A stretch of DNA of 64,000 nucleotides from contig OZ007582.1 in the NCBI GenBank assembly GCA_963931925.1, positions 34,720,469-34,784,468 on the forward strand, given 5' to 3'. Both the position numbers and the translations under genes were made by a program. The notes under the pieces are model-generated. The model searched no databases and had not been told where the DNA came from. It saw only the letters and a list, made by a program, of their open reading frames with translations. This DNA is from Onchidella celtica (taxonomy: Eukaryota; Mollusca; Gastropoda; Systellommatophora; Onchidiidae). Below, piece by piece: positions 1 through 64,000 of this stretch (its first letter is position 1; each line of letters starts with the position of its first letter).

Positions 1-151
1 TCATCCATCAATTAATCTATCTACCTATCATTTATATATCTATCTATCTATCAACAATCTATCTACGTATTTTTCGTCCATCCATCCATCCATCTATCTC
101 TCTATCTATATATCTATCTATCTGTCTGTCTGTCTATCTATCTGTCTATCC

Positions 152-184
<33 letters not shown>

Positions 185-466
185 CCTATTTCGTCCATTT
201 TCCATCTATCTCTCTGCCTGTCTATGTTTAATCCATCTATCTATCTATCTATCTGCCTATCTATCCTCCGTCCATCTATGTATTTATCATCCATCCATCT
301 ATGTATTTATCATCCATCAATCTATCTAACTATCATCCATCAATCTATCTTTCTATCTATTATCCATCTATATATCTATTATTCATCTATCTTCCTTTCT
401 GTCTACCTGTCTATCTGTATATCTGTCTATCTATCATCTATCTTTTTTATTTATCTAACATCTATA
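1..466. repeat. ATCT/CATC microsatellite, imperfect
   Basis: Nearly all of this stretch is ATCT tetramers with CATC, GTCT and ATTT interruptions. The long open frames across it, rich in Ser, Ile, Tyr and Leu, come from the repeat and are not genes. It abuts the 5' break of the reverse transcriptase fragment that follows. Confidence 0.95.
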
Positions 467-1461
467 TGTTATTAAACTTGCAAAAAAAGACTTCTATGTC
501 ACTAAACTTCCAAATTCTACATCTTGTAAGGAACTTTTTAGTATTTGTGATGAACTCACAGGGAAAAGAAAGGAAACACCTCTACCCACAATTTACGAGA
601 ACAATTTGTTGCCCAATGTTTTTGCTGATTATTTTGATAAAAAAGTTACAACTATCCGAGAAAATCTTGACAGTTTTGATGCCATTGATCATTTTGATGA
701 GTTTCAGGGAAATCCTATAGACACTTTTGGTGTTGTGTCGAATGAATCTGTAAAATCTATCATCATGGCATCGCCATCAAAATGTTGTGACCTCGATCCT
801 ATTCCTACATTTTTGGTTAGATCTTGTATTGATGAACTGGTTCCAACTATTACAAAAATAATAAACAACTCTATTTTAAGTGGGTCTGTCCCTGATTATT
901 TTAAAACAGCCTGGGTAACACCACTTTTGAAAAAAACGACTCTTGATCAAAATATGTTGAAAAATTATAGACCCGTCTCAAACCTTCCTTTTCTTTCAAA
1001 AATCCTTGAAAAGGTGATATTACAACAACTAATGTGTCATTTGAGAAATAATGACCTGTTGGAACCATTTCAATCTGCTTACAGAAGTAACCACAGTACT
1101 GAAACTGCACTATTAAGAATCAAGAATGACATATTAGTAAAGGCAGATTCTGGAAATATTACTCTGCTAAATTTGTTGGATCTATCAGCAGCGTTCGACA
1201 CCATCGATCACGAAATCCTGCTCAGAAGGCTAGAAACATCGTTTGGAATCAGAGGGGTCGCCCTTAAATGGGTCGAATCTTACCTGTCAAATCGCCACCA
1301 ATTTGTTGTAACCAACAAAATAAGATCTTTTTCTTATGCGCTTCAGTATGGCCTACCACAAGGCTCAGTGCTTGGTCCTATTTTGTTTACTATCTATACT
1401 ATTCCACTTGTACATGAAATAAAGAAATTTAATTTACAATATCATTTCTATGCTGATGATA
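467..1461 (+). pseudogene. CR1/L2-like LINE reverse transcriptase, 5'-truncated and cut by gap
   Basis: This is part of a non-LTR retrotransposon ORF2, which makes cDNA by target-primed reverse transcription. One frame is open from about 467 to the gap at 1462. A pre-RT linker (FADYF near 621) is followed by fingers/palm motifs: NYRPVSNLPFLSKILEKV, HSTETALL, LLDLSAAFDTIDHEILL (palm Asp), GLPQGSVLGP, and YADD at 1449-1460, where two catalytic Asp are visible. The phrases DLSAAFDTIDH and NYRPVSNLPF are typical of the CR1/L2 group of LINEs; the exact clade is unresolved. The endonuclease domain is missing because the left side is microsatellite. No stop or frameshift is seen in the remaining frame, so decay is mainly by truncation. 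Everything after YADD is lost in the gap. Confidence 0.88.
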
Positions 1462-1661
1462 NNNNNNNNNNNNNNNNNNNNNNNNNNNNNNNNNNNNNNN
1501 NNNNNNNNNNNNNNNNNNNNNNNNNNNNNNNNNNNNNNNNNNNNNNNNNNNNNNNNNNNNNNNNNNNNNNNNNNNNNNNNNNNNNNNNNNNNNNNNNNNN
1601 NNNNNNNNNNNNNNNNNNNNNNNNNNNNNNNNNNNNNNNNNNNNNNNNNNNNNNNNNNNNN
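1462..1661. other. Assembly gap (200 N)
   Basis: A run of exactly 200 N interrupts the reverse transcriptase just after its YADD motif. A round-number gap beside microsatellite suggests an unresolved scaffold join, so the true distance is unknown and the sides may not be contiguous. Confidence 0.99.
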
Positions 1662-1740
1662 GTATATTCGTTTGCTATTTTATGCAACTGACGAGTTGAT
1701 GGATGGATACAGCATGAGTATGTATCTTATCATCCATCTC
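1662..1740. other. Short unique segment after the gap
   Basis: About 80 bases between the gap and the next microsatellite. It could be the 3' end of the CR1-like element, but no homology is visible. The ATCT run just after it could have grown from a LINE 3' tail. Confidence 0.4.
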
Positions 1741-1745
1741 TGTAT

Positions 1746-1835
<90 letters not shown>

Positions 1836-2233
1836 GTCTGTCTATCTGTCTATCTGTCTATCCGTCTATCCGTCTATCCGTCTGTCATCCATCTATGTAT
1901 CTATCTATCTGTCATCCATCTATGTATTTATCTATCTGTCATCCGTCTATGTATCTATCTATCTGTCATCCATCTATGTATCTATCTATCTATATATCTA
2001 TCTATGTATCTATCTGTCTATGTATCTGTCTATCTATGTATCTATCTATCTATGTATCTATGTATCTATGTATCTGTGTATCTATCTATCTATCTTTTTA
2101 TTTATCTTTTATCCGTCTCTCTATTTATCTATCTATCATCTATTTATCTATCTATCTATATATGATCCATCAATCTCTCCATCATCCATCCATCCATTCA
2201 TCCATCCGCCCGTCCATCCATCCATCCATCCAT

Positions 2234-2269
<36 letters not shown>

Positions 2270-2389
2270 CCATCCATCATCCATCTATCTCTCTATCTAT
2301 CATCCGTCTATTTATCCATCCATCTATTTATCCATCCATCTATTTATCCATCCATCTATTTATCTATCCATCCATCCATCCATCCATCC

Positions 2390-2438
<49 letters not shown>

Positions 2439-2440
2439 AG
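1741..2440. repeat. ATCT then ATCC microsatellite
   Basis: A pure (ATCT)n run (about 1749-1850) grades into ATCT with GTCT and ATGT variants, then into (ATCC)n around 2205-2280, then back to pure ATCT at 2391-2440. Long open frames here are repeat artefacts. Confidence 0.96.
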
Positions 2441-3304
2441 GTGGTGAATAAAAATATAGTGTAACTAAGAAATAGCGTGATTGTTCAGTTAAAACATGTT
2501 AGGTCCTTCTTTATCTCATGCAAAATTGGATTTTCCCAGTATACTATAAAAACGCTCTTAAGCGATGTTTAGGCTAGCGGCGCATCAAAAGATAGAACTA
2601 TGATCAGATGTGAGAGCTGCCGCATTTTGCGTGCTCTGATTTCGCAGCGCCACCTAACGGTGGAATGGGGAAAAAAATATGTTAAAGCCTCTCTGTTTTA
2701 AAACGAATTAGCTCTTCACATGTAGGCCTACCATTTGTATTTGTATATTTCTGTTATCTCATTTGGGAAATTTGTCTTAGTGTCATTACAGCCCAGTTAC
2801 ATGTCGGCTAAATATCACATACAACAATAGTGGTAAATACCTCTCGATTTTATCTGACTTTCTTTTTTGTACCAACACAATAAATTGATTGTAACACATC
2901 CTAATGCACAGCTTATTACAATGGGCGCTACAATAGCCAAATTCTTTCCGACACTCGTACTCGTAGACAGAACTGTTGAACGTGTTTGTGAACACTTTAA
3001 TCTTTGTGGCAGTGTTGAGTGTGTTTGGTTAAATTTATGCTGATACAAGAAGTAACAATGAGATGACATTGTCACTCCTAGTGAATTACTGCAGTCTTAC
3101 AATCTCCACCCACAGCTTAAGGCGACCACTAAAATGTTCTGTCCAAGTGCACATTGCTGCACATTGGTAAATAAGGATTCTATTCCCGACATTTTAACTC
3201 CCAATGCACGTGAACACGAGAACAAACTTTTCTTTCTTTCGCGTGAGGGAGTTGTCTGGCCTCAATTAACTTCTAGAAATTACTTCTGTCTACCGTTTTA
3301 TTAG
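2441..3304. other. Intergenic, one short SINE-like fragment
   Basis: No supportable gene. At about 2755-2805 the sequence resembles the segment at 29388-29432 next to the SINE in the RTE-like element (shared phrases CATTTGGGAAATTTG and CAGCCCAGTTA), so it is probably a remnant of the same repeat tail. Confidence 0.5.
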
Positions 3305-3455
3305 CATACATACATACACGCGCTTTACACACACTCACACACACACACAGGCACACAATGACACACACTCTCACACTACACACTTTCACACACACACACA
3401 CCCACCCACCCACACACACACACACACATACAAATAACACATATACCCCCACACA
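3305..3455. repeat. CA-rich microsatellite
   Basis: An imperfect (CA)n tract with CACACC and CTCACA interruptions. Confidence 0.93.
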
Positions 3456-5289
3456 CATTCATACTTTGTTTTTTACGTCAAAATGAAAATATTAAAAAAC
3501 AAAGAGTTAAGAGCATCTTTTTAAAACTTTGTGTCACCCCCCACCCGCTCTTTGTTTTTACCTCTTTTACCCAGAGATGACGTGAACAAGTTAACGGCAG
3601 GTTTGTCTTCAAGGGGTGAGTTTCTCCTGTGTTGTGTTGTAGCCAAATCATTATGAGAATGTCAGTCAGGCATAGCAATTGCTCACTTCAAAGTAGGTAA
3701 ACCGTGCATGTGTAATAATATATAGACTATATACATATTTACAAAACTTTGATATTTTAAAAAATATCTTTTAGTTTTAAGAGTTGGTAATTTTTCAAAC
3801 ATATTTCTTTGTTTTTTTTTTATGCGCAAAGTAGAATGTGGGCAGCAAATGAATGTGCCATGTTACAAATAGTAATTCCTGAAATGTAGCCAACATTTAT
3901 GCCCCAGGATAGTTGATAAGGATGGAATAATTTTCAATTAAATGGAAAATAGATGGATGATAATTATATACGTGATTCCCAAATGCAGCAGTAACTGTTG
4001 TTCTAGCAGAAAAACAACTTTTGCGTCATGCCATGGAGTCGGGCTTTGCTGTTTTTTTTGCATTTCTTTTACGAAAAAAAAAAAAGATCGTATTTGAAGT
4101 GTTTGGCTGGGAACTTACATAACATGGCCGGTGTTAATACAAAACATGGAATATATAGAATTATATCTGAGCCAAAAAATAAATTCATTTTTTCTTTTTT
4201 GGTTTGAGGAGAAAAATATAAATTATACAAAATGGGAGCTTCCATGACACCGAAACTTCATATTCCTCACAAGTATCAACATTATGCCCTCAGATAAGAA
4301 TAATAAAACACATAAAAAAAGGGGGGGAGGGGGAGTACACAGTAATTATTTATTACCTCGAGCGACCTCTCCTTACGCAGTTTCGGCTTTCTTCCTCAGC
4401 CTGAAGTTCAATATTTAATTACGTTTTCCCTCCTCTTCCCGTCGTAGAGATTCGAAACCTCATTAATTATTCATTACCAGCTTGAGAAAAAACCTTTGTT
4501 AATTAGATGCAGGATGAACATGAACCCACCCTCGCCCCCAGTATCGTTACACCTCTGTCGCTCCACCTAGAACATGTTTGTAATACAGTTGTCACCTAAT
4601 TATACCTGTGACTTGAGGAAGAAACTATTTGACTGAGATGTTGGTTACGCTAGTACGTGATATCGACGACATCGTGTCACCATCAATATTTTTGTTACTC
4701 GAGGCTTTGCTATACACAACTTTTTCTGGGTGCTACTTTTGCCTTAGCTTTAAGCCTTGCTGCCCCCCCCCCCCCAGTTTTCTGTGTCTGTGTGTTTATA
4801 TAATTTTTCGTCAATCGACTACAACTGGATATTCTCTGAGCGTTCTGCTTGGCCACCTCGGATTCTACACATGCTTACATACAAGTAACAGAATGATGTT
4901 TCTTGGTCCCTATCAGCCAGTGTTTAACAAAAGACATGGGCATCGCTTTTCCCTGACTTTTTTGGGCATTTCCCGGTGTTTTTCTTAACCAGACGGCCTT
5001 TGTTGTGTTTCCACGTTTCCCGAGTTATCCTGGTCTACTATCCTGCACTCGCATGAAGGATTTGTGTTTGTCATTCCTTGTCCTTATTATCGAGAAGATG
5101 GGGGATTATTTACACGATCCTTATCCCATTCCCCTAAGGGAGATTAGAGGTTTCTACCTGTTTCTGGGACTTTCTAATCTGTTTTTTTTTTTTTTGGCAT
5201 CAGAATTTCAATCAAACCCAGAGGGTGAGCACTGGTATCTTTATGTATCTGAAGAAAAAAAAACTCTTAGTTTTTAGTTTTGTGTATCT
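3456..5289. other. Intergenic, AT-rich with homopolymers
   Basis: No gene, RNA or transposon recognised. It has poly(T)/poly(A) tracts, a G run near 4321 and a C run near 4763. Short open frames lack recognisable domains. Confidence 0.5.
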
Positions 5290-8200
5290 GGCGTTAATTT
5301 GTTCTTCATCCCATTGCCTCAAGTAACATCCGGACTCTGTGCAGGACCTTATAGCAAATCTCCTAAACATTATTGTTCTTCATCCCATTGCCTCAAGAAA
5401 CAACCGGACTTTGTGCATGACTTTTTAGCCCAGGACCTTTTACCCCATCTCCCCTGCAATATTGTCCATCCCATTGCCACAAGTAACATAATACGGAGTT
5501 TGTGCATGACCTGTTTGTCCATCTCCAATGCATATTTTTTTATCATGCATTTGTTTCAAATAACACCCAGACTTCTTGCTTGATCTTTTCGTCCATCTCC
5601 ACTGCATATTATTATTCATCCCATTGCCTCAAATAATACCCTGACTTCCAGCATGACCGTTTAGCATATCTCCCTAACATTATAGTTGTTCATCCCGCTG
5701 CCTAAAGTAAAACTCGGACTTTGTGCATGACCTTTTAGCACATCTCTTCTACCTTATTGTTCTTCATCCCATTGCTTCAAGTGATACCCGGACTTTGCGC
5801 ATGACTTTTTAGCTCATCTCATCTTCATTATTTTTCTTCATCCCCTTGGTTCAAGTAACATCCTGACTCTGTACATGACCATTAAGCCGATCTCCTCTAC
5901 ATTATTGTTATTCATCGAATTGCCGTACATAACACCCGGACTTTGTGCATGACCTTGTAGCCCATGTCCCATACATTCTTCTTTATCCCATTGCGCCAAA
6001 TAACACCGGGACTCTCCGCTTGACCTTTTACTCATCTCCACTACATATTGTTCCTCATTACGTTGTTTCAAGTTACACCCGGATTTCCGCATGTCCTTTT
6101 TCAGCCCATCTCCCCTACATTATTGTTCTTCATCACATTGGTTCAAGGAACACCCGGACTTTGTGCATGGCCTTTTATCTCATCTCCGATATATAGTTCT
6201 TTATCTCATTGATTCAAGTAACAGCCGGACATTGTGCTTGACCTTTTTTACCCATCTGCCCTACATTGTTGTTCTTCATTTCATTGGTTCATGTAACACC
6301 CGGACTTCGAGCAGGACCTTTTAGCCCATCTCTTCTACATATTATGGTTCTTCATATTATTAGTTCAAGTAACACTCGAACCTTCTGCATGACCTTTCAG
6401 CCCATCTCTTCTACATATTATGGTTCTTCATATTAGTTCAAGTAACACCCGAACCTTCTGCATGACCTTGTAGCCCATCTCCCCTACCCATTGTCCTTCA
6501 TCCCAATAGTTCAAGTAACATCCGGACTCTGTGTTTGACCTTTTTGCCTATCTCCTACACATATTTTTTCTCACCCTTTTGCTTCTAGTAACACCCAAGT
6601 AACACCCAGACTTTGTACATGATCTTTTCGTCCATCTCCCTTGCACATTGTTCTTCATCCCATTGCCTGAAATAACACCCGGACTTCCAGCTTGACCTTT
6701 TAGCATATCTATCCTACATTACTGTTCTTCATCCTATTGTCTTAAGTAACCAACTGAATTTGTGCATGACATTTCAGCCCATATCCCCTACATTTGTTCT
6801 TCATCCCATTGAAACAAGTAACACCCAGACTTTGTGCATGATCTTTTAGCCCATCTCCTCTAGTGTTCTTTATCCCATTGCCTCAAGTAGTATCCGGACT
6901 TTGCGCATGGCCTTTTATCCCATCACCTCTACATTACTGTTCTTTATCTAATTGCGTCAATTCACATGCGGACTCTGTTCATGACCACAGCCAATCTCCC
7001 CTATATTATTGTTATTCATCGAACTGCAGTAGGTAACACCCGGCCTTTGTGCATGAACATTAAACCCATGTCATCTAAATTCTTCTTCTTCATCCCATTG
7101 GTTCAAGAAACACCCGGACTCTGTTCATGACCATTTATTCAATTTCCCCTACATTATTGTTCTTCATTTCATTGGTTCATGTCACACTCGGACTTTGCAC
7201 CTGACATTTTAGCCCATCTCCGATAAATAATGTTCTTCATCCCAATGGTTCAAGTAACCCCCGGGCATTGTGAATGACCTTTTTGCCCATCTCCCCTACA
7301 TTATTGTTCTTCATTTCATTGGTTCAAGTCACACCCGGACTTTGGGCATGGAATTTTAGCCAATCTCCCCCCCCCCCCCCCACACACACACACACATTGT
7401 TGTTCTTTACCCCATTGCCTCAAGTAACACCCGGACTTTGTGTATGATCTCTTAGCCCATCTCCTCTACAGTATTGTTCTTCACCCCATTGATTCAAGTA
7501 ACAACCGGACCTTGACCTTTCATCTAATCTTCCCTACATTATTGTTATTCATCCCATTGGTTCAAGTAGATTCTAACACCTGGACTTTGTGATCTTTTAG
7601 CCCATCTCCGATTTAAATTTTTTCTTCATCCCATTGGTTCAAGTAGATTCTAACACCTGGACTTTGTGATCTTTTAGCCCATCTCCGATTTAAATTTTTT
7701 CTTCATCCCATTGGTTCAAGTAGATTCTAACACCTGGACTTTGTGATCTTTTAGCCCATCTCCGATTTAAATTTTTTCTTCATCCCATTGGTTCAAGTAG
7801 ATTCTAACACCTGGACTTTGTGATCTTTTAGCCCATCTCCGATTTAAATTTTTTCTTCATCCCATTGGTTCAAGTAGATTCTAACACCTGGACTTTGTGA
7901 TCTTTTAGCCCATCTCCGATTTAAATTTTTTCTTCATCCCATTGGTTCAAGTAGATTCTAACACCTGGACTTTGTGATCTTTTAGCCCATCTCCGATTTA
8001 AATTTTTTCTTCATCCCATTGGTTCAAGTAGATTCTAACACCTGGACTTTGTGATCTTTTAGCCCATCTCCGATTTAAATTTTTTCTTCATCCCATTGGT
8101 TCAAGTAGATTCTAACACCTGGACTTTGTGATCTTTTAGCCCATCTCCGATTTAAATTTTTTCTTCATCCCATTGGTTCAAGTAACATCAAGACCCTGTG

Positions 8201-9190
8201 TTCATGAACATTTAGCCCATCTCCCTTACTTAAGACAATTTGATGAATAAAAATAATGTAACACCCGGACTTTGTGCATGACCTTTTAGCCCATCTCCGA
8301 TTCATATTGTTCTTCATCTCATTTGTTCAAGCAACACCCAGACTCTGTGCATGACCTTTCTGCATATTTTTCCCTGCATGTTGTTGTTCATCCCATTGCC
8401 TAAAACAATACCCTTACTTAGTCAAGACCTTTTTGTCCATCTCCTGAACATATTGTTGTTCATCCCATTGCCTCAAGTACCACCCGGACTTTGTGCATGA
8501 CCTTTTAGCCCATCTCCGTTGCATATTTTCTTTATCCTTTAGAATCAAGTAAGACCCGAACTTTGTTCATGACCCTTTTGCTCATCTCATCTACTTTAGC
8601 GTTCTTCCTCCAATTGTCTCAAGTAACATCCGGTCTTTGTGCTTGAGCTTTTTGCCCATCTCCCTACATAGTAATCTTTTTTTCATTGCCTCAAGTAACA
8701 CCCGGACTTTGAGAATGAATTTTTGCCCATCTCGATACAGAGTAATCTTTTTTTTTCATTGCCTCAAGTAACACCCGGACTTTGAGAATGAATTTTTGCC
8801 CATCTCCAATACAATTAAAAAATTTGTTCTTTATCCGTTGGTCTCAAGTACCACTCGGACTTTATGGATGACCATTTTGCCCATCTCCCCTACATTGTTA
8901 TTCTTCATCCCATTGCCTCAAGTAACACCTGGACTTTGTGCATGACCTTCTAGCCCATCTCCCCTACATATTGTTCTTTATCTATTTGCCTCAAGTAACA
9001 CCCAGACTTTCTGCATTTGCACCCGTCTCCCCTACAGATTTTTCTTCATCCTTTTGCTTCAAGTACCACCCGGACTTTGTCCATGACCTTCTAGCCCATC
9101 TCCGTTGCAAACTTTCTTTATCCTTTAGAATCAAGTTCCACTCGGATTTTAAGCATGACCTTTTCGCCCATCTCCCCTATATATTATTGT
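5290..9190. repeat. Minisatellite, about 74-bp unit, roughly 50 copies
   Basis: Divergent tandem copies contain, in order, a TTCTTCATCCCATTG box, a CTCAAGTAACACCCGGACT box, GTGCATGACCTTTTAGCC, and CATCTCCCCTACATTATTG. Unit length varies from about 66 to 90 bp through small indels, and most copies differ by several bases, so the array is mostly old. A homogeneous block inside it is listed separately. Open frames here are shadows of the repeat. Confidence 0.94.
7564..8179. repeat. Eight near-identical 77-bp tandem copies inside the minisatellite
   Basis: The AAGTAGATTCTAACACCTGG box begins at 7564, 7641, 7718, 7795, 7872, 7949, 8026 and 8103, a constant 77-bp spacing. The copies look identical, unlike the divergent neighbours. 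The variant carries a GTAGATTCTAACACC segment and a GATTTAAATTTTTT tail not seen elsewhere. This indicates a recent local amplification, or a repeat copy number set by the assembler. Confidence 0.95.
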
Positions 9191-9640
9191 TTCCCCATTC
9201 CTGAAGATGTAGTGTTTTATCCTCTCTCCCCCTCCACGTCTTGTTCCATTTTCTCTTAGTCTTACATCAAGAGAAGTGCTTTATTTTTCTTCCACGTCAC
9301 GTCCTTCATTCTTCATTCCTTTGTAAGCAATACCTCTTATTATTGTTCCGTGTGGGGGGGGGGGGGTGGGGGTGAGCGAGGGGTTCTCGAAGACTTATAT
9401 CGAACTGATCGACAACGATTGACCTACATATCTCCCTTTAACAGAGGAAATGAAGAGGAAATGGGCTTTATAACTATACCGAAGAGCTGGATCCTGATTT
9501 CCCATGTAATTCCTTTTTACCGTGGAAATGGACCATAAAATGTGTTTCCATATCTTATATCCAACAGATGACTTTCATTCAAAGTCCACGCGTCTTGTGA
9601 CAATAAGATAGGCTTGTTGCTTATTCTATATTTGGACATT
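9191..9640. other. Intergenic
   Basis: Nothing recognised apart from a G run at about 9353-9366. Confidence 0.5.
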
Positions 9641-10112
9641 CAGACTTTGGAGAGATTTGATTTTGTTTCGCTGTTTCTCAAACTCCTAGCCTCCACTTGA
9701 AGATATGAGAAACCTTCTCTCTTTCTCGAGAGTCTTTATATCCAGAGAGACTTTTTATACCACAGTTTAGGAGAGACTGTACTTGGCTTCACTGTTTCCT
9801 GAACTCCTAGCCTGCACTTGAAGATGCAAGAAACTTTCTCTCCTTCTTAAGATTTTGGAGAGATTCCGTTTTGCTTCATTGTTTCCCGAACTCCTAGCCT
9901 GCACTTGGAGATGCAAGAAACCTTCTCTCCTTCTTAAGATTTTGGAGAGATTCCGTTTTGCTTCATTGTTTCCTGAACTCCTGGCCTGCACTTGAAGATG
10001 CAAGAAACGTCTCTCCTTCTTAAGATTTTGGAGAGATTCGGTTTAGCTTCATTGTTTCCTGAACTCCTAGCCTGCACTTGAAGATGCAAGAAACGTCTCT
10101 TCTTCCAGAGGA
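9641..10112. repeat. Minisatellite, about 86-bp unit, five copies
   Basis: Copies share TTTTGGAGAGATTC, TTCATTGTTTCCTGAACTCC, TAGCCTGCACTTGAAGATGC and AAGAAACCTTCTCTCC. The TTTTGGAGAG box recurs at 9853, 9940 and 10026 (spacing 87 and 86). The leftmost copy (about 9654-9767) is the most divergent. Confidence 0.93.
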
Positions 10113-10864
10113 TCTCATACCCAGATGTTTTTCCCTTTCCCCATCTCCTCTCCCCCCCCCCCCCCCAAAGAGGAGTGGGGACTATACTTTTCTGTAATCT
10201 CTTCTCTCCAAGTCTGTGTCATGAAAAATGATTTCTTTTGTTCTTTTTTTCATCTCTCACTGATTTGGTCATCAACGGAACTGAATCTTCTGTATTCTAA
10301 CCATTTCTGAATCGTCTGCTCATTCCCGAATTCAACGTTAGTTAAACTCATTTTATTTCTTTCTGGTAGTCCATTTCCTCGGTGTAGTTCCACCTTATAC
10401 TGTACAATTTATAAAAATCATGTTTCACAATTTATATAGTTTTCTTCTTCAACTCCTGATCCCCTAGCTTAGTCCTCTGGCAGTGCACCCGTTACGCAGA
10501 ACGTCTGGTTCCCTCTTTCTACATAAATAAAATTATTCTGGAATCCGGATCACCCCTTCACCCCCCCCCCCCCCCCCACCTCAAAATCGTCCCCACATGT
10601 TTATAATACATAGAAACTAAGCCATGTCCTACCAATTGCCTCTTTTCCAGGTTACTGAGCAGTGGGGATATTCATGCTTCCCCCCATCTTATTTTCATAT
10701 TTAAGTATGGTTTCGTTATATTCCTCTAATATAATAAACAAAGGGTTAGGTCCCCCCCCCCCCTCTTCAACCATAATTATTCCAGCTCTATCATGTGGTT
10801 GGTCTAGTCATCAAATTGCTTCACTTTCTCTCTTCTGTTATACTTTCCCACCCCTTTCTGTTTA
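10113..10864. other. Intergenic with poly(C) runs
   Basis: No gene seen. C homopolymers near 10151, 10561 and 10753. Confidence 0.5.
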
Positions 10865-12655
10865 GGAGATGAAGCCTAGTAATAGACTGTTTCCAAACTC
10901 CCTTTATGCTCAGGAGCTGGGCTTAATACTTGTCTCTCTACCAACCTCCTTTATGTTTTGGGGATATTACATGTTTAGGAGATGGGCTTAGTAATAGTCT
11001 ATCTACCCGCCCCCTGTATATTTTGGAGATGGGCTTAGTAGTCTCCTATCTAACCACCAATATTTCATGTTTAGGAGATGGGCTTAGTAATAGTCTATGT
11101 ACCCACCTCATTTATGTTTAGGAGATGGGCTCAGTAATCGTCTATGCACCCACCTCCTTTAAGTTTAGGAGATGGGCTTAGTAGTAGTGTATGTGCCAAC
11201 CCCCATTACGTTAACTAGATGAGCTTATTAATAGTCTGTCTACCCACCTCCTTTATGTTTAGGAGATGGGCTTAGTAATCTTTCATCCACCCACCCCTTT
11301 ATGTTTAGGAGATGGGCTTAGTAATCGTTCATCCACCCACCCCTTTATGTTTAGGAGATGGGTTGAGTAATCGACAGTCTACCCACCCAATTATCTTTTC
11401 GAGATTGGCATAGTAATGGTATATCTACCCATCTCTTTATGTTTAGGAGATGGGGTTGGTAATCATCTATATACCCACCCCCTTTATTTTTAGGAGATGG
11501 GCATAGTAATCGTACATCTACCCACCCCTTTTATGTTTAGGAGATGGGCTTAATAATAGTCTATTTACCCACCTCCTTTATGTTTAGGAGATGGGCTTAG
11601 TAATTGTCTCCGTACCCACCTCCTTTACCTTTAGGAGATGGGCTTAGTAATCGACTATGTACCCAGCCCCTTTGTGTTTAGGATACCGGCTTAGTCATCG
11701 TCTATGTACCCACCCCCTTTATGTGTAGGAGATTGGCTTAGTCATAATATAATTATGTACCCACCCCCTTTATGTTTCGGAGATGGGCTGAGTAATCGTC
11801 TATCTACCCACGCCCTCATTTTAGGAGATGGGCTTACAAATTCTCTATCTACCCACCCCCTTTCTGTTTTGGAGATGGGCTTAGTAATAATATATATATC
11901 CACCTCCTTATATTTAGGAGATGGGCTTAATAATAGTATATCTACCCACCTCTTTTCTGTTTAGGAGATGGGCTTAGTAATAGTATGTCTACCGACCCCC
12001 CTTATGTTTTGGAGATGGGCTTAGTAATCGTCTATCTACCCACCTCCTTTGTGTTCATCAGATGGACTTAGTAATAATATATCCACCGACCTTCTTTATG
12101 TTTAGAGATTGGCTTAGTAATCGTCTTTCTAGCCACCTCATATTTCGGAGATGGGCTTAATAACCGTCTACCCACTCCCTTACATGTTTAGGAGATGGGC
12201 TTAGTAAGAGTATATCTACCCACCGCCTTTATTTTTGGAGATGGGCTTAGTTATCGTCTATTACCCTCTCAATTATATTTAGGAGATGGGCTTAATCGTC
12301 TATCTACCCACCCCCTTCATGTTTAGGTGATCTGCTTAGTAATAGTATATCTACCCAATTCAATTATGTTTTGAAGATGGGCTTATTAATCGTCTATCTA
12401 CCCACCCCTTTATATTTCTAGGAACTGGGCTTAGTAATTGTCTGTCTACCCACCTACTGTTATGTTTAGGACGTGGGCTTAGTAATCGTCTATCAACCTA
12501 CCACCTTTATGTTTACGAAAGGGGCTTACTAATCCGTCTCTCTACCCACCCTATTTATGTTTAGGAGATGGGCTTAGTAATCGTCTATTTAACCACCCCC
12601 TTAATGTTTAGGATATGGGCTTAGCAATCGTCTAAGTACATCCTTCCTTTATGTT
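10865..12655. repeat. Minisatellite, about 47-bp unit, roughly 37 copies
   Basis: The consensus reads TTTATGTTTAGGAGATGGGC, TTAGTAATCGTCTATCTACC, CACCCCC. Copies differ by point changes and 1-5 bp indels, and some lack a box. It is unrelated to the 74-bp array upstream but shares its T/C-rich strand bias. No coding frame persists through it. Confidence 0.94.
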
Positions 12656-13845
12656 GAGTAATAGATCACGGTAATTTCTTCAGCTGTATTGTTCTGCACA
12701 CAGAAATACCCTTTCAGTTCTTTTCTCGTCGCTCTGAATACCCCGCATCCAATCGCCTTTACCACACCGAGTTTTTCCTTTAACTTTGGCGAGGCCAGAT
12801 CGTATCTGGTCCTGTATAAACACTGGAATTATGATCTCTGTCAGCTTCCCTGTCTAATCCTTTTGATTTGATTAACGTGTGTAGCAAAACATGAGGTACC
12901 ATTCCTGTCTTCTCACTTCATCCTAAAACCCTGTTGAACATTATTCTATCCAACTATTTCACTTCAGCCTTTGTTTTATTTTCTGCATGAAAATTTTGTA
13001 ATATGACCGTCCTCAAAGTAGTCTAATAAATTTTCTCAAAATTTTATAAAAATATTTGAATTACTTGCCAAAAAAAAATAATTAAAAAATCTTGTAGCAG
13101 CTAATTAGGATTTTCCATCTTACTGGACAAGGAGCCAGGGCACCTAGATGGCCCCTTGACCAGGAGATTAGAGAGCAGTTTGGTTCTCCTTAAAGATCTG
13201 GGTCTGACTCTACCGAGAGACGCAAACTCTGAGAACCGCCGTCGACCGGTAATCTTCCTTGATAGCTCCCCATACTTTGTCCAGCCGAGGTCTCTCACCC
13301 TGTGCAACATGCAGATGACGGGGCATGACAGCAACAACAGAGTCACACACAATAACAAACAATACCACAACTACAAACAAGGGTCTACCACCCCCAGACA
13401 GTGGGTCACTACAGAGAACCAAACTATATTGCTCACGTCAGGGTCAAGTTTTTGTGTGTCCTAAAGTTATCAAGAAATGTTCACCTTAGAGTGTCATGCC
13501 AAAATTTCTGAATTATCTCCAAAATTACCACCCGAAATCTGCAAAAATGCAAGTCCACTGTCAAGTTAGCTACACCCATGCACGTATGAATCCCTACTCT
13601 GCAGGCCGTTGTTTCTGTGGTGATGGTTGTCACCCTGCAACCCTATCAGTCTCGATATCCCTATTTCCCCAGATCCTAGTTTTTACCCTACGACACAGAC
13701 TGCTTGACTGTTTGTTCACCTCTCTCGTCCTGCTTCATTACCGCACTGTATCTATATGTACCTCTTTCCTTGTCACCCTCTGCCGTTGTCTCTCTGCATA
13801 ATTACCATGCTCTACGTCACTCTGCACCCCCCCTTTATGTGTAGG
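12656..13845. other. Intergenic, unrecognised
   Basis: Less repetitive than its neighbours. Frames at 13101-13370 (-) and 13156-13464 (+) overlap antisense and have no domain I recognise. Part of this region could be an old repeat or an exon, but nothing visible decides it. Confidence 0.4.
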
Positions 13846-14142
13846 GGATGGAACTGGTTATCCTCTTTTCCCTCACCCCCTTTGTGTGTGGGGGGGGGGG
13901 GTGGGGCTAGTTATCCTCTTTTCCCTCACCCCCTTTGTGTGTGGGGGGGGGGTGGGGCTAGTTATCCTCTTTTCCCTCACCCCCTTTGTGTGTGGGGGGG
14001 GGGGGGTGGGGCTAGTTATCCTCTTTTCCCTCACCCCCTTTGTGTGTGGGGGGGGGGTGGGGCTAGTTATCCTCTTTTCCCTCACCCCCTTTGTGTGTGG
14101 GGGGGGGGGTGGGGCTAGTTATCTTTTCCCTCACCCCCTCGT
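13846..14142. repeat. Minisatellite, 51-55-bp unit with internal poly(G)
   Basis: Five to six copies of CTAGTTATCCTCTTTTCCCT, then CACCCCCTTTGTGTGTG, then a G run of 8-12 and TGGGG. Only the G-run length varies much, which fits slippage. Confidence 0.95.
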
Positions 14143-14732
14143 GAAATTGCTGTCTGCCAACAAAAAGTTTTCTTCAGATGAGGAAGCCATATTTCCTGTG
14201 TTGTACGGTAATACGATTGCGCTGTTCCCGCTTTGCTATGTACACCAAACTCGGCATAGGGATGAGGCGCGAGTTTTTCCAGCGCGATTAACCCTCGCGC
14301 GGCAACCCGCCACACTATGGTTCAATGCAGCCATTTTGCTCCCAGCCATTTTGCACGTACCTTATTTGGCTGGCCAAATATTTCTGAGCATGAGGCTAGA
14401 CTGCAGTAATTCCGGATTGATGACGCAATACTGACGATGGTTTTGACGCACAGGTGTAACTGCAGACTTGCTTGAGTTTAACTGCAGTCAAAATCCTGTC
14501 CGGAAAAACTGCGTGGAATAGGCCCTTTAGCCAAGGACCACCCGACGGTCAGACAGTCGCCGTCTGACCGTCGGTGTCGGGGGCCTGTCTGTAGTATTGT
14601 ATGGACAAATTCTATTCCCCCCCCCCCCCACAAACCCCCCCCCCCCCAGAACAGTGCAAACTCACACTGTCTGCCCAAATCACTTGAAACCAGGGCTTTG
14701 TGCCCAAATATAGCCTACCTGGCCTTTCAACA
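14143..14732. other. Intergenic
   Basis: No gene recognised. C runs lie around 14620-14650. A small perfect hairpin at 14542-14574 is listed separately. Confidence 0.5.
14542..14574. repeat. Perfect 13-bp inverted repeat with 7-nt loop
   Basis: CCGACGGTCAGAC at 14542-14554 is the exact reverse complement of 14562-14574, around a 7-base loop. It is GC-rich and stable as a hairpin. No T tract or gene end lies nearby, and its role is unknown. Confidence 0.85.
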
Positions 14733-15117
14733 ATTGTTTTTTAATGGAATTTCAACTTAAAATAGGATGAAAAATACATTTACTTAAACATTTATCTGAC
14801 TTTCTATGTGAGTTATTTTCAGACGCGTGTGATACATCGGCGCGACACACGGACATCCTTTGTTATGAGGGGATCAATTTGGTACGCGCAGCCCAGAGCT
14901 AAACGACAAGACTACGTCCTGTTCAAGCTATAAAAACACACAGCTAAACACTACAAAAGGAAGTATATTTTGTCCGAGGATGGATTGAACTATTTTGATG
15001 TAGGATGCATGTCCCTTTACATAACACAGCAGTATAATACTAATAGCCTTGTAATGTTGGCCTAAAATTATGTCAAAACAGGATTTCGCCCCTTCAGCTT
15101 GGCGGTTTGGATTACCT
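14733..15117. repeat. Dispersed repeat family A, copy 1
   Basis: Closely resembles 42253-42650 in the same orientation, sharing GGAATTTCAACTTAAAA, TGTGAGTTATTTTCA, ACATCGGCGCGAC, TAATAGCCTTGTAATG and CCCCTTCAG. At both loci a family-B TIR element lies downstream, so A and B may be parts of one older element. Class unknown. Confidence 0.8.
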
Positions 15118-15505
15118 TGTTGGAATATCGTGCAATTTGCAAAAGGTAGCAAATTCGAGGCGTTTTTCACTTTTTAAAGTACAATTTTCATAACTAAGCC
15201 AGAATAATAAATTTTGGTATCAAAATTGTTGGAAAAGCAAGCTCCATCAGATCGGTCAATAACCGGTGAGATATGATAAAAAGTAAATATCAGTTTGGAC
15301 TACCTAATAGCCGTGACATAATTGAAGCGTCTTTGCAATTGACCGATTCATCGGATTTATAGCTAAAACTTTCGCTTCATCTTGCCATAATTGAAAGGCG
15401 CAATTTTATCGCACCCAGGGAGCAAAGCCCCTCTCCGAGTGCACGTACCTTAGAGATGGTCGTTTACTTCAAAGTCGTCTAGTTTTTAAATACGTGTCAA
15501 CACAT

Positions 15506-16437
15506 CGTCCCCTGAGAATGACAAGGTTCTAACTCTAATTCTATATTCCACTTTTTGGCACAACTGAGTTACATGCTACAAACTACTACAGGCCATTCCC
15601 ATTTTGACTAAGTATCGAACGAATTCAGTGTGTAACGAAGTGTAGGTATTAATTATTATTAAAACTAGTTGGCCCGCCGACTCCGGGATACACAAATGTC
15701 ATTTTTAAAGTTGTTTCTATCATTGACGTGTAAACTGAGGCATAAAAAGAAATTTCCCGTCATACTTTTTAATCTTAATTGTGGCGGGGCGGTTTTCTCT
15801 TGTTGTTCGGGGAGCGTAGTGCAATTACAGAGCCAAATAGAGAAAATACTGACTTGTGTTCACTTCACTGTTCAGCTATAGCTTTCTATGTAAAATGCTG
15901 TGCTCGCTTTACAACATCCAGAGATATTCGACTCGGCTCTTGTAGTTAGGGGACCGTGGTACTGTACAGTAAACTATAGATGAGACGTGAACACAACCCG
16001 GTGGTTTCTCTGTGGCTTTTAAATTAGGTTACGCTCCCTTAACGATGTAACAGCAAAATAGTCAAAGGGAAACGACTCCAAAATTACTTGGTGAGTAATT
16101 AGCCGATTTAATTAATTGGCTAACGCCACTCTCAGGGTTCATTCTCATCAACGAAAATGAGTCCCGTTTTCCGGCTATAAACGTAATTTCGTCTATTCAA
16201 CTCGGTTGTGGATCAAAATCAACAAAATTATCAAAAAAATATAGCAAACTCCGAGCCCTTTTTACATTATGCCCACATACACCTTTGCGTCTCTACGCAT
16301 AGGACTCGCCTGTTAAAAAGCCTTTCATGATTACATTGGAGGCCTTTCTTCCTTTATAATATGAAGAAAAAAATACCTCTAAAAGCCGAGCACATGAAAC
16401 AAATTTTACAGAAGAACCTTATCATTCTTAGGGGACG
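15506..16437. mobile_element. TIR element, family B, 932 bp, no visible transposase
   Basis: The left end CGTCCCCTGAGAATGACAAG continues as GTTCT (15506-15530). It matches the reverse complement of 16413-16437 at 23 of 25 positions. Related ends occur at 21637, 42653 and 18656. No long frame or transposase motif is visible inside, so this is a non-autonomous element or two ends paired by chance within a repeat-rich area. No clear target duplication was found. Confidence 0.55.
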
Positions 16438-17130
16438 ACATGGCTTAAAAGTGACATAACTTTAGCACAATGAACTAATAAAACAAAGCATGGCTTTATG
16501 TCTGGTTTGGAAAGAAAATTGAATGAGCGTCAAGTCTATACATGTGTTGTGTCCCTGTTAATCTATGTGAGTGTATGTAGTCAGACTGAAAACCCATACA
16601 GGCGGCACCGAGACGACACCTAGACAAATCGAGCCGCGCCGTTGCAAATCTCCGAATAACGCGAAACGACAGCGAAACAACGAAACGACATCGATAGTAC
16701 CGACACTGACATGTATCTCACGACGGTGCCTGGTATGGATTTTCAACTTTTGTACTTCCTTCCCTCCTTCCTAAAAATCAAGATTTTTTGCTCACAAACA
16801 CACACACAAAATCGTTTCTCTCAGGCCCTTCCAGGATTAGGGGCCCTGAAGCTTAAGCTTCACATTAGATCCGCCACTGACCACAAGGACTGAAACATGC
16901 AGGAGGTACGACAAGAAAACAACAAAACTCGTGTTTACATCCAGAAAAATCATGAAATTGTTTTGACTCCTTCCCAGCACTACTTTATTGAATCTCCACA
17001 TCAGCGCATTTTGAGAAACTCATTTGTAAAATTTTGTAGTTGAATTACAAAGTGTAAGAAAAACTTGTCAGCGCTGCAGTTCTATTCCCATTGGTAAGAC
17101 ACCATGGCGTTTTCAGGAATGATAGAATAC
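16438..17130. other. Intergenic
   Basis: No gene recognised. Short overlapping frames on both strands at 16558-16893 lack domains. Confidence 0.45.
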
Positions 17131-17250
17131 ATTATCAAGCTGTTTCACAGTCCTAATTTATTCTAATTCCTTATCATAATGTTAAAGCCGCAAACAATTA
17201 ATATGAATTTCTCAGTTATGCAAAACGTGGAGTTGGAAAAAATAAGAACT
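17131..17250 (+). mobile_element. TIR element family 1, right-half remnant
   Basis: Shares ATTATCAAGCTGTTTCACAG, CTTATCATAAT, AAGCCGCAAAC, TTTCTCAGTT and the right end GGAGTTGGAAAAAATAAGAACT with the complete copies at 20620, 38712, 59287 and 60968. The left half is diverged or lost. Confidence 0.75.
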
Positions 17251-17584
17251 GAGGTCGTGATTTTTCTGGATTTTGGATTTGGATTGCACAAAGTTTATTT
17301 CAAGCGATAATATTGCAGTGATGAGAAACAGATAATATCACTGTAAGTCAGGAGTTCCCAGCTACGGTTTGCTCAAGCTTACTCATGGCAACTTTTCTTA
17401 AATAAATTTATCCCTACACAGTTTTGTTCAGTACTAAGTAGAAAATGTAGATCGTTTAGTCCAAAACGATAGAAATAAAGAAAAAAAAAAGATTTTTTTT
17501 CACAAAAAATGTACTTGAAACTTCCTCTCAACTTCAAGATTTCTTAAAAGGTTATTTAAACAATATATATATATAGATCCAAAC

Positions 17585-18140
17585 TAACAGTAGTTAATAA
17601 TAATGATATTAAAAATAATATAAGAAAATAATATAATAATAATAATATAATAATGATAACAATGTTGATAATAAATAAACAATGAAAACATTTTATCCCG
17701 TAATATAAGCTTTAAGCCCTTTACAATCATCCTGCCACTACCAAAAACATACTAAAACGTGACAACAGCCAGAAACAGACAAAATATAGACTAGTTGTGT
17801 TGTATTCCATCAAATGAAAAGGTGTCTTTTAAGATGTTTCTTGAGAATTTCAATATTCTTTTTCTCTCTTATCTGGCAGCAATTTCCAGGTCTCAGGGCA
17901 AATATACCCTCTGGGTGGACAACATAATTTAGCCCCCTCCCCCCGTTGGGAACTCCTGTTCGAAGTCTTGTAATTAATTGTGTTCTCGAGGCCGGTGGGT
18001 TGGTGGACGCTCCTGGTAAAGTCTCCTTCTGTCCTGTCATTGCTGTAGTATTCTGTCTATCGTCTTGCTTTTCCCAAGCACAATGTGATCGTTATCATGT
18101 CGACGTGCTCTCTCTGAACTCTTTTTGCTAAATGTAGCAG
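17585..18140. repeat. Dispersed repeat family C, copy 1, with AAT microsatellite
   Basis: Begins with an (AAT)n tract (17585-17680). A TTTATCCCG...AAGCCCTTTACAA core follows, then a segment matching 39360-39450 in layout and, at 17993-18140, a segment matching 34022-34150 (CTGTCTATCGTCTTGC; CGTTATCATGTCGAC). The minus-strand frame 17810-18040 ends in REKKNIEILKKHLKRHLF. This loosely resembles the final residues of some LINE ORF2 proteins, but that reading is weak. Confidence 0.65.
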
Positions 18141-18321
18141 TTCTTGGTGCCCAGCTAGATGGGGAATTGGGTTCGTTGGACCATTGTGGTTGGTCCTAGG
18201 TCTCCATATGACAGCATCTGGCTTCTGGATATGGGAAGGAAAAAAACATTTTGGAAAAATAAACAAGTTTAATTGAGCCCAAAATGTGTGGTATGCAACT
18301 GCCAACTATCAATAAGACATT

Positions 18322-19553
18322 ATTTTAACTGACTGTGTAGACTTCATGCATATCCGGAGAAGGCACTATGCGGATCCATGAAAGAATTATTTTCTGACGT
18401 GGACCCATAGCGCATCCTGTCCTTTCTGAGAGAGGCTAAGATCTACAGCATGATTTGAAAACGTTTATACTCGTTTACAAAACTTTTTCCAGATTTATAC
18501 AAAACAACTTTTTTAGAATTTTACTTAAAAATTACACACCGAATCATCTGCTGGATACTTTGACACACAATTGATAAAGGTTGTAGAAGTTGTGTGTAGT
18601 GTGTAACTCATTTCAGCCCAAAAGTGGAGATAGAATTTTGTCATTCTAAGGGGACGCAAATACGGGTGGATCTGACACAACCCAACTAACGGTGAACTGT
18701 TTACACCTCTTTAAAGAATCAGAATAAAATATTTTCTAAGGCGATTTCATGCCAAACATTAACTGAAAACAGAAAAATGGCTGATCGTTCACATTATATA
18801 AGCAAATCTCAATTTCAATAGAAAAAGTTTCCCCTTTTGGAGCAGCGTTCTCCGGAAGTCAGTCTTTCACATTCAGCCAGATTTCGTCAGATCTACTCAC
18901 AAATGTAAGAAAAAAAAAAGTGGGCTAAGAGAAGAGACCAGAAAGACGTAGTTTATTTCCTCTCGGGGGAGTTAGATCATTATACTGCTGAAAGACAACA
19001 ACGCTCTGCACATGTACATACTCATAAGGTTATCTCATTGTCCAATAACACATGGGGTTCGATCACTATACCACTGAACGACTGGAAAGTCTTGTACGTG
19101 CAGATATTGTCTATCTCAATTGAAAAAAAAAATAAAAAAATACAACAACATGGACTTAAACCACTTTTTTTCTTCATTGGCATACTTTTGGCATAAATTG
19201 ACACTTTCTGTGTTTGACTTTGGGTTTAATGGCGCCTCGGCACGATAACGGCCACTTTGCGCCTCTCACTGTTTTTTCGCTCTCTCTCTTTGGCCGAGTT
19301 TTCAGCCCTCAGATGCCTATAGGATCAGATAAAAGTGAAGTTAAAAATCCAACGGGAAATGACCCATAATGTAAAGTGTGTCCATGAATTTGTTAAATAT
19401 GATAAAAGTCTATTAAATCAACTTGTAAGGTTCGACATTTTTCAGAAATGACAAGACGCGTTGCGGGTCCACGTAAGAAAATAATTCTTTCATGGAACGG
19501 CAGGCATAGTGTCCTCTTCGGATGTGCATGAAGTCTACACATTCAGTTAAAAT
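18322..19553. mobile_element. Candidate TIR element with ~100-bp inverted ends
   Basis: The segment 18322-18420 is closely related to the reverse complement of about 19450-19553. Both arms share TGTAGACTTCATGCA, CATAGTG/CACTATG, ATGAAAGAATTATTTTCT and GTGGACCC, with scattered mismatches. About 1 kb lies between them, including a family-B remnant (18525-18656) and no recognisable transposase. It may be a degenerate DNA transposon or two inverted copies of one repeat. A target duplication is not obvious. Confidence 0.6.
18525..18656. repeat. Family B remnant (right half)
   Basis: Shares AATTACACACCGAATC, ATACTTTGACACACA, GTAGTGTGTAACTCA, AAAAGTGGAGATAGAA and a TCATTCTAAGGGGACG end with the other family-B copies. 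Confidence 0.75.
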
Positions 19554-19939
19554 GTATTTTATTGACATATCGGCGGGTATTTGCAATATTGTTGTTCACG
19601 ACAATTTGCCAATTCTGAGGTTCTGTCATGAAAGTGGTTCTCTCACTCCTAATTTCATTATATACAAGAGTCATTCCAATCGGTTAGAAACTTTTCGAGG
19701 TATGTGTTTGTGATGTCATGTTGTATGCGTTTTGGCTCTGATTTTACACAACTCTTCAAAATTTCAATCCTCATTTTCTGAAAAAGGTCAAAATACACAT
19801 TCAACAATATGGAAAATACCCGACGATATTTCATGACCGGAGAATAACAAACTGTGTTTTAAGTCCTTATTTTAAGAGGTTAGCTAGCTCTTAGCATTTA
19901 CAGCTCGCTTTTCTTGTTTTTATTTTTCTTTCTCTCGTT

Positions 19940-20145
19940 TCTGTGTCTTTTAGTGGTAGGGATGAGTATTATCTTGGATTTTTGCCCGAGCAGCGGCCTT
20001 GTTCGGCTGCTCTTCTTGACTTTCAACTGCCAACGAATCTTTAACGTGCGCAACGTGCATAAGGGCCCACCGACTTTTTCGTCCTTATCCGAGAAGTGTA
20101 GGTGCTCTGTCCTGCCTACCAGAGGATTTAGGACAGGAATTTCAT
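19940..20145 (-). mobile_element. SINE, body only, tRNA head missing
   Basis: Read on the minus strand this matches the bodies of the SINEs at 61460-61760 and 29357-29772: a TCGGATAAGGACGAAAAA box, GGGCCC, GCACGTT(A)AAGAT, AACTGCC/GGCAGTTGAAAG, GAACAAGGCCGCTGCTCGGG. The A/B-box tRNA-like head is absent, so it is 5'-truncated. Confidence 0.85.
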
Positions 20146-20164
20146 CTCTCTCTCTCAAGTTACC

Positions 20165-20320
20165 ACATAGGAATGACGTCGTTCCTGACTAGATCCGCTG
20201 ATTACGACATCAAGCCGACATTTGTTTCATGTTGAGAACCTTCCCGTATGGTAATCCAACCAATCTTACGAAAATCCCGTACAAACCCATGATGGAATAT
20301 TTCCACGTAGGAATTATATA
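20165..20320. repeat. Dispersed repeat family D, copy 1
   Basis: Shares layout and phrases with 38070-38310 and 59985-60520 (ATGACGTCGTTCCT, TAGATCCGCTG, ATCCTACACA/ATCCCGTACAAA, ACGTAGG). No ends or coding capacity recognised. Confidence 0.65.
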
Positions 20321-20619
20321 GAAGTTTATAATCCATCGAAATGTGATATTTTCAAATTATTTCATTTGATTGTAATTAGTAAGAAATTTAATCTCACAGA
20401 TTGTGTCAATAATTGGCACTTTTACAAGTATTATGGTGAAAAAAAAAAGTTCCTGGCAAATCAAATGGGGGAGGAATTGAAGAGACGTGACAGGGGTGCA
20501 AATGCCGAAGACAGCGATCCTCCGAAAATGAATACCTCCAATAGGAAACCTGAGATCGCTAGCTGAAGAATGTGGCCCTGGACTTTGAGAACCAATGACT
20601 TAAGGCTTATTGCGGCCCT

Positions 20620-20849
20620 GGTTCTTGTGTTTGTTCTATCTCCATTTTCTGAAAAACTGGAAATCTTTTAGTATGTAAAAAATGTATAACAAATGTGCAT
20701 TTTGACACTTGTTTAAAATGCGTTGTGGCACTTATCAAGCTGTTTTACATGCCGATTTGTTCTAACTCATCAAGATACAAAAGCCGCAAACGTTTAACGT
20801 CGAATGTCTCAATTGTGCAAAAAGCGGAGGTGGAACAGATTAGAACTCA
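20620..20849 (+). mobile_element. TIR element family 1 (about 230 bp)
   Basis: The left end GTTCTTGTGTTTGTTCTATC (then TCCATTTT) is roughly inverted at the right end (AAAGCGGAGGTGGAACAG, then ATTAGAACT). The interior shares ATGCGTTGTGGCACTTATCA and AAGCCGCAAACGTTTAACG with the other copies. It is too short to encode a transposase, hence MITE-like. The superfamily is not determinable because the target duplication is unclear. Confidence 0.82.
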
Positions 20850-21636
20850 GATCGCGTTATCGGCATCGCTACCACTGAAAACATACCTGACACGTCTTTG
20901 ACCATCACAGATTCTCAAAATAAGGTGTGTGATAGGCGTGTTCTTGCTGATTCTTAGTGGTGTCTGAATGACTCATCTTCATTTGGGTAAAAACTGGACT
21001 CCTCTCAAGTCAAGATTTGCAGAAAAGCCGGTATCTAGTTGCACCGTCGGTCACAAAAACCTGCTGAAAAAAAAAGAAAAATACTGGCGAAAGACTAAGT
21101 GTCATCACACCTTCAAACGTAAACGGTCGATCGAAGGGTATAATTTCCATTTTATTATACAGATTCTACCTTTTCAACTTGACTTTAGTAAATAGTATGC
21201 GAGTGGATCTGAAGAAATCAGCCTTAATGTGAAAGACCAAATTCATGAGCACCCCCCCCCCCCCCCCCACGGGGAAAATTTTTTCTATGGACATTGAGAT
21301 TTGCTTCTAATATGAAAGATTGTCCATTTTTCTGCATTCAGTTAAAATATTTAGCTTGAAATCGTCCAAGAAATATTTTTTACACTTTGAATATTTATCA
21401 ATTCAATGCCAATCAAGGTGTGTTATGGCATGTATTCAGCAAATCGATGGCCGTTCTGGGCCAGACACCGATGACAACGCAGTTCAATAGAGTTGCAAAC
21501 AACATTCAGCTGCTGATTTGTGTATACATTTTTTATTTTTCCAGACACCCGGTAAATACATGTATTTAAATAATAAAGTGAAAATCCATATTGAAACATT
21601 TTCCACAAATTATGTCTGGACGTATAAAAGTTAATC
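20850..21636. other. Intergenic
   Basis: No gene recognised. C run at about 21251-21269. Confidence 0.45.
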
Positions 21637-21878
21637 TCCCCCTCAGAATGACACGGTTCTTACTCCCTTCCGTCAACTTTTGAGAAATTGATGGTTGAAG
21701 TTTCAAGTGCTCATAGTTTTTAGAGGCGCACTTTTTTTTTCTTTTTATTTAGTAATACTTACAAATTACACACCCAAATCCGCTAGATACTTTGACACAC
21801 AATGGAGAATGCATAATGATAGAAGTATTGTGTAGTGTGTTTACAACTCAATTCAGCCAAAAAAGTGGAGGAACAGGG
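21637..21878. mobile_element. TIR element, family B, short copy
   Basis: The left end CCCCTCAGAATGACACGGTT is followed by a body shared with 42653-42873: CCGTCAACTTTTGAGAAAT, TTAGTAATACTTACAAATTA, ATACTTTGACACAC, CAATTCAGCCAAAAAAGTGG. The right terminus is replaced by the GA-rich tract. Confidence 0.78.
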
Positions 21879-21940
21879 AGAGAGAGACAGAGAGAGAGAC
21901 AGAGAGAGGGAGAGAGAGAGAGAGAGAATGAGAGGGGGAG
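21868..21940. repeat. GA-rich microsatellite
   Basis: An imperfect (GA)n tract with ACAGAG interruptions. Confidence 0.93.
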
Positions 21941-22394
21941 AAAACGGACTTAAAATACGGGAGAACGGAAAAAATGGCCAGGGTAAATTTTTTTTTTAAA
22001 TGGGGGGGGGGGGGGGCAGGTGGACACTAAAAGTTTATCTTTTATAAAAAAAAAGTTAATATTAAAGAAAAGTTGTTTAAAGAAAAAAAATTAGCGTTAA
22101 ACAATAAAGGCATGCGTTAAAAAGGCATTAAGAAAAGGCAAGCGTAAAATCAAAACAAAAAGCTGCGACTTTAGGAAAGGGATAACTATTCTAGATGGAT
22201 GGTCTAATTTTATATTTAAAAAAAGCAAAGCAATGTTGAGTGACTTTTTTCCTTTTGTCTTGACTTTTTCCACTTGCCTTTTTTTCCCCCGCTGCTTGAA
22301 GTCACTTACATGAGAGAAGCTATGCAAACTACAGTGGTGGAAGCATAACACGTGACGGAAGGCCGTGGACTAAAATTGGAAAAGAGTTTGGCAT

Positions 22395-22482
22395 GTCCTG
22401 ACCACCCACTCATCGCTAATCCTATCCATAACCCTGTCCTTATCCTTGACTCACGGCTCTTCCCTATCCCCAACATTGTCTT
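22395..22482. repeat. Degenerate CCTAATCCTA-type repeat, left part
   Basis: C-rich short repeats (CTAATCCTATCC, ATAACCCTGTCC) that resume at 23606 after the solo LTR. The last five bases, GTCTT (22478-22482), are the left target duplication. Confidence 0.7.
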
Positions 22483-23605
22483 TGTCACGAGCGAGTGAGC
22501 GAGGATCAGTAGTTACGAGAAGAGGGTTAGAATAAAGTTAACCCACGGGCCACGGGGTAAGGGAAAGCGTGCATGTTGTGAGTGGTGGGGGTCTGAATGA
22601 GGCGAGAGCGCTGTATTACTATCACTGCACACTAAGACGTCCTAGGGAGCGGACGCAGGAGAAAGCCCCAGAGGGCGAACATAAGGAGAGCAGTCGGAAG
22701 ACTTGGGAGTAGTGTTTTTCCAGTGATGACTGGTAGGTGAAACGATGATTGATAATAATTATGATTGATGTATTATATTCGTCTATGACCATGATGTAAA
22801 TAAGTATATGTGAGGAATGTGGAAGTCCTTGATACTGTATATAGCAATGTGCGCCATGAGCGATAGATGAAAGTTGAGTTCATGGATTTGTAGCGAGAGT
22901 GAGTATTGTGTACTACGGTGGAGGTGTGTTACCGTAAGATGTTTGGTGAGTGAAGTGTGAACTATTGTGTGTACGCTTCATGAGTTGTAATGAGGGGTGA
23001 AGTGAATAGAAGTGGTATGGTATTATACCAATGTAATGTTATTCTTGTAGGTGCCGGGGACGGGCCGAAGAGCCGCCTACGGTGAGCACAGGGGATAGGC
23101 CAGCATAGGGCCGGAGGCCACACATAGGCCAGGAAGGAAGCTGTCGGTGCAGGACAGTAGAGGCACATGAGTCGTGGCAGTCTGGCCAACGACAGGGACG
23201 TATATATGATCGTGAATGTGCTATTGAAATGCTAATGTGCTATTGCCATGTTGATGTGCTATTGGAATGCTAATATGTTATGGCAATAGGAAGGGGCTAT
23301 TGAGAGACTGCGGTGCCATTGAAATATTAATGTGCTATTAAGACATGGAGAGGAGAAGCTGAGACCGAAGTGTCTTTAGAAAGTAACTACCGGGTTGTGG
23401 ACCCGAGGAAGTGTGCGTACGGGAGAAGGCCGTTGTACGGCAGTTGAATGGAATAATATAATGTATGTATTTGCGTTATTATCTTTATGTTTATGTATAA
23501 TAAATGTGTGAGTCTGATGGGTTGTTCTGTTAAGTGTTATACTTGTTCGTTCGTGATTGTTGTCTCGTTATAATTATTACATCTCCCAGTCTGGGATTTG
23601 TGACA
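22483..23605. mobile_element. Solo LTR, family 1, copy 1 (1,123 bp)
   Basis: Starts TGTCACGAGCGAG and ends GATTTGTGACA, with the canonical TG...CA ends and short terminal inverted repeat. It is flanked on both sides by GTCTT (22478-22482 and 23606-23610), a 5-bp target duplication as produced by retrotransposon integrases. A second copy at 41005-42145 has its own distinct duplication, which proves the ends. An AATAAA at 23499-23504 fits a polyadenylation signal if transcription runs left to right. No gag or pol flanks it, so it is the product of LTR-LTR recombination. The lineage (Gypsy, BEL, Copia) cannot be told from an LTR alone. Confidence 0.92.
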
Positions 23606-24100
23606 GTCTTTATCAGTAATCCTAAACCCATCCCTTACTCATCCCTCATCCTAAGCATTACCTTTAACCCCTGTCCTATGCCTAATGCTAAACCTACCCT
23701 TAATCCATGCTATCCCTAATCCTAAACCGATCTTCAATTTCGTTCTTCCTTTATCCCTAATTCTAAACCTAATCTCATCTCTAATCCTGCCCGCATCCCT
23801 GATACTAAACCCTAAACGTATCCCAAATCCTTTACCCGCTCCTAACTCTGTCTTCCTTATACTAAATCTGAAAATCCCAAATCCTAGACCTGCCCTGACT
23901 CTGTCTTATGCCTAATCCTATACCTATCCCCTAATTCCTTCTCTCTCATCCCAAACATATCCTGAATCCCTGACCTTATGCCTTATGCTAAATCCATCTC
24001 TAGTCCAAAATCCTTAATCCTTAATATATTATCCTTAACTCTGTTTCTTGCCACTTGTCTTAAAACCGAATCTTATTCCTAACACCGCCCCTTGCCCTTT
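23606..24100. repeat. Degenerate C-rich CCTAATCCTAAAC-type repeat
   Basis: Irregular units of CCTAATCCTAAACC, CATCCCTAATC and similar, with no stable period. It looks vaguely telomere-like but lacks any uniform TTAGGG array. It is the same tract as 22395-22482, split by the solo LTR. Confidence 0.7.
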
Positions 24101-25789
24101 CACCCAGAAAACAAAAAGAAAAATTATTAACTGTCTATAAAAAATAAAGAAAAATTGTCCAGAGTTGAAAGTGGTCAGGACGCACGGAATTCTTTCCAAA
24201 AAATTGAAAAGTCAACCCAATAAAAAAAAAAAGGAACAATATTCGAATTCCCCCCCCCCCCCCTTCCAAATGGACAACCTTGATTCCCACCCACTATGAT
24301 GAGTTGCTGAACTTGTACATGCTCACACACCTTCCCCCCTCCCACTGACGACCTGAAACAATGGCAACAGATCAAGGCTGAAAACCAAGACCACACACAC
24401 AGGCAATTGAGATAAGACAGACAGAGACCAGAAAGCCAACGGGTGCTGGATATCACAATGAGATATGTGCAACACAATGTACATTACACGAGATTCAGTG
24501 AGATGTCTCGAGTTGTTTAGAACTGGAGCTGAGACTTTGTCAAGCCTTGTTCGGTTCGGAAGTAAGATTTGTCGCATCCTGAAATGGGTTTGCCCACCGA
24601 TCCCCCCCCCCCCCAGCAGATACATAGAACAGTGACTTTAAAGAGTCCCAGCCCCCCCCCGAGCCCCCCCCCCCGAGCCCCCCCCCCCCCCACCCCCTCG
24701 CCATCACAAGTTTATTTTCCCCCTCTCCTATTAAATTTTCAACTGATAATTCTTCATCATTAGACTTTTACGCTGGTAATTATTAAAACAATTTATGTAA
24801 CTGAATTCCTGTATTACATGTAATTGAAATCAAAGGAAAAAAAAAAAAAAAAAGGAAAAATCCCTATTTCAGTGGATCATAAAGCTATCTATACACAGTG
24901 AGTACATTCTTTACCAGTTTGGAGCTTCTATTCGACTGAAACAGAGCCGTCTTAACGCATGGGCACACTAGGCAGTTGTCCAGGGGCCCCAAGGGTTTAG
25001 GGGGCCCCATGCATGCAAATTTACATCGGTTTTTGAAACGGGGAAAAAAAATCCTATTGCTTTGCCCAAATAATCTTAAGGCTGCCCGGGACTGAAATTT
25101 CTCCCAAATTCCTCCCCTCAGGTTTGAATTCCCTCCCTTAGGAGTCAATGCCCTTACTCTGAGAATCATCGCTATGGAGATTGTTGCACGGAGCAATGGC
25201 GCGCAGAAAGGCCCGTGCATCCATTCCAGGGGGTATCCAATCAAGGAGTATCTAGGCCCTATGTTTGAGTCTTGGGACATACAAATTAAGGAGTCCCCCC
25301 CCCCCCCGCCATGATGGGGCATCACCAGACCTCTGCATGCCACTGACACGGAGCCAACATCAGATCATACGGCTTGTTAATTCTTTGCAGTTCGCGCATT
25401 TTTTAGCTTTTCTGAAACCCAACGAGGGTTCTCTCAAAGATTGCACGCTAATGTCACATTATTTACAAAAAATACAGACAAGGTCAATGGAAATATTCAC
25501 ACCCAAAGCGTACATGTTTGGACAACTTATTGAAAAAACACGAAACATGTTAAGAAACGCCCGAAATACGTCTTTTACAATCGATGTATTGCGGCCATGT
25601 CTGTTTCTGACCGTTGTCCCAAATGCTTAGCATCTTCTTTGTACAGGCGAATTGAACACGAGTTGAAGAAATTACTCTTTCAAAGGCTAAGGCCTTACCT
25701 TTTGATGGGATAACGCGGTATATAAAATTTATATTTATTATAAATATCAATTTGCATTAGAGACATGCAGCACCTTTTTTGTTCAAAGC
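24101..25789. other. Intergenic with poly(C), possible DNA-transposon end
   Basis: C runs at 24251, 24602, 24652-24690 and 25294. A segment at about 24943-25015 begins CAGAGCCGTCTTAACG and contains repeated GGGGCCCC. The CAGAGCC start resembles hAT element ends, but no matching right end was found. No gene recognised. Confidence 0.4.
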
Positions 25790-26060
25790 TTGGACCATTA
25801 AGGGGGATCCCACCAATGCGAAGCCTTGACCTGTCTGCATTTTGAATTTAACTGGCTCTCTGTGAGTGCGAATATCGTGGTACATTTGGCTGTTACGCTG
25901 TTTAGTTACGACTTTTTTTTTTACACCCTCATCCCGACTGCCAGACGAGAGCCCAGCAAGAGAAAATGTGGACCTTTGTGCATTTTGGATTTGCCGACTC
26001 GCTGTGAGTGGGAAAATTATCTGCATAACTTTCCTCTCACCATGCCTACTAAAGGAGAGC
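25790..26060. repeat. Tandem repeat, 125-142-bp unit, left part
   Basis: Units carry TGCATTTTG(A/G)ATTT, CTCTGTGAGTG(C/G)G, and a TGTTTAGT box. Two units start at 25838 and 25978 (140 bp apart). The array is interrupted by a LINE fragment and continues at 26990. Confidence 0.82.
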
Positions 26061-26995
26061 TAGGAAATATAGGAAATTCTGCAGGAAGACTTGAACAAGC
26101 TCCAACATTGGTCAGACGATTGGCTACTCCACTTCCATCCTGACAAATGCAGCGTACTCAAACTAGAAAATATAGAAAATCCACTGCTAAGTACACCATA
26201 AGAGGAAAGAAATACGGCGAAGACTGCACCATTGAGCTGGCAGAGCATGAGGTGGAAAAGGACTTGGGGGTTTATGTCGATAACCAACTGACATTCAAGG
26301 AACATGTAGCACAAATAACCGCCAAAGCCAACAGAGTGGTTGGTATCATACGCCGATCTTTTGATTTTCTTGACGACAACCTGTTCATGCAGTTGTACAA
26401 AAGCCTTGTTCGTCCGATACTGGAATATGGCCACTCTGTATACCAACCGTATCACAAGAATCTCTGCAGCGACATTGAAGATGTCCAGCGTCGTGCCACA
26501 AAGCTGCTACCAGCGGTCCGAGATTTGCCCTATCCCGAGCGTCTACGTCACCTCTGCCTGCCAAGCCTAGAGCACCGTCGCATCAGAGGCGACATGACAG
26601 ACTTGTACAAATATGTGCACGGTCACTACGATGTGGATAGGCCAAGGTTTGAACCAGCAGCCATGCGCGGCACCAGGGGACACAATCTCCGTATAAAAAA
26701 AAGCCACTGTCGTTTGAACGCCAGATTAAACTTTTTTTCTCAGAGAGTGGCTAACACATGGAACGCCCTACCAGACAGTGTGGTCACTGCCCCTACTCTC
26801 AACTGCTTTAAGTCCAGGCTGGACGCGTACTGGCAGCCCAAAACAATTGTCTTTGATCCCACATGCCAGCAGTAGTAATACCAACCCAGTAACAGTAATG
26901 CTTGTCACGTTACCACAGTGTAATATCAAGGAGTGGCGAACTAGCCCTAAAGGCTTCAACGCCGAAATATTCAAGATTCAAGATTCAAGATTGGA
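26061..26995 (+). pseudogene. LINE ORF2 C-terminal fragment (CR1/Jockey-like), 3' end intact
   Basis: This is the thumb and C-terminal part of a non-LTR reverse transcriptase. The frame 26147-26875 includes EKDLGVYVDNQLTF, LYKSLVRPILEYG, VQRRATKLL, LEHRRIRGDM, GTRGHNLR, FFSQRVANTWNALPDSVV and FKSRLDAYW, the usual end of CR1/Jockey-type ORF2. Just upstream, another frame (26079-26165) encodes a stretch with WSDDWLLHFHPDKCSVLKL, so a frameshift lies near 26166-26190. The catalytic core is missing (5' truncation). After the stop, a 3' UTR ends in about three ATTCAAG units (26968-26993), the short-repeat tail expected of such LINEs. It sits inside the 125-142-bp tandem repeat, which dates it as later than that array. 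Confidence 0.88.
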
Positions 26996-27440
26996 GCTTT
27001 GTGCGTTTTGCCTCAGTTGATTGAGTGGGAAAATCATGTTACACGTAGCTGGTACGTTGTTTAGTCGTGGTTTATAAGTGGACAATTTCTTTCGGTCCGA
27101 CTACTGAGCAGGGCCCAGTAATACGGAGTATGAAACGTTTTTGTGTACATATTGGACGTCCTTGCCTGTGAGTGCGAAAAAATTGCTCTGTCACGATTTA
27201 TAAATGCACAGCGTGCTTCCTACCCCGAGTATCGGAGCAGAGCCCAAAGGTATAGGGTGTAGACCATTGTGCGCTTTGGTTTAGCTGGCTATCTCTGTGA
27301 GTGGGAAAAACCCTATCACATGTATCTGGTACATTGTTTAGCCCTGGTTTACAAGTGCACAGCATTCTCTCTCACCTCGACTTCCGAGCAAAGCCCAGAC
27401 GTACAGAGCAAGGCTGCTGTGCATTCTTTCTGCTGTCTGG
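26990..27440. repeat. Tandem repeat, 125-142-bp unit, right part
   Basis: Three further units (TGCGTTTTGCC at 27001, GTACATATTGG at about 27143, TGCGCTTTGG at 27269) with GTGAGTGGGAAAA, GTTTAGTCGTGGTTTATAAG and GAGCAGAGCCCA boxes. It continues the array left of the LINE fragment. Confidence 0.82.
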
Positions 27441-27606
27441 ACCAGTGTCATTATAAGTAGACTTTGGTCATGATCGTTCTCCGTTTCTCTAGGGCCTCAC
27501 TATAAGGACTTTGGTCCATTTTCCCAAATTGCCTGCACAACTTTTCTCAAACTTCGGCGACCAATTGGTAATTCAGCGGCGCAAAGTAGGGATGGTTTAG
27601 TATATT

Positions 27607-27697
27607 GTGCAGGTCAACAGCCAGCACAGCCAGCACAGCCAGCACAGCCAGCACAGCCAGCACAGCCAGCACAGCCAGCACAGCCAGCACAGCACTG
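27607..27697. repeat. 9-bp minisatellite (CAGCACAGC), about 9-10 copies
   Basis: Tandem AGCCAGCAC units. The minus strand reads as a repeated Leu-Ala-Val or Cys-Trp-Leu peptide, an artefact of a period divisible by three. Confidence 0.96.
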
Positions 27698-28114
27698 CAC
27701 TCTGGTCTACAACAACAGAACGGGCATAGTCGCACCCACAGCACAGCGTACACGTCTGGACATCATAAAGTTCTATAAGAACACTCACCCTGGTCATCAG
27801 GACTAGGATGAACTGGTAACACTGGTCCTCATCCATCTCCTAAAGCTCTCACGTGTTGGCTCCAAGCGCCACACCCTGGTACACCGCTCAGCTGGCGGGC
27901 TAAACCACGTTGAGGGTACGATATCAACACAATATCGTTGGGGGGAGGAATTTCTTTAGGAAGTCAACGGCCAGGGCGGAAAGGTTCCTAGAGGAACTTG
28001 ACGGCTAGGTGTTCTGGGCCAAGGCGAACCACCGGATATTGGAGGACTTCGGCTGTGGCCAACGACTTGGAGAGGGATGGGCTCCGTCAGGTGTAAACGC
28101 CCAAGACACAGCAC

Positions 28115-29356
28115 ATGAACACAGAATCCAACCATACCATATCGGATTGGTCGCCGCCCGGGTTAACAATGACCGCGCCTCCCGCCGCACACCAGGACGG
28201 AGGTGAGAAGTATGCTACTGGTGCACCACCAAAAAAGCTAGGTGCAAGAGCCAACACTACCATAGGAACGTGGAACATTAGAACACTAAGACCTGAAGGA
28301 AAGCTAGAAGAACTGGAGCACGAAATGAAAGGGTACAACTGGAACATCCTCGGACTCTGCTAGATTCGATGGAAAAACTTCGGAGACATCCCAACAAACG
28401 AAGGCTACAGACTATACTTCAGCGGCAATGGGATGAAGCACGAACACGGCGTTGGATTCCTCATTCACAAAGACACCGTGAACTCTGTCATGGGGTGCCG
28501 ACCAATCTCTAGTCGGCTCATTACCATTCGCCTTAGGGCAACCCCCTTCAACATCACGATAGTCCAAGCCTATGTCCCAACATCTGACCACGAACATGCA
28601 GTAGTGGAAGATCTCTACGTCCAACTACAGGAAATACTGGACCAGTCACCCAAGAAGGATATTATATTGGTCGTACAAGGTGACTGGAGCGCGACAGTGG
28701 GAGAGAAGGCCTACAAGAACTGGCCAGGCATCTGTGGACCATGGTACCACACTGCAATGATAAAACCAACGAAAGAGGTGTCAGACTTCTGGAATTTGCC
28801 AGTTACAACAGCCTCTTAATGACAAACACCTTCGGTCCGCATACAGACTCCAGAAAATGGACGTGGCACAGTCCAAACGGCGACTACCACAATCAGATTG
28901 ATTACATCTTGATGAAAAAGGGATTCCGCTCAAGTGTGAACATTGCAAGAACAGGGAGTTTCCCAGGAGCAGACGTCGGTAGTGATCACGACCTGCTGCT
29001 GATGACATTCCAACTCCGGCTGAAGAAACTGAACAAGCCAAAACATACGAGACTCAAATTCGACCTTGAAAAACTAGAGGACCCCAGGATAGCAGAGATC
29101 TTCCAGGCAAGGATAGGGGGCAGGTTCGCACCACTCATCGTCTTAGACAACCACAACTCAAACTCGGATGTGGAAGCACTGACAAAACCATTCAACACAG
29201 CAGTTACTGAGACAGCCACCGAGATTCTGGGCAAACATCGCCCAAAGAAGAAAGCATGGGTCACCACAGAGATCCTTGACCTATGTGACAAAAGGAGGGA
29301 ACTGAAAAACAAGAAAAAGACGGCAGATCAAGAAAGCAATGCGCGAAGCTAAAGAG
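28115..29356 (+). pseudogene. RTE-like endonuclease domain, broken
   Basis: An APE-like endonuclease that would nick target DNA to prime reverse transcription. Visible: TIGTWNIRTL near the N end, YGVGF-type HEHGVGFLIHKDT, SSRLITIRLRA, QGDWSATVG (the family's conserved GDWNA-like site, with Ser here), NERGVRLLEFASYN, RKWTWHSPNGDYHNQIDYI and GSDHDLL, whose His is the expected catalytic His. A TAG at 28361-28363 interrupts the first frame, and a frameshift lies between about 28745 and 28770. A second frame then runs to 29352, where the SINE begins. Confidence 0.87.
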
Positions 29357-29772
29357 AAATTTTGTATAACTCTTTAATCCCATTTGGGAAATTTGCCTTT
29401 GTGCCGTGGCAGCCCAGTTATAACTGAAGCAGGCACTTCGTCGCCACAGTGCAGCGCCGGTCGGCAGGTTGTTTTTTTTTCATTGTGAGGGAGGAAGGGA
29501 GGGAATGGTAGGGATGAATTTTATTTAATTTTGCCCGGGCAGCGGCCTGTTCGGCATGCTCTCTTCGATTTCCAACTGCCAAGGTATTTTTAACGTGCGC
29601 AACGTGCACACGGGCCCTCCGAATTTTTCGTCCTTATCCGAGAAGACTAGGTACTCGATCCTACCCTCCAATAGGATCAGGGACACGAAAATATGAGAAA
29701 AGTGCCTGTACCGACCGGGTTTTGAACCTGGGACCCTTGGCATGAGAGACGAGCACCTTGCCTCTAGACCAT
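29357..29772 (-). mobile_element. tRNA-derived SINE inserted antisense in the RTE-like LINE
   Basis: Read on the minus strand the element starts with a tRNA-like head: an A-box-like TGGTCTAGAGGC (complement of 29759-29770) and a B-box-like GGTTCAAAACC (complement of 29718-29728). The shared body follows, with TCGGATAAGGACGAAAAATT, GGGCCC, GTGCACGTTGCGCACGTT and GGCCGCTGCCCGGGC. A tail region contains ACTGGGCTGCCACGGCACAA and CCCAAATGGGATTAAAGAG. These boxes form an internal RNA polymerase III promoter, as in tRNA-SINEs. It interrupts LINE coding sequence between AKEK-like and WIGDKCAE-like codons. A clear target duplication was not seen. Confidence 0.85.
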
Positions 29773-30485
29773 CTTGGATAGGGGACAAGTGTGCTGAAAT
29801 CGAAGACAGCTTGAGAAGAAACAACACCAAGAAAGCTTACCAGACAGTAAAGGACCTAACCAATAAAAAGCAAGGAAATGTCTCCACCATCCAAGACAAA
29901 ACGGGAAAATGCATAACAGAAGAACATTAAATCCTACAACGATGGACAGAATATTGCTCTGAACTATACAACCACAATAGGAAAGGGTATACAGACGTAT
30001 TAGACTGCCCTCATGCCGTGGAAGAAGATGCCCATCTTATCCTGCGCGAAGAAGTAGAGGCTGCAGTAAAAACTCTGCAAAAGGGAAATCAGCAGGAATA
30101 GACAACGTACCAGCAGAACTCGTACAGGCGGGTTGGGAGGGGGGGGGGAGAAGCCGTAACCAGCGCCCTCACAACCATCTGCAACAAGATCTGGCAGGTG
30201 GGGAACTGGCCTACCCCATGGACGCAGTCACTTATCACCACCATTCCCCAAAAAGGCAACTTACAACAGTGCCAAAACGACCGCACAATCAGCCTTATTA
30301 GTCATCCGAGCAAGGTCATGCTGAAGGTCATACTCCAACGACTGAAACCACAAGCGGAGAAGATCATCGCTGAAGAACAGGCGGGTTTCAGGGCAGGAAG
30401 AAGTACTACCGAACAAATCTTGAACCTCAGAATTGTCAGTGAAAAATACCTGCCACACCAACAAGACCTGTATCATGTTTTTATA
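29773..30485 (+). pseudogene. RTE-like linker and RT fingers, broken
   Basis: Begins WIGDKCAEIEDSLRRNNTKK and reaches a TAA after CITEEH (about 29929). Later frames carry ILREEVEAAVKTL, KGKSAG-like, WPTPWTQSLITTIPQKGNLQ, TISLISHPSKVMLKVI, AEEQAGFRAGRSTTEQ (RT motif) and LYHVFI, where the TIR element begins. At least two frameshifts are evident, one around 30082 and one near a G run at 30138-30148. Confidence 0.86.
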
Positions 30486-30781
30486 GACCCTTGTCACTTC
30501 CGCGTTACGGTTGTTTGCGGGGAGCCGCACGGCTTCGAAAAGCACCGTGTAGAGCAAAAACCTCAACCTGCCTTAGTGATGGCATCTGAATATGTGCACA
30601 GTCTAAGCAAAGATGCATTTTTATGCCAGAACCAGCACGTAACGGGTTTTGCACAGTTGGGAGCCCAACAAGAGGATGGCATCGTTCGACTGTTGTCCAC
30701 CGCTTCCGCCCTACAAGTGGGGCACGCCGCCATTTTGTTTGCAAATCACATGATATGGAGGACGGTAAATGAAAAGGGTCC
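30486..30781 (-). mobile_element. TIR element family 2, copy 1, with THAP-like start
   Basis: A 296-bp insertion in the RT palm region, flanked by ATA on both sides (30483-30485 and 30782-30784). Ends are imperfect inverted repeats: TATAGACCCTTGTCACTTCC on the left against TATGGACCCTTTTCATTTAC read inward from the right. It is near-identical to 31421-31715. On the minus strand an ATG at 30682-30680 starts MPSSCWAPNCAKP, with the Cys-X4-Cys spacing of the N terminus of THAP zinc-finger domains. The frame is short and lacks the rest of a THAP domain. A deletion derivative of a THAP-transposase element is my preferred reading. Confidence 0.8.
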
Positions 30782-30784
30782 ATA

Positions 30785-31420
30785 GTCTTCAAGAAGGCTT
30801 TCGACAGGGTCTGGCACGCAGCTTTGTGGGCGACCATGAATAAATATAACATCAGTGCCAACCTGGTAAAACCGATCCAAAAACCTCTACAACCAGGTCA
30901 CCAGTGCAGTCCTCTTCAACGGTCACATAGGGGATTGGTTTCGCACAACAGTCGGGGTAAGACAGGGATGTCTGCTATCTCCCACCCTCTTCAAGATATT
31001 CCTTGAAAGAATAGTAAGTGACGCACTAGAGAACCACGAGGGGACGGTCAGCATCGGAAGCAGAACAATTGCCAACTTGCGTTTTGCCGACGACATCGAT
31101 GGACTGGCAGGCAGTGAAAAAGAGCTGGCCGTGCTCATAGAAAGACTCGACGAAGTATCTGTAGCTTATGGAATGGAAATTATTGCTGAGAAAACCAAAG
31201 TAACGACGCATAACATTAACAGCATTAGCACGGACATAAAAGTGAAGGGAGAAAAGCTTGAAAATGTAACAAGGTTCCAATACCTGGGTTTCACGATATC
31301 CAGGATTGCGCAGACAACAGCAGCGCTCATCAGGTTGAAAACCATTTGGATGGACAAAAACATAACCCTTCAGTCAAAGTTAAGACTGATGCGGTCCTTG
31401 GTCATCTCGATATTCCTATA
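30785..31420 (+). pseudogene. RTE-like RT palm, broken
   Basis: Resumes with FKKAFDRVWHAALWATMNKY immediately after the insertion, so the palm Asp strand was split. Later frames show GVRQGCLLSPTLF-like codons (about 30955-30995, frameshifted) and LRFADDIDGL, with the catalytic Asp pair at about 31083-31097. They continue as EKTKV, KVKGEKLENVTRFQYLG and LMRSLVISIFL, where the second TIR element interrupts. Confidence 0.86.
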
Positions 31421-31715
31421 GACCGTTTTCACTTCCGCTTGGCGGTTGTTTGCGGGGAGCCGTACGGCTTCGAAAAGCGCCGTGTAGGGCAAAAACCTCA
31501 ACCTGCCTTAGTGATGGCATCTGAATATGTGCACAGTCTAAGCAAAGATGCATTTTTATGCCAGAACCAGCACGTAACGGCTTTGTACAGTTGGGAGCCC
31601 AACAAGAGGATGGCATCGTTCGACTGTTGTCCGCCGCTTCCGCCCTACAAGTGGGGAACGCCGCCATTTTGTTTGCAAATCATTTGATATGGAGGACGGT
31701 AAATGAAAAAGGTCC
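31421..31715 (-). mobile_element. TIR element family 2, copy 2, with THAP-like start
   Basis: A 295-bp insertion flanked by ATA (31418-31420 and 31716-31718), splitting codons for SIFLYACE. Sequence and orientation match 30486-30781 with few differences, so both inserted recently or one derives from the other. On the minus strand an ATG at 31616-31614 starts MPSSCWAPNCTKPLRAGSG, again Cys-X4-Cys. A GC-rich leader with ATGGCGGCG lies upstream, and the inner end holds a 12-bp palindrome AGCCGTACGGCT. Confidence 0.82.
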
Positions 31716-31718
31716 ATA

Positions 31719-32165
31719 TGCCTGCGAAACATAGACACTCACATCAGATCTCCAGAGAAGGATCTGCGCGATGGAGATGAGATGCTACCGTAAGCTTATG
31801 AACATCCCATACAAGGACCACGCCACCAATGAAGAAGTCCACAGCAGAATCACCCAAGCCACTGGCCCTCACGAAGATCTTCTGACCGTTGTCAGGTAGC
31901 GCAAGCTGCGCTGGTATGGCCACGTGTCGCGGTCAGAAGGCCTGTCTAAAACCATCTTGCAAGGAACTGTTCGAGGAGGACAAAGGAGAGGTAGACAGAA
32001 GAAAAGATGGGGAGGATAACATCCGCGAGTGGACAGGCCTGAGTTTCAGTGAATCACAGAGAGCCACGGGAGACCGGCACATGTGGATGGAAATTGTGCA
32101 GACATCAGTGGTGCCCCAACCACCAGCGCGGTTAAATGACCGATGATGATGATAATGATGAAGAA
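31719..32165 (+). pseudogene. RTE-like C-terminal region and 3' tail
   Basis: Frames carry YACET, MEMRCYRKLMNIPYKDHATN, RKLRWYGHVSRSEGLSKTIL, RGRQKKRW and EWTGLSFSESQRATGDRHMW, the usual end of RTE-type proteins (WxGHV followed by basic GRPKxRW). In-frame stops occur at about 31732 and 31897, with a frameshift near 31970. The tail of GATGATGATAATGATGAA at 32142-32162 closes the element. Confidence 0.84.
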
Positions 32166-33989
32166 CACTCAACACATCATGTAACACTTTTCAGAAACGC
32201 CCGAAAACACACCTTTAGAATTGATAAAATGGAACTACGGCATAATCTAAAATGCACAAAATTGCACGGGCATCCTTACAAAATACGAAACAATCTTACT
32301 GCCGTTAAGAAAACCCTTAGGAACAATAAAAATTGTCCCAATCGAAGTTTTTCCATATGTGGAACACTTTCTAATTTAAGAATATTTGTCTATGATGTCG
32401 CACCAATTCTGATCCTTTCTCCTATGGTGCGCATGTGTGCGGGACTTGTAGTGAACAGCAGTGCGTCACGACCTAATGGCACAACGTCATAGCCAGTTGC
32501 TGCCAGCAAAATGTACACGCAAGAAATAATGGCAGAAATCGACTTGTCAATTTGTCTGACCAGGCTTCGCATTATGGGGTCTTCCGGGCTCTACTAAGAA
32601 AATGAAGGAAATTATGGTGTGCACTTCGTGTCTGCCATTGGCTAACTGTACCGTTCTGGGATTAGAATGCTACCTACCCCTCCCAATTCTAGTCTCTGTG
32701 CCATAAAAAGTTGACATCAATCATACACTCTACGTAAACATTTTTCTTTCGGAAAAAAGAAAAAGCATTCTTCTTTCAAAATCCAGCGTGAGATGAACTA
32801 TTATTCCTAAAAATTCCGTTTCTCTATCGTCTGCATCAGTGAAGGAGTTAGCGGAGAACGCCTCGCGAGCCCCTATATGTAATAAAAACGTCCCTGGATT
32901 TTAACGTCCCAAGTAAGCCAACGCTTGGGGGTGGCTCCGTGCCCTACTGCTTTCTGTAAAAAAATTTGAATATACTGAATTTAACATTATGCCCAATTTC
33001 ACCCCTTTCCAAACATTTCCAATTATAAAACATTTATACTCAGTTTCAGAACTCTTTTCAGATCCATACGAAGCAACTTTTGAGAATTTTACCAGTGTGG
33101 TCAAATTTAAACGCAACATTTTTATTCTATTTGCAAAATCCAAAAGCCATGAAAACCAAACATTAATGACGTACCCAAAAAGTCGGTGACAGGTTGCAAA
33201 ATTGCCCTTAATGTGCCGACGCATCTTAAAACCCAAACTCAAACTCTATTTTGTTCGTTAATGTTTAATTGAAATAGATCCCCCCCCCCCCCTCAACCCT
33301 GTGCTATTTCCAGTCTCTTATGTCCCAACGGTGAGACTTCTTGTAAAGGAAACACGCATGGGGAATATCTAAAGGGGATTACTGAATTTAAGGTAAAACA
33401 TTGGCCAATATAATGCCAAATTCCTTTTAATCTACTTTACAGTTTGATCATGAAATATTCTTTGAATTAAAAACAAACACTTTTTTTAAAGGCCTGAACT
33501 GACACTACTTAGAATACATTTGAAAAACTCCAACAAAGCATTGCAAGTCCTCTAGTTAATGATTGGCCTTCTCACATAAACACGTAGTCAAACTCCGCCC
33601 CACACTTGACAATTTGTACTCCTGCGCTTAACCTGGCTCCGCCCACACAAGGGTGCAAAAAGGCAGGGTGCAGTGTATGTAATACGGAACAAATATTGCA
33701 CGAACGTATTTCTAAAGAATTAACGGGAACCCCGATCCAGGACTATACTGATGGCTGTTATCGAACTGATGTCCTGTAAAACCCAAAGTCAAATCCCCAC
33801 CCCCCCCCTCCCAACCCGCAACCCCCCCCCCTCCGCGCCCCCAACAAAAAAAATTAAAAATCCTTCCTCCTCCCGTATGAAAGTACGAACTATTTTTAAG
33901 TACCCTAACTTCGTTCGTTCAGAATCTGTGCCTTTCTTCCGAAAGATGTAACTTTAGAATTTTGAATATTTTGGAAGTTGATTTGTGGA
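32166..33989. other. Intergenic
   Basis: No gene or mobile element recognised. C runs near 33280 and 33797-33835. Confidence 0.45.
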
Positions 33990-34150
33990 TTACTGGTCTT
34001 CAAGACTTTATTAGCGGGTAATTAGTGGACGCTTCTGGTAGAGTCTTCCTTTTGTTTCCTGTCGTTCTGTTATTATTCTGTCTATTGTCTTGCTTTTTCC
34101 TGGCAGGAAGTGACCGTTATCGTGTCGACATGCTCTCTCCAAACTCAAAC
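33990..34150. repeat. Dispersed repeat family C fragment
   Basis: Matches 17993-18140 (GTGGACGCTTCTGGTAGAGT, CTGTCTATTGTCTTGC, GACCGTTATCGTGTCGACAT, GCTCTCTCCAAACTC) in the same orientation. Confidence 0.75.
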
Positions 34151-35900
34151 TCAAACTCGTAGACTTAAGCAAATATTTTTTTTTTTATCCTGTGAAAACT
34201 CCTCTTATTTCGATTACCATTTTCGGGTATCTTTATTTGATGGATAATTTTAAAGACAGGCTTAAGGATTAGGGACAGGTTTGATAATAGATTTGGGTTG
34301 GGGAAAGGTTAGTAATAGGATTTTCCTTCAAGTTAGATCCTTTTAATAATTATCTTTTCTGACTTTTGCCCCATTAAACGGGTTCTAATGTATTTTCTGG
34401 AGATTTGCGGATTCGACAATCCTTTCCAGGTCTTGCTTCTTAATGTTATGTTAAAAAAAAAGTTTCAGGCTTCCAAGATAACAATTTAATGATTTTACTA
34501 ACTGTCACTGCTCTACGCTAATTGCTTACGTCATTTTTGACACTCTTGCGATAGTGAGAAAAAACCTTTTCCTGTCATTTGGTGACTCATGCCATTATGA
34601 TTCTACTAGATTATTACATTTTCCTATAGGCGCATTTCTTTTTCTCATCTGATAGCCCTCATGCTCAGGAATGAAATGGACCGCCAGTGGCCTTTTGGCA
34701 AAAGTCTAACGTATCCCATTATTGTAGAGCAATGACAAAATAAAAAGTCGCCATTTCCGTTAACAAAATGCACACTTCTGGTCACGTCACAGGCAAGAAA
34801 ATCACGCTGGTAGGTTTTTTTTTTTCTTTTAAAGGACAATGCTTTTCTTTGGATCTGACAAGACAGCAGCATTGAATGCGGAAGTGAAGTGAAGGTATAA
34901 TGATGCGAGCTTCCACACATTGGCGGACGTGCTGCGCTGCGGAAATATAATGTTAGTACTTGCAGGTAAGCCATCGTGTTCATTTAATACCGTACAAATT
35001 TTCCACAATTTTTTTTTTAATTATTCGATTGTTTTATGTGTTCAATTTTCCGTTGTTTTTTTCTTCCTGAAGAAGGTGTGTAACTGAAATATTGATAGTT
35101 TTTTGTCTTCCCTCTTTGTATTTCTTTTAAAATGCTACACGTACGTAAGTCCCCCCCCCCCCCCCCCGCCCCAAAGTATATATATATTTTTTTTGAGTTA
35201 AAGGTGCGTATTTTAAAGCCTTTTGTGACCTGAGAGCTAGAGAACTCTTCCCGACCGAAATAGTCCTTGACAACAGCCTTAATTAATTATTCTTTCAGAT
35301 TTTCTTTTAGTTTTGATCCTGTCTTGTTTGTTTTTTTTTGTTGAAAGGGTAAGAGGCAGGGTTTATGGATTCGATGAGATTTAGGGTAGAGGCAAAACGC
35401 TTCGGGTGCGTACGTACTTGTAACAACGGCCTTTTTCTTTCTTTTTTTGTATCCTGTGGGTATTATTTCCTACGCGACGTTTTGTTATATACAATTTTTT
35501 ATTTTTTTTCCATTTTTTAAACTCAGTTTTCGAGAACATTTCAGAAGTCTGGAGGGGCAAATTTCTAAACGAACTAAACTTTAGCGATGGACAAACACAT
35601 CCAAGGACTTGACAAATCTTAATTCTGAGGCGAAAAAGACTCGACAAAGCCCCAAGTCCAGCTCTGAAAGAACCTGAGACATCTCACTGAAGCTCATGCA
35701 ATGTACATCGTGTTACACACACCCCATCATGATACCCGACACCCTTTGACTCTCTGCCCCCTGCCTGCCCCACCCCATTCCCCGTGGGTGTGGCCTTGAT
35801 TTCCAGACTCAACCTGCCCCATTGGTTCAGGTGGTCGAGAGGGTGGTGAGAAGCCTATCAGCATGGACAAGTTGAATAACACATCATGAGTAGGGAGGAA
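34151..35900. other. Intergenic
   Basis: No recognisable gene. C run at 35151-35167. Short frames at 34645-34983 (-) and 35381-35647 (-) have no domain I can name. Confidence 0.45.
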
Positions 35901-36045
35901 CCAGTGGCCGTATGCATAATCAATGCGTAAACTAAAGTAAATACGTTAACTGGTGTTAACACGAGAAATTGTATTCATTTCTTGCGTTAACACCAGTCAA
36001 CGTGTTTACTTTAGTTTACGCATTGATTATGCATACGGCCACTGG
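35901..36045. mobile_element. Foldback element, near-complete 145-bp palindrome
   Basis: The first 40 bases (CCAGTGGCCGTATGCATAAT onward) are exactly the reverse complement of the last 40. The next ~30 bases of each arm also pair with a few mismatches, around a short centre near 35967-35980. The whole element can fold into one long hairpin. This is typical of foldback MITEs and could give a hairpin RNA if transcribed. No clear target duplication seen. Confidence 0.9.
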
Positions 36046-36149
36046 GGTATCCATGTTTTTTTCTAGAAGGGATGTGGGGGGAGAGGAATTCGAAAGACAG
36101 ATTTATTTTGGTTGAGGTTGCTCTCTAAATTTTTGCCTGCAGGGGAGGG

Positions 36150-37290
36150 GGTGGGTGGGTGGGATTTGTGTGGGATGGGGTGGAGGTGGGCTGTGGGTGA
36201 ATGAATTAGATTGTGAGGTGGGGGTGGGGTGGATTGGGCTATGGGGGTGGGAGTGGGGTGGATTGGGCTATGGGGGTGGGGGTGGGGTGGATTGGGGGAT
36301 GGGGGTGGGGGTGGGGTGGATTGGGCTATGGGGGTGGGAGTGGGGTGGATTGGGGGATGGGGGTGGGGGTGGGGTGGATTGGGCTATGGGGGTGGGGGTG
36401 GGGTGGATTGGGGGATGGGGGTGGGGGTGGGGTGGATTGGGCTATGGGGGTGGGAGTGGGGTGGATTGGGGGATGGGGGTGGGGGTGGGGTGGATTGGGC
36501 TATGGGGGTGGGAGTGGGGTGGATTGGGGGATGGGGGTGGGGGTGGGGTGGATTGGGCTATGGGGGTGGGAGTGGGGTGGATTGGGGGATGGGGGTGGGG
36601 GTGGGGTGGATTGGGCTATGGGGGTGGGAGTGGGGTGGATTGGGCTATGGGGGTGGGGGTGGGGTGGATTGGGGGATGGGGGTGGGGGTGGGGTGGATTG
36701 GGCTATGGGGGTGGGGGTGGGGTGGATTGGGGGATGGGGGTGGGGGTGGGGTGGATTGGGCTATGGGGGTGGGAGTGGGGTGGATTGGGGGATGGGGGTG
36801 GGGGTGGGGTGGATTGGGCTATGGGGGTGGGATTGGGGTGGATTGGGGGATGGGGGTGGGGGTGGGGTGGATTGGGCTATGGGGGTGGGAGTGGGGTGGA
36901 TTGGGGGATAGGGGTGGGGGTGGGGTGGATTGGGCTATGGGGGTGGGAGTGGGGTGGATTGGGGGATGGGGGTGGGGGTGGGGTGGATTGGGCTATGGGG
37001 GTGGGAGTGGGGTGGATTGGGCTATGGGGGTGGGGGTGGGGTGGATTGGGGGATGGGGGTGGGGTGGATTGGGCTATGGGGGTGGGGGTGGGGTGGATTG
37101 GGGGATGGGGGTGGGGGTGGGGTGGATTGGGCTATGGGGGTGGGAGTGGGGTGGATTGGGCTATGGGGGTGGGGTGGGGTGGATTGGGGGATGGGGGTGG
37201 GGGTGGGGTGGATTGGGCTATGGGGGTGGGGGTGGGGTGGATTGGGGGATGGGGGTGGGGGTGGGGTGGATTGGGGGATGGGGTGGTGTG
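36150..37290. repeat. G-rich minisatellite, 29-bp unit, roughly 38 copies
   Basis: Unit GTGGATTGGGCTATGGGGGT, then GGGAGTGGG, with two main alternating variants (GGGCTATG or GGGGGATG; GGGAGTG or GGGGGTG). The 29-bp spacing is exact, for example GGATTGGG at 36231, 36260 and 36289. The top strand is almost pure G/T/A, and each unit has several G runs of three or more, so G-quadruplexes are plausible. All three forward frames stay open only because the repeat lacks TAA, TAG and TGA in any register. Confidence 0.97.
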
Positions 37291-38045
37291 GATTGGGGTA
37301 TGCAGTTGAGAGTGGGTGGATTGGGGTATAAGGGTGGGGTGGAGTATATTGGGGTATGCAGGTGGGGGTGGGGTGTATTGGGGTGTGCGGTGGAAATGGG
37401 ATGGATTGGGGTATAAAGGTGGGGTGGAGTGGAGTATATTCGGGTATGCAGGTGGGAGTGGGGTGTATTGGGGTGTGCGGTGGAAATGGGATGGATTGGG
37501 GTATAAAGGTGGGGTGGAGTGGAGTATATTCGGGTATGCAGGTGGGGGTGGGGTGTATTGGGGTGTGCGGGGGAAATGGGATGGATTGGGGTATAAAGGT
37601 GGGGTGGAGTGGAGTATATTCGGGTATGCAGGTGGGGGTGGGGTGTATTGGGGTGTGCGGTGGAAATGGGATGGATTGGGGTATAAAGGTGGGGTGGAGT
37701 GGAGTATATTCGGGTATGTAGGTGGGGGTGGGGTGTATTGGGGTGTGCGGGGGAAATGGGATGGATTAGGGTATAAAGGTGGGGTGGGGTGGAGTATATT
37801 CGGGTATGCAGGTGGGGGTGGGGTGTATTGGGGTGTGCGGGTGGGGATGGGATGGATTATGGTATCGGAGTGGGAGGTGGGGTGGACCGGGGTATGGGAG
37901 TGGGAGGTGGGAGGATTGGGGCAAGGGGGTGGAAAGTAGGGGTTGGGTGTGTGGGTGGGAGGCGGAGAGTATCTAGGTGGGAAGTGAAGATGGAGGTGGG
38001 AGTGGGCTGAGGATATAGTGGTGAGGGTGGGTGCAGGGTGGGTGC
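37291..38045. repeat. G-rich array, 90-bp higher-order unit
   Basis: The period changes to 90 bp: GGGTGTGCGG starts at 37381, 37471, 37561, 37651 and 37741. It contains diverged 29-30-bp subunits plus ATGGATTGGGGTATAAAGGT and GAGTATATTCGGGTATGCAG. It decays into irregular G-rich sequence after about 37860. Ninety is divisible by three, so a repetitive Gly/Trp-rich frame stays in register, which is not evidence of coding. Confidence 0.95.
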
Positions 38046-38069
38046 GGGGGTCTTCACTTGTTTAGACTT

Positions 38070-38310
38070 CCTCTGCTGCAGTTTTCGTTGTCCTATCTAC
38101 CCAGCCAGCGTCCCTAAGAAAATCCAACGCATAGGATTGACATCAGTATTTGCATGTAGTAATGATATCGTTTCTACTTCGATCCGCTGGTGTTCGACAT
38201 CGGTCTGATGCCACTAAACCGCCACTATGATCATCCAACTAATAATCCTATGGAAATCCTATACAAATCTATGTTGGAACGACGTAGGGATGCTGGCTAG
38301 GTATTGGATT
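38070..38310. repeat. Dispersed repeat family D, copy 2
   Basis: Resembles 59985-60520 and 20165-20320 (CCCAGCCAGCGTCCCTAAG, CGCATAGGATTGACATCA, AATGATATCGTTTCTAC, GATCCGCTGGT, ACGTAGGGATGCTGGCT). Confidence 0.7.
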
Positions 38311-38711
38311 GTTACGGAAAATACAGTATATTCCAATTTAGATAAAATTCACAATTCAACATTTTAGCAAGAAAAGTGCTACGTTTTGTTTTACGTACCT
38401 TTTTAAACAAAAATGAAATGAAATTGTTAAGATTATTTAATTACGTAGCCTACTGTTTCAACGTCAACAAAAACGGTGGAATAAATCATCCAGAATGCCA
38501 TTTGAAGTTTTCAAATATCAAGATCTAATGATACAATTTGATGGTTACACTTCGAGCAGGGAGGCGAAGGGGTGGGCGGGGGGGGGGGGGTACTGAAGCC
38601 AAACGTTTGAGAAGCGTGAGCGGGGAAACAGATGTGGGGGTTGGGGGATAAAAACCGCTCGAATCAAACGGACAGACTTTATTGATGGCCTGCATGTTAC
38701 ACAGTGACCCT

Positions 38712-38946
38712 AGTTCTTGTCTGTTCTATCTCCATTTCCTGAAAAAAAAACTGGAGATTTTTTAGTATGTAGAAGAGGTATAACAAATGCACCCTTTGAC
38801 ACGTGTGTAAAATGCGTTGTGGCACTTATCAAGCTGTTTCACTGTTCAGATTTTTTCTAACCCCTTTTCGTGATACGAAAACAGCAGCACGTTTCATGTC
38901 GAATTTCTCAGTTGTGCAAAAAGTGGAGTTGGAACAACAATAACTG
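38712..38946 (+). mobile_element. TIR element family 1 (235 bp)
   Basis: The left end AGTTCTTGTCTGTTCTATCT is inverted relative to the right end AAAGTGGAGTTGGAACAACA. The interior shares AGTATGTAGAAGAGGTATAA and AAATGCGTTGTGGCACTTAT with the other copies. Confidence 0.85.
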
Positions 38947-39186
38947 AAGTCGACAAAATAATGTGAACAACCCTACCCGATGTTCCAGCGCTGTTAGACC
39001 CGGTCTGACCACAGCCCACAAATTCTTTCGGTAGATGATTCAGCCAGATCTTCTGGAGTTCCGAGCGCATGCTGGTTTTACACAGTCCCGACAGATGACG
39101 CGAGTCGTGAATTGAAGTAGTTGCTGACCTTTCTGCGCTGGGCCGTGACTCCTGTTCTCTCAACATCCAATCTCGGGACTCCCTGT

Positions 39187-39620
39187 AGTAATAATAATAA
39201 TAATCATAATAACACACAGCATTTATTTAGCGCTTCATCCCGTTAACAATCAGGCTCTAAGCACTTTACAACATTTATATCATATAATCGCACACAAAAT
39301 ACACAAGCATACTCAGGAAAAAAACAAAAAATGGACATTCAGAGTGTAAAACGATAACTCTTCAGCTGATGTTTAAAAGTCATTGTCTCTCAAAGAGAGA
39401 GGCAGAGAATTCGAAATTTGAGGCCCTTGAAGAAAAAAATATTTTTCACACATCGTCGGTGAGATTCAACACTCCTGTAACCCACATCAACATATTTTGT
39501 GGGTTACAGGAGTGTTGTTCTACACCGACGAATGGTCTTGACGGACATCTTAGGAATTTTAAACTTTTTGATATCAGCAGATGATCTAAGATGCCGTGAT
39601 GGTACATGGGGAGTCAAAAG
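39187..39620. repeat. Dispersed repeat family C, copy with AAT tract and hairpin
   Basis: Starts with (TAA)n, then CATTTATTTAGCGCTTCATC, CTAAGCACTTTACAACATTT, and a segment laid out like 17820-17900. If the trinucleotide run is a retroposon tail, the element reads on the minus strand. A 77-bp hairpin (39454-39530) lies inside. Confidence 0.65.
39454..39530. repeat. Inverted repeat inside family C copy
   Basis: CGTCGGTG...AACACTCCTGTAACCCACA on the left is inverted on the right. A 19-bp core is perfect, the outer CGTCGGTG is also paired, and a few bases mismatch around an ~11-nt loop. Confidence 0.85.
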
Positions 39621-41004
39621 ATCAGTTAAATAAGTCAGCGCGTTAGTATAGGCCTTATTTTGTGACACATGGTAGCCAGCTTATACGTGTTTCGTTTTTC
39701 TACCGGTAGCCCATGGACATGGACACAAAATTAGCGTGGGGCTACAAGCTGCGTTGTCTTGAAAATCTATGTGAAATGACCATGTTATTTCAGGTAAGAG
39801 TTGAGGACGTCCCAAGCAGTTGGAACTCTTGCAGTTCTTGGGAATATTTCTATGTGAGGCTATTTTGGGTTGAGGGTTTGCGGGCAGAATTTTTACCGAT
39901 TCACTACCACAAGCCGCTCTGCGCTGTCCGTCCGAAAAGCACCTAATTCAGATAGTACAAGAAAATTACACTGAGAAATAGTCTTTGTTTAATTACTAAT
40001 AATTTGGAATTTTACAACATTTCTCCGAAGCTCCGTTATAGCCATATCACTGATCACCGTCTTTCAAAGAAGACAATAATATGAGAACTCTAAGTCTTGT
40101 TCTCTGAAAGAAACTTGCTGGATGTGAATCAGTCGAGGGTTGGGGATAAGCTTAATAATAGATTAGGGAAGAGTTTGACAATGGACATTTCTATACAAAC
40201 GTCAACCTCAGGCCCAGAATCCTATCTAGAACGTATGTCATTTTTTAAAGGAAACACCATCCATACACTGAAATTGAGTATTAATTTGAAAGTCGCTCCA
40301 TGCAAAAGTAGAATAAAATCCATTCTAGTGGAATGTATCTAAAAGAAGCAACATTCAGCATCATTTTTTACGGTTCACTTTTTGCCATCTGGTGATATAA
40401 AATTCGGGTGCATACTGATTTATTCAATGCTTTTAACATCTTCGCATGCATCTATGTCAAGTTATTTAGTCTGAACATTTTGTGGCACATTCAGAATGTA
40501 ATTCTTTCATGTCAGTCCGTCAGGCTAAAAATTGTATTAAATGAAAGGTACACATCCCACACTTTTTTCCTCTACTTCCTCTGCCTACTGTCAACACTTT
40601 AAAAGCTTCGATAGCCATTTTACCTGTACAATGTATGTAAATTTCCTGTGGGAGAGAGTGACGGATTGACATATTTATGTGATGGGCTGACCGTGAAGGA
40701 CTGACATAACAATGACTAAGTACTCACCTCAACCTTTTGCGGAAAAAAGCCCAAGTGATTACAGTTGCTGATGCCTGGTTCAAGGAATGTAGACACACTG
40801 AAATGAGAAACTTTGCTTCTGTAACTTTATCATCAGGCAACATGATAAATATTGTGTATGCAAGAGGTCACGATTATATTTTGATATCTTTGAAAAAGCT
40901 GGAAAGAAGGTAAGATCCTAAGATATATTTGCAGGTCTACAGTTAGCGTCGTCATTGACTTAGCACTGAATGTCAGAAAAAGGTGACGAAATTAACATGC
41001 CGTA
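39621..41004. other. Intergenic
   Basis: No recognised gene. Frames at 39713-39946 (+) and 40097-40342 (+) lack a known domain. The last five bases, CCGTA, are the left target duplication of the following LTR. Confidence 0.45.
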
Positions 41005-42145
41005 TGTCACGAGCGAGTGAGCGAGGATCAGTAGTTACGAGAAGAGAGTTAGAATAAAGTTAACCCACGGGGTAAGGGAAAGCGTGCATGTGTGAGTAGG
41101 GGGGGGGGTCTGAATGAGGCGAGAGCGCTGTATTACTATCACTGCACACTAAGACGTCCTTAGAAAGCGGACGCAGCCCCAGAGGGCGAACATAAGGGGA
41201 GCAGTCGGAAGACTAGTGAGAGAGTTTTTTCCAGTGATGACTGGTAGGTGAAACGATGATTGATAATAGTTATGATTGATGTATTATATTCGTCTATGAC
41301 CATGATGTAAATAAGTATATGTGAGGAATGTGGAAGTCCTTGATACTGTACATAGCAATGTGCGCCATGGGCGATAGATGAAAGTTGAGTTCATGGATTT
41401 GTAGCGAGAGTGAGTATTGTGTACTACGGTGGAGGTGTGTTACCGTAAGATGTTTGGTGAGTGAAATGTGAACTATTGTGTGTATGCTTCATGAGTTGTA
41501 ATGAGGGTGAAGTGATTAGAAATGGTATGGTATTATACCAATGTAATGTTATTCTTGTAGGTGTCGGGGACGGGCCGAAGAGCCGCGTCGGTGAGCACAG
41601 GGGATAGGCCAGCATAGGGCCGAAGGCCACACATAGGCCAGGAGTGACGCTGTCGTGTAGGACAGTCGCAGCACATGAGTCGTGGCAGTCTGGCCACAGA
41701 CAGGGATGTATATATGCTTGTAATGTGCTATTAAGATGTACTACTGTGACATGGATGTATTACTGTGTGAATTGAAGTATTAACGTGTTATGGCCACGTG
41801 AAGTGTATAGGAGGCTAAGGTGTATTGCCATAGGGAGGCGCTATTGAGAGACTGTGGAGTGAAAGAATATTAGTGTGTCATTAAGACCCTGAGTGGAGAG
41901 GCTGAGGCCGAGGTGTCTTTAGAGTAATTACCGGGCTGTGGACCCGAGGAAGTGTGCTTACGGGAGAAGGCCGTGGACGGCAGTTTAATTAAGTGATCTA
42001 ACGTATGTCATTGCATTGTTATCTTTATATTTATGTTTAATAAATGTGTGAGTCTGATGGGTTGTTCTGTTAAGTGTTATACATGTTCGTTCGTGATTGT
42101 TGTCCTGTTATACTTATTACATCTCCCAGTCTGGGATTTGTGACA
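41005..42145. mobile_element. Solo LTR, family 1, copy 2 (1,141 bp)
   Basis: Same ends as 22483-23605 (TGTCACGAGCGAGTGAGCGA and CTGGGATTTGTGACA) and similar along its length, with the largest differences around 41720-41870. Flanked by CCGTA (41000-41004 and 42146-42150), a 5-bp duplication different from copy 1, so it is an independent insertion. AATAAA at 42039-42044 is at the equivalent position. No internal retroelement genes remain. Confidence 0.93.
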
Positions 42146-42252
42146 CCGTATGTCTAATTTTGGCACACCCTGAAAATAATATAAAGGCTGAGGTTTATTT
42201 GCGTATAATTTTGATCCTGATCTATTAAAGTTTCCGCCCACAAACTTTTCAA

Positions 42253-42650
42253 CAAAACAATTTTTAAAGGAATTTCAACTTAAAAAGGATGAAAAATACA
42301 TTGAATTAAAACTCATCTATCTGGCTTTCTGTGTGAGTTATTTTCAAATACGTGCGCTACATCGGCGCGACGCGCGGCGGTCCTTTCTTATGAGGGGGTC
42401 AAATCGGTGAGTGCGGCTCAGGGCGAAAACGGTAAGACTGTTTCTTGTTCAAGCAATAAAAACACATGGCTACACACATTAAACAATACAAAAGATAATA
42501 TACTTTGACAGAGAAAGAATTGAACTTTATTTTGATGTAGGATAGACGCCGTTTTACATAAACTCACAGCAGTAATAGCCTTGTAATGCTGGCCTAGAAT
42601 TCTGCCAAAACGGGAGTTTGCCCCTTCAGTGGGGCAGTTTGGACTACCTA
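42253..42650. repeat. Dispersed repeat family A, copy 2
   Basis: Counterpart of 14733-15117, ending in CAGTTTGGACTACCTA, which abuts a family-B element. Confidence 0.8.
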
Positions 42651-42652
42651 TT

Positions 42653-42873
42653 TAGAATGCCAGAGTTCTAACTCCTTTCCGTCAACTTTTGAGAAATCGA
42701 GGATTGAAGTTTCATGACTGTGCTCATAGCTTTTGGAGCAATAGTTTCTTTTGCTTTTAGTAATACTTACAAATTACACACCCCAATCTGCTTGATACTT
42801 TGAGAATGCCCGTAGAAGTGTGATGTGTCTAATTCAGTTCAGCCAAAAAGTGGAGGTAGAACCTTGTCATTCC
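42653..42873. mobile_element. TIR element, family B (221 bp)
   Basis: The left end AGAATGCCAGAGTTCTAACT and the reverse complement of the right end GGTAGAACCTTGTCATTCC match at most positions, giving imperfect TIRs. The body is shared with 21637-21878 (GTAATACTTACAAATTACAC). No coding capacity. Confidence 0.72.
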
Positions 42874-43685
42874 ATGATGACGAAGTGAAAAAGACGTTCT
42901 GGCATGCTGTCTTGTCTGGAAAAAGCAAGATTTAGAGCCTGCGGGACTTTGTGCACTGCGTAGTGGAAAAAAAAAACATACAGAAATAAATCTCTCGCTT
43001 TTAAAAACTGAGGAATTCGAGAATAAAATGATGTAAAGTGTGAGGGACTTCCAGCTGTGCAAAGTACTTGAAAGCTGCATTCCATAAAAGTTGTATCCAA
43101 CTTAAAAATAAAGTTTGCCAACTGTTGTACTGCACAAAAGCCCGAGTGGGCACTGCATGATTTTAAGAACTAGGTAGCATCAGAGGAGGTCCCTACTGAT
43201 GAAATGATATAATTATATGGTGTCCATGTTGCTGAAGACAAGAACTATGATGTCTATTGTAATCAAGTTTTTACAATGGTAGAGCGCTTGGCTTTGATAG
43301 TAAACTGGTTTGAAAATGAAACTTCTCAAATGAATTTGTCATTATGTGTTCCATTAGTGCCACCAAGTGATATGGGCACAAATCTTTTGTTTCTGAGACC
43401 TGTCACAATGAAAGAAAATGAGCCGTTGTCTCCAGATATGCTGTTGTGTTCAGACATGTCAGTACGTCACGCCATTCATGTCTGCCTGTCACTCATACAT
43501 TTCTGAGATTACTTATTGGGGAGTTTTTTTGTTGTATTTTTTTGACAAAATTAACGAAATTCCTGAGGAATATAGACTAGCATAGGTTTGTTGAAATATT
43601 TGAGTTTCACTTCCTTTCATTCACAAACAGGCTTGATTGCATGTTCTGAAATATCAGTCCGTCGCATATATGGAATTGCCCTGAT
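42874..43685. other. Intergenic with one unassigned short frame
   Basis: The frame 43276-43506 (+, 76 codons from ATG) has ordinary codon composition but no motif I recognise. The preceding sequence could carry it further upstream in pieces. It may be a fragment of an old transposon or an exon. Confidence 0.4.
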
Positions 43686-44299
43686 AGTTGTGGATGAGGT
43701 TAGGAATGGGTTTAATCATAAGTTTGGCTGGCGATAGGAACAGGTTGATCATAATTTTGGGTGGGGTTAGGAGCGGGTTTGATCGTAAGTTTGGATGGGG
43801 TTAGGAACGGGTTTGGTCATTAAGTTTGAGTGGGGATAGGAACGGGTTTGGTCATTAAGTTTGAGTGGTGTTAGGAACGGGTTTGGTCATAAGTTTGAAT
43901 GGTGTTAGGAACAGGTTCGATCATAAGTTTGTGTGGGGATAGGAACGGGTTCGATCATAAGTTTGAGTAGTGTTAGGAACGGGTTTGGTCATAAGTTTGA
44001 ATGGTGTTAGGAACAGGTTCGCTCATAAGTTTGAATGGTGTTAGGAACAGGTTCGATCATAAGTTTGTGTGGGGTTAGGAACGGGTTCTATCATAAGTTT
44101 GTGTGGGGTTAGGAACGGGTTTGATCCTAAGTTTGGATGAGGTTGGGAAAGTGGTTAATAATAGGTTTAGGTGGTGTTAGAAACGAGTTTGATCATAAGT
44201 TTGTGTGGGGTTAGGAATGGGTTTATAATAAGTTTGGACCGGCTTTGGAACCAGTTTGATAGGTTTGGATGGGGTTAGGAATGGTTTTAGAAATGAGAA

Positions 44300-45415
44300 A
44301 AAAATCAGGAATATAATCTATCACTGTGTGTGAGCTTTACCGATGATGAAAAAGCCATTGAACGTTTCGCAATTTTGGAGGCCCTGCGAAAAATCAATAT
44401 CAAGAAAGTTTGCGTAAAAATATTGCAACGTGTATATCAAGAAGCCTCTGCCAGAATCGACATCGATACCACGTGTCAGAAAAGTTTGTCATAGAAAAAG
44501 GAGCGAGACAGACAGACCCTATATCACCGAACTATTCACAGCAGCAATTGAAGAAATATTCAAAATGCCAAGCCCAGAAAATGCCATCAACATAGATGGA
44601 GAGTATCTGAAAGACCTGAGATTTGCGGGCGATGCAGCACATTGCCCGGGGAGCGTAGAACAGATGGAAACCAACCTGAATATAAAAAAAACAAACAGAG
44701 CAAGAAGGTTGGCCTGAAAATCCACACGTACAGAACAAAATACGTGACAAACTACGAGACAGATGAAAAGGTACAATTGAAAAGAAAACCATTGAAAATG
44801 TCACGGAATATAAATACCCATGCCAGACAAGACATACGGAACATAATATAAAAAACTGAAATGGATTAGAATATTAAGAGACGAATGGTGCTGCTTTAGA
44901 AAAACTTATTCCTGGACCACAAACTGCCAATGCCCCTTAAGAGACAAGTATTCAACCAGTGCATTATTCCAACGATTACCTATGGTAGCCAAACATGGTC
45001 GATTACAAAACAATTTGCGAACAAATTAAGAACTACCCAGAGGGTAATGGAAAGAAGAATGCTTGACATCAGACTACAAGGTGAAATCCCTCGCGCCGAA
45101 ATTCGCAAACAAACAAAGCTAACGGACATCATAAAATTCATTCTACAATAAAAGTGTAATTGGGCCGGACATGTGGAAAGGATGAATGACAATAGATGGA
45201 CTAAACGCTGCACTGAATGGCAACCACGGACAGGAAAAAGAACAGGAGGACGACCAGGAAGAAGATGGCAGGATGATATTGAAGATAGAGAGGTAACATG
45301 GATGACAAAGACATCAGACAGAAAGGAATGGCAATCATTGTCGGAGGGCTACATCCTGCAGTGGTTGGACAATGCCTAAGTGAAAAAGTTGAAAAGGATG
45401 AAAAAGAAACGGGTT
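44300..45415 (+). pseudogene. LINE reverse transcriptase C-terminal fragment, broken
   Basis: Several frames hold pieces of a LINE protein: AIERFAILEALRKINIKK, then a frame with EKGARQTDPISP (RT motif region), LRFAGDAAH where the FADD-like box has Gly, and PLKRQVFNQCIIPTITYGSQ, KLRTTQRVMERRMLDI, WAGHVERMNDNRW, GRPGRRWQDDIE, EGYILQWLDNA. The WAGHV/GRPxRRWxDD ending is typical of RTE-related and other endonuclease-type LINEs. Multiple stops and frameshifts make it dead. It ends in GATGAAAAAGAAA and lies within satellite monomers, so it is an insertion whose target duplication is blurred. Confidence 0.83.
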
Positions 45416-45784
45416 TGATAATAGGTTTGGATGGGGTTAAAAACGGATTTTATAATAGGTTTAACTGGAGTTGGCAACGGATTTAATATGAATTTGGATT
45501 GGGCTGGGTACGGATTTAAAAATGGATTTGGATGGGGTTGAGAACAGTTTAATAATAGGGTTGGATGGGATTAGGAATGAGTTTAATAAATGGGTTTGGA
45601 TCTGGTAAAAGGATTAAATAATGGGTTCGGATGGTGTTAGGGATTTAGTTTACTACATGTAATAAGTTTGGATGGGGTTAAGAACGGGTTTAATGATTTG
45701 GATGGGGTTAGGAACGGGTTTAATATGTTTGGAGAACAGGTGTAATGATATGTTTGGATGGGATTAGGGACAGGCTTAATAATA

Positions 45785-45861
45785 CTGCCATGCAAAGGCA
45801 GAGTGACATAACTGATGAGTTACAGAGACAGCACATACGTCGCTCTGCCTTTGCAGGGCAG
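45785..45861. repeat. Satellite hairpin 1
   Basis: Left arm CTGCCATGCAAAGGCAGAGT, right arm GCTCTGCCTTTGCAGGGCAG, about 25 nt of loop. Flanks place it nearest type B. Confidence 0.88.
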
Positions 45862-46414
45862 AATAGGTTTGGATCGGGTTAAGAATGGGTTAACCAATAT
45901 GTTTGGATAGGGTTAACAATAGGTTCATCAATGCGTTTGGATGGGGTTAATAACAGGTTTAATAATAGGTTTGGAATGGGTTAAGAACATACTTAGTAGT
46001 GGGTTTGGGTGGGGTTAATAACAGATTAAGAATATATTTGGATGCGATAAGGAAGGGTTTATTAAATAATAGGTTGGATATGGTTAAGAATGGGTTTAAT
46101 AACAGGTTTGGATGGGGTTAGGAACAGATTTAATAATAGCTATGGATGAGGTTAGGAACAGGTTAAATAATAGGTTTCGATGGGGTTAAGAATGAGTTTG
46201 ACAGTAGGTTAGTTCTTTGATGGGATCAGGAATGTGTTTAGTAACAATTTGGGGTAGGGTGAGGAATGGGTTTAATACATAAAATAGACTTGGATTGGGT
46301 AAGGTTTAATAATGTTTGGATAGGGTTAGAAGCGGGTTTGATAATAAGTTTGGACTAGGTTAAAAACACGTTTAACCATACGTTTGGAAAGGATTAGGTA
46401 CAGGTTTAATGATA

Positions 46415-46491
46415 CTGCCATAAAGAGGCAGAGCGACGTAATTGATAAAGTATGAATAGAGCACATACGACGCTCTGCCTTTGCACGGCAG
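46415..46491. repeat. Satellite hairpin 2 (type C)
   Basis: Left arm GGCAGAGCGACGTA, right arm GACGCTCTGCCTTTGCACGG. Downstream flank TTTCAATGGGGTTAAGAATG matches hairpins 6 and 12. Confidence 0.88.
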
Positions 46492-46953
46492 AATAGATTT
46501 CAATGGGGTTAAGAATGGTTTTGATAATAGGTTTGTATGATGTTAAAAAGAGGTTTAATGACAAATTTGAATGGGTTTAGGAATGAGTTCAAACGCAGAT
46601 TTCTATTGAGCTAGTTACAGGTTTAGTAATAAGTTTGGATACGGTTAAGAAGGGTTTAACTATAAGTTTGGACGTGATTAGGGATGGTTAAATAATAGCT
46701 TTGTGTGGGATTGGGACGGGTTCAATAATAGGATTGGGTGCAGTTAGGATTGTGTTTAATAATACTTTGAATGGTGTTAATAATGAACCGAATCACAGGT
46801 TCGGATTGGTTTAGGAATACGTTGGGTGAGTTATGAATTTGTTTGATAGTAGCTTTGGGTGGGTTTAGGAATGAGTTTAATTATAGGTTTGGACATGGTA
46901 AGGAATAGATTTAAGAATATTTTTGAATAGGGTTAGGGATAAGGTTAATAACA

Positions 46954-47021
46954 CTGTCATGCAATGGTAGAGCGACGTAACTGATAAAGTATAAAGAAAG
47001 CGTATACGTCGCCCTGCCTCG
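46954..47021. repeat. Satellite hairpin 3 (type D, right end lost)
   Basis: Left arm CTGTCATGCAATGGTAGAGC; right arm TACGTCGCCCTGCCTC then breaks off before the usual TTTGCACGGCAG. Confidence 0.82.
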
Positions 47022-47188
47022 AGAATTGATTTGGATCGGGTTAGGAATGGGTTTAATAATGGTTTTGTATGATGTTAGGAACGAGTTTAATGAAAGATTT
47101 GGACGGCGATAGGAATATATTTAATATTATGTTTGGATGTCGTTACGAATAGGTTAAGAATAGATAAGTTTGGGTGGGATTAATAATA

Positions 47189-47265
47189 CTGCCATGCAAA
47201 GGCAGATCGACGTAAATGATAAAGTATAAAGATAGCACATAGGTCGGTCGGCCTTTGCACTGCAG
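47189..47265. repeat. Satellite hairpin 4 (type A)
   Basis: The left arm carries GATCGACGTA instead of GAGCGACGTA; the right arm reads GGTCGGTCGGCC, keeping that position paired as a T-G wobble. Confidence 0.88.
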
Positions 47266-47730
47266 AATAGGTTTGAATGGTTTTAAGAAAAGGTTCAATA
47301 ATAGCTTTGGATGTGGTTAAGAACGGCTTTATTGATAACTTTGAATGGGGTTAAGAACGGGTTAAATGATAGATTTGGATTGAATTAGTAACAAACTTAA
47401 TAGATTCGGATGGGGTCAGGAACAGGTTTAATACTAAGTTTTAATGCTATTAGAATACGTGTGGTTTCGATTAGCACGGGTTTAGTAATAGACTTGGATG
47501 CTGTTAGGGTCGGGTTTAATAGCAGATTTGGATGAGGTTAGGAACAGATTAAATAGTAGGGTTGGATGAGGTTATTAGTAAATTTAATTTTAAGTTTGGG
47601 TGGGGTTATGAATGAGATCTTAATAGTAGGTTTGGATGGGGTAAGGAATATGTTCATTAATAGGTTTGGACATGGTTAAGAACAAGTTTAATAATACGTT
47701 TGGGCGAGATTAGGGATATGTTTAGTGACA

Positions 47731-47807
47731 CTGCGATGCAAAGGCAGAGCGACATAAGTGATAAAATATAAAAAGAGCACATACATCGCTCGCTCTTTGC
47801 CCGACAG
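47731..47807. repeat. Satellite hairpin 5 (type B)
   Basis: Arms GGCAGAGCGACATA and TACATCGCTCGCTCTTTGC. The ACGT centre of both arms is ACAT here. Confidence 0.85.
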
Positions 47808-48191
47808 AATAGGTTTCAATGGAGTTAGAAACATGTTTACTAATAGGTTTGGATGGGGTTAAGAATGGGTTTTATAACAGGTTTGGATGGAGTTAGGAAA
47901 ATATTTAATAGTAGCTTTGGATGAGGTTAGGAACTGGTTAAATAATAGGTTTCGATGGGGTTAAGAATGAATTTGACAGTAGATTAGTGTTTTGATGAGG
48001 TCAGGAATGTGTTCAGAAACAGTTTGGGGTAGGGTGAGGAATGGGTTTAATACATGAAATAGACTTGGATGGGGTAAGATTTAATTAAAGGTTTGGATGG
48101 GATTAGAAACGGGTTTAATAATAGGCTTGGACAAGATTAAAAACTTATTTAATCATAAGTTTGGATGTGATCAGGGGCAGGCTTAATGATA

Positions 48192-48268
48192 CTGCCGTGC
48201 AAAAGCATAGCGACGCATCTGATAAAGTATAAAGAGAGCATGTACGTTGCCCTGCCTTTGCACGGCAG
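48192..48268. repeat. Satellite hairpin 6 (type C)
   Basis: Arms CTGCCGTGCAAAAGCATAGC and GCCCTGCCTTTGCACGGCAG; the outer CTGCCGTGCAAA pairs perfectly with TTTGCACGGCAG. Confidence 0.88.
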
Positions 48269-48813
48269 AATACGTTTCAATGGGATTAAGAATGGTTTTG
48301 ATAATCGGTTTGTATGATGTTAAATAGATGTTTAATGACAAATTTGAATGGGGTTAGGAACGGGTTTAAAAACAGATTTCGATTGGTTTAGTAAAAGGTA
48401 TAATAATAAGTTTGACTGCGGTTAAGAATAGTTTAACAATAAGCTTGGACGGGATTAGAGATGGTTTAAATAAAAGCTTTGCATGGGATTAGTACAGGTT
48501 TAGTAATAGGCTTGGGTGCAGTTTGGATCGGTTTTAATAATACTTTTGGATGGTGTTAATAATGAACTGAATCATAGGTTTGGATGGGTTTAGGAATACG
48601 TTTAATAATACGTTGGGTGGGGTTATGAATGGGTTTGATAATAGGTTTGGGTGAATTTAGGAATGGGATTAATAAAAAGTTGGAAGGGATAAGGAATAGG
48701 TTTCATTACAGTTGTTTGGGTGGAGTTAGGACTGGGTTTAATAATAGGTTTGGACATCGTTAAGAACAGGTTAATAATAGATTTGGATGGGATTAGGGAC
48801 AAGTTTAATAACA

Positions 48814-48888
48814 CTGTCATGCATAGGTAGAGCGACGTAACTGAAAATATAAAGGGAGCATATACGTCGCCCTGCCTTTGCACGACAG
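48814..48888. repeat. Satellite hairpin 7 (type D)
   Basis: Arms CTGTCATGCATAGGTAGAGC and TACGTCGCCCTGCCTTTGCA, with a shortened loop. Confidence 0.86.
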
Positions 48889-49059
48889 AATAGGCTAGGA
48901 TCAGGTTAGGAATGGGTTTAATAATAGTTTTGTATGATGTTAGGAATTAGTTTAATGATAGATTTTGATGGCGCTAGGAACGTGTTTAATATTATGTTTG
49001 GATGTGGTTAAGAATAGGTATAGTAAGTTTGGGTATGATTAGTGACAGGTTTAATAGTA

Positions 49060-49136
49060 CTGTCATGCAAAGGCAGATTGGCGTAATTGATAAAGTATAA
49101 AGATAGCACTTCGGTCGGTGTACCTTTGCACGGGAG
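49060..49136. repeat. Satellite hairpin 8 (type A)
   Basis: Left GGCAGATTGGCGTA, right CGGTCGGTGTACC. Several changes are wobble-compatible, but one outer pair is lost. Confidence 0.82.
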
Positions 49137-49603
49137 AATAGATTTGGAAGGGTTTTAGGAAAAGGAAAGAATAGGTTTAGACGTGGTTAAGAACAGTTTT
49201 ATTGATAACTTTGAATGGGGTTAAGAACGGGTTTAATGAGAGATTTGGATTGAATTAGTAACAAACTTACTGGATGGGGTTAGGAAAAGGTTTAATACTA
49301 AGTTTTAATGCCATTAGAATGGGTTTAATAATACGTTTGGATGGGATTATCACGGGTTTAGTAATAGACGGATGCTGTTAGGGTCGGGTTTAATAGCAGG
49401 TTAGGATCAGGTTAGAAACAGATTAAATGATAGGGTTGGATGAGGTTATTGATTAGTTTAATTTTAAGTTTGTGTGGGGTTTATGAATGGGATTAACAAT
49501 AGGTTTGGATGGAGTAGGGAATATGTTTAATCATTGGTTTGGATATGGTTAAGAAAAGGTTTAATAATAAGTTCATGCGAGATTAGAGACATTTTTAGTG
49601 ACA

Positions 49604-49680
49604 CTGCCATGCAAAGGCAGAGCGACATAAATGATATAGTATAAAAAGAGCACATACATCGCTCTGCCTTTGCACGGCAG
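49604..49680. repeat. Satellite hairpin 9 (type B)
   Basis: Arms CTGCCATGCAAAGGCAGAGC and GCTCTGCCTTTGCACGGCAG, close to consensus, with ACAT in both arm centres as in hairpin 5. Confidence 0.88.
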
Positions 49681-50059
49681 AACAGGTTGCGATGGAGTTA
49701 GAAACATGTTTACTGACATGTTTGGATGGGGTTAAGAACGGGTTTAATAAATGGGGTTAGGAACATATTATTTTAATAATAGTTTTGGATGAGGTTAGGA
49801 ATTAGTTATATAATATGTTCCGATGGGGTTAAGAATGAGTTCGAAAGTGAGTTACTGTTTTGATGAGGTCAAGAATGTGTTTAGTAACAGTTTGGATTAG
49901 GGTGAGGAATGGGTTTAATACATGAAATAGACTTGGATGGGGTAAGGTTTAATAATATGTTTGGATAGGATTAGTAACGGGTTTAATAATAGGCTTACAC
50001 AATTTTAAAAACATGCTTAATGATAAGTTTGGTTGGGATTAAGGGCAGGTGTAATGATA

Positions 50060-50137
50060 CTGCCGTGCAGAGGCAGAGCGACCTAACTGATAAAGTATAA
50101 AAACATATAGTTACGTCGCTCTGCCTTTGCACCGCAG
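50060..50137. repeat. Satellite hairpin 10 (type C left flank, type A right flank)
   Basis: Arms are type C (GAGCGACCTA; TACGTCGCTCTGCC). Upstream flank is type C (TTAATGATACTGCCG); downstream flank is type A (GGGTTTAGGAAAAGGTTCAA and TTTTATTGATAACTTTGAAT). It is best explained as an unequal-exchange junction. Confidence 0.82.
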
Positions 50138-50456
50138 AATAGTTTTGGATGGGTTTAGGAAAAGGTTCAATAGTAGGTTTGGATGGGGTTAAGAACGGTT
50201 TTATTGATAACTTTGAATGGGGTTAAGAATGAGTTTAATGATAGATTTGGATTGAGTTGGTAAGAAACTAAATAGATTTGGCTGGGACCAGGAACAGGTT
50301 TAATACTAAGTTTTTAATGCCATTAAAATGGGTTTTATAATACGTTTGGATGGGATTAGCACGGGTTTAGTAATAGACTTGGATGCTGTTAGGTCGGGTT
50401 TAATAGCAGATTTGGATCAGGTGAGGAACTGATTAAATTTTTTAATAATAGGGTTG

Positions 50457-51699
50457 TGTCACGAGCAGAGTTAGGGTCTTGGGGAGCATTCGACTGCACG
50501 AGAGGCAGCTAACTCACACTCGGACACAACCACACAAGAAAAGTATTAAACAACTAGAGTATATATATATGTCAGGCCGGTCAGGCCATGTTTTACATAA
50601 TTATGAATAAACAAAATAAAAGACAATAGAGGTATATTCAAAGCAATAAATTCTAATTACTAACTTAATCTATGATATTTCATGTAATTATGGTTCCTTA
50701 TTGGATGTACTGCAATCAATAGCAAATAGGTCTATTATACGAAACTAGATATCAATTTAAAGTGACAGTTGAGTCGCCACTGGCCAGTCGCCAGGCAAAC
50801 TCTCCCTAAATCATATGGGCTTGAATGTTAGGAGAGCCCAGTACGTTCCAAGCCTACAGAAGCACACTTCGGCTTGTAGGTAATTACGCAGTTGCAAAAA
50901 AAACTATTTATATATATGCACAATCATTATTCAATTCATCAACAAAGTGCCATATTACTTCAATCATACTACGGAAATAATTCTATAACACAGGCCACTC
51001 GTCGAGTGCCAGCTGGGGTTTCCTTAGACTTCCTATGAGGCTGTGGTTCTCTCTCTATCTCTGATCTTCTATTATGCTTGAACTAATAAGATATATTACC
51101 ATTGGTCACGCCTACTGGTAGGCGCGAACATCAAAATAGCGCAGCGTGGGCTTTCAAAGGTCAGCCCACTCAGACCTTTCTTTCTAGAGCTCAGTCAGTC
51201 CGTTAGCAAGGACTTCTAGTCTTCAAACCACACAGTTCAGGTACTGGCCAACCGGAGATACTTCACGACACGATGCTTCTGCTCGTCTGTATTAACTAAA
51301 TCTGAACGTTACACGATGTTTTATACTATCTGGCTACCCAGCAGTGCTAGTCCGCTGGCCCAATTAGTTCAGCTATCTCATAGGTCGAAACCTCCCACCA
51401 TTTTAATTGTAGTAATACGTCTGCACTATTCTACCAGCCAGTTAACGTGCAAAAACTTGTCTAGTCATACTTAACAATGTCAACTATCCCCACCTTGTTT
51501 CACCCATACTCCATTACTTATTAATCACGAACATTAAAACCGACAAGCGTGCATCTAACAGTTTAACTTCACATTTATTTACTCACCAACTATAATTCGC
51601 GAGGGCCGTTCAAGGCCACCAGCCAATTTCTCATGGCCCTGATAAAACAACAACTCACTCACTCTCTGCGTGAGTTTTAACAACATCCGAATCATGACA
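50457..51699. mobile_element. Solo LTR, family 2 (1,243 bp)
   Basis: Starts TGTCACGAGCAGAG and ends AATCATGACA. It is flanked by GGTTG at 50452-50456 and 51700-51704, a 5-bp target duplication. The unoccupied version of this site, ATAGGGTTGGATGAGGTTAT, is visible in sister satellite units near 47558 and 49433. Beyond the first ten bases it does not match family 1, so it is a separate family. Orientation is undetermined. No protein genes inside. Confidence 0.92.
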
Positions 51700-51855
51700 G
51701 GTTGGAGGAGGTTATTAATAAGGTTAATTATAGGTTTGGGTGGAATTATGAATGGGATTAATGGTAGTTTTGGATGGGGTAAGGAATATGTTTAATAATA
51801 GGTTTGGGCATGGTTAAGAACAAGTTTAATAAAAAGTTTGGGTGGGATTAGGGAC

Positions 51856-51932
51856 CTGCCATGCAATGGCAGAGCGACATAACTGACAAAGTATAATGCG
51901 AGCAGATACATCGCTCTGCCTTTGCACGGCAG
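51856..51932. repeat. Satellite hairpin 11 (type B)
   Basis: Arms CTGCCATGCAATGGCAGAGC and GCTCTGCCTTTGCACGGCAG, ACAT in both arm centres. Confidence 0.87.
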
Positions 51933-52285
51933 AATAGGTTTCGATGGAGTTAGAAACATGTTTACTAATAGGTTTGGATGGGGTTAAGAACGGGTTTAAT
52001 AACAGGTTTGGACGGGGTTAGGAACAGGTCTAATGATAGGTTTCGATGGAGTTAAGAATGAGTTTGACAGTAGGTTAGTATTTTGATGCGGTCAAGAATG
52101 TGTTTAGTAGGAATTTGGGGTAGGGTGAGGAATGGGTTAAATACATGAAATAAGACTTGGATGGGGTAAAGTTTAATAATAGGTTTGGATAGCATTAGAA
52201 TCGGGTTTAATAATAGGTTTGGACAAGGTTGAAAACATGTTTAATTATAAGTTTTTGGAAGGGATTAGGTACAGGTTTAATGATA

Positions 52286-52364
52286 CTACCATGCAAAGGC
52301 AGAGCGACATAAATGATAAAGTATAGAAAGAGAGCACACACGTCGCTCTGCCTTTGCTCGGCAG
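52286..52364. repeat. Satellite hairpin 12 (type C)
   Basis: Arms CTACCATGCAAAGGCAGAGC and GCTCTGCCTTTGCTCGGCAG, two extra loop bases. Confidence 0.87.
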
Positions 52365-52919
52365 AAGAGGTGTCAATGGGGTTAAGAATGGTTTTGATAA
52401 TCGGTTTGTATGATGCTAAAAAGAGGTTTAATGACAAATTTCAATGTTGTTAGGAAGGGGTTTAAAAACAGATTTCGATTTGGTTAGTAACAGGTTTAAT
52501 AATAAGTTTGGAGGCGGTTAGGAAGGGTTTAAATAGAAGTTTGGACGGAATTAGGGATGATCTAAATAATAGCTTTGCATGGGATTAGGACAGGTTTAAT
52601 AATACCAATAGGCTTGGGTGCAGTTAGGATCGTGTTTAATAATACTTTTGGATGGGATTAATAATGAACTGAATCACAGGTTTGGATGGGTTTAGGAAAA
52701 CGTATAATAATACTTTGAGTGGGGTTATGCGTGGGTTTGATAGTAGGTCTTGTGTGGGTTTAGGAATGGGATTATTAATAAGTTGGATGGGAAAAAGAAT
52801 AGGTTTTATTCTTGGTTTGGGTGGAGTTACGAATGGGTTTAATAAAAGGTTAGTTTGGACATGGTTAGGTACAGGTGTAATAATATGTTTGGATGGGATT
52901 AGGGACAAGTTTAATAACA

Positions 52920-52995
52920 CTGCATGCAATGGTAGAGCGACGTAACTGATAAAGTATAAAGAGATCATATACGTCGCCCTGCCTTTGCACGGCAG
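52920..52995. repeat. Satellite hairpin 13 (type D)
   Basis: Arms CTGCATGCAATGGTAGAGCG and GCCCTGCCTTTGCACGGCAG. Confidence 0.86.
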
Positions 52996-53231
52996 AATAG
53001 GTTAGGATCGGGTTAGGAATACGTTTAGTGATCGGTTTGGATGCGATTAGGAATTAGTTTACTAATAGGCTTAAATGAGGTTAAGAATGAGTTTACGAAT
53101 AGTTTTGTATGATGTTAGGAACTAGTTTAATGACAATTTCAACGACAATAGGAACTTGTTTAATATGTTTGGATGTGGTTAAGAACAGATTTAATAATGA
53201 GTTTAGATGGGATTAGGGAGAGGCTTAATAA

Positions 53232-53306
53232 TGTCATGCAAAGGCAGATCGACGTATCTGATATAGTATAAGATAGCACATAGGTCGATCTGCCCTTGCA
53301 CGGCAG
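53232..53306. repeat. Satellite hairpin 14 (type A, compensated pair)
   Basis: Left GGCAGATCGACGTA, right TAGGTCGATCTGCCC. The G-to-T change in the left arm is matched by C-to-A in the right arm, restoring a T-A pair. Confidence 0.87.
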
Positions 53307-53785
53307 AATAGGTTTGGATAAGTTTAGGAAAATGTTCAATAATAGGTTGGATGTTGTTAAGAACGGTTTCATTGATAACTTTGACTGGGGTTAAGAACAG
53401 GGTTAATGGTAGATTTGGAGTGAGGTAGTCACAAACTTAATAGATTTGGGTGGGATTAGGAACAGGTTTAATAATAAGATTTAATGCCAATAGAATGAGT
53501 TTGATAATACCTTTGGATGGGATTAGCACGGGTCTTTTAAATAGACTTGGATGCTGTTAGGGTCGGGTTTAATAGCAGATTTGGATGAGATTAGGAACAG
53601 ATTAATTTCAATAATAGGGTTGGATGAGGTGAATAATTTTAATTATAAGTTTGGGTGGGGTTATGAATGGGATTAGTAATAGGTTGGGATCTGGTAAGGA
53701 ATAATTTATGTTTAATAATAGGTTTGGACATGGCTAGGAACAGGTTTAATAATACGTTTGGGATGAATTAGGGACAGGTTTAATG

Positions 53786-54079
53786 TCGCCACCATTCAAA
53801 GGCAAAGCGACATAACTGATAAAGTTTAAAGAGCACATATCGCTCTGGGAAGGACTTTCGAATGCGTTCCATAGCCCGAGTGAAAACAGATAGCTACCCC
53901 GGCGGCTTTCCCTGATATGTCAATCTGACAACTGCCCAGACGAATATCCGCATAAGGCCTCGATGATACAAACTGACTAGACCCTAACATCGTTATATAT
54001 CAATCTGACAATGCCTATGCACTTGTCGAGTTATGGAACGCGTTCGGAAGTCCTCCCTCGCTCTGCCTTAGCACGACAG
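53786..54079. repeat. Satellite hairpin 15 (type B), split by a TIR element
   Basis: Left arm GGCAAAGCGACATA; the right arm is broken inside TCGCTCTGCC by the insertion 53847-54057, which duplicated TCGCTCT. Confidence 0.85.
53847..54057. mobile_element. hAT-like MITE, family 3, copy 1 (211 bp)
   Basis: Left GGGAAGGACTTTCGAATGCG and the inverted right end GGGAGGACTTCCGAACGCG are TIRs that extend through GTTCCATA. Flanked by TCGCTCT (53840-53846 and 54058-54064), a 7-bp match where hAT elements give 8. The interior shares GATACAAACTGACTAGACC with the other family-3 copies. No coding capacity. Confidence 0.85.
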
Positions 54080-54157
54080 AATAGGTTTCGATGGAGTTAG
54101 AAACATATTTACTAATAGGTTTGGATGGGGTTAAGAACGGGTTTAATAACAGATTTG

Positions 54158-54359
54158 GGGAGGAGTACCTTACTCGAGCGCCACTTTCACTGTTATCAAT
54201 TTAAACACATGGAATGGTCAGATGGACCTGGGGGCGTGAGGGTCTAGTCAGTTTGTATTAATGGGCGGTAGTCAGATTGACTAATCAGGCGAAAAGGGGC
54301 TGGGGTAGTTGTGTTTAGTTAGTTTCTGGTCTTTGGCGCTTGAGTACGGAACTCCTTCC
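54158..54359. mobile_element. hAT-like MITE, family 3, copy 2 (202 bp)
   Basis: TIRs GGGAGGAGTACCTTACTCGA and, inverted from the right, GGGAAGGAGTTCCGTACTCA. Flanked by an exact 8-bp duplication CAGATTTG (54150-54157 and 54360-54367). The interior GGAATGGTCAGATGGACCTG and GTCTAGTCAGTTTGTAT are shared, in inverse orientation, with 58652-58936. The target is a satellite monomer. Confidence 0.9.
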
Positions 54360-54468
54360 CAGATTTGGATGGGGTTGAGAACCGAATTAGTAACTGGTTT
54401 GGGAGTGTTAAGAACTAGTTTAATAATAGGGGTTGGGATGGGATTAGGAAGGGTTTAATAATAGATTT

Positions 54469-55305
54469 GTTGTCAGGTCAGAAAAATCTGCTACTGGTAA
54501 CATGTAATCCAGTACAACCTGTTTCATGAACTGGTACGCTAGCATGGTATCAGTGGGCGTGCACCTGTCGGTGCAAACGGCCAGGGCGGAGGAGGTTTCA
54601 TCTAACCCAACGGCCACATGCTAGGGCACAATGTGACCCTCAGTATTTGAGTCCTTCATATTGGCCCCCGGTAGCGGTGTGGTCATAGGCTTGTTTGCCT
54701 AAATCACAGACGAAGAATTGAGCAAACTTCCCGGACGCAGCTTTGAAGCTGGCGTCAGCAGGCCAGTGGTTGATTGATAGGGCAGATGGCAATATACCGT
54801 CACTCTGGCCTGGATATCGTGACACAGAGCATCCACCAGTATTGGTGTTCTTTGGTTTGGGTCCTTCACCCTAGTCAGTTGGGACTGCGAGGCTGTGGAG
54901 TAGCCTACAGGCAGCCGGTCAGGCAATATGACTGTCCCTCTGGCATCCTCCTGCACCTGGATACATTTCCAGTCGTCTTGACCCTGTCTTGCCACTTGGA
55001 TAAGTTGTGTCCAGGCGAGAGAGTGAGTCTGATGTTTGCGCAGCTCTTTTTCACTAAAAACAAACTCTTTGCGCCAGTCTTAACACTCACCTCGTCTTCT
55101 TTCATCTTTGTCTCGTCTTCTTTCCTCTCAAAATTCCAACGGCGATGGGCGAGAGCGGTTATTTAAGGATAGCACTGCTCACCTCAACTGAGGAAGGGGC
55201 TAGAAAAGGTGCCCTAAAGAAAGCCCACTTCACATCACCCTGACTGGTATACCGCGACCAGTGGGGATCCCTTTTTGCGGTCGAAACAAAAAGAAATTCA
55301 GCTAA
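54469..55305 (+). promoter_or_regulatory. LINE 5' leader (putative promoter/UTR)
   Basis: About 840 bp before the endonuclease frame, within the element since it follows the target duplication. It includes a phrase ACGGCCAGGGCGGA also present in the leader of the RTE-like LINE (about 27968). The forward frame 54774-55166 has no recognisable domain. LINE leaders usually carry an internal promoter, but none is identified here. Confidence 0.5.
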
Positions 55306-58035
55306 CTCAGGCTAGGAGCCTGGAATATACGCACACTACAGGACAACTCAAACAACCCGGAAAGACGCACTGCACTTATTGCCATTGAGCTCAGCAGGTA
55401 CAACCTGGACATAGTGGCACTCAGTGAGACCAGACTCCCTGATAGTGGCCAACTCAAAGAGCTCAGTGGTGGATACACCTTCTTCTGGAAAGGCAAGGGT
55501 GCAGTCGAACCGAGACAGCATGGTGTTGGGTTTGCAATTAAAAATGACCTTGTCAGAAACTTGCAGTCCATGCCAATTGAAATAAATGACAGGCTAATGA
55601 CACTCAGGATCCCAGTTGGGAAAAGCCAGTCAGCCACCCTCATTAGCGCATATGCGCCCACCATGAAAAACCCAGATGAAGCCAAAGACAAGTTCTATTC
55701 TGATCTAGAATCTGTCATATGCTCTGGCCCGGCAGCTGATAAGCTGATTCTCTTGGGGGACTTCAATGCTAGGGTTGGCTCAGAAATCTCAGCGTGGCCA
55801 AATGTTTTGGGCCCTCATGGAGTTGGCTCATGCAATAACAACGGGTTGCGCTTACTTACTTTGTGCGCTGAATTTGGCCTGTTCATTACCAACACAAATT
55901 TTAGTCTCCCCGTGAGAAACAGAACGTCATGGATGCATCCCCGCTCAAAGCATTGGCATCTCATAGACTATGTCATTGTGAGGAAGACTGACAGAAAGGA
56001 TGTCCTTGTAACAAAGGCGATGTGTGGTGCCGAGTGTGGAACTGACCACAGACTCATTGTTTGCAAGCTCAGACTAACATTGAGGCGCAATAGACGCCCT
56101 CAAGGGAAAGCGCCACCTAAACGCCTAAATGTTTCAAAACTCTGCTCAGCTGAGAAACAGAGCGAGCTCTCATCAGAACTCTCCTCAAAATTGGATTGCG
56201 TGACTTTTGACCCTGAGAACATTGAACAGAGCTGGACTGACCTAAATACGACTGTACACTCTTGCGCCAGCAGCACAGTTGGTTTTCCTTTCCGCAAGCA
56301 CCAGGACTGGTTCAATGATAATGATAATGAAATCAAAGTGCTCATCAAAGAAAAAAATAGTCTCATCCAAGCTCACTGCAGTGACCCCTCTTCCACAGCA
56401 AAAGCTGATGCACTGCGTGCATGTAAGGGTGTACTCCAGAAGAAGCTGAGGAAAATGAAAAATGACTGGCTTGAAGAGCGAGTAAGAGAAACTCAGAAAT
56501 ATGCCGACACAAACAACACTAGAAAGTTCTTTGAGAGCCTCCGAGCTGTGTTTGGACCATCCCGCTGTGGCACTACGCCACTTCTTGCGTCAGATGGTTC
56601 AACACGCATTGTTGAATTGAATGCGATAATTCAGCGTTGGGCAGAACATTTCGGAGGTGTGCTAAATCGGCCATCAAATATAAATACTGAGTCCATTGAC
56701 CGCCTCCCTCAGACTCCTATTAATGCAGCTCTTGCCAAGCCATTCACAGCAAATGAGACCCGGACTGCCACAAATCAGATGTCCTTTAACAAATCACCAG
56801 GCGTGGATTCAATTCCTGCTGAGGTGTATGCCTTCGGTGGAGAAAAGCTTATTGAAAGGTTGACCGAGTTGTTCAATCATATGTTGAAAGCAGGGAAGCT
56901 GCCACAGGACTTCAAAGATGCTTCAATCATCCATGTGTACAAAAACAAAGGGGACAGCCAAGTCTGTGACAACCATCGGGGAATCTCCCTACTTTCAATT
57001 GCTGGCAAAATATTGGCAAGAATGCTTCTGAATCGCCTTCTTGATCACCTCTCGTCAAATGACTTGCTTCCCGAGAGCCAATGTGGCTTTCGTAAAGAGA
57101 GGGGAACGGCGGATATGATTTTTGCTGCCAGACAGATTCAGGAAAAATGCATGGAACAAAATAAAGCGCTGTATATCACATTTGTTGACCTCACAAAAGC
57201 ATTTGACACAGTGTGTCGTGAAGGCCTCTGGAAAATCTTGGCGAAGTTTGGGTGTCCACCCGAATTCATCACAATAGTGCGCCAGTTTCATGATGGCATG
57301 CAAGCTGCAGTCAAAAGCAACGGCAGTGTTTCAGAGCCCTTTGCTGTCACAAATGGGGTAAAACAGGGTTCCGTCTTAGCCCCAACTCTGTTCAGCATCA
57401 TGTTCTCTGCAATGCTACAAGAAGCCTTTAGCTCTCCTCCTCAAGGGGTAAGCATCAAGTACCGAACTGATGGCAGTCTATTCAACCTCAGGAGACTTCA
57501 GGCAAAAACCAAAACCAAAAGTACTCAAGTCTGTGACCTACTATTTGCTGATGATTGTGCACTTCTGGCACACGATGAGGATAGCATGCAAAACTGTGTT
57601 GATAAGTTCTCTAGTGCCTGTGACAACTTTGGCCTCACAATAAGCACAAAGAAGACGGAAGTGCTCCATCAGCCTACTCCAGACGACAAGTATCCTGTGA
57701 CCCCAAATATCAAAGTCCATGACAGTCTTCTGAAGGTGTCGGAGAACTTCACCTATCTTGGCAGTACACTGTCTTCCACGGCTCGTGTTGATACTGAAAT
57801 TCCCTCAAGAATCAGCAAAGCCAGCTCTGCATTTGGCAGGCTTCGAAAGAGAGTGTGGGATGTTGCCGGCATTCGCACAGACACTAAGCTGAAAGTGTAC
57901 AATGCTGTGGTCCTTCCCACCCTACTCTATGGGGCTGAAACCTGGACAGTGTACCAATCGCATGCCAGAAAACTAAATCACTTTCATCTGGCCTGCCTTA
58001 GAAAGATCCTAAGGATCAAATTAATGGCAGGATAA
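55306..58035 (+). CDS. LINE endonuclease-reverse transcriptase, main frame
   Basis: A 909-codon open frame (from just after a TAA at 55303-55305 to the TAA at 58033-58035). The true start is unclear: the frame is already coding at residue 5, and no ATG precedes it within the frame. APE-like endonuclease: AWNIRTL (5-11), SETRLP (~40), GVGFA, GDFNARVG (151-158), HWHLIDYVIVR, and GTDHRLIV with catalytic His near 248. Reverse transcriptase: FNKSPGVDSIPAEV, NHRGISLLSIAGKIL (from 556), ESQCGFRKERGTADMIF, FVDLTKAFDTV with palm Asp628, NGVKQGSVLAPTLF, and LLFADDCALL with Asp749-Asp750. The thumb follows (TYLGSTLSS, LPTLLYGAETWT, LRKILRIK). All catalytic residues I can identify are present. It stops early because of a frameshift and normally continues into the next frame. 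Confidence 0.92.
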   Translation, partial: LRLGAWNIRTLQDNSNNPERRTALIAIELSRYNLDIVALSETRLPDSGQLKELSGGYTFFWKGKGAVEPRQHGVGFAIKNDLVRNLQSMPIEINDRLMTLRIPVGKSQSATLISAYAPTMKNPDEAKDKFYSDLESVICSGPAADKLILLGDFNARVGSEISAWPNVLGPHGVGSCNNNGLRLLTLCAEFGLFITNTNFSLPVRNRTSWMHPRSKHWHLIDYVIVRKTDRKDVLVTKAMCGAECGTDHRLIVCKLRLTLRRNRRPQGKAPPKRLNVSKLCSAEKQSELSSELSSKLDCVTFDPENIEQSWTDLNTTVHSCASSTVGFPFRKHQDWFNDNDNEIKVLIKEKNSLIQAHCSDPSSTAKADALRACKGVLQKKLRKMKNDWLEERVRETQKYADTNNTRKFFESLRAVFGPSRCGTTPLLASDGSTRIVELNAIIQRWAEHFGGVLNRPSNINTESIDRLPQTPINAALAKPFTANETRTATNQMSFNKSPGVDSIPAEVYAFGGEKLIERLTELFNHMLKAGKLPQDFKDASIIHVYKNKGDSQVCDNHRGISLLSIAGKILARMLLNRLLDHLSSNDLLPESQCGFRKERGTADMIFAARQIQEKCMEQNKALYITFVDLTKAFDTVCREGLWKILAKFGCPPEFITIVRQFHDGMQAAVKSNGSVSEPFAVTNGVKQGSVLAPTLFSIMFSAMLQEAFSSPPQGVSIKYRTDGSLFNLRRLQAKTKTKSTQVCDLLFADDCALLAHDEDSMQNCVDKFSSACDNFGLTISTKKTEVLHQPTPDDKYPVTPNIKVHDSLLKVSENFTYLGSTLSSTARVDTEIPSRISKASSAFGRLRKRVWDVAGIRTDTKLKVYNAVVLPTLLYGAETWTVYQSHARKLNHFHLACLRKILRIKLMAG

Positions 58036-58489
58036 AATTCCAGACACTGAGGTCCTCAATCGTGCCAAGGAATTGAGCATCTTCTGCCACCTGAAAAAAA
58101 TTCAGCTACGTTGGGCAGGACATGTCAGAATGCCCGACTCCCGACTCCCTAAGCAAATCTTCTTCTCTGAGCTCTCCAATGGAACGAGGAATGTTGGGGC
58201 CCCAAAGAGACGTTACAAAGACACTCTCAAGCAATCACTGAAGGCCTTTGCCATTGATGTGAGTGAGTGGGAAAAGCTCTCGCTTGACCGTGCAAATTGG
58301 AGGGCGGCCCTTACCAGAGGCAGCAAAGCATGGGAAGCTGACAGAGTCCAGCAGGCTATCAAAAAAAGAGAACGGCGCAAGAAAAGGCCCAGTGGTACTG
58401 AACCAACGGAGCACTCTTGTCATTTATCCGGAAGGGTCTGCAGGGCAAAAATAGGACTTATCAGTCACATGAGAAGCCATAAGTCATGA
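58025..58489 (+). pseudogene. LINE C-terminal segment, displaced by frameshift
   Basis: The protein continues in the +1 frame from about 58025, beginning WQDKIPDTEVLNRA, then LKKIQLRWAGHVRMPDSRLP, KRRYKDTLKQSLK, SEWEKLSLDRANWR and ending HSCHLSGRVCRAKIGLISHM RSH at the stop 58487-58489. The ending resembles the Cys2His2-type finger of these LINEs, with Cys and His-X3-His visible but one expected Cys apparently Ser. Four extra bases around 58021-58024 would account for the shift. A sequencing or assembly error is also possible. Confidence 0.85.
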
Positions 58490-58651
58490 AAGAACAGTCT
58501 TTCCATTCTGTCCTCTGTGTCCTTTAGTTCTCTTTATTGTCCATGTGTTGAAATTCTCAACAATTTCTGTTCTTTATTCCTCTGGTGTTGTTAAGGTCAT
58601 CATCATACCTGATGGACGAACTATTATTATTATTATTATTATAATAGATTT

Positions 58652-58936
58652 GGGAAGGTCTTCCGCCCGTCCGCGCCAGTCAAGAAAACACAACTACCCC
58701 AGCCCCTTTTCGCCTGATTAGACAATCTGACTACCGCCCATTGATACAAACTGACTAGACCTTCACGCCCCCAGGTCCATCTGACCATTCCAAGGGAGGT
58801 CTTCCCCCCGTCCGCGCCACTTACCAAAAAGTTAAACATTCCAATGCAGGTTGTTTAAGCTTATATCTTAATCGTATTATGTTTGTTAACGTTTTGGTAA
58901 GTGGCGTGGTCGGGGGGGGGGGGGCGGATGACCTCC
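58652..58936. mobile_element. hAT-like MITE, family 3, copy 3 (285 bp)
   Basis: Flanked by ATAGATTT (58644-58651 and 58937-58944), an 8-bp duplication. TIR-like ends GGGAAGGTCTTCCGCC and, inverted, GGAGGTCATCCGCC. A second internal end (GGGAGGTCTTCCCCCCGTCC at about 58794) suggests a composite of two related elements. It contains a G run of 13-14. The LINE to its left duplicated the MITE's own left flank, so the LINE came later. Confidence 0.85.
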
Positions 58937-59286
58937 ATAGATTTGGGTCGGGTTAGGGAGGGGCTACCTTTTTTTGCTCTGTCACTCTCTTTCTTATTTA
59001 CTCTTTAATGGACTTCTGACGTTTCTGTTTCCGATTCCACACATAAGAAAACACGGCTTTAGTTTGATAAAAACTAAGATTTCAGATCGTAACCAGCATT
59101 TTACAACTTTGCCGTACGCTTCAACTGTGTCCTCAGCCTAAAATTCTCACTTAAACAGTTCTTGATTCTCCGGTTTTCCAGATAGAGCGGTCATTAGCAC
59201 AAAACATTTCAGAGAAAATTCACAGATGCTTTAAACAAAAACTCTCAATGAACAGTTTGCCATGGCGGCCTACATTTCGTGACGTT
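58937..59286. other. Short satellite remnant then intergenic
   Basis: Begins with one satellite monomer (ATAGATTTGGGTCGGGTTAG) and then leaves the array. Nothing else recognised. Confidence 0.6.
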
Positions 59287-59511
59287 AGTTCTTGTTTGTT
59301 TTATCTCCATTTTCTGAAAAACTGGAGATTTTGTATGTAGAAGAGGTAGATCTATAACAAATGCACACTGTTTCAAAATGCGTTGTGGCACTTATCAAGC
59401 TGTTTCACAGTTCCAATTTATTCTAACGCCTTATCATAATACCAAAACCCCAAACGTTTAGCGTTGAATTTTTCAGTTGTGTAGAAAAATGTAGATGGAA
59501 CAAACAAGAAT
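59287..59511 (+). mobile_element. TIR element family 1 (225 bp)
   Basis: Left end AGTTCTTGTTTGTTTTATCT and right end TGTAGATGGAACAAACAAGA are imperfect inverted repeats. The interior ACTGGAGATTTTGTATGTAG and AATGCGTTGTGGCACTTATC are family hallmarks. Confidence 0.86.
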
Positions 59512-59641
59512 CAAGTCACGATTTCCCATCTGGTCTGGGACTACGACAAACTTTACACTGGCCTACCTAGATCTAGATCTATCAACATGGACGAATCCGC
59601 AGCAATTATCAAATCAATACTAGATCTAGAAATAAAATCAC

Positions 59642-59954
59642 GGGAGGTCCTCCGCCCGTCCGCGCCAGTCAAGAAAAAAACACTAAAGAGGGGACTTTTG
59701 AGCGTGCTTATCAAAAGGTTGGGATTAGCATTTGGGGAGGTCTTCCCCCCGTCCGCGCCACTTACCAAAAAGTTAAACATAATATGATTAAGATATAAGC
59801 TTAAACAACCTGCATTGGAATGGTCAGATGGACCTGGGGGGCGTGAAGGTCTAGTCAGTTTGTATCAATGGGCGGTAGTCAGCTTGACTAATCGTGCGAA
59901 AAGGGGCTGGGGTAGTTGTTTTCTTGACTGGCGCGGACGGGCGGAAGACCTTCC
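59642..59954. mobile_element. hAT-like MITE, family 3, copy 4 (313 bp, composite)
   Basis: The outer ends GGGAGGTCCTCCGCCCGTCC and, inverted, GGAAGGTCTTCCGCCCGTCC match strongly through CGCGCCAGTCAAGAAAA. An internal end at about 59738 is shared with copy 3. Flanks AAAATCAC and GAAAGCAC agree at 6 of 8, a possible decayed duplication. Confidence 0.82.
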
Positions 59955-59984
59955 GAAAGCACATGCATGAACTTGCCTTGTAGA

Positions 59985-60520
59985 GACTTCACCCTCAGCA
60001 GATAGGATTATCCACCTCTTACCCAGTCAGCAACCCTAAGGACACCCGATGCGTAGGATGGACGTCAAGTTGGCTCATACTAATGACATCGTTCCTACGT
60101 AGATCGACCGGTCAAGACATAACGCCGGCGTCATTCTAATGCAGGAAATCTGCCTCAAGATGAAAATTGCACCAACACTACAGAAATCCTACACATATTT
60201 ACGTCGGATTGAATTAAGAAACCGGTACCCACAGTAAGCCTACCATCTCCACAGAAATCCTTCACAAATCTGGGTAAAATTTCAGTATTGGACCCGTTTC
60301 AATTAGATCTAGATCTAGCGTGATTTGAAATCACCGCAAATGACGCGAAATGCAAGAAAATGGGGGGGGGGGGGGGCCAAGCACCCCTAATCCAACCCCC
60401 AACCCCATTTCGAGCCGACAAAACACTGATTTATAGCACTAATTGAAACGGGTCCAATACTGCAAAAACAGCCAAATCTTAAGTCCCAACGAAGTAGGCA
60501 CGCTGGCTGGACACCGTCGG
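59985..60520. repeat. Dispersed repeat family D, copy 3, interrupted
   Basis: Shares ACCCAGTCAGCAACCCTAAG, GCGTAGGATGGACGTCAAG and, after the insertion, CCCAACGAAGTAGGCACGCT with copy 2. A small TIR element at 60283-60462 splits it. Confidence 0.7.
60283..60462. mobile_element. Short element with perfect 24-bp TIRs (180 bp)
   Basis: 60283-60306 (CAGTATTGGACCCGTTTCAA onward) is the exact reverse complement of 60439-60462. The interior has an 11-16 G run and C-rich stretch with no frame. Lying inside repeat D explains the split. No clear target duplication. Confidence 0.88.
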
Positions 60521-60967
60521 CAGATATCAGCATCTCAGTTAATCCGTGTAGACGTCAAATACCCTTGACCAACTAAGAAAACCTTTCCCCCTATCTCACA
60601 CCGATGTTGTCGCTATGAGCTGAAACTATGAACTGACCGGGTTCTTTCCACGTGTCTCCTGCCGGCCTTGGCTTAGACCGAACTGTCAGTGTATCCCGTG
60701 AGTTGCATGGGAAAAAAGAAAAAAAAAACTGTTCACAGTCAACCAAGAAAACAAGTTTAGGTCAATGGTTCTCAAAATGGGCGATGTCACCTCCCTGGAA
60801 CGAGTTTGATTTTTAGGGGGGGGGGGGTGAAAACGAAGAAAAGGGTGGCAAGGGGGCCAAAACGATGAAGGACAAAGTGGGGTGGGGGGGGGGGGGTGTG
60901 AAAACATGAATGGAACATTGGGGGTGGGGGTGGGGGGCAAATAACAAATTCATGGGAAATCGCGACC
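60521..60967. other. Intergenic with long poly(G)
   Basis: G runs near 60818, 60882 and 60925. No gene seen. Confidence 0.5.
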
Positions 60968-61209
60968 TTAGTATTTGTTTATTTCCAACTCCACATTTTG
61001 CACATTTGAAAATCCGACGTTGAACGTTTGCAGTTTTAATTTTGTGAAAAGGAGTTAGATTATAATATATAGGAACTGTGGTGCAGCTTGATAATACCAC
61101 AAGGCATTTTAAACGAGTGTCAAAGTGTGCCTTTGTTATAATTATACCTCTTCTACATACTAAAATATCTCCAATTTTACAGAAAATGGAGATATTACAA
61201 ACACAAACT
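60968..61209 (-). mobile_element. TIR element family 1, inverted copy (242 bp)
   Basis: Reverse-complement match to the other family-1 copies: AATGGAGATATTACAAACAC on the right, TTTATTTCCAACTCCAC on the left, with AAGCTTGATAATACCACAAG and GCATTTTAAACGAGTGTCAA inside. Confidence 0.85.
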
Positions 61210-61459
61210 GAGGTCCCCAAATACAGGATAGCCACTGACGTGTTCAACAGCATGCGCAGTTGGTAGTATGAACAGCAAAGGCCGATTAAAAAAAAAAAAA
61301 AAAGTGTATTTGATAAAGAATGCTTTCTGTTTTATAATGTATTAATCAACGTGCCTATTGTCATTAATAAGGATGTGCAAACATTTTACATTATATTTTG
61401 TGGGTAGTCTATCTTCTTGGGAAATGTATCTGTTGGATTTGAGTGGGGGGGGGGGGGGG

Positions 61460-61760
61460 AGCAGGGGTCCTTTGACACGTTGGTCAAGAGGCAAAGTGCT
61501 CGCCTCTCATGCCGAAGGTACCGGGTTCGATCCCCGGTCGGCACAGGCATTTTGGATTTTTATTTTTGGGAGGGGGGGGGGGATTCCTGTCTTTGATCCT
61601 ATGGTAGGTTGGATCAAGCACCTAGTCTTCTCCGATAAGAACGAAAAACTCGGAGGGCCCGAGTGTATGTTGGGCACGTTAAAGATACCTTGACAGTTAA
61701 AAGTCCAGAAAAGCAGGCTGAACAAGGTCGCTGGCCGGGCAAAATTCTAAAAAAAAATTA
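61460..61760 (+). mobile_element. tRNA-derived SINE, with Pol III boxes
   Basis: The head is tRNA-like with A-box-like TTGGTCAAGAGGC (61480-61492) and B-box-like GGTTCGATCC (61524-61533), an internal RNA polymerase III promoter. The body follows: CTCCGATAAGAACGAAAAAC, GGAGGGCCCGAGTGTATG, GGCACGTTAAAGATACC, AAAGTCCAGAAAAGCAGGC, GAACAAGGTCGCTGGCCGGG. The 3' end merges with A/C-rich sequence near 61760. This is the most complete copy in the window. It should not be annotated as a tRNA gene because the head runs directly into the SINE body. Confidence 0.88.
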
Positions 61761-62018
61761 ATCCCTACCACAAAAACACACAGAAACAAAAACAGGAATC
61801 CCCCCCTCCCCCCCTCCCCCCCCCCCAAAGTGAAGTGTGAATGCCAAGGGCAGCGAACCTCCTAAAAAAAAGACCTTTAACACACAAAAAAGTCTGTGTG
61901 TTTGTGTGAAAGAGAATTTGCAGCCGAAGGGGGCGATTGCCTGAAAAGGGTTGAGATTCACTAATTTAGATTTAATCTTTTTTAATGCCCAGTCGATGTC
62001 ATTAACCCGTTTCGTACA

Positions 62019-62216
62019 AAGGGTAGCCACACAAAGGCACCGAATTCGGTCACCGAGTCACTAGGGACTTTAGGTGAGAAGAATTGCATTATATAAACGG
62101 ACCGAATGTAGGTGGGCTCTGTGTGCAGTTGTTGAAATTATATAGTGCAATTCTTCTCACCTAAAGCGCCTAGTGGCTCGGTGACCGAATTCGGTGGCAT
62201 TTGTGTGGCTACCCTT
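62019..62216. mobile_element. Foldback element with ~75-bp inverted ends (198 bp)
   Basis: AAGGGTAGCCACACAAAGGC, then CACCGAATTCGGTCACCGAG on the left, is inverted at the right, and the match continues through TTTAGGTGAGAAGAATTGCA with a few mismatches. The centre (about 62096-62140) is unpaired. Each arm also contains the small palindrome CCGAATTCGG. No coding capacity; MITE-like. Confidence 0.9.
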
Positions 62217-62390
62217 AGACTGGAGAGTTCTGATTAAAAGTATAGAAGTTCATTTTCATTGTTGTGCCTGCGAGCACTAGCCGAGTTTGATTGCCCAGTT
62301 AGTTAGATGATGACGCCATGACATTGAATTTCCATGAGACCGCCCGAATCAGCCAACTACTCGGATATCATGGTAACGAAACGGTGATCA

Positions 62391-62475
62391 CCACGTCACC
62401 TTCACCATCTCAATCATCCACATTTTCATCATCACCACCAGCACCACCATCATCGTCATCATCATCATCATGGTA
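62391..62475. repeat. CAT/CAC trinucleotide microsatellite
   Basis: Runs of CATCATCAC and CACCAC, bounded on both sides by ATCATGGTAACGA. Confidence 0.9.
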
Positions 62476-62905
62476 ACGAGCTAGTCTTCACACAGATAAT
62501 CTAACACACTGCATGAAATCCTCAATCACACATTCAATATTTTGATGACGTGTTGCTAGAATTTTATTGTGTTTTATCAAAATAGAAAACTCACGCCAGT
62601 CATGATTAAAAAAGAAAGAAAGACCAGCTCATACTTACAACTTAAGTTTCGAAATTATGTACATATTGTTAAAAAAAAAAAACCTGAAAAACTACTATTA
62701 CTACCCGTTTATTTCTGTTCATACAGTGTTACGTTGTAGTAATGTATTTTTTTCATGACATAAGCATGTACTAAATTAGTTTTATTTGGAATTGTTTTGC
62801 TCATGTAGTGTTTTAATGTAGTAATTCCACGACGTAAGCAAGTATTTCATATCTATCTTAAATTTGGATTTTGTATACATACTTTTTTAAACTTAAACTC
62901 ACCCA
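62476..62905. other. Intergenic, AT-rich
   Basis: Nothing recognised. Confidence 0.5.
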
Positions 62906-63475
62906 CGCCTTCTGTCCTTCTGTCCTATTACCCATTCTGTCCTATCATCCTTCTGTCCTATCGTCTTTCTGTCCTACCATCCTTCTGTCCTATAATGCTT
63001 CTGTCGTATCGTCTTCCTGTCCTATCATCCTTCTGTCTTATCATCGTTCTGTCCTATCATCCTTCTGTCCTATACTATCATTCGTCTGTCCTATCGTCCT
63101 TCTGTCCTATCATCCTTCTGTCCTATACTATCATTCGTCTGTCCTATCGTCCTTCTGTCCTACCATCCTTCTGTCCTATACTATCATTCGTCTGTCCTCC
63201 CATCCTTCTGTCCTATACTATCATTCGTCTGTCCTATCGTCCTTCTGTCCTACCATCCTTCTGTCCTATACTATCATTCGTCTGTCCTATCGTCCTTCTG
63301 TCCTATCATCCTTCTGTCCTGTCATCCTTCTGTCCTATACTATCATTCGTCTGTCCAATCGTCCTTCTGTCCTATCGTCCTTCTGTCCTATCGTCCTTCT
63401 GTCCTATCGTTCTTGTGTCCTATGTTTATTCTGTTCTATCGTCTTTCTGTTCTATCATCCTTCTGTTCTGTCTTG
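62906..63475. repeat. Minisatellite, 15-16-bp TTCTGTCCTATCATCC unit
   Basis: Units alternate between TTCTGTCCTATCATCC, TTCTGTCCTATCGTCC and a longer TTCTGTCCTATACTATCATTCG form. Long open frames are artefacts. Confidence 0.95.
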
Positions 63476-64000
63476 ACAGTTCTTGTGTCCTATGTTCATT
63501 CTGTTCTATCATCCTTCTGTTCTGTCTTGACAGTTCTTGTGTCCTATGTTTGTTCATTCTGTTCTATCATCCTTCTGTCCTGTCTTGACAGTTCTTGTGT
63601 CCTATGTTCATTCTGTTCTATCATCCTTCTGTCCTGTCTTGACAGTTCTTGTGTCCTATGTTCATTCTGTTCTATCATCCTTCTGTCCTGTCTTGACAGT
63701 TCTTGTGTCCTATGTTCATTCTGTTCTATCATCCTTCTGTCCTGTCTTGACAGTTCTTGTGTCCTATGTTCATTCTGTTCTATCATCCTTCTGTCCTGTC
63801 TTGACAGTTCTTGTGTCCTATGTTCATTCTGTTCTATCATCCTTCTGTCCTGTCTTGACAGTTCTTGTGTCCTATGTTCATTCTGTTCTATCATCCTTCT
63901 GTCCTGTCTTGACAGTTCTTGTGTCCTATGTTCATTCTGTTCTATCATCCTTCTGTCCTGTCTTGACAGTTCTTGTGGCCTATGTTCATTCTGTTCTATC
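63476..64000. repeat. Minisatellite, 54-bp unit, running off the right edge
   Basis: Unit: GTTCTTGTGTCCTATGTTCA, TTCTGTTCTATCATCCTTCT, GTCCTGTCTTGACA. Roughly nine copies, nearly identical from about 63550 on. Fifty-four bases are 18 codons, so the minus strand reads an 18-residue repeat (MIEQNEHRTQELSRQDRR) with no stop up to the edge. The plus strand is also open. The array evolved from the shorter unit to its left. Confidence 0.94.

Follow-up and report, generated by a model that had tools for sequence, protein, structure and literature searches.

Hairpins in a 34-bp satellite array of Onchidella celtica: part of a giant dispersed unit and probably of foldback origin

Introduction

In the gastropod Onchidella celtica a satellite array of 34-bp monomers on contig OZ007582.1 is punctuated by copies of a 77-bp hairpin. 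The locus raises the question whether these hairpins are kept for a function of their own or are passengers of the array in which they lie. A first-pass annotation made from the sequence alone had considered both alternatives, namely a functional hairpin and a foldback element taken up into the array and amplified together with it. We analysed a stretch of 64,000 nucleotides around the array (positions 34,720,469 to 34,784,468 of the contig; termed the window, to which all coordinates below refer) and compared it with further copies in the host genome.

Results

An iterated nhmmer search of the window recovered 15 copies of a 77-bp imperfect palindrome between 45785 and 54079, as many as the first-pass annotation had estimated for the satellite. 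All have the same orientation and 13 of the 15 are near full length; at an E value of 0.01 no hairpin beyond these was found in the whole window. The array and its hairpins are listed here; entries with only a name rest on the nhmmer copy and its type call.

43686..54474, + strand: 34-bp satellite, interrupted at 44289-45407, 50459-51698, 53848-54057 and 54165-54364
47731..49603, + strand: complete A-B-C-D unit, from the unit alignment and the type calls
45785..45861, + strand: hairpin X0, not part of an A-D unit; its left flank resembles other types, its right flank equals background
46415..46491, + strand: hairpin B1
46954..47026, + strand: hairpin C1, right end partly missing
47189..47265, + strand: hairpin D1
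47731..47807, + strand: hairpin A2
48192..48268, + strand: hairpin B2
48814..48888, + strand: hairpin C2
49060..49136, + strand: hairpin D2, most pairing lost (folding against shuffles)
49604..49680, + strand: hairpin A3
50060..50137, + strand: hybrid hairpin, left flank B and right flank D; diagnostic sites switch between about 50119 and 50147
51856..51932, + strand: hairpin A4
52286..52364, + strand: hairpin B4
52920..52995, + strand: hairpin C4
53231..53306, + strand: hairpin D4
53789..54079, + strand: hairpin A5, split by a later hAT-like insert at 53848-54057

The repeated A-D part of the satellite extends from about 46065 to 54164. As had been proposed, four hairpin types make up one higher-order unit of 1.88 kb; its consensus of 1882 bp consists of 46 monomers (11+16+5+14) and the four hairpins A to D. 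Equivalent positions of different units are 0.855 alike compared with 0.69 for random monomers, as befits a higher-order repeat. The spacing of 1.86-1.87 kb given in the first-pass annotation holds for A2-A3 (1873 bp), D1-D2 (1871 bp) and B2 to the hybrid (1868 bp) but not for B1-B2 (1777 bp); C1-C2 measures 1860 bp. Judged by its flanks, the hairpin at 45785 does not belong to type A. The third unit is a deletion form, since the copy at 50060 joins a B-type left flank to a D-type right flank. The first interruption of the satellite is, from 44634 onward, common to other copies of the large unit described below and hence not private to the window copy.

Folded as DNA, 12 of 13 copies were more stable than all of 200 shuffled sequences (z -4.07 to -9.33); the hairpin at 49060 was the exception (z -0.50, 50 of 200 as good). 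With arms of 26 bp and a consensus that pairs everywhere except at one position, the hairpin has the inverted repeats of a MITE or foldback element. Among 103 distinct hairpins of 72-82 bp no covariation of the arms was detected: pairing within copies was 0.8358 compared with 0.8350 after shuffling (332 of 1000 shuffles as high), and seven double compensations were found where 5.8 were expected. The 14 window copies alone gave a covariation score reached by 8 of 500 shuffles, which the set of 103 does not reproduce. Rfam returned no family at the gathering threshold in the window, and sub-threshold miRNA matches scored 19.8-31.1 bits compared with cut-offs of 47-100. With neither a known family nor covariation the hairpin does not qualify as a structured RNA family; an identity as ribozyme or miRNA was dropped because nothing reached the gathering threshold.

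In the host genome (1.14 Gb) the inner part of the hairpin has 246 matches within 3 mismatches, whereas a control had none. A dispersed MITE placed at random, which the first-pass annotation had named as a reason to doubt a special role, is not what the examined loci show: all 108 hairpins in all 20 loci lie within or adjoin 34-bp arrays, although these loci were taken from the best-scoring matches, a choice that may favour array members. Among 100 listed matches of the 246, 11 are without a neighbour or marker, and the one of these that was examined (L030) is an array. The orientation is the same in all 105 scorable hairpins of the 20 loci, three of the 108 being too short to score. AATA borders the right side of 84 of the 105 hairpins of at least 70 bp in these loci, and one of AATA, GACA, AACA or GATA borders the left side of 80. 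The hairpin is bordered on both sides by a 4-bp AATA-like repeat of which the plain monomer has one; as all copies share one site, this counts as one observation. Clustering at contig ends was not supported (48 clusters among the listed matches, KS P 0.70). An 18-mer of the arm had one match in viral contigs and six in prokaryote genomes, which by our own estimate is about chance, and these were not taken as relatives. Two further patterns had no match in viral contigs, and no autonomous element related to the palindrome turned up in the searches made.

The array lies in the interior of a giant dispersed unit. Apart from insertions, three stretches of 38 kb run colinear both among themselves and with the window from about 22 to 63 kb.

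22099..62911, + strand: colinear part of the window, matching stretches on contigs C9, C17 and (from 27043) C14, with insertions
54475..58489, + strand: LINE-like stretch between the array and the next unit part (59189); 54475 is the array end, not a proven element boundary

The open reading frame at 55306-58035 of the LINE-like stretch encodes endonuclease and reverse transcriptase domains. Single markers push the colinear part left to 19200 and perhaps 14900; window 4200-4900 was tried as a further part, found at two of eight places and is not claimed. When the sequence to the right of the arrays was compared, 18 of 20 flanks had a same-strand match at another locus; to the left it was 9 of 12. 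Among the places listed, 85 marker-hairpin pairs are no more than 40 kb apart, and in every one the hairpin lies downstream on the same strand. The right marker follows 17.0-22.9 kb downstream in 12 of 49 hairpin clusters, with no contrary pair among the matches listed. Both analyses used 100 listed of the 246 hairpin matches, thinned for the cluster analysis to one per cluster (49). Two marker sets comprised long matches only (39 of 41 and 39 of 43), to the first of which the pairing analysis adds the window's own match; for the third, long matches were 13 of 40 (pairing analysis) or 15 of 40 (cluster analysis), and the remaining sets comprised 28 places from 124 matches, 6 of 47 and 8 of 55. 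For the marker at 34000 a listed hairpin lies downstream at only 19 of 39 places, so that unit copies without the array may exist. When open reading frames of at least 110 aa in the three 38-kb stretches were inspected by eye, no shared long frame was recognised, and the unit is apparently non-coding. The repetition of A to D arose by amplification within the window copy; the earlier term higher-order satellite fits this copy, whereas elsewhere the hairpin series is part of the much larger dispersed unit.

The first-pass annotation had stated that the hairpins are better conserved than the monomers around them. This is true between non-equivalent positions of the window (hairpins 0.81, monomers 0.69) but not between equivalent ones (0.861 and 0.855). 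In the latter comparison the first 300 alignment columns were left out because X0 is not of type A; with the A position included, the values for hairpin and non-hairpin sequence were 0.826/0.858, 0.870/0.851 and 0.845/0.856 for three unit pairs. Nor was an advantage evident within one type: for 17 copies of type B (16 genome loci and window copy B2, with B1 and B4 left out) the hairpins were 0.869 alike and the flanks 0.849/0.846, the 95% interval of the difference being -0.014 to 0.057. Between these loci the arms alone (0.864) likewise differed from the flanks by an interval that includes 0, and the inner part reached 0.879. The genome-wide divergence set comprised 119 hairpins, 105 from the genome (at least 65 bp) and 14 from the window; shorter copies or those near a locus end were left out. 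Since dispersal, and within the 95% interval given, the hairpins have drifted about as fast as the sequence around them.

When the types are compared, likeness is 0.838 for monomer -2 (P 0.0002) and 0.789 for monomer -1 (P 0.019, no longer significant once ten positions are corrected for), compared with 0.696 for all monomer pairs. Flank consensuses derived from the genome loci gave 0.919 for the hairpin, 0.896 for -2, 0.868 for -1 and 0.870 for +5. As +5 is as high as -1, only monomer -2 clearly stands out as shared between types.

Discussion

The hairpin series probably arose from a foldback insertion in one monomer, followed by copying of a module along the array, dispersal of the array in the giant unit, local B-C-D-A amplification and drift of the hairpins. 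The 77-bp palindrome would be a fossil MITE-like insertion in one monomer of the 34-bp array, as suggested by its inverted repeats and by a 4-bp AATA-like motif that is duplicated where the plain monomer has it once. Because flanks are shared, a module of roughly two left monomers and the hairpin may have spread within the array through unequal exchange or conversion of the ordinary kind. This array, hairpin series included, belongs to the very large unit that occurs at many genome places and whose colinearity we describe. In the window copy the B-C-D-A stretch would have been amplified in tandem, giving the appearance of a higher-order satellite, and one unit would later have lost the part from B to D through exchange at a hairpin. 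The hairpins drift with their surroundings, and any role in replication, small RNA or recombination would be incidental. The foldback element co-amplified with the array that was considered at the outset is favoured by the single monomer phase between AATA-like 4-mers, the single orientation and the shared left monomer -2.

In single copies the types are hardly more alike than background on their right sides (+1 P 0.13, +2 P 0.027), which simple co-duplication would not predict and which counts against the proposed account. Further points against it are the hairpin itself, which between types (0.906-0.919) exceeds every flank position, the high value at +5, the covariation score of the 14 window copies, not reproduced in the set of 103, and the outcome of the searches made, in which no autonomous relative appeared.

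That the hairpin is maintained by selection for its structure, be it as replication pause, hairpin RNA or protein site, appears very improbable. The good folding of nearly all copies, the nearly perfect palindrome of the consensus and the greater likeness of hairpins than of flanks between types would fit selection, as would the slightly lower divergence of the arms than of the inner part in the window (9.4% and 13.0%, Fisher P 0.088). However, equivalent positions show no excess conservation, among the 17 type B copies the inner part is kept no worse than the arms, covariation is absent from the 103 copies and the RNA family searches remained below threshold. The functional hairpin thus fails, as far as the comparison was run, where the arms would have to diverge more slowly than the flanks. 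Several independent insertions of a mobile element that always targets the same site of the 34-bp monomer are somewhat less improbable. Such a history would account for the one target phase between AATA-like 4-mers and for right flanks that match between types like random monomers in single copies. The single orientation argues against it, as does monomer -2, which lies 35-68 bp away and is common to the types beyond what a target motif needs.

Hairpins might also be the preferred points of the unequal exchange that built the series and still rearranges it, a view to which we assign a low probability, albeit a higher one than to repeated insertion. In its favour, in the copy at 50060 B sites give way to D sites in a span of about 29 bp at the right hairpin edge, and phase jumps occur at 21 of 42 scorable hairpins compared with 14 of 333 other sites in a scan that left out L028, L029, L030 and L034. 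In U4, hairpins contain the longest exact repeat (25 bp) and two of the four that reach 20 bp, but in U1 and U2 they account for 1 of 13 and 2 of 22 exact repeats no shorter than 14 bp. Hairpins make up 15% of the length of the array. Inspected by eye, the 21 jumps consist of 11 with X on the left and E on the right (perhaps because L018 was the only reference copy), eight with A on the left and C on the right (L016, L021, L022, L023), one in L017 and the B/D copy of the window. They amount to three or four distinct events and the 14 others to about five, so that the excess is not clear. It is conceivable, though doubtful, that such non-coding units, 38 kb or longer and perhaps exceeding 55 kb, were copied in their entirety to tens of sites across at least 16 contigs, and that the edges of the hairpins in their arrays act as exchange points; the units would then constitute a giant non-autonomous mobile element.

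On the preferred reading of a fossil foldback insertion, an apparently functional satellite hairpin becomes a traceable passenger, and the hairpin series a barcode for array copying, dispersal and local amplification. If the unit is truly mobile, one must ask, given how large it is and that no genes were recognised in it, what carries copies of non-coding DNA tens of kilobases long from one chromosome to another. In the part of the literature covered, judged by titles and the beginnings of abstracts, we found no description of such a hairpin series or unit.

In higher-order satellite repeats of the alpha-satellite type, divergent monomers are grouped in a repeated multi-monomer unit. The window copy resembles them in this grouping, but has about four units that are about 85% alike and have so far been seen in this copy only. 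The Cg_HINE elements of the oyster are reportedly short; the colinear unit described here comprises at least 38 kb and is known from its internal part. The portions of PMC7492417 on which we draw describe Cg_HINE as non-autonomous Helentrons of the Pacific oyster, in which satellite-like arrays lie in dispersed units with constant orientation to the conserved left and right flanks and palindromes occur. The tandem array within a dispersed unit, the constant orientation to the flanks and the palindromes are common to both systems. According to the same portions, the palindrome of Cg_HINE belongs to the right flank and its modules are marked by subterminal inverted repeats, whereas here several palindromes per array lie inside the array (PMC7492417). 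In Xenopus, excerpts of two papers propose that the Xstir repeats derive from the inner sequence of a MITE and that the MITE miDNA4 captured a tandem repeat (PMC12628747, PMC9659126). As in these excerpts, a short inverted-repeat element and a tandem array here form one repeated structure (PMC12628747, PMC9659126). Unlike Xstir and miDNA4, in Onchidella celtica it was apparently the array that received the foldback element.

Anatomy of the hairpin satellite

An iterated nhmmer search (E 0.01) confirmed that the hairpin satellite exists: 15 hairpins were found in the window, every one within 45785–54079. The hairpin consensus is 77 nt long with arms of 26 bp, and when folded as single-stranded DNA 12 of 13 copies beat every shuffle. 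The unit consensus of 1882 bp consists of 46 monomers of the 34-bp satellite and four hairpins (types A to D). A phase map against one unit reads as follows:

up to about 45700: generic monomers
45785: X0, the first hairpin
about 46065 to about 54164: hairpins in the order B-C-D-A-B-C-D-A-(B/D)-A-B-C-D-A
beyond about 54164: return to generic monomers

This anatomy largely matches the first-pass annotation, whose coordinates and most of whose spacings were correct; X0 and the hybrid at 50060 had been taken for ordinary members. The hybrid carries B-type diagnostic sites up to about 50119, in its right arm, and D-type sites from about 50147. Through this exchange the third unit lost its B-to-D part.

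Hairpins across the genome

The annotation had also suggested searching the genome for the hairpin inside and outside satellites. In the host genome (1,140,862,475 bases, 43 contigs) a 28-base pattern drawn from the hairpin's inner part gave 246 matches within 3 mismatches and its reversed control none; the 100 that were listed group into 49 clusters, which are spread over 16 contigs. In the 20 loci of 6 kb that were read, picked around high-scoring matches, 34-bp arrays were present throughout (20/20), all 108 hairpins lay in such an array or within 100 bp of one, and the orientation was identical in 105 of 105 scorable hairpins. Of the hairpins retained for typing, those of type B occurred once per locus in 16 of the 20 loci. 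With the other types assigned by their spacing from this anchor, C followed downstream in 14 of 16 loci, and after it came D in 12 and, at 530–600 bp, A in 5; upstream, a further type, E, was found at 782–865 bp in 9. Two loci on contigs C18 and C12 (L021 and L022) contain a locally amplified 694-bp two-hairpin repeat (spacings 288 and 406), a repetition that differs from that of the window.

Phase jumps were scanned in 15 genome loci and the window, with locus L018 as reference and L028, L029, L030 and L034 left out. Jumps were seen at 21 of 42 scorable hairpins versus 14 of 333 other sites. Grouped by eye, eleven of the hairpin jumps form an X-left/E-right class, possibly due to the single reference copy, eight an A-left/C-right class (L016, L021, L022, L023), and the remaining ones are one in L017 and the B/D of the window; the 14 non-hairpin jumps, likewise grouped by eye, represent about five events. 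Counted as events, there is no clear excess of jumps at hairpins.

Conservation and covariation

The hairpins had been described as better conserved than the monomers around them. Across types this holds, the identity being 0.81 between hairpins of different type and 0.69 between random monomers; at equivalent positions it does not, as hairpins B–D of units 1, 2 and 4 show 0.861 and non-hairpin columns 0.855. When the A position is counted as well, the comparison goes either way among the three unit pairs. The impression of better-kept hairpins thus comes from setting non-equivalent hairpins against random monomers, and the hairpin copies are therefore younger than the spread of the monomers rather than better kept.

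Between genome loci, type B (17 places) has an identity of 0.869 in the hairpin, 0.849 in the left and 0.846 in the right flank; flanks taken in 77-column windows average 0.855 with a maximum of 0.870. The difference between hairpin and flank is 0.022 (95% −0.014 to 0.057). Within these hairpins identity is 0.864 in the arms and 0.879 in the inner part, and the difference between the arms alone and the flank is 0.018 (95% −0.025 to 0.059); within these limits the arms diverge as fast as the monomers, which the annotation had named as speaking against a special role.

In the window, arms pair within their own copy at 0.806 versus 0.808 and 0.800 with arms of other copies (P 0.27). A separate pair count is consistent with this result for paired cells, where 89 of 500 shuffles equalled the observed value; for its covariation score only 8 of 500 shuffles did so. 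Among 103 distinct hairpins, pairing within a copy is 0.8358 versus 0.8350 when shuffled (332 of 1000 shuffles as high), and 7 double compensations were observed versus 5.8 expected (SD 2.2).

Probable insertion and spread of the hairpin in the array

All hairpin types break the monomer at one identical point, the left side typically being GGTTTAATAATA and the right side AATAGGTTT. The plain monomer reads GGTTTAATAATAGGTTT at this site, so that the hairpin is flanked by a 4-bp AATA-like repeat. Compared with four random monomers, the second monomer to the left of the hairpin is more alike among the four types (P 0.0002), the first one less clearly so (P 0.019). To the right, the second monomer shows a weak likeness (P 0.027) and the first no excess (P 0.13); a clear signal is absent from the third monomer outward. 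Between the flank consensuses of the types at the genome loci (built from 5 to 16 loci per type), identity is 0.919 for the hairpin, 0.896 and 0.868 for the second and first left-hand monomers, and 0.775–0.870 for the other eight positions. The left 68 bp of X0 resemble the left flanks of the other hairpins (0.793) more than in-phase blocks elsewhere (0.703, SD 0.055); its right 68 bp show no such preference (0.726 vs 0.715).

We infer a single insertion of the hairpin into the array, after which the hairpin would have been copied as a module together with about two monomers on its left; the weak likeness on the right side is not accounted for by this course of events. The hairpin satellite is best explained as a foldback passenger co-amplified with the array, an alternative that the annotation had itself offered.

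The dispersed unit around the array

Unexpected features are the large size of the dispersed unit that surrounds the hairpin satellite and its order. Of 20 right array flanks compared, 18 have a same-strand match at another locus; on the left this holds for 9 of 12. Contigs C9, C17 and C14 each contain one contiguous 38-kb stretch, and these three are mutually colinear, with insertions. The window can be aligned with them between about 22.1 kb (C14: 27.0) and 61–62.9 kb, the order being disturbed only by two small repeats at 30.5 and 34.5 kb of the window. Of the C17 stretch, about 73% can be aligned with the one on C9 and likewise with the one on C14, and 48% with the window; the mean identity is 0.868 over 610 windows outside the array that are aligned in all four copies.

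Window segments were searched in the genome separately as markers, and 40 candidates of each search were scored. The places obtained agree in order and strand: this holds for 85 of 85 marker–hairpin pairs within 40 kb (pairs, not independent loci). Among the matches listed, the 34000 marker leads to a hairpin in 19 of 39 places, the marker to the right of the array lies 17.0–22.9 kb from a hairpin cluster in 12 of 49 (no contrary pairs), and 34000/32400 lead to this right marker in 20 of 78 (one contrary pair). Further left, again among the matches listed, the 19200 marker leads to the next markers in 6 of 15, 14900 in 4 of 6 and 4200 in only 2 of 8. The left limit of the large unit is at or beyond 19200, perhaps at 14900; the right limit is outside the window.

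The large unit could have been copied as a giant non-autonomous mobile element or by interchromosomal segmental duplication. By eye no shared long open reading frame was recognised in the three 38-kb stretches, and 12 of the fetched loci gave no known RNA at the gathering threshold.

Further elements of the window are:

7548–8184: 77-bp repeat, 8.3 copies with 100% matches, within an otherwise diverged 74/77-bp array; either amplified very recently or an artefact of the assembly
35610–35888: block of roughly 280 bp that shares 95% identity with the C17 copy; its windows average 0.96–0.98 among the four copies versus the mean of 0.868
about 35901–36045: palindrome, arms of 69 nt, 94% complementary, missing from the corresponding position in the C17 copy; a putative MITE-like insertion with an empty site in C17
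50459–51698: 1.24-kb insert starting with TGTCA and ending with TGACA, 5-bp duplication GGTTG; it resembles a solo LTR; an inverted copy (88%) lies within the C17 stretch
53848–54057 and 54165–54364: two inserts, each with inverted ends and flanked by an 8-bp duplication (TCGCTCTG; AGATTTGG), presumably hAT-like from the duplication length; 107 bp of the second insert are repeated at 58686–58792 and 59816–59922
55306–58035: 909-codon open frame encoding an endonuclease domain and a reverse transcriptase domain; the frame is still open, which suggests a recent LINE

Comparison with known systems

Links between MITEs and satellites have been reviewed (PMC12628747 and PMC9659126). In the Pacific oyster, dispersed non-autonomous Helentrons are reported to carry short satellite-like arrays, and the orientation of array and flanks is constant (PMC7492417). 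The likeness to the Helentrons is that the array described here also rides in a dispersed unit; the difference is that here the palindromes sit inside the array.
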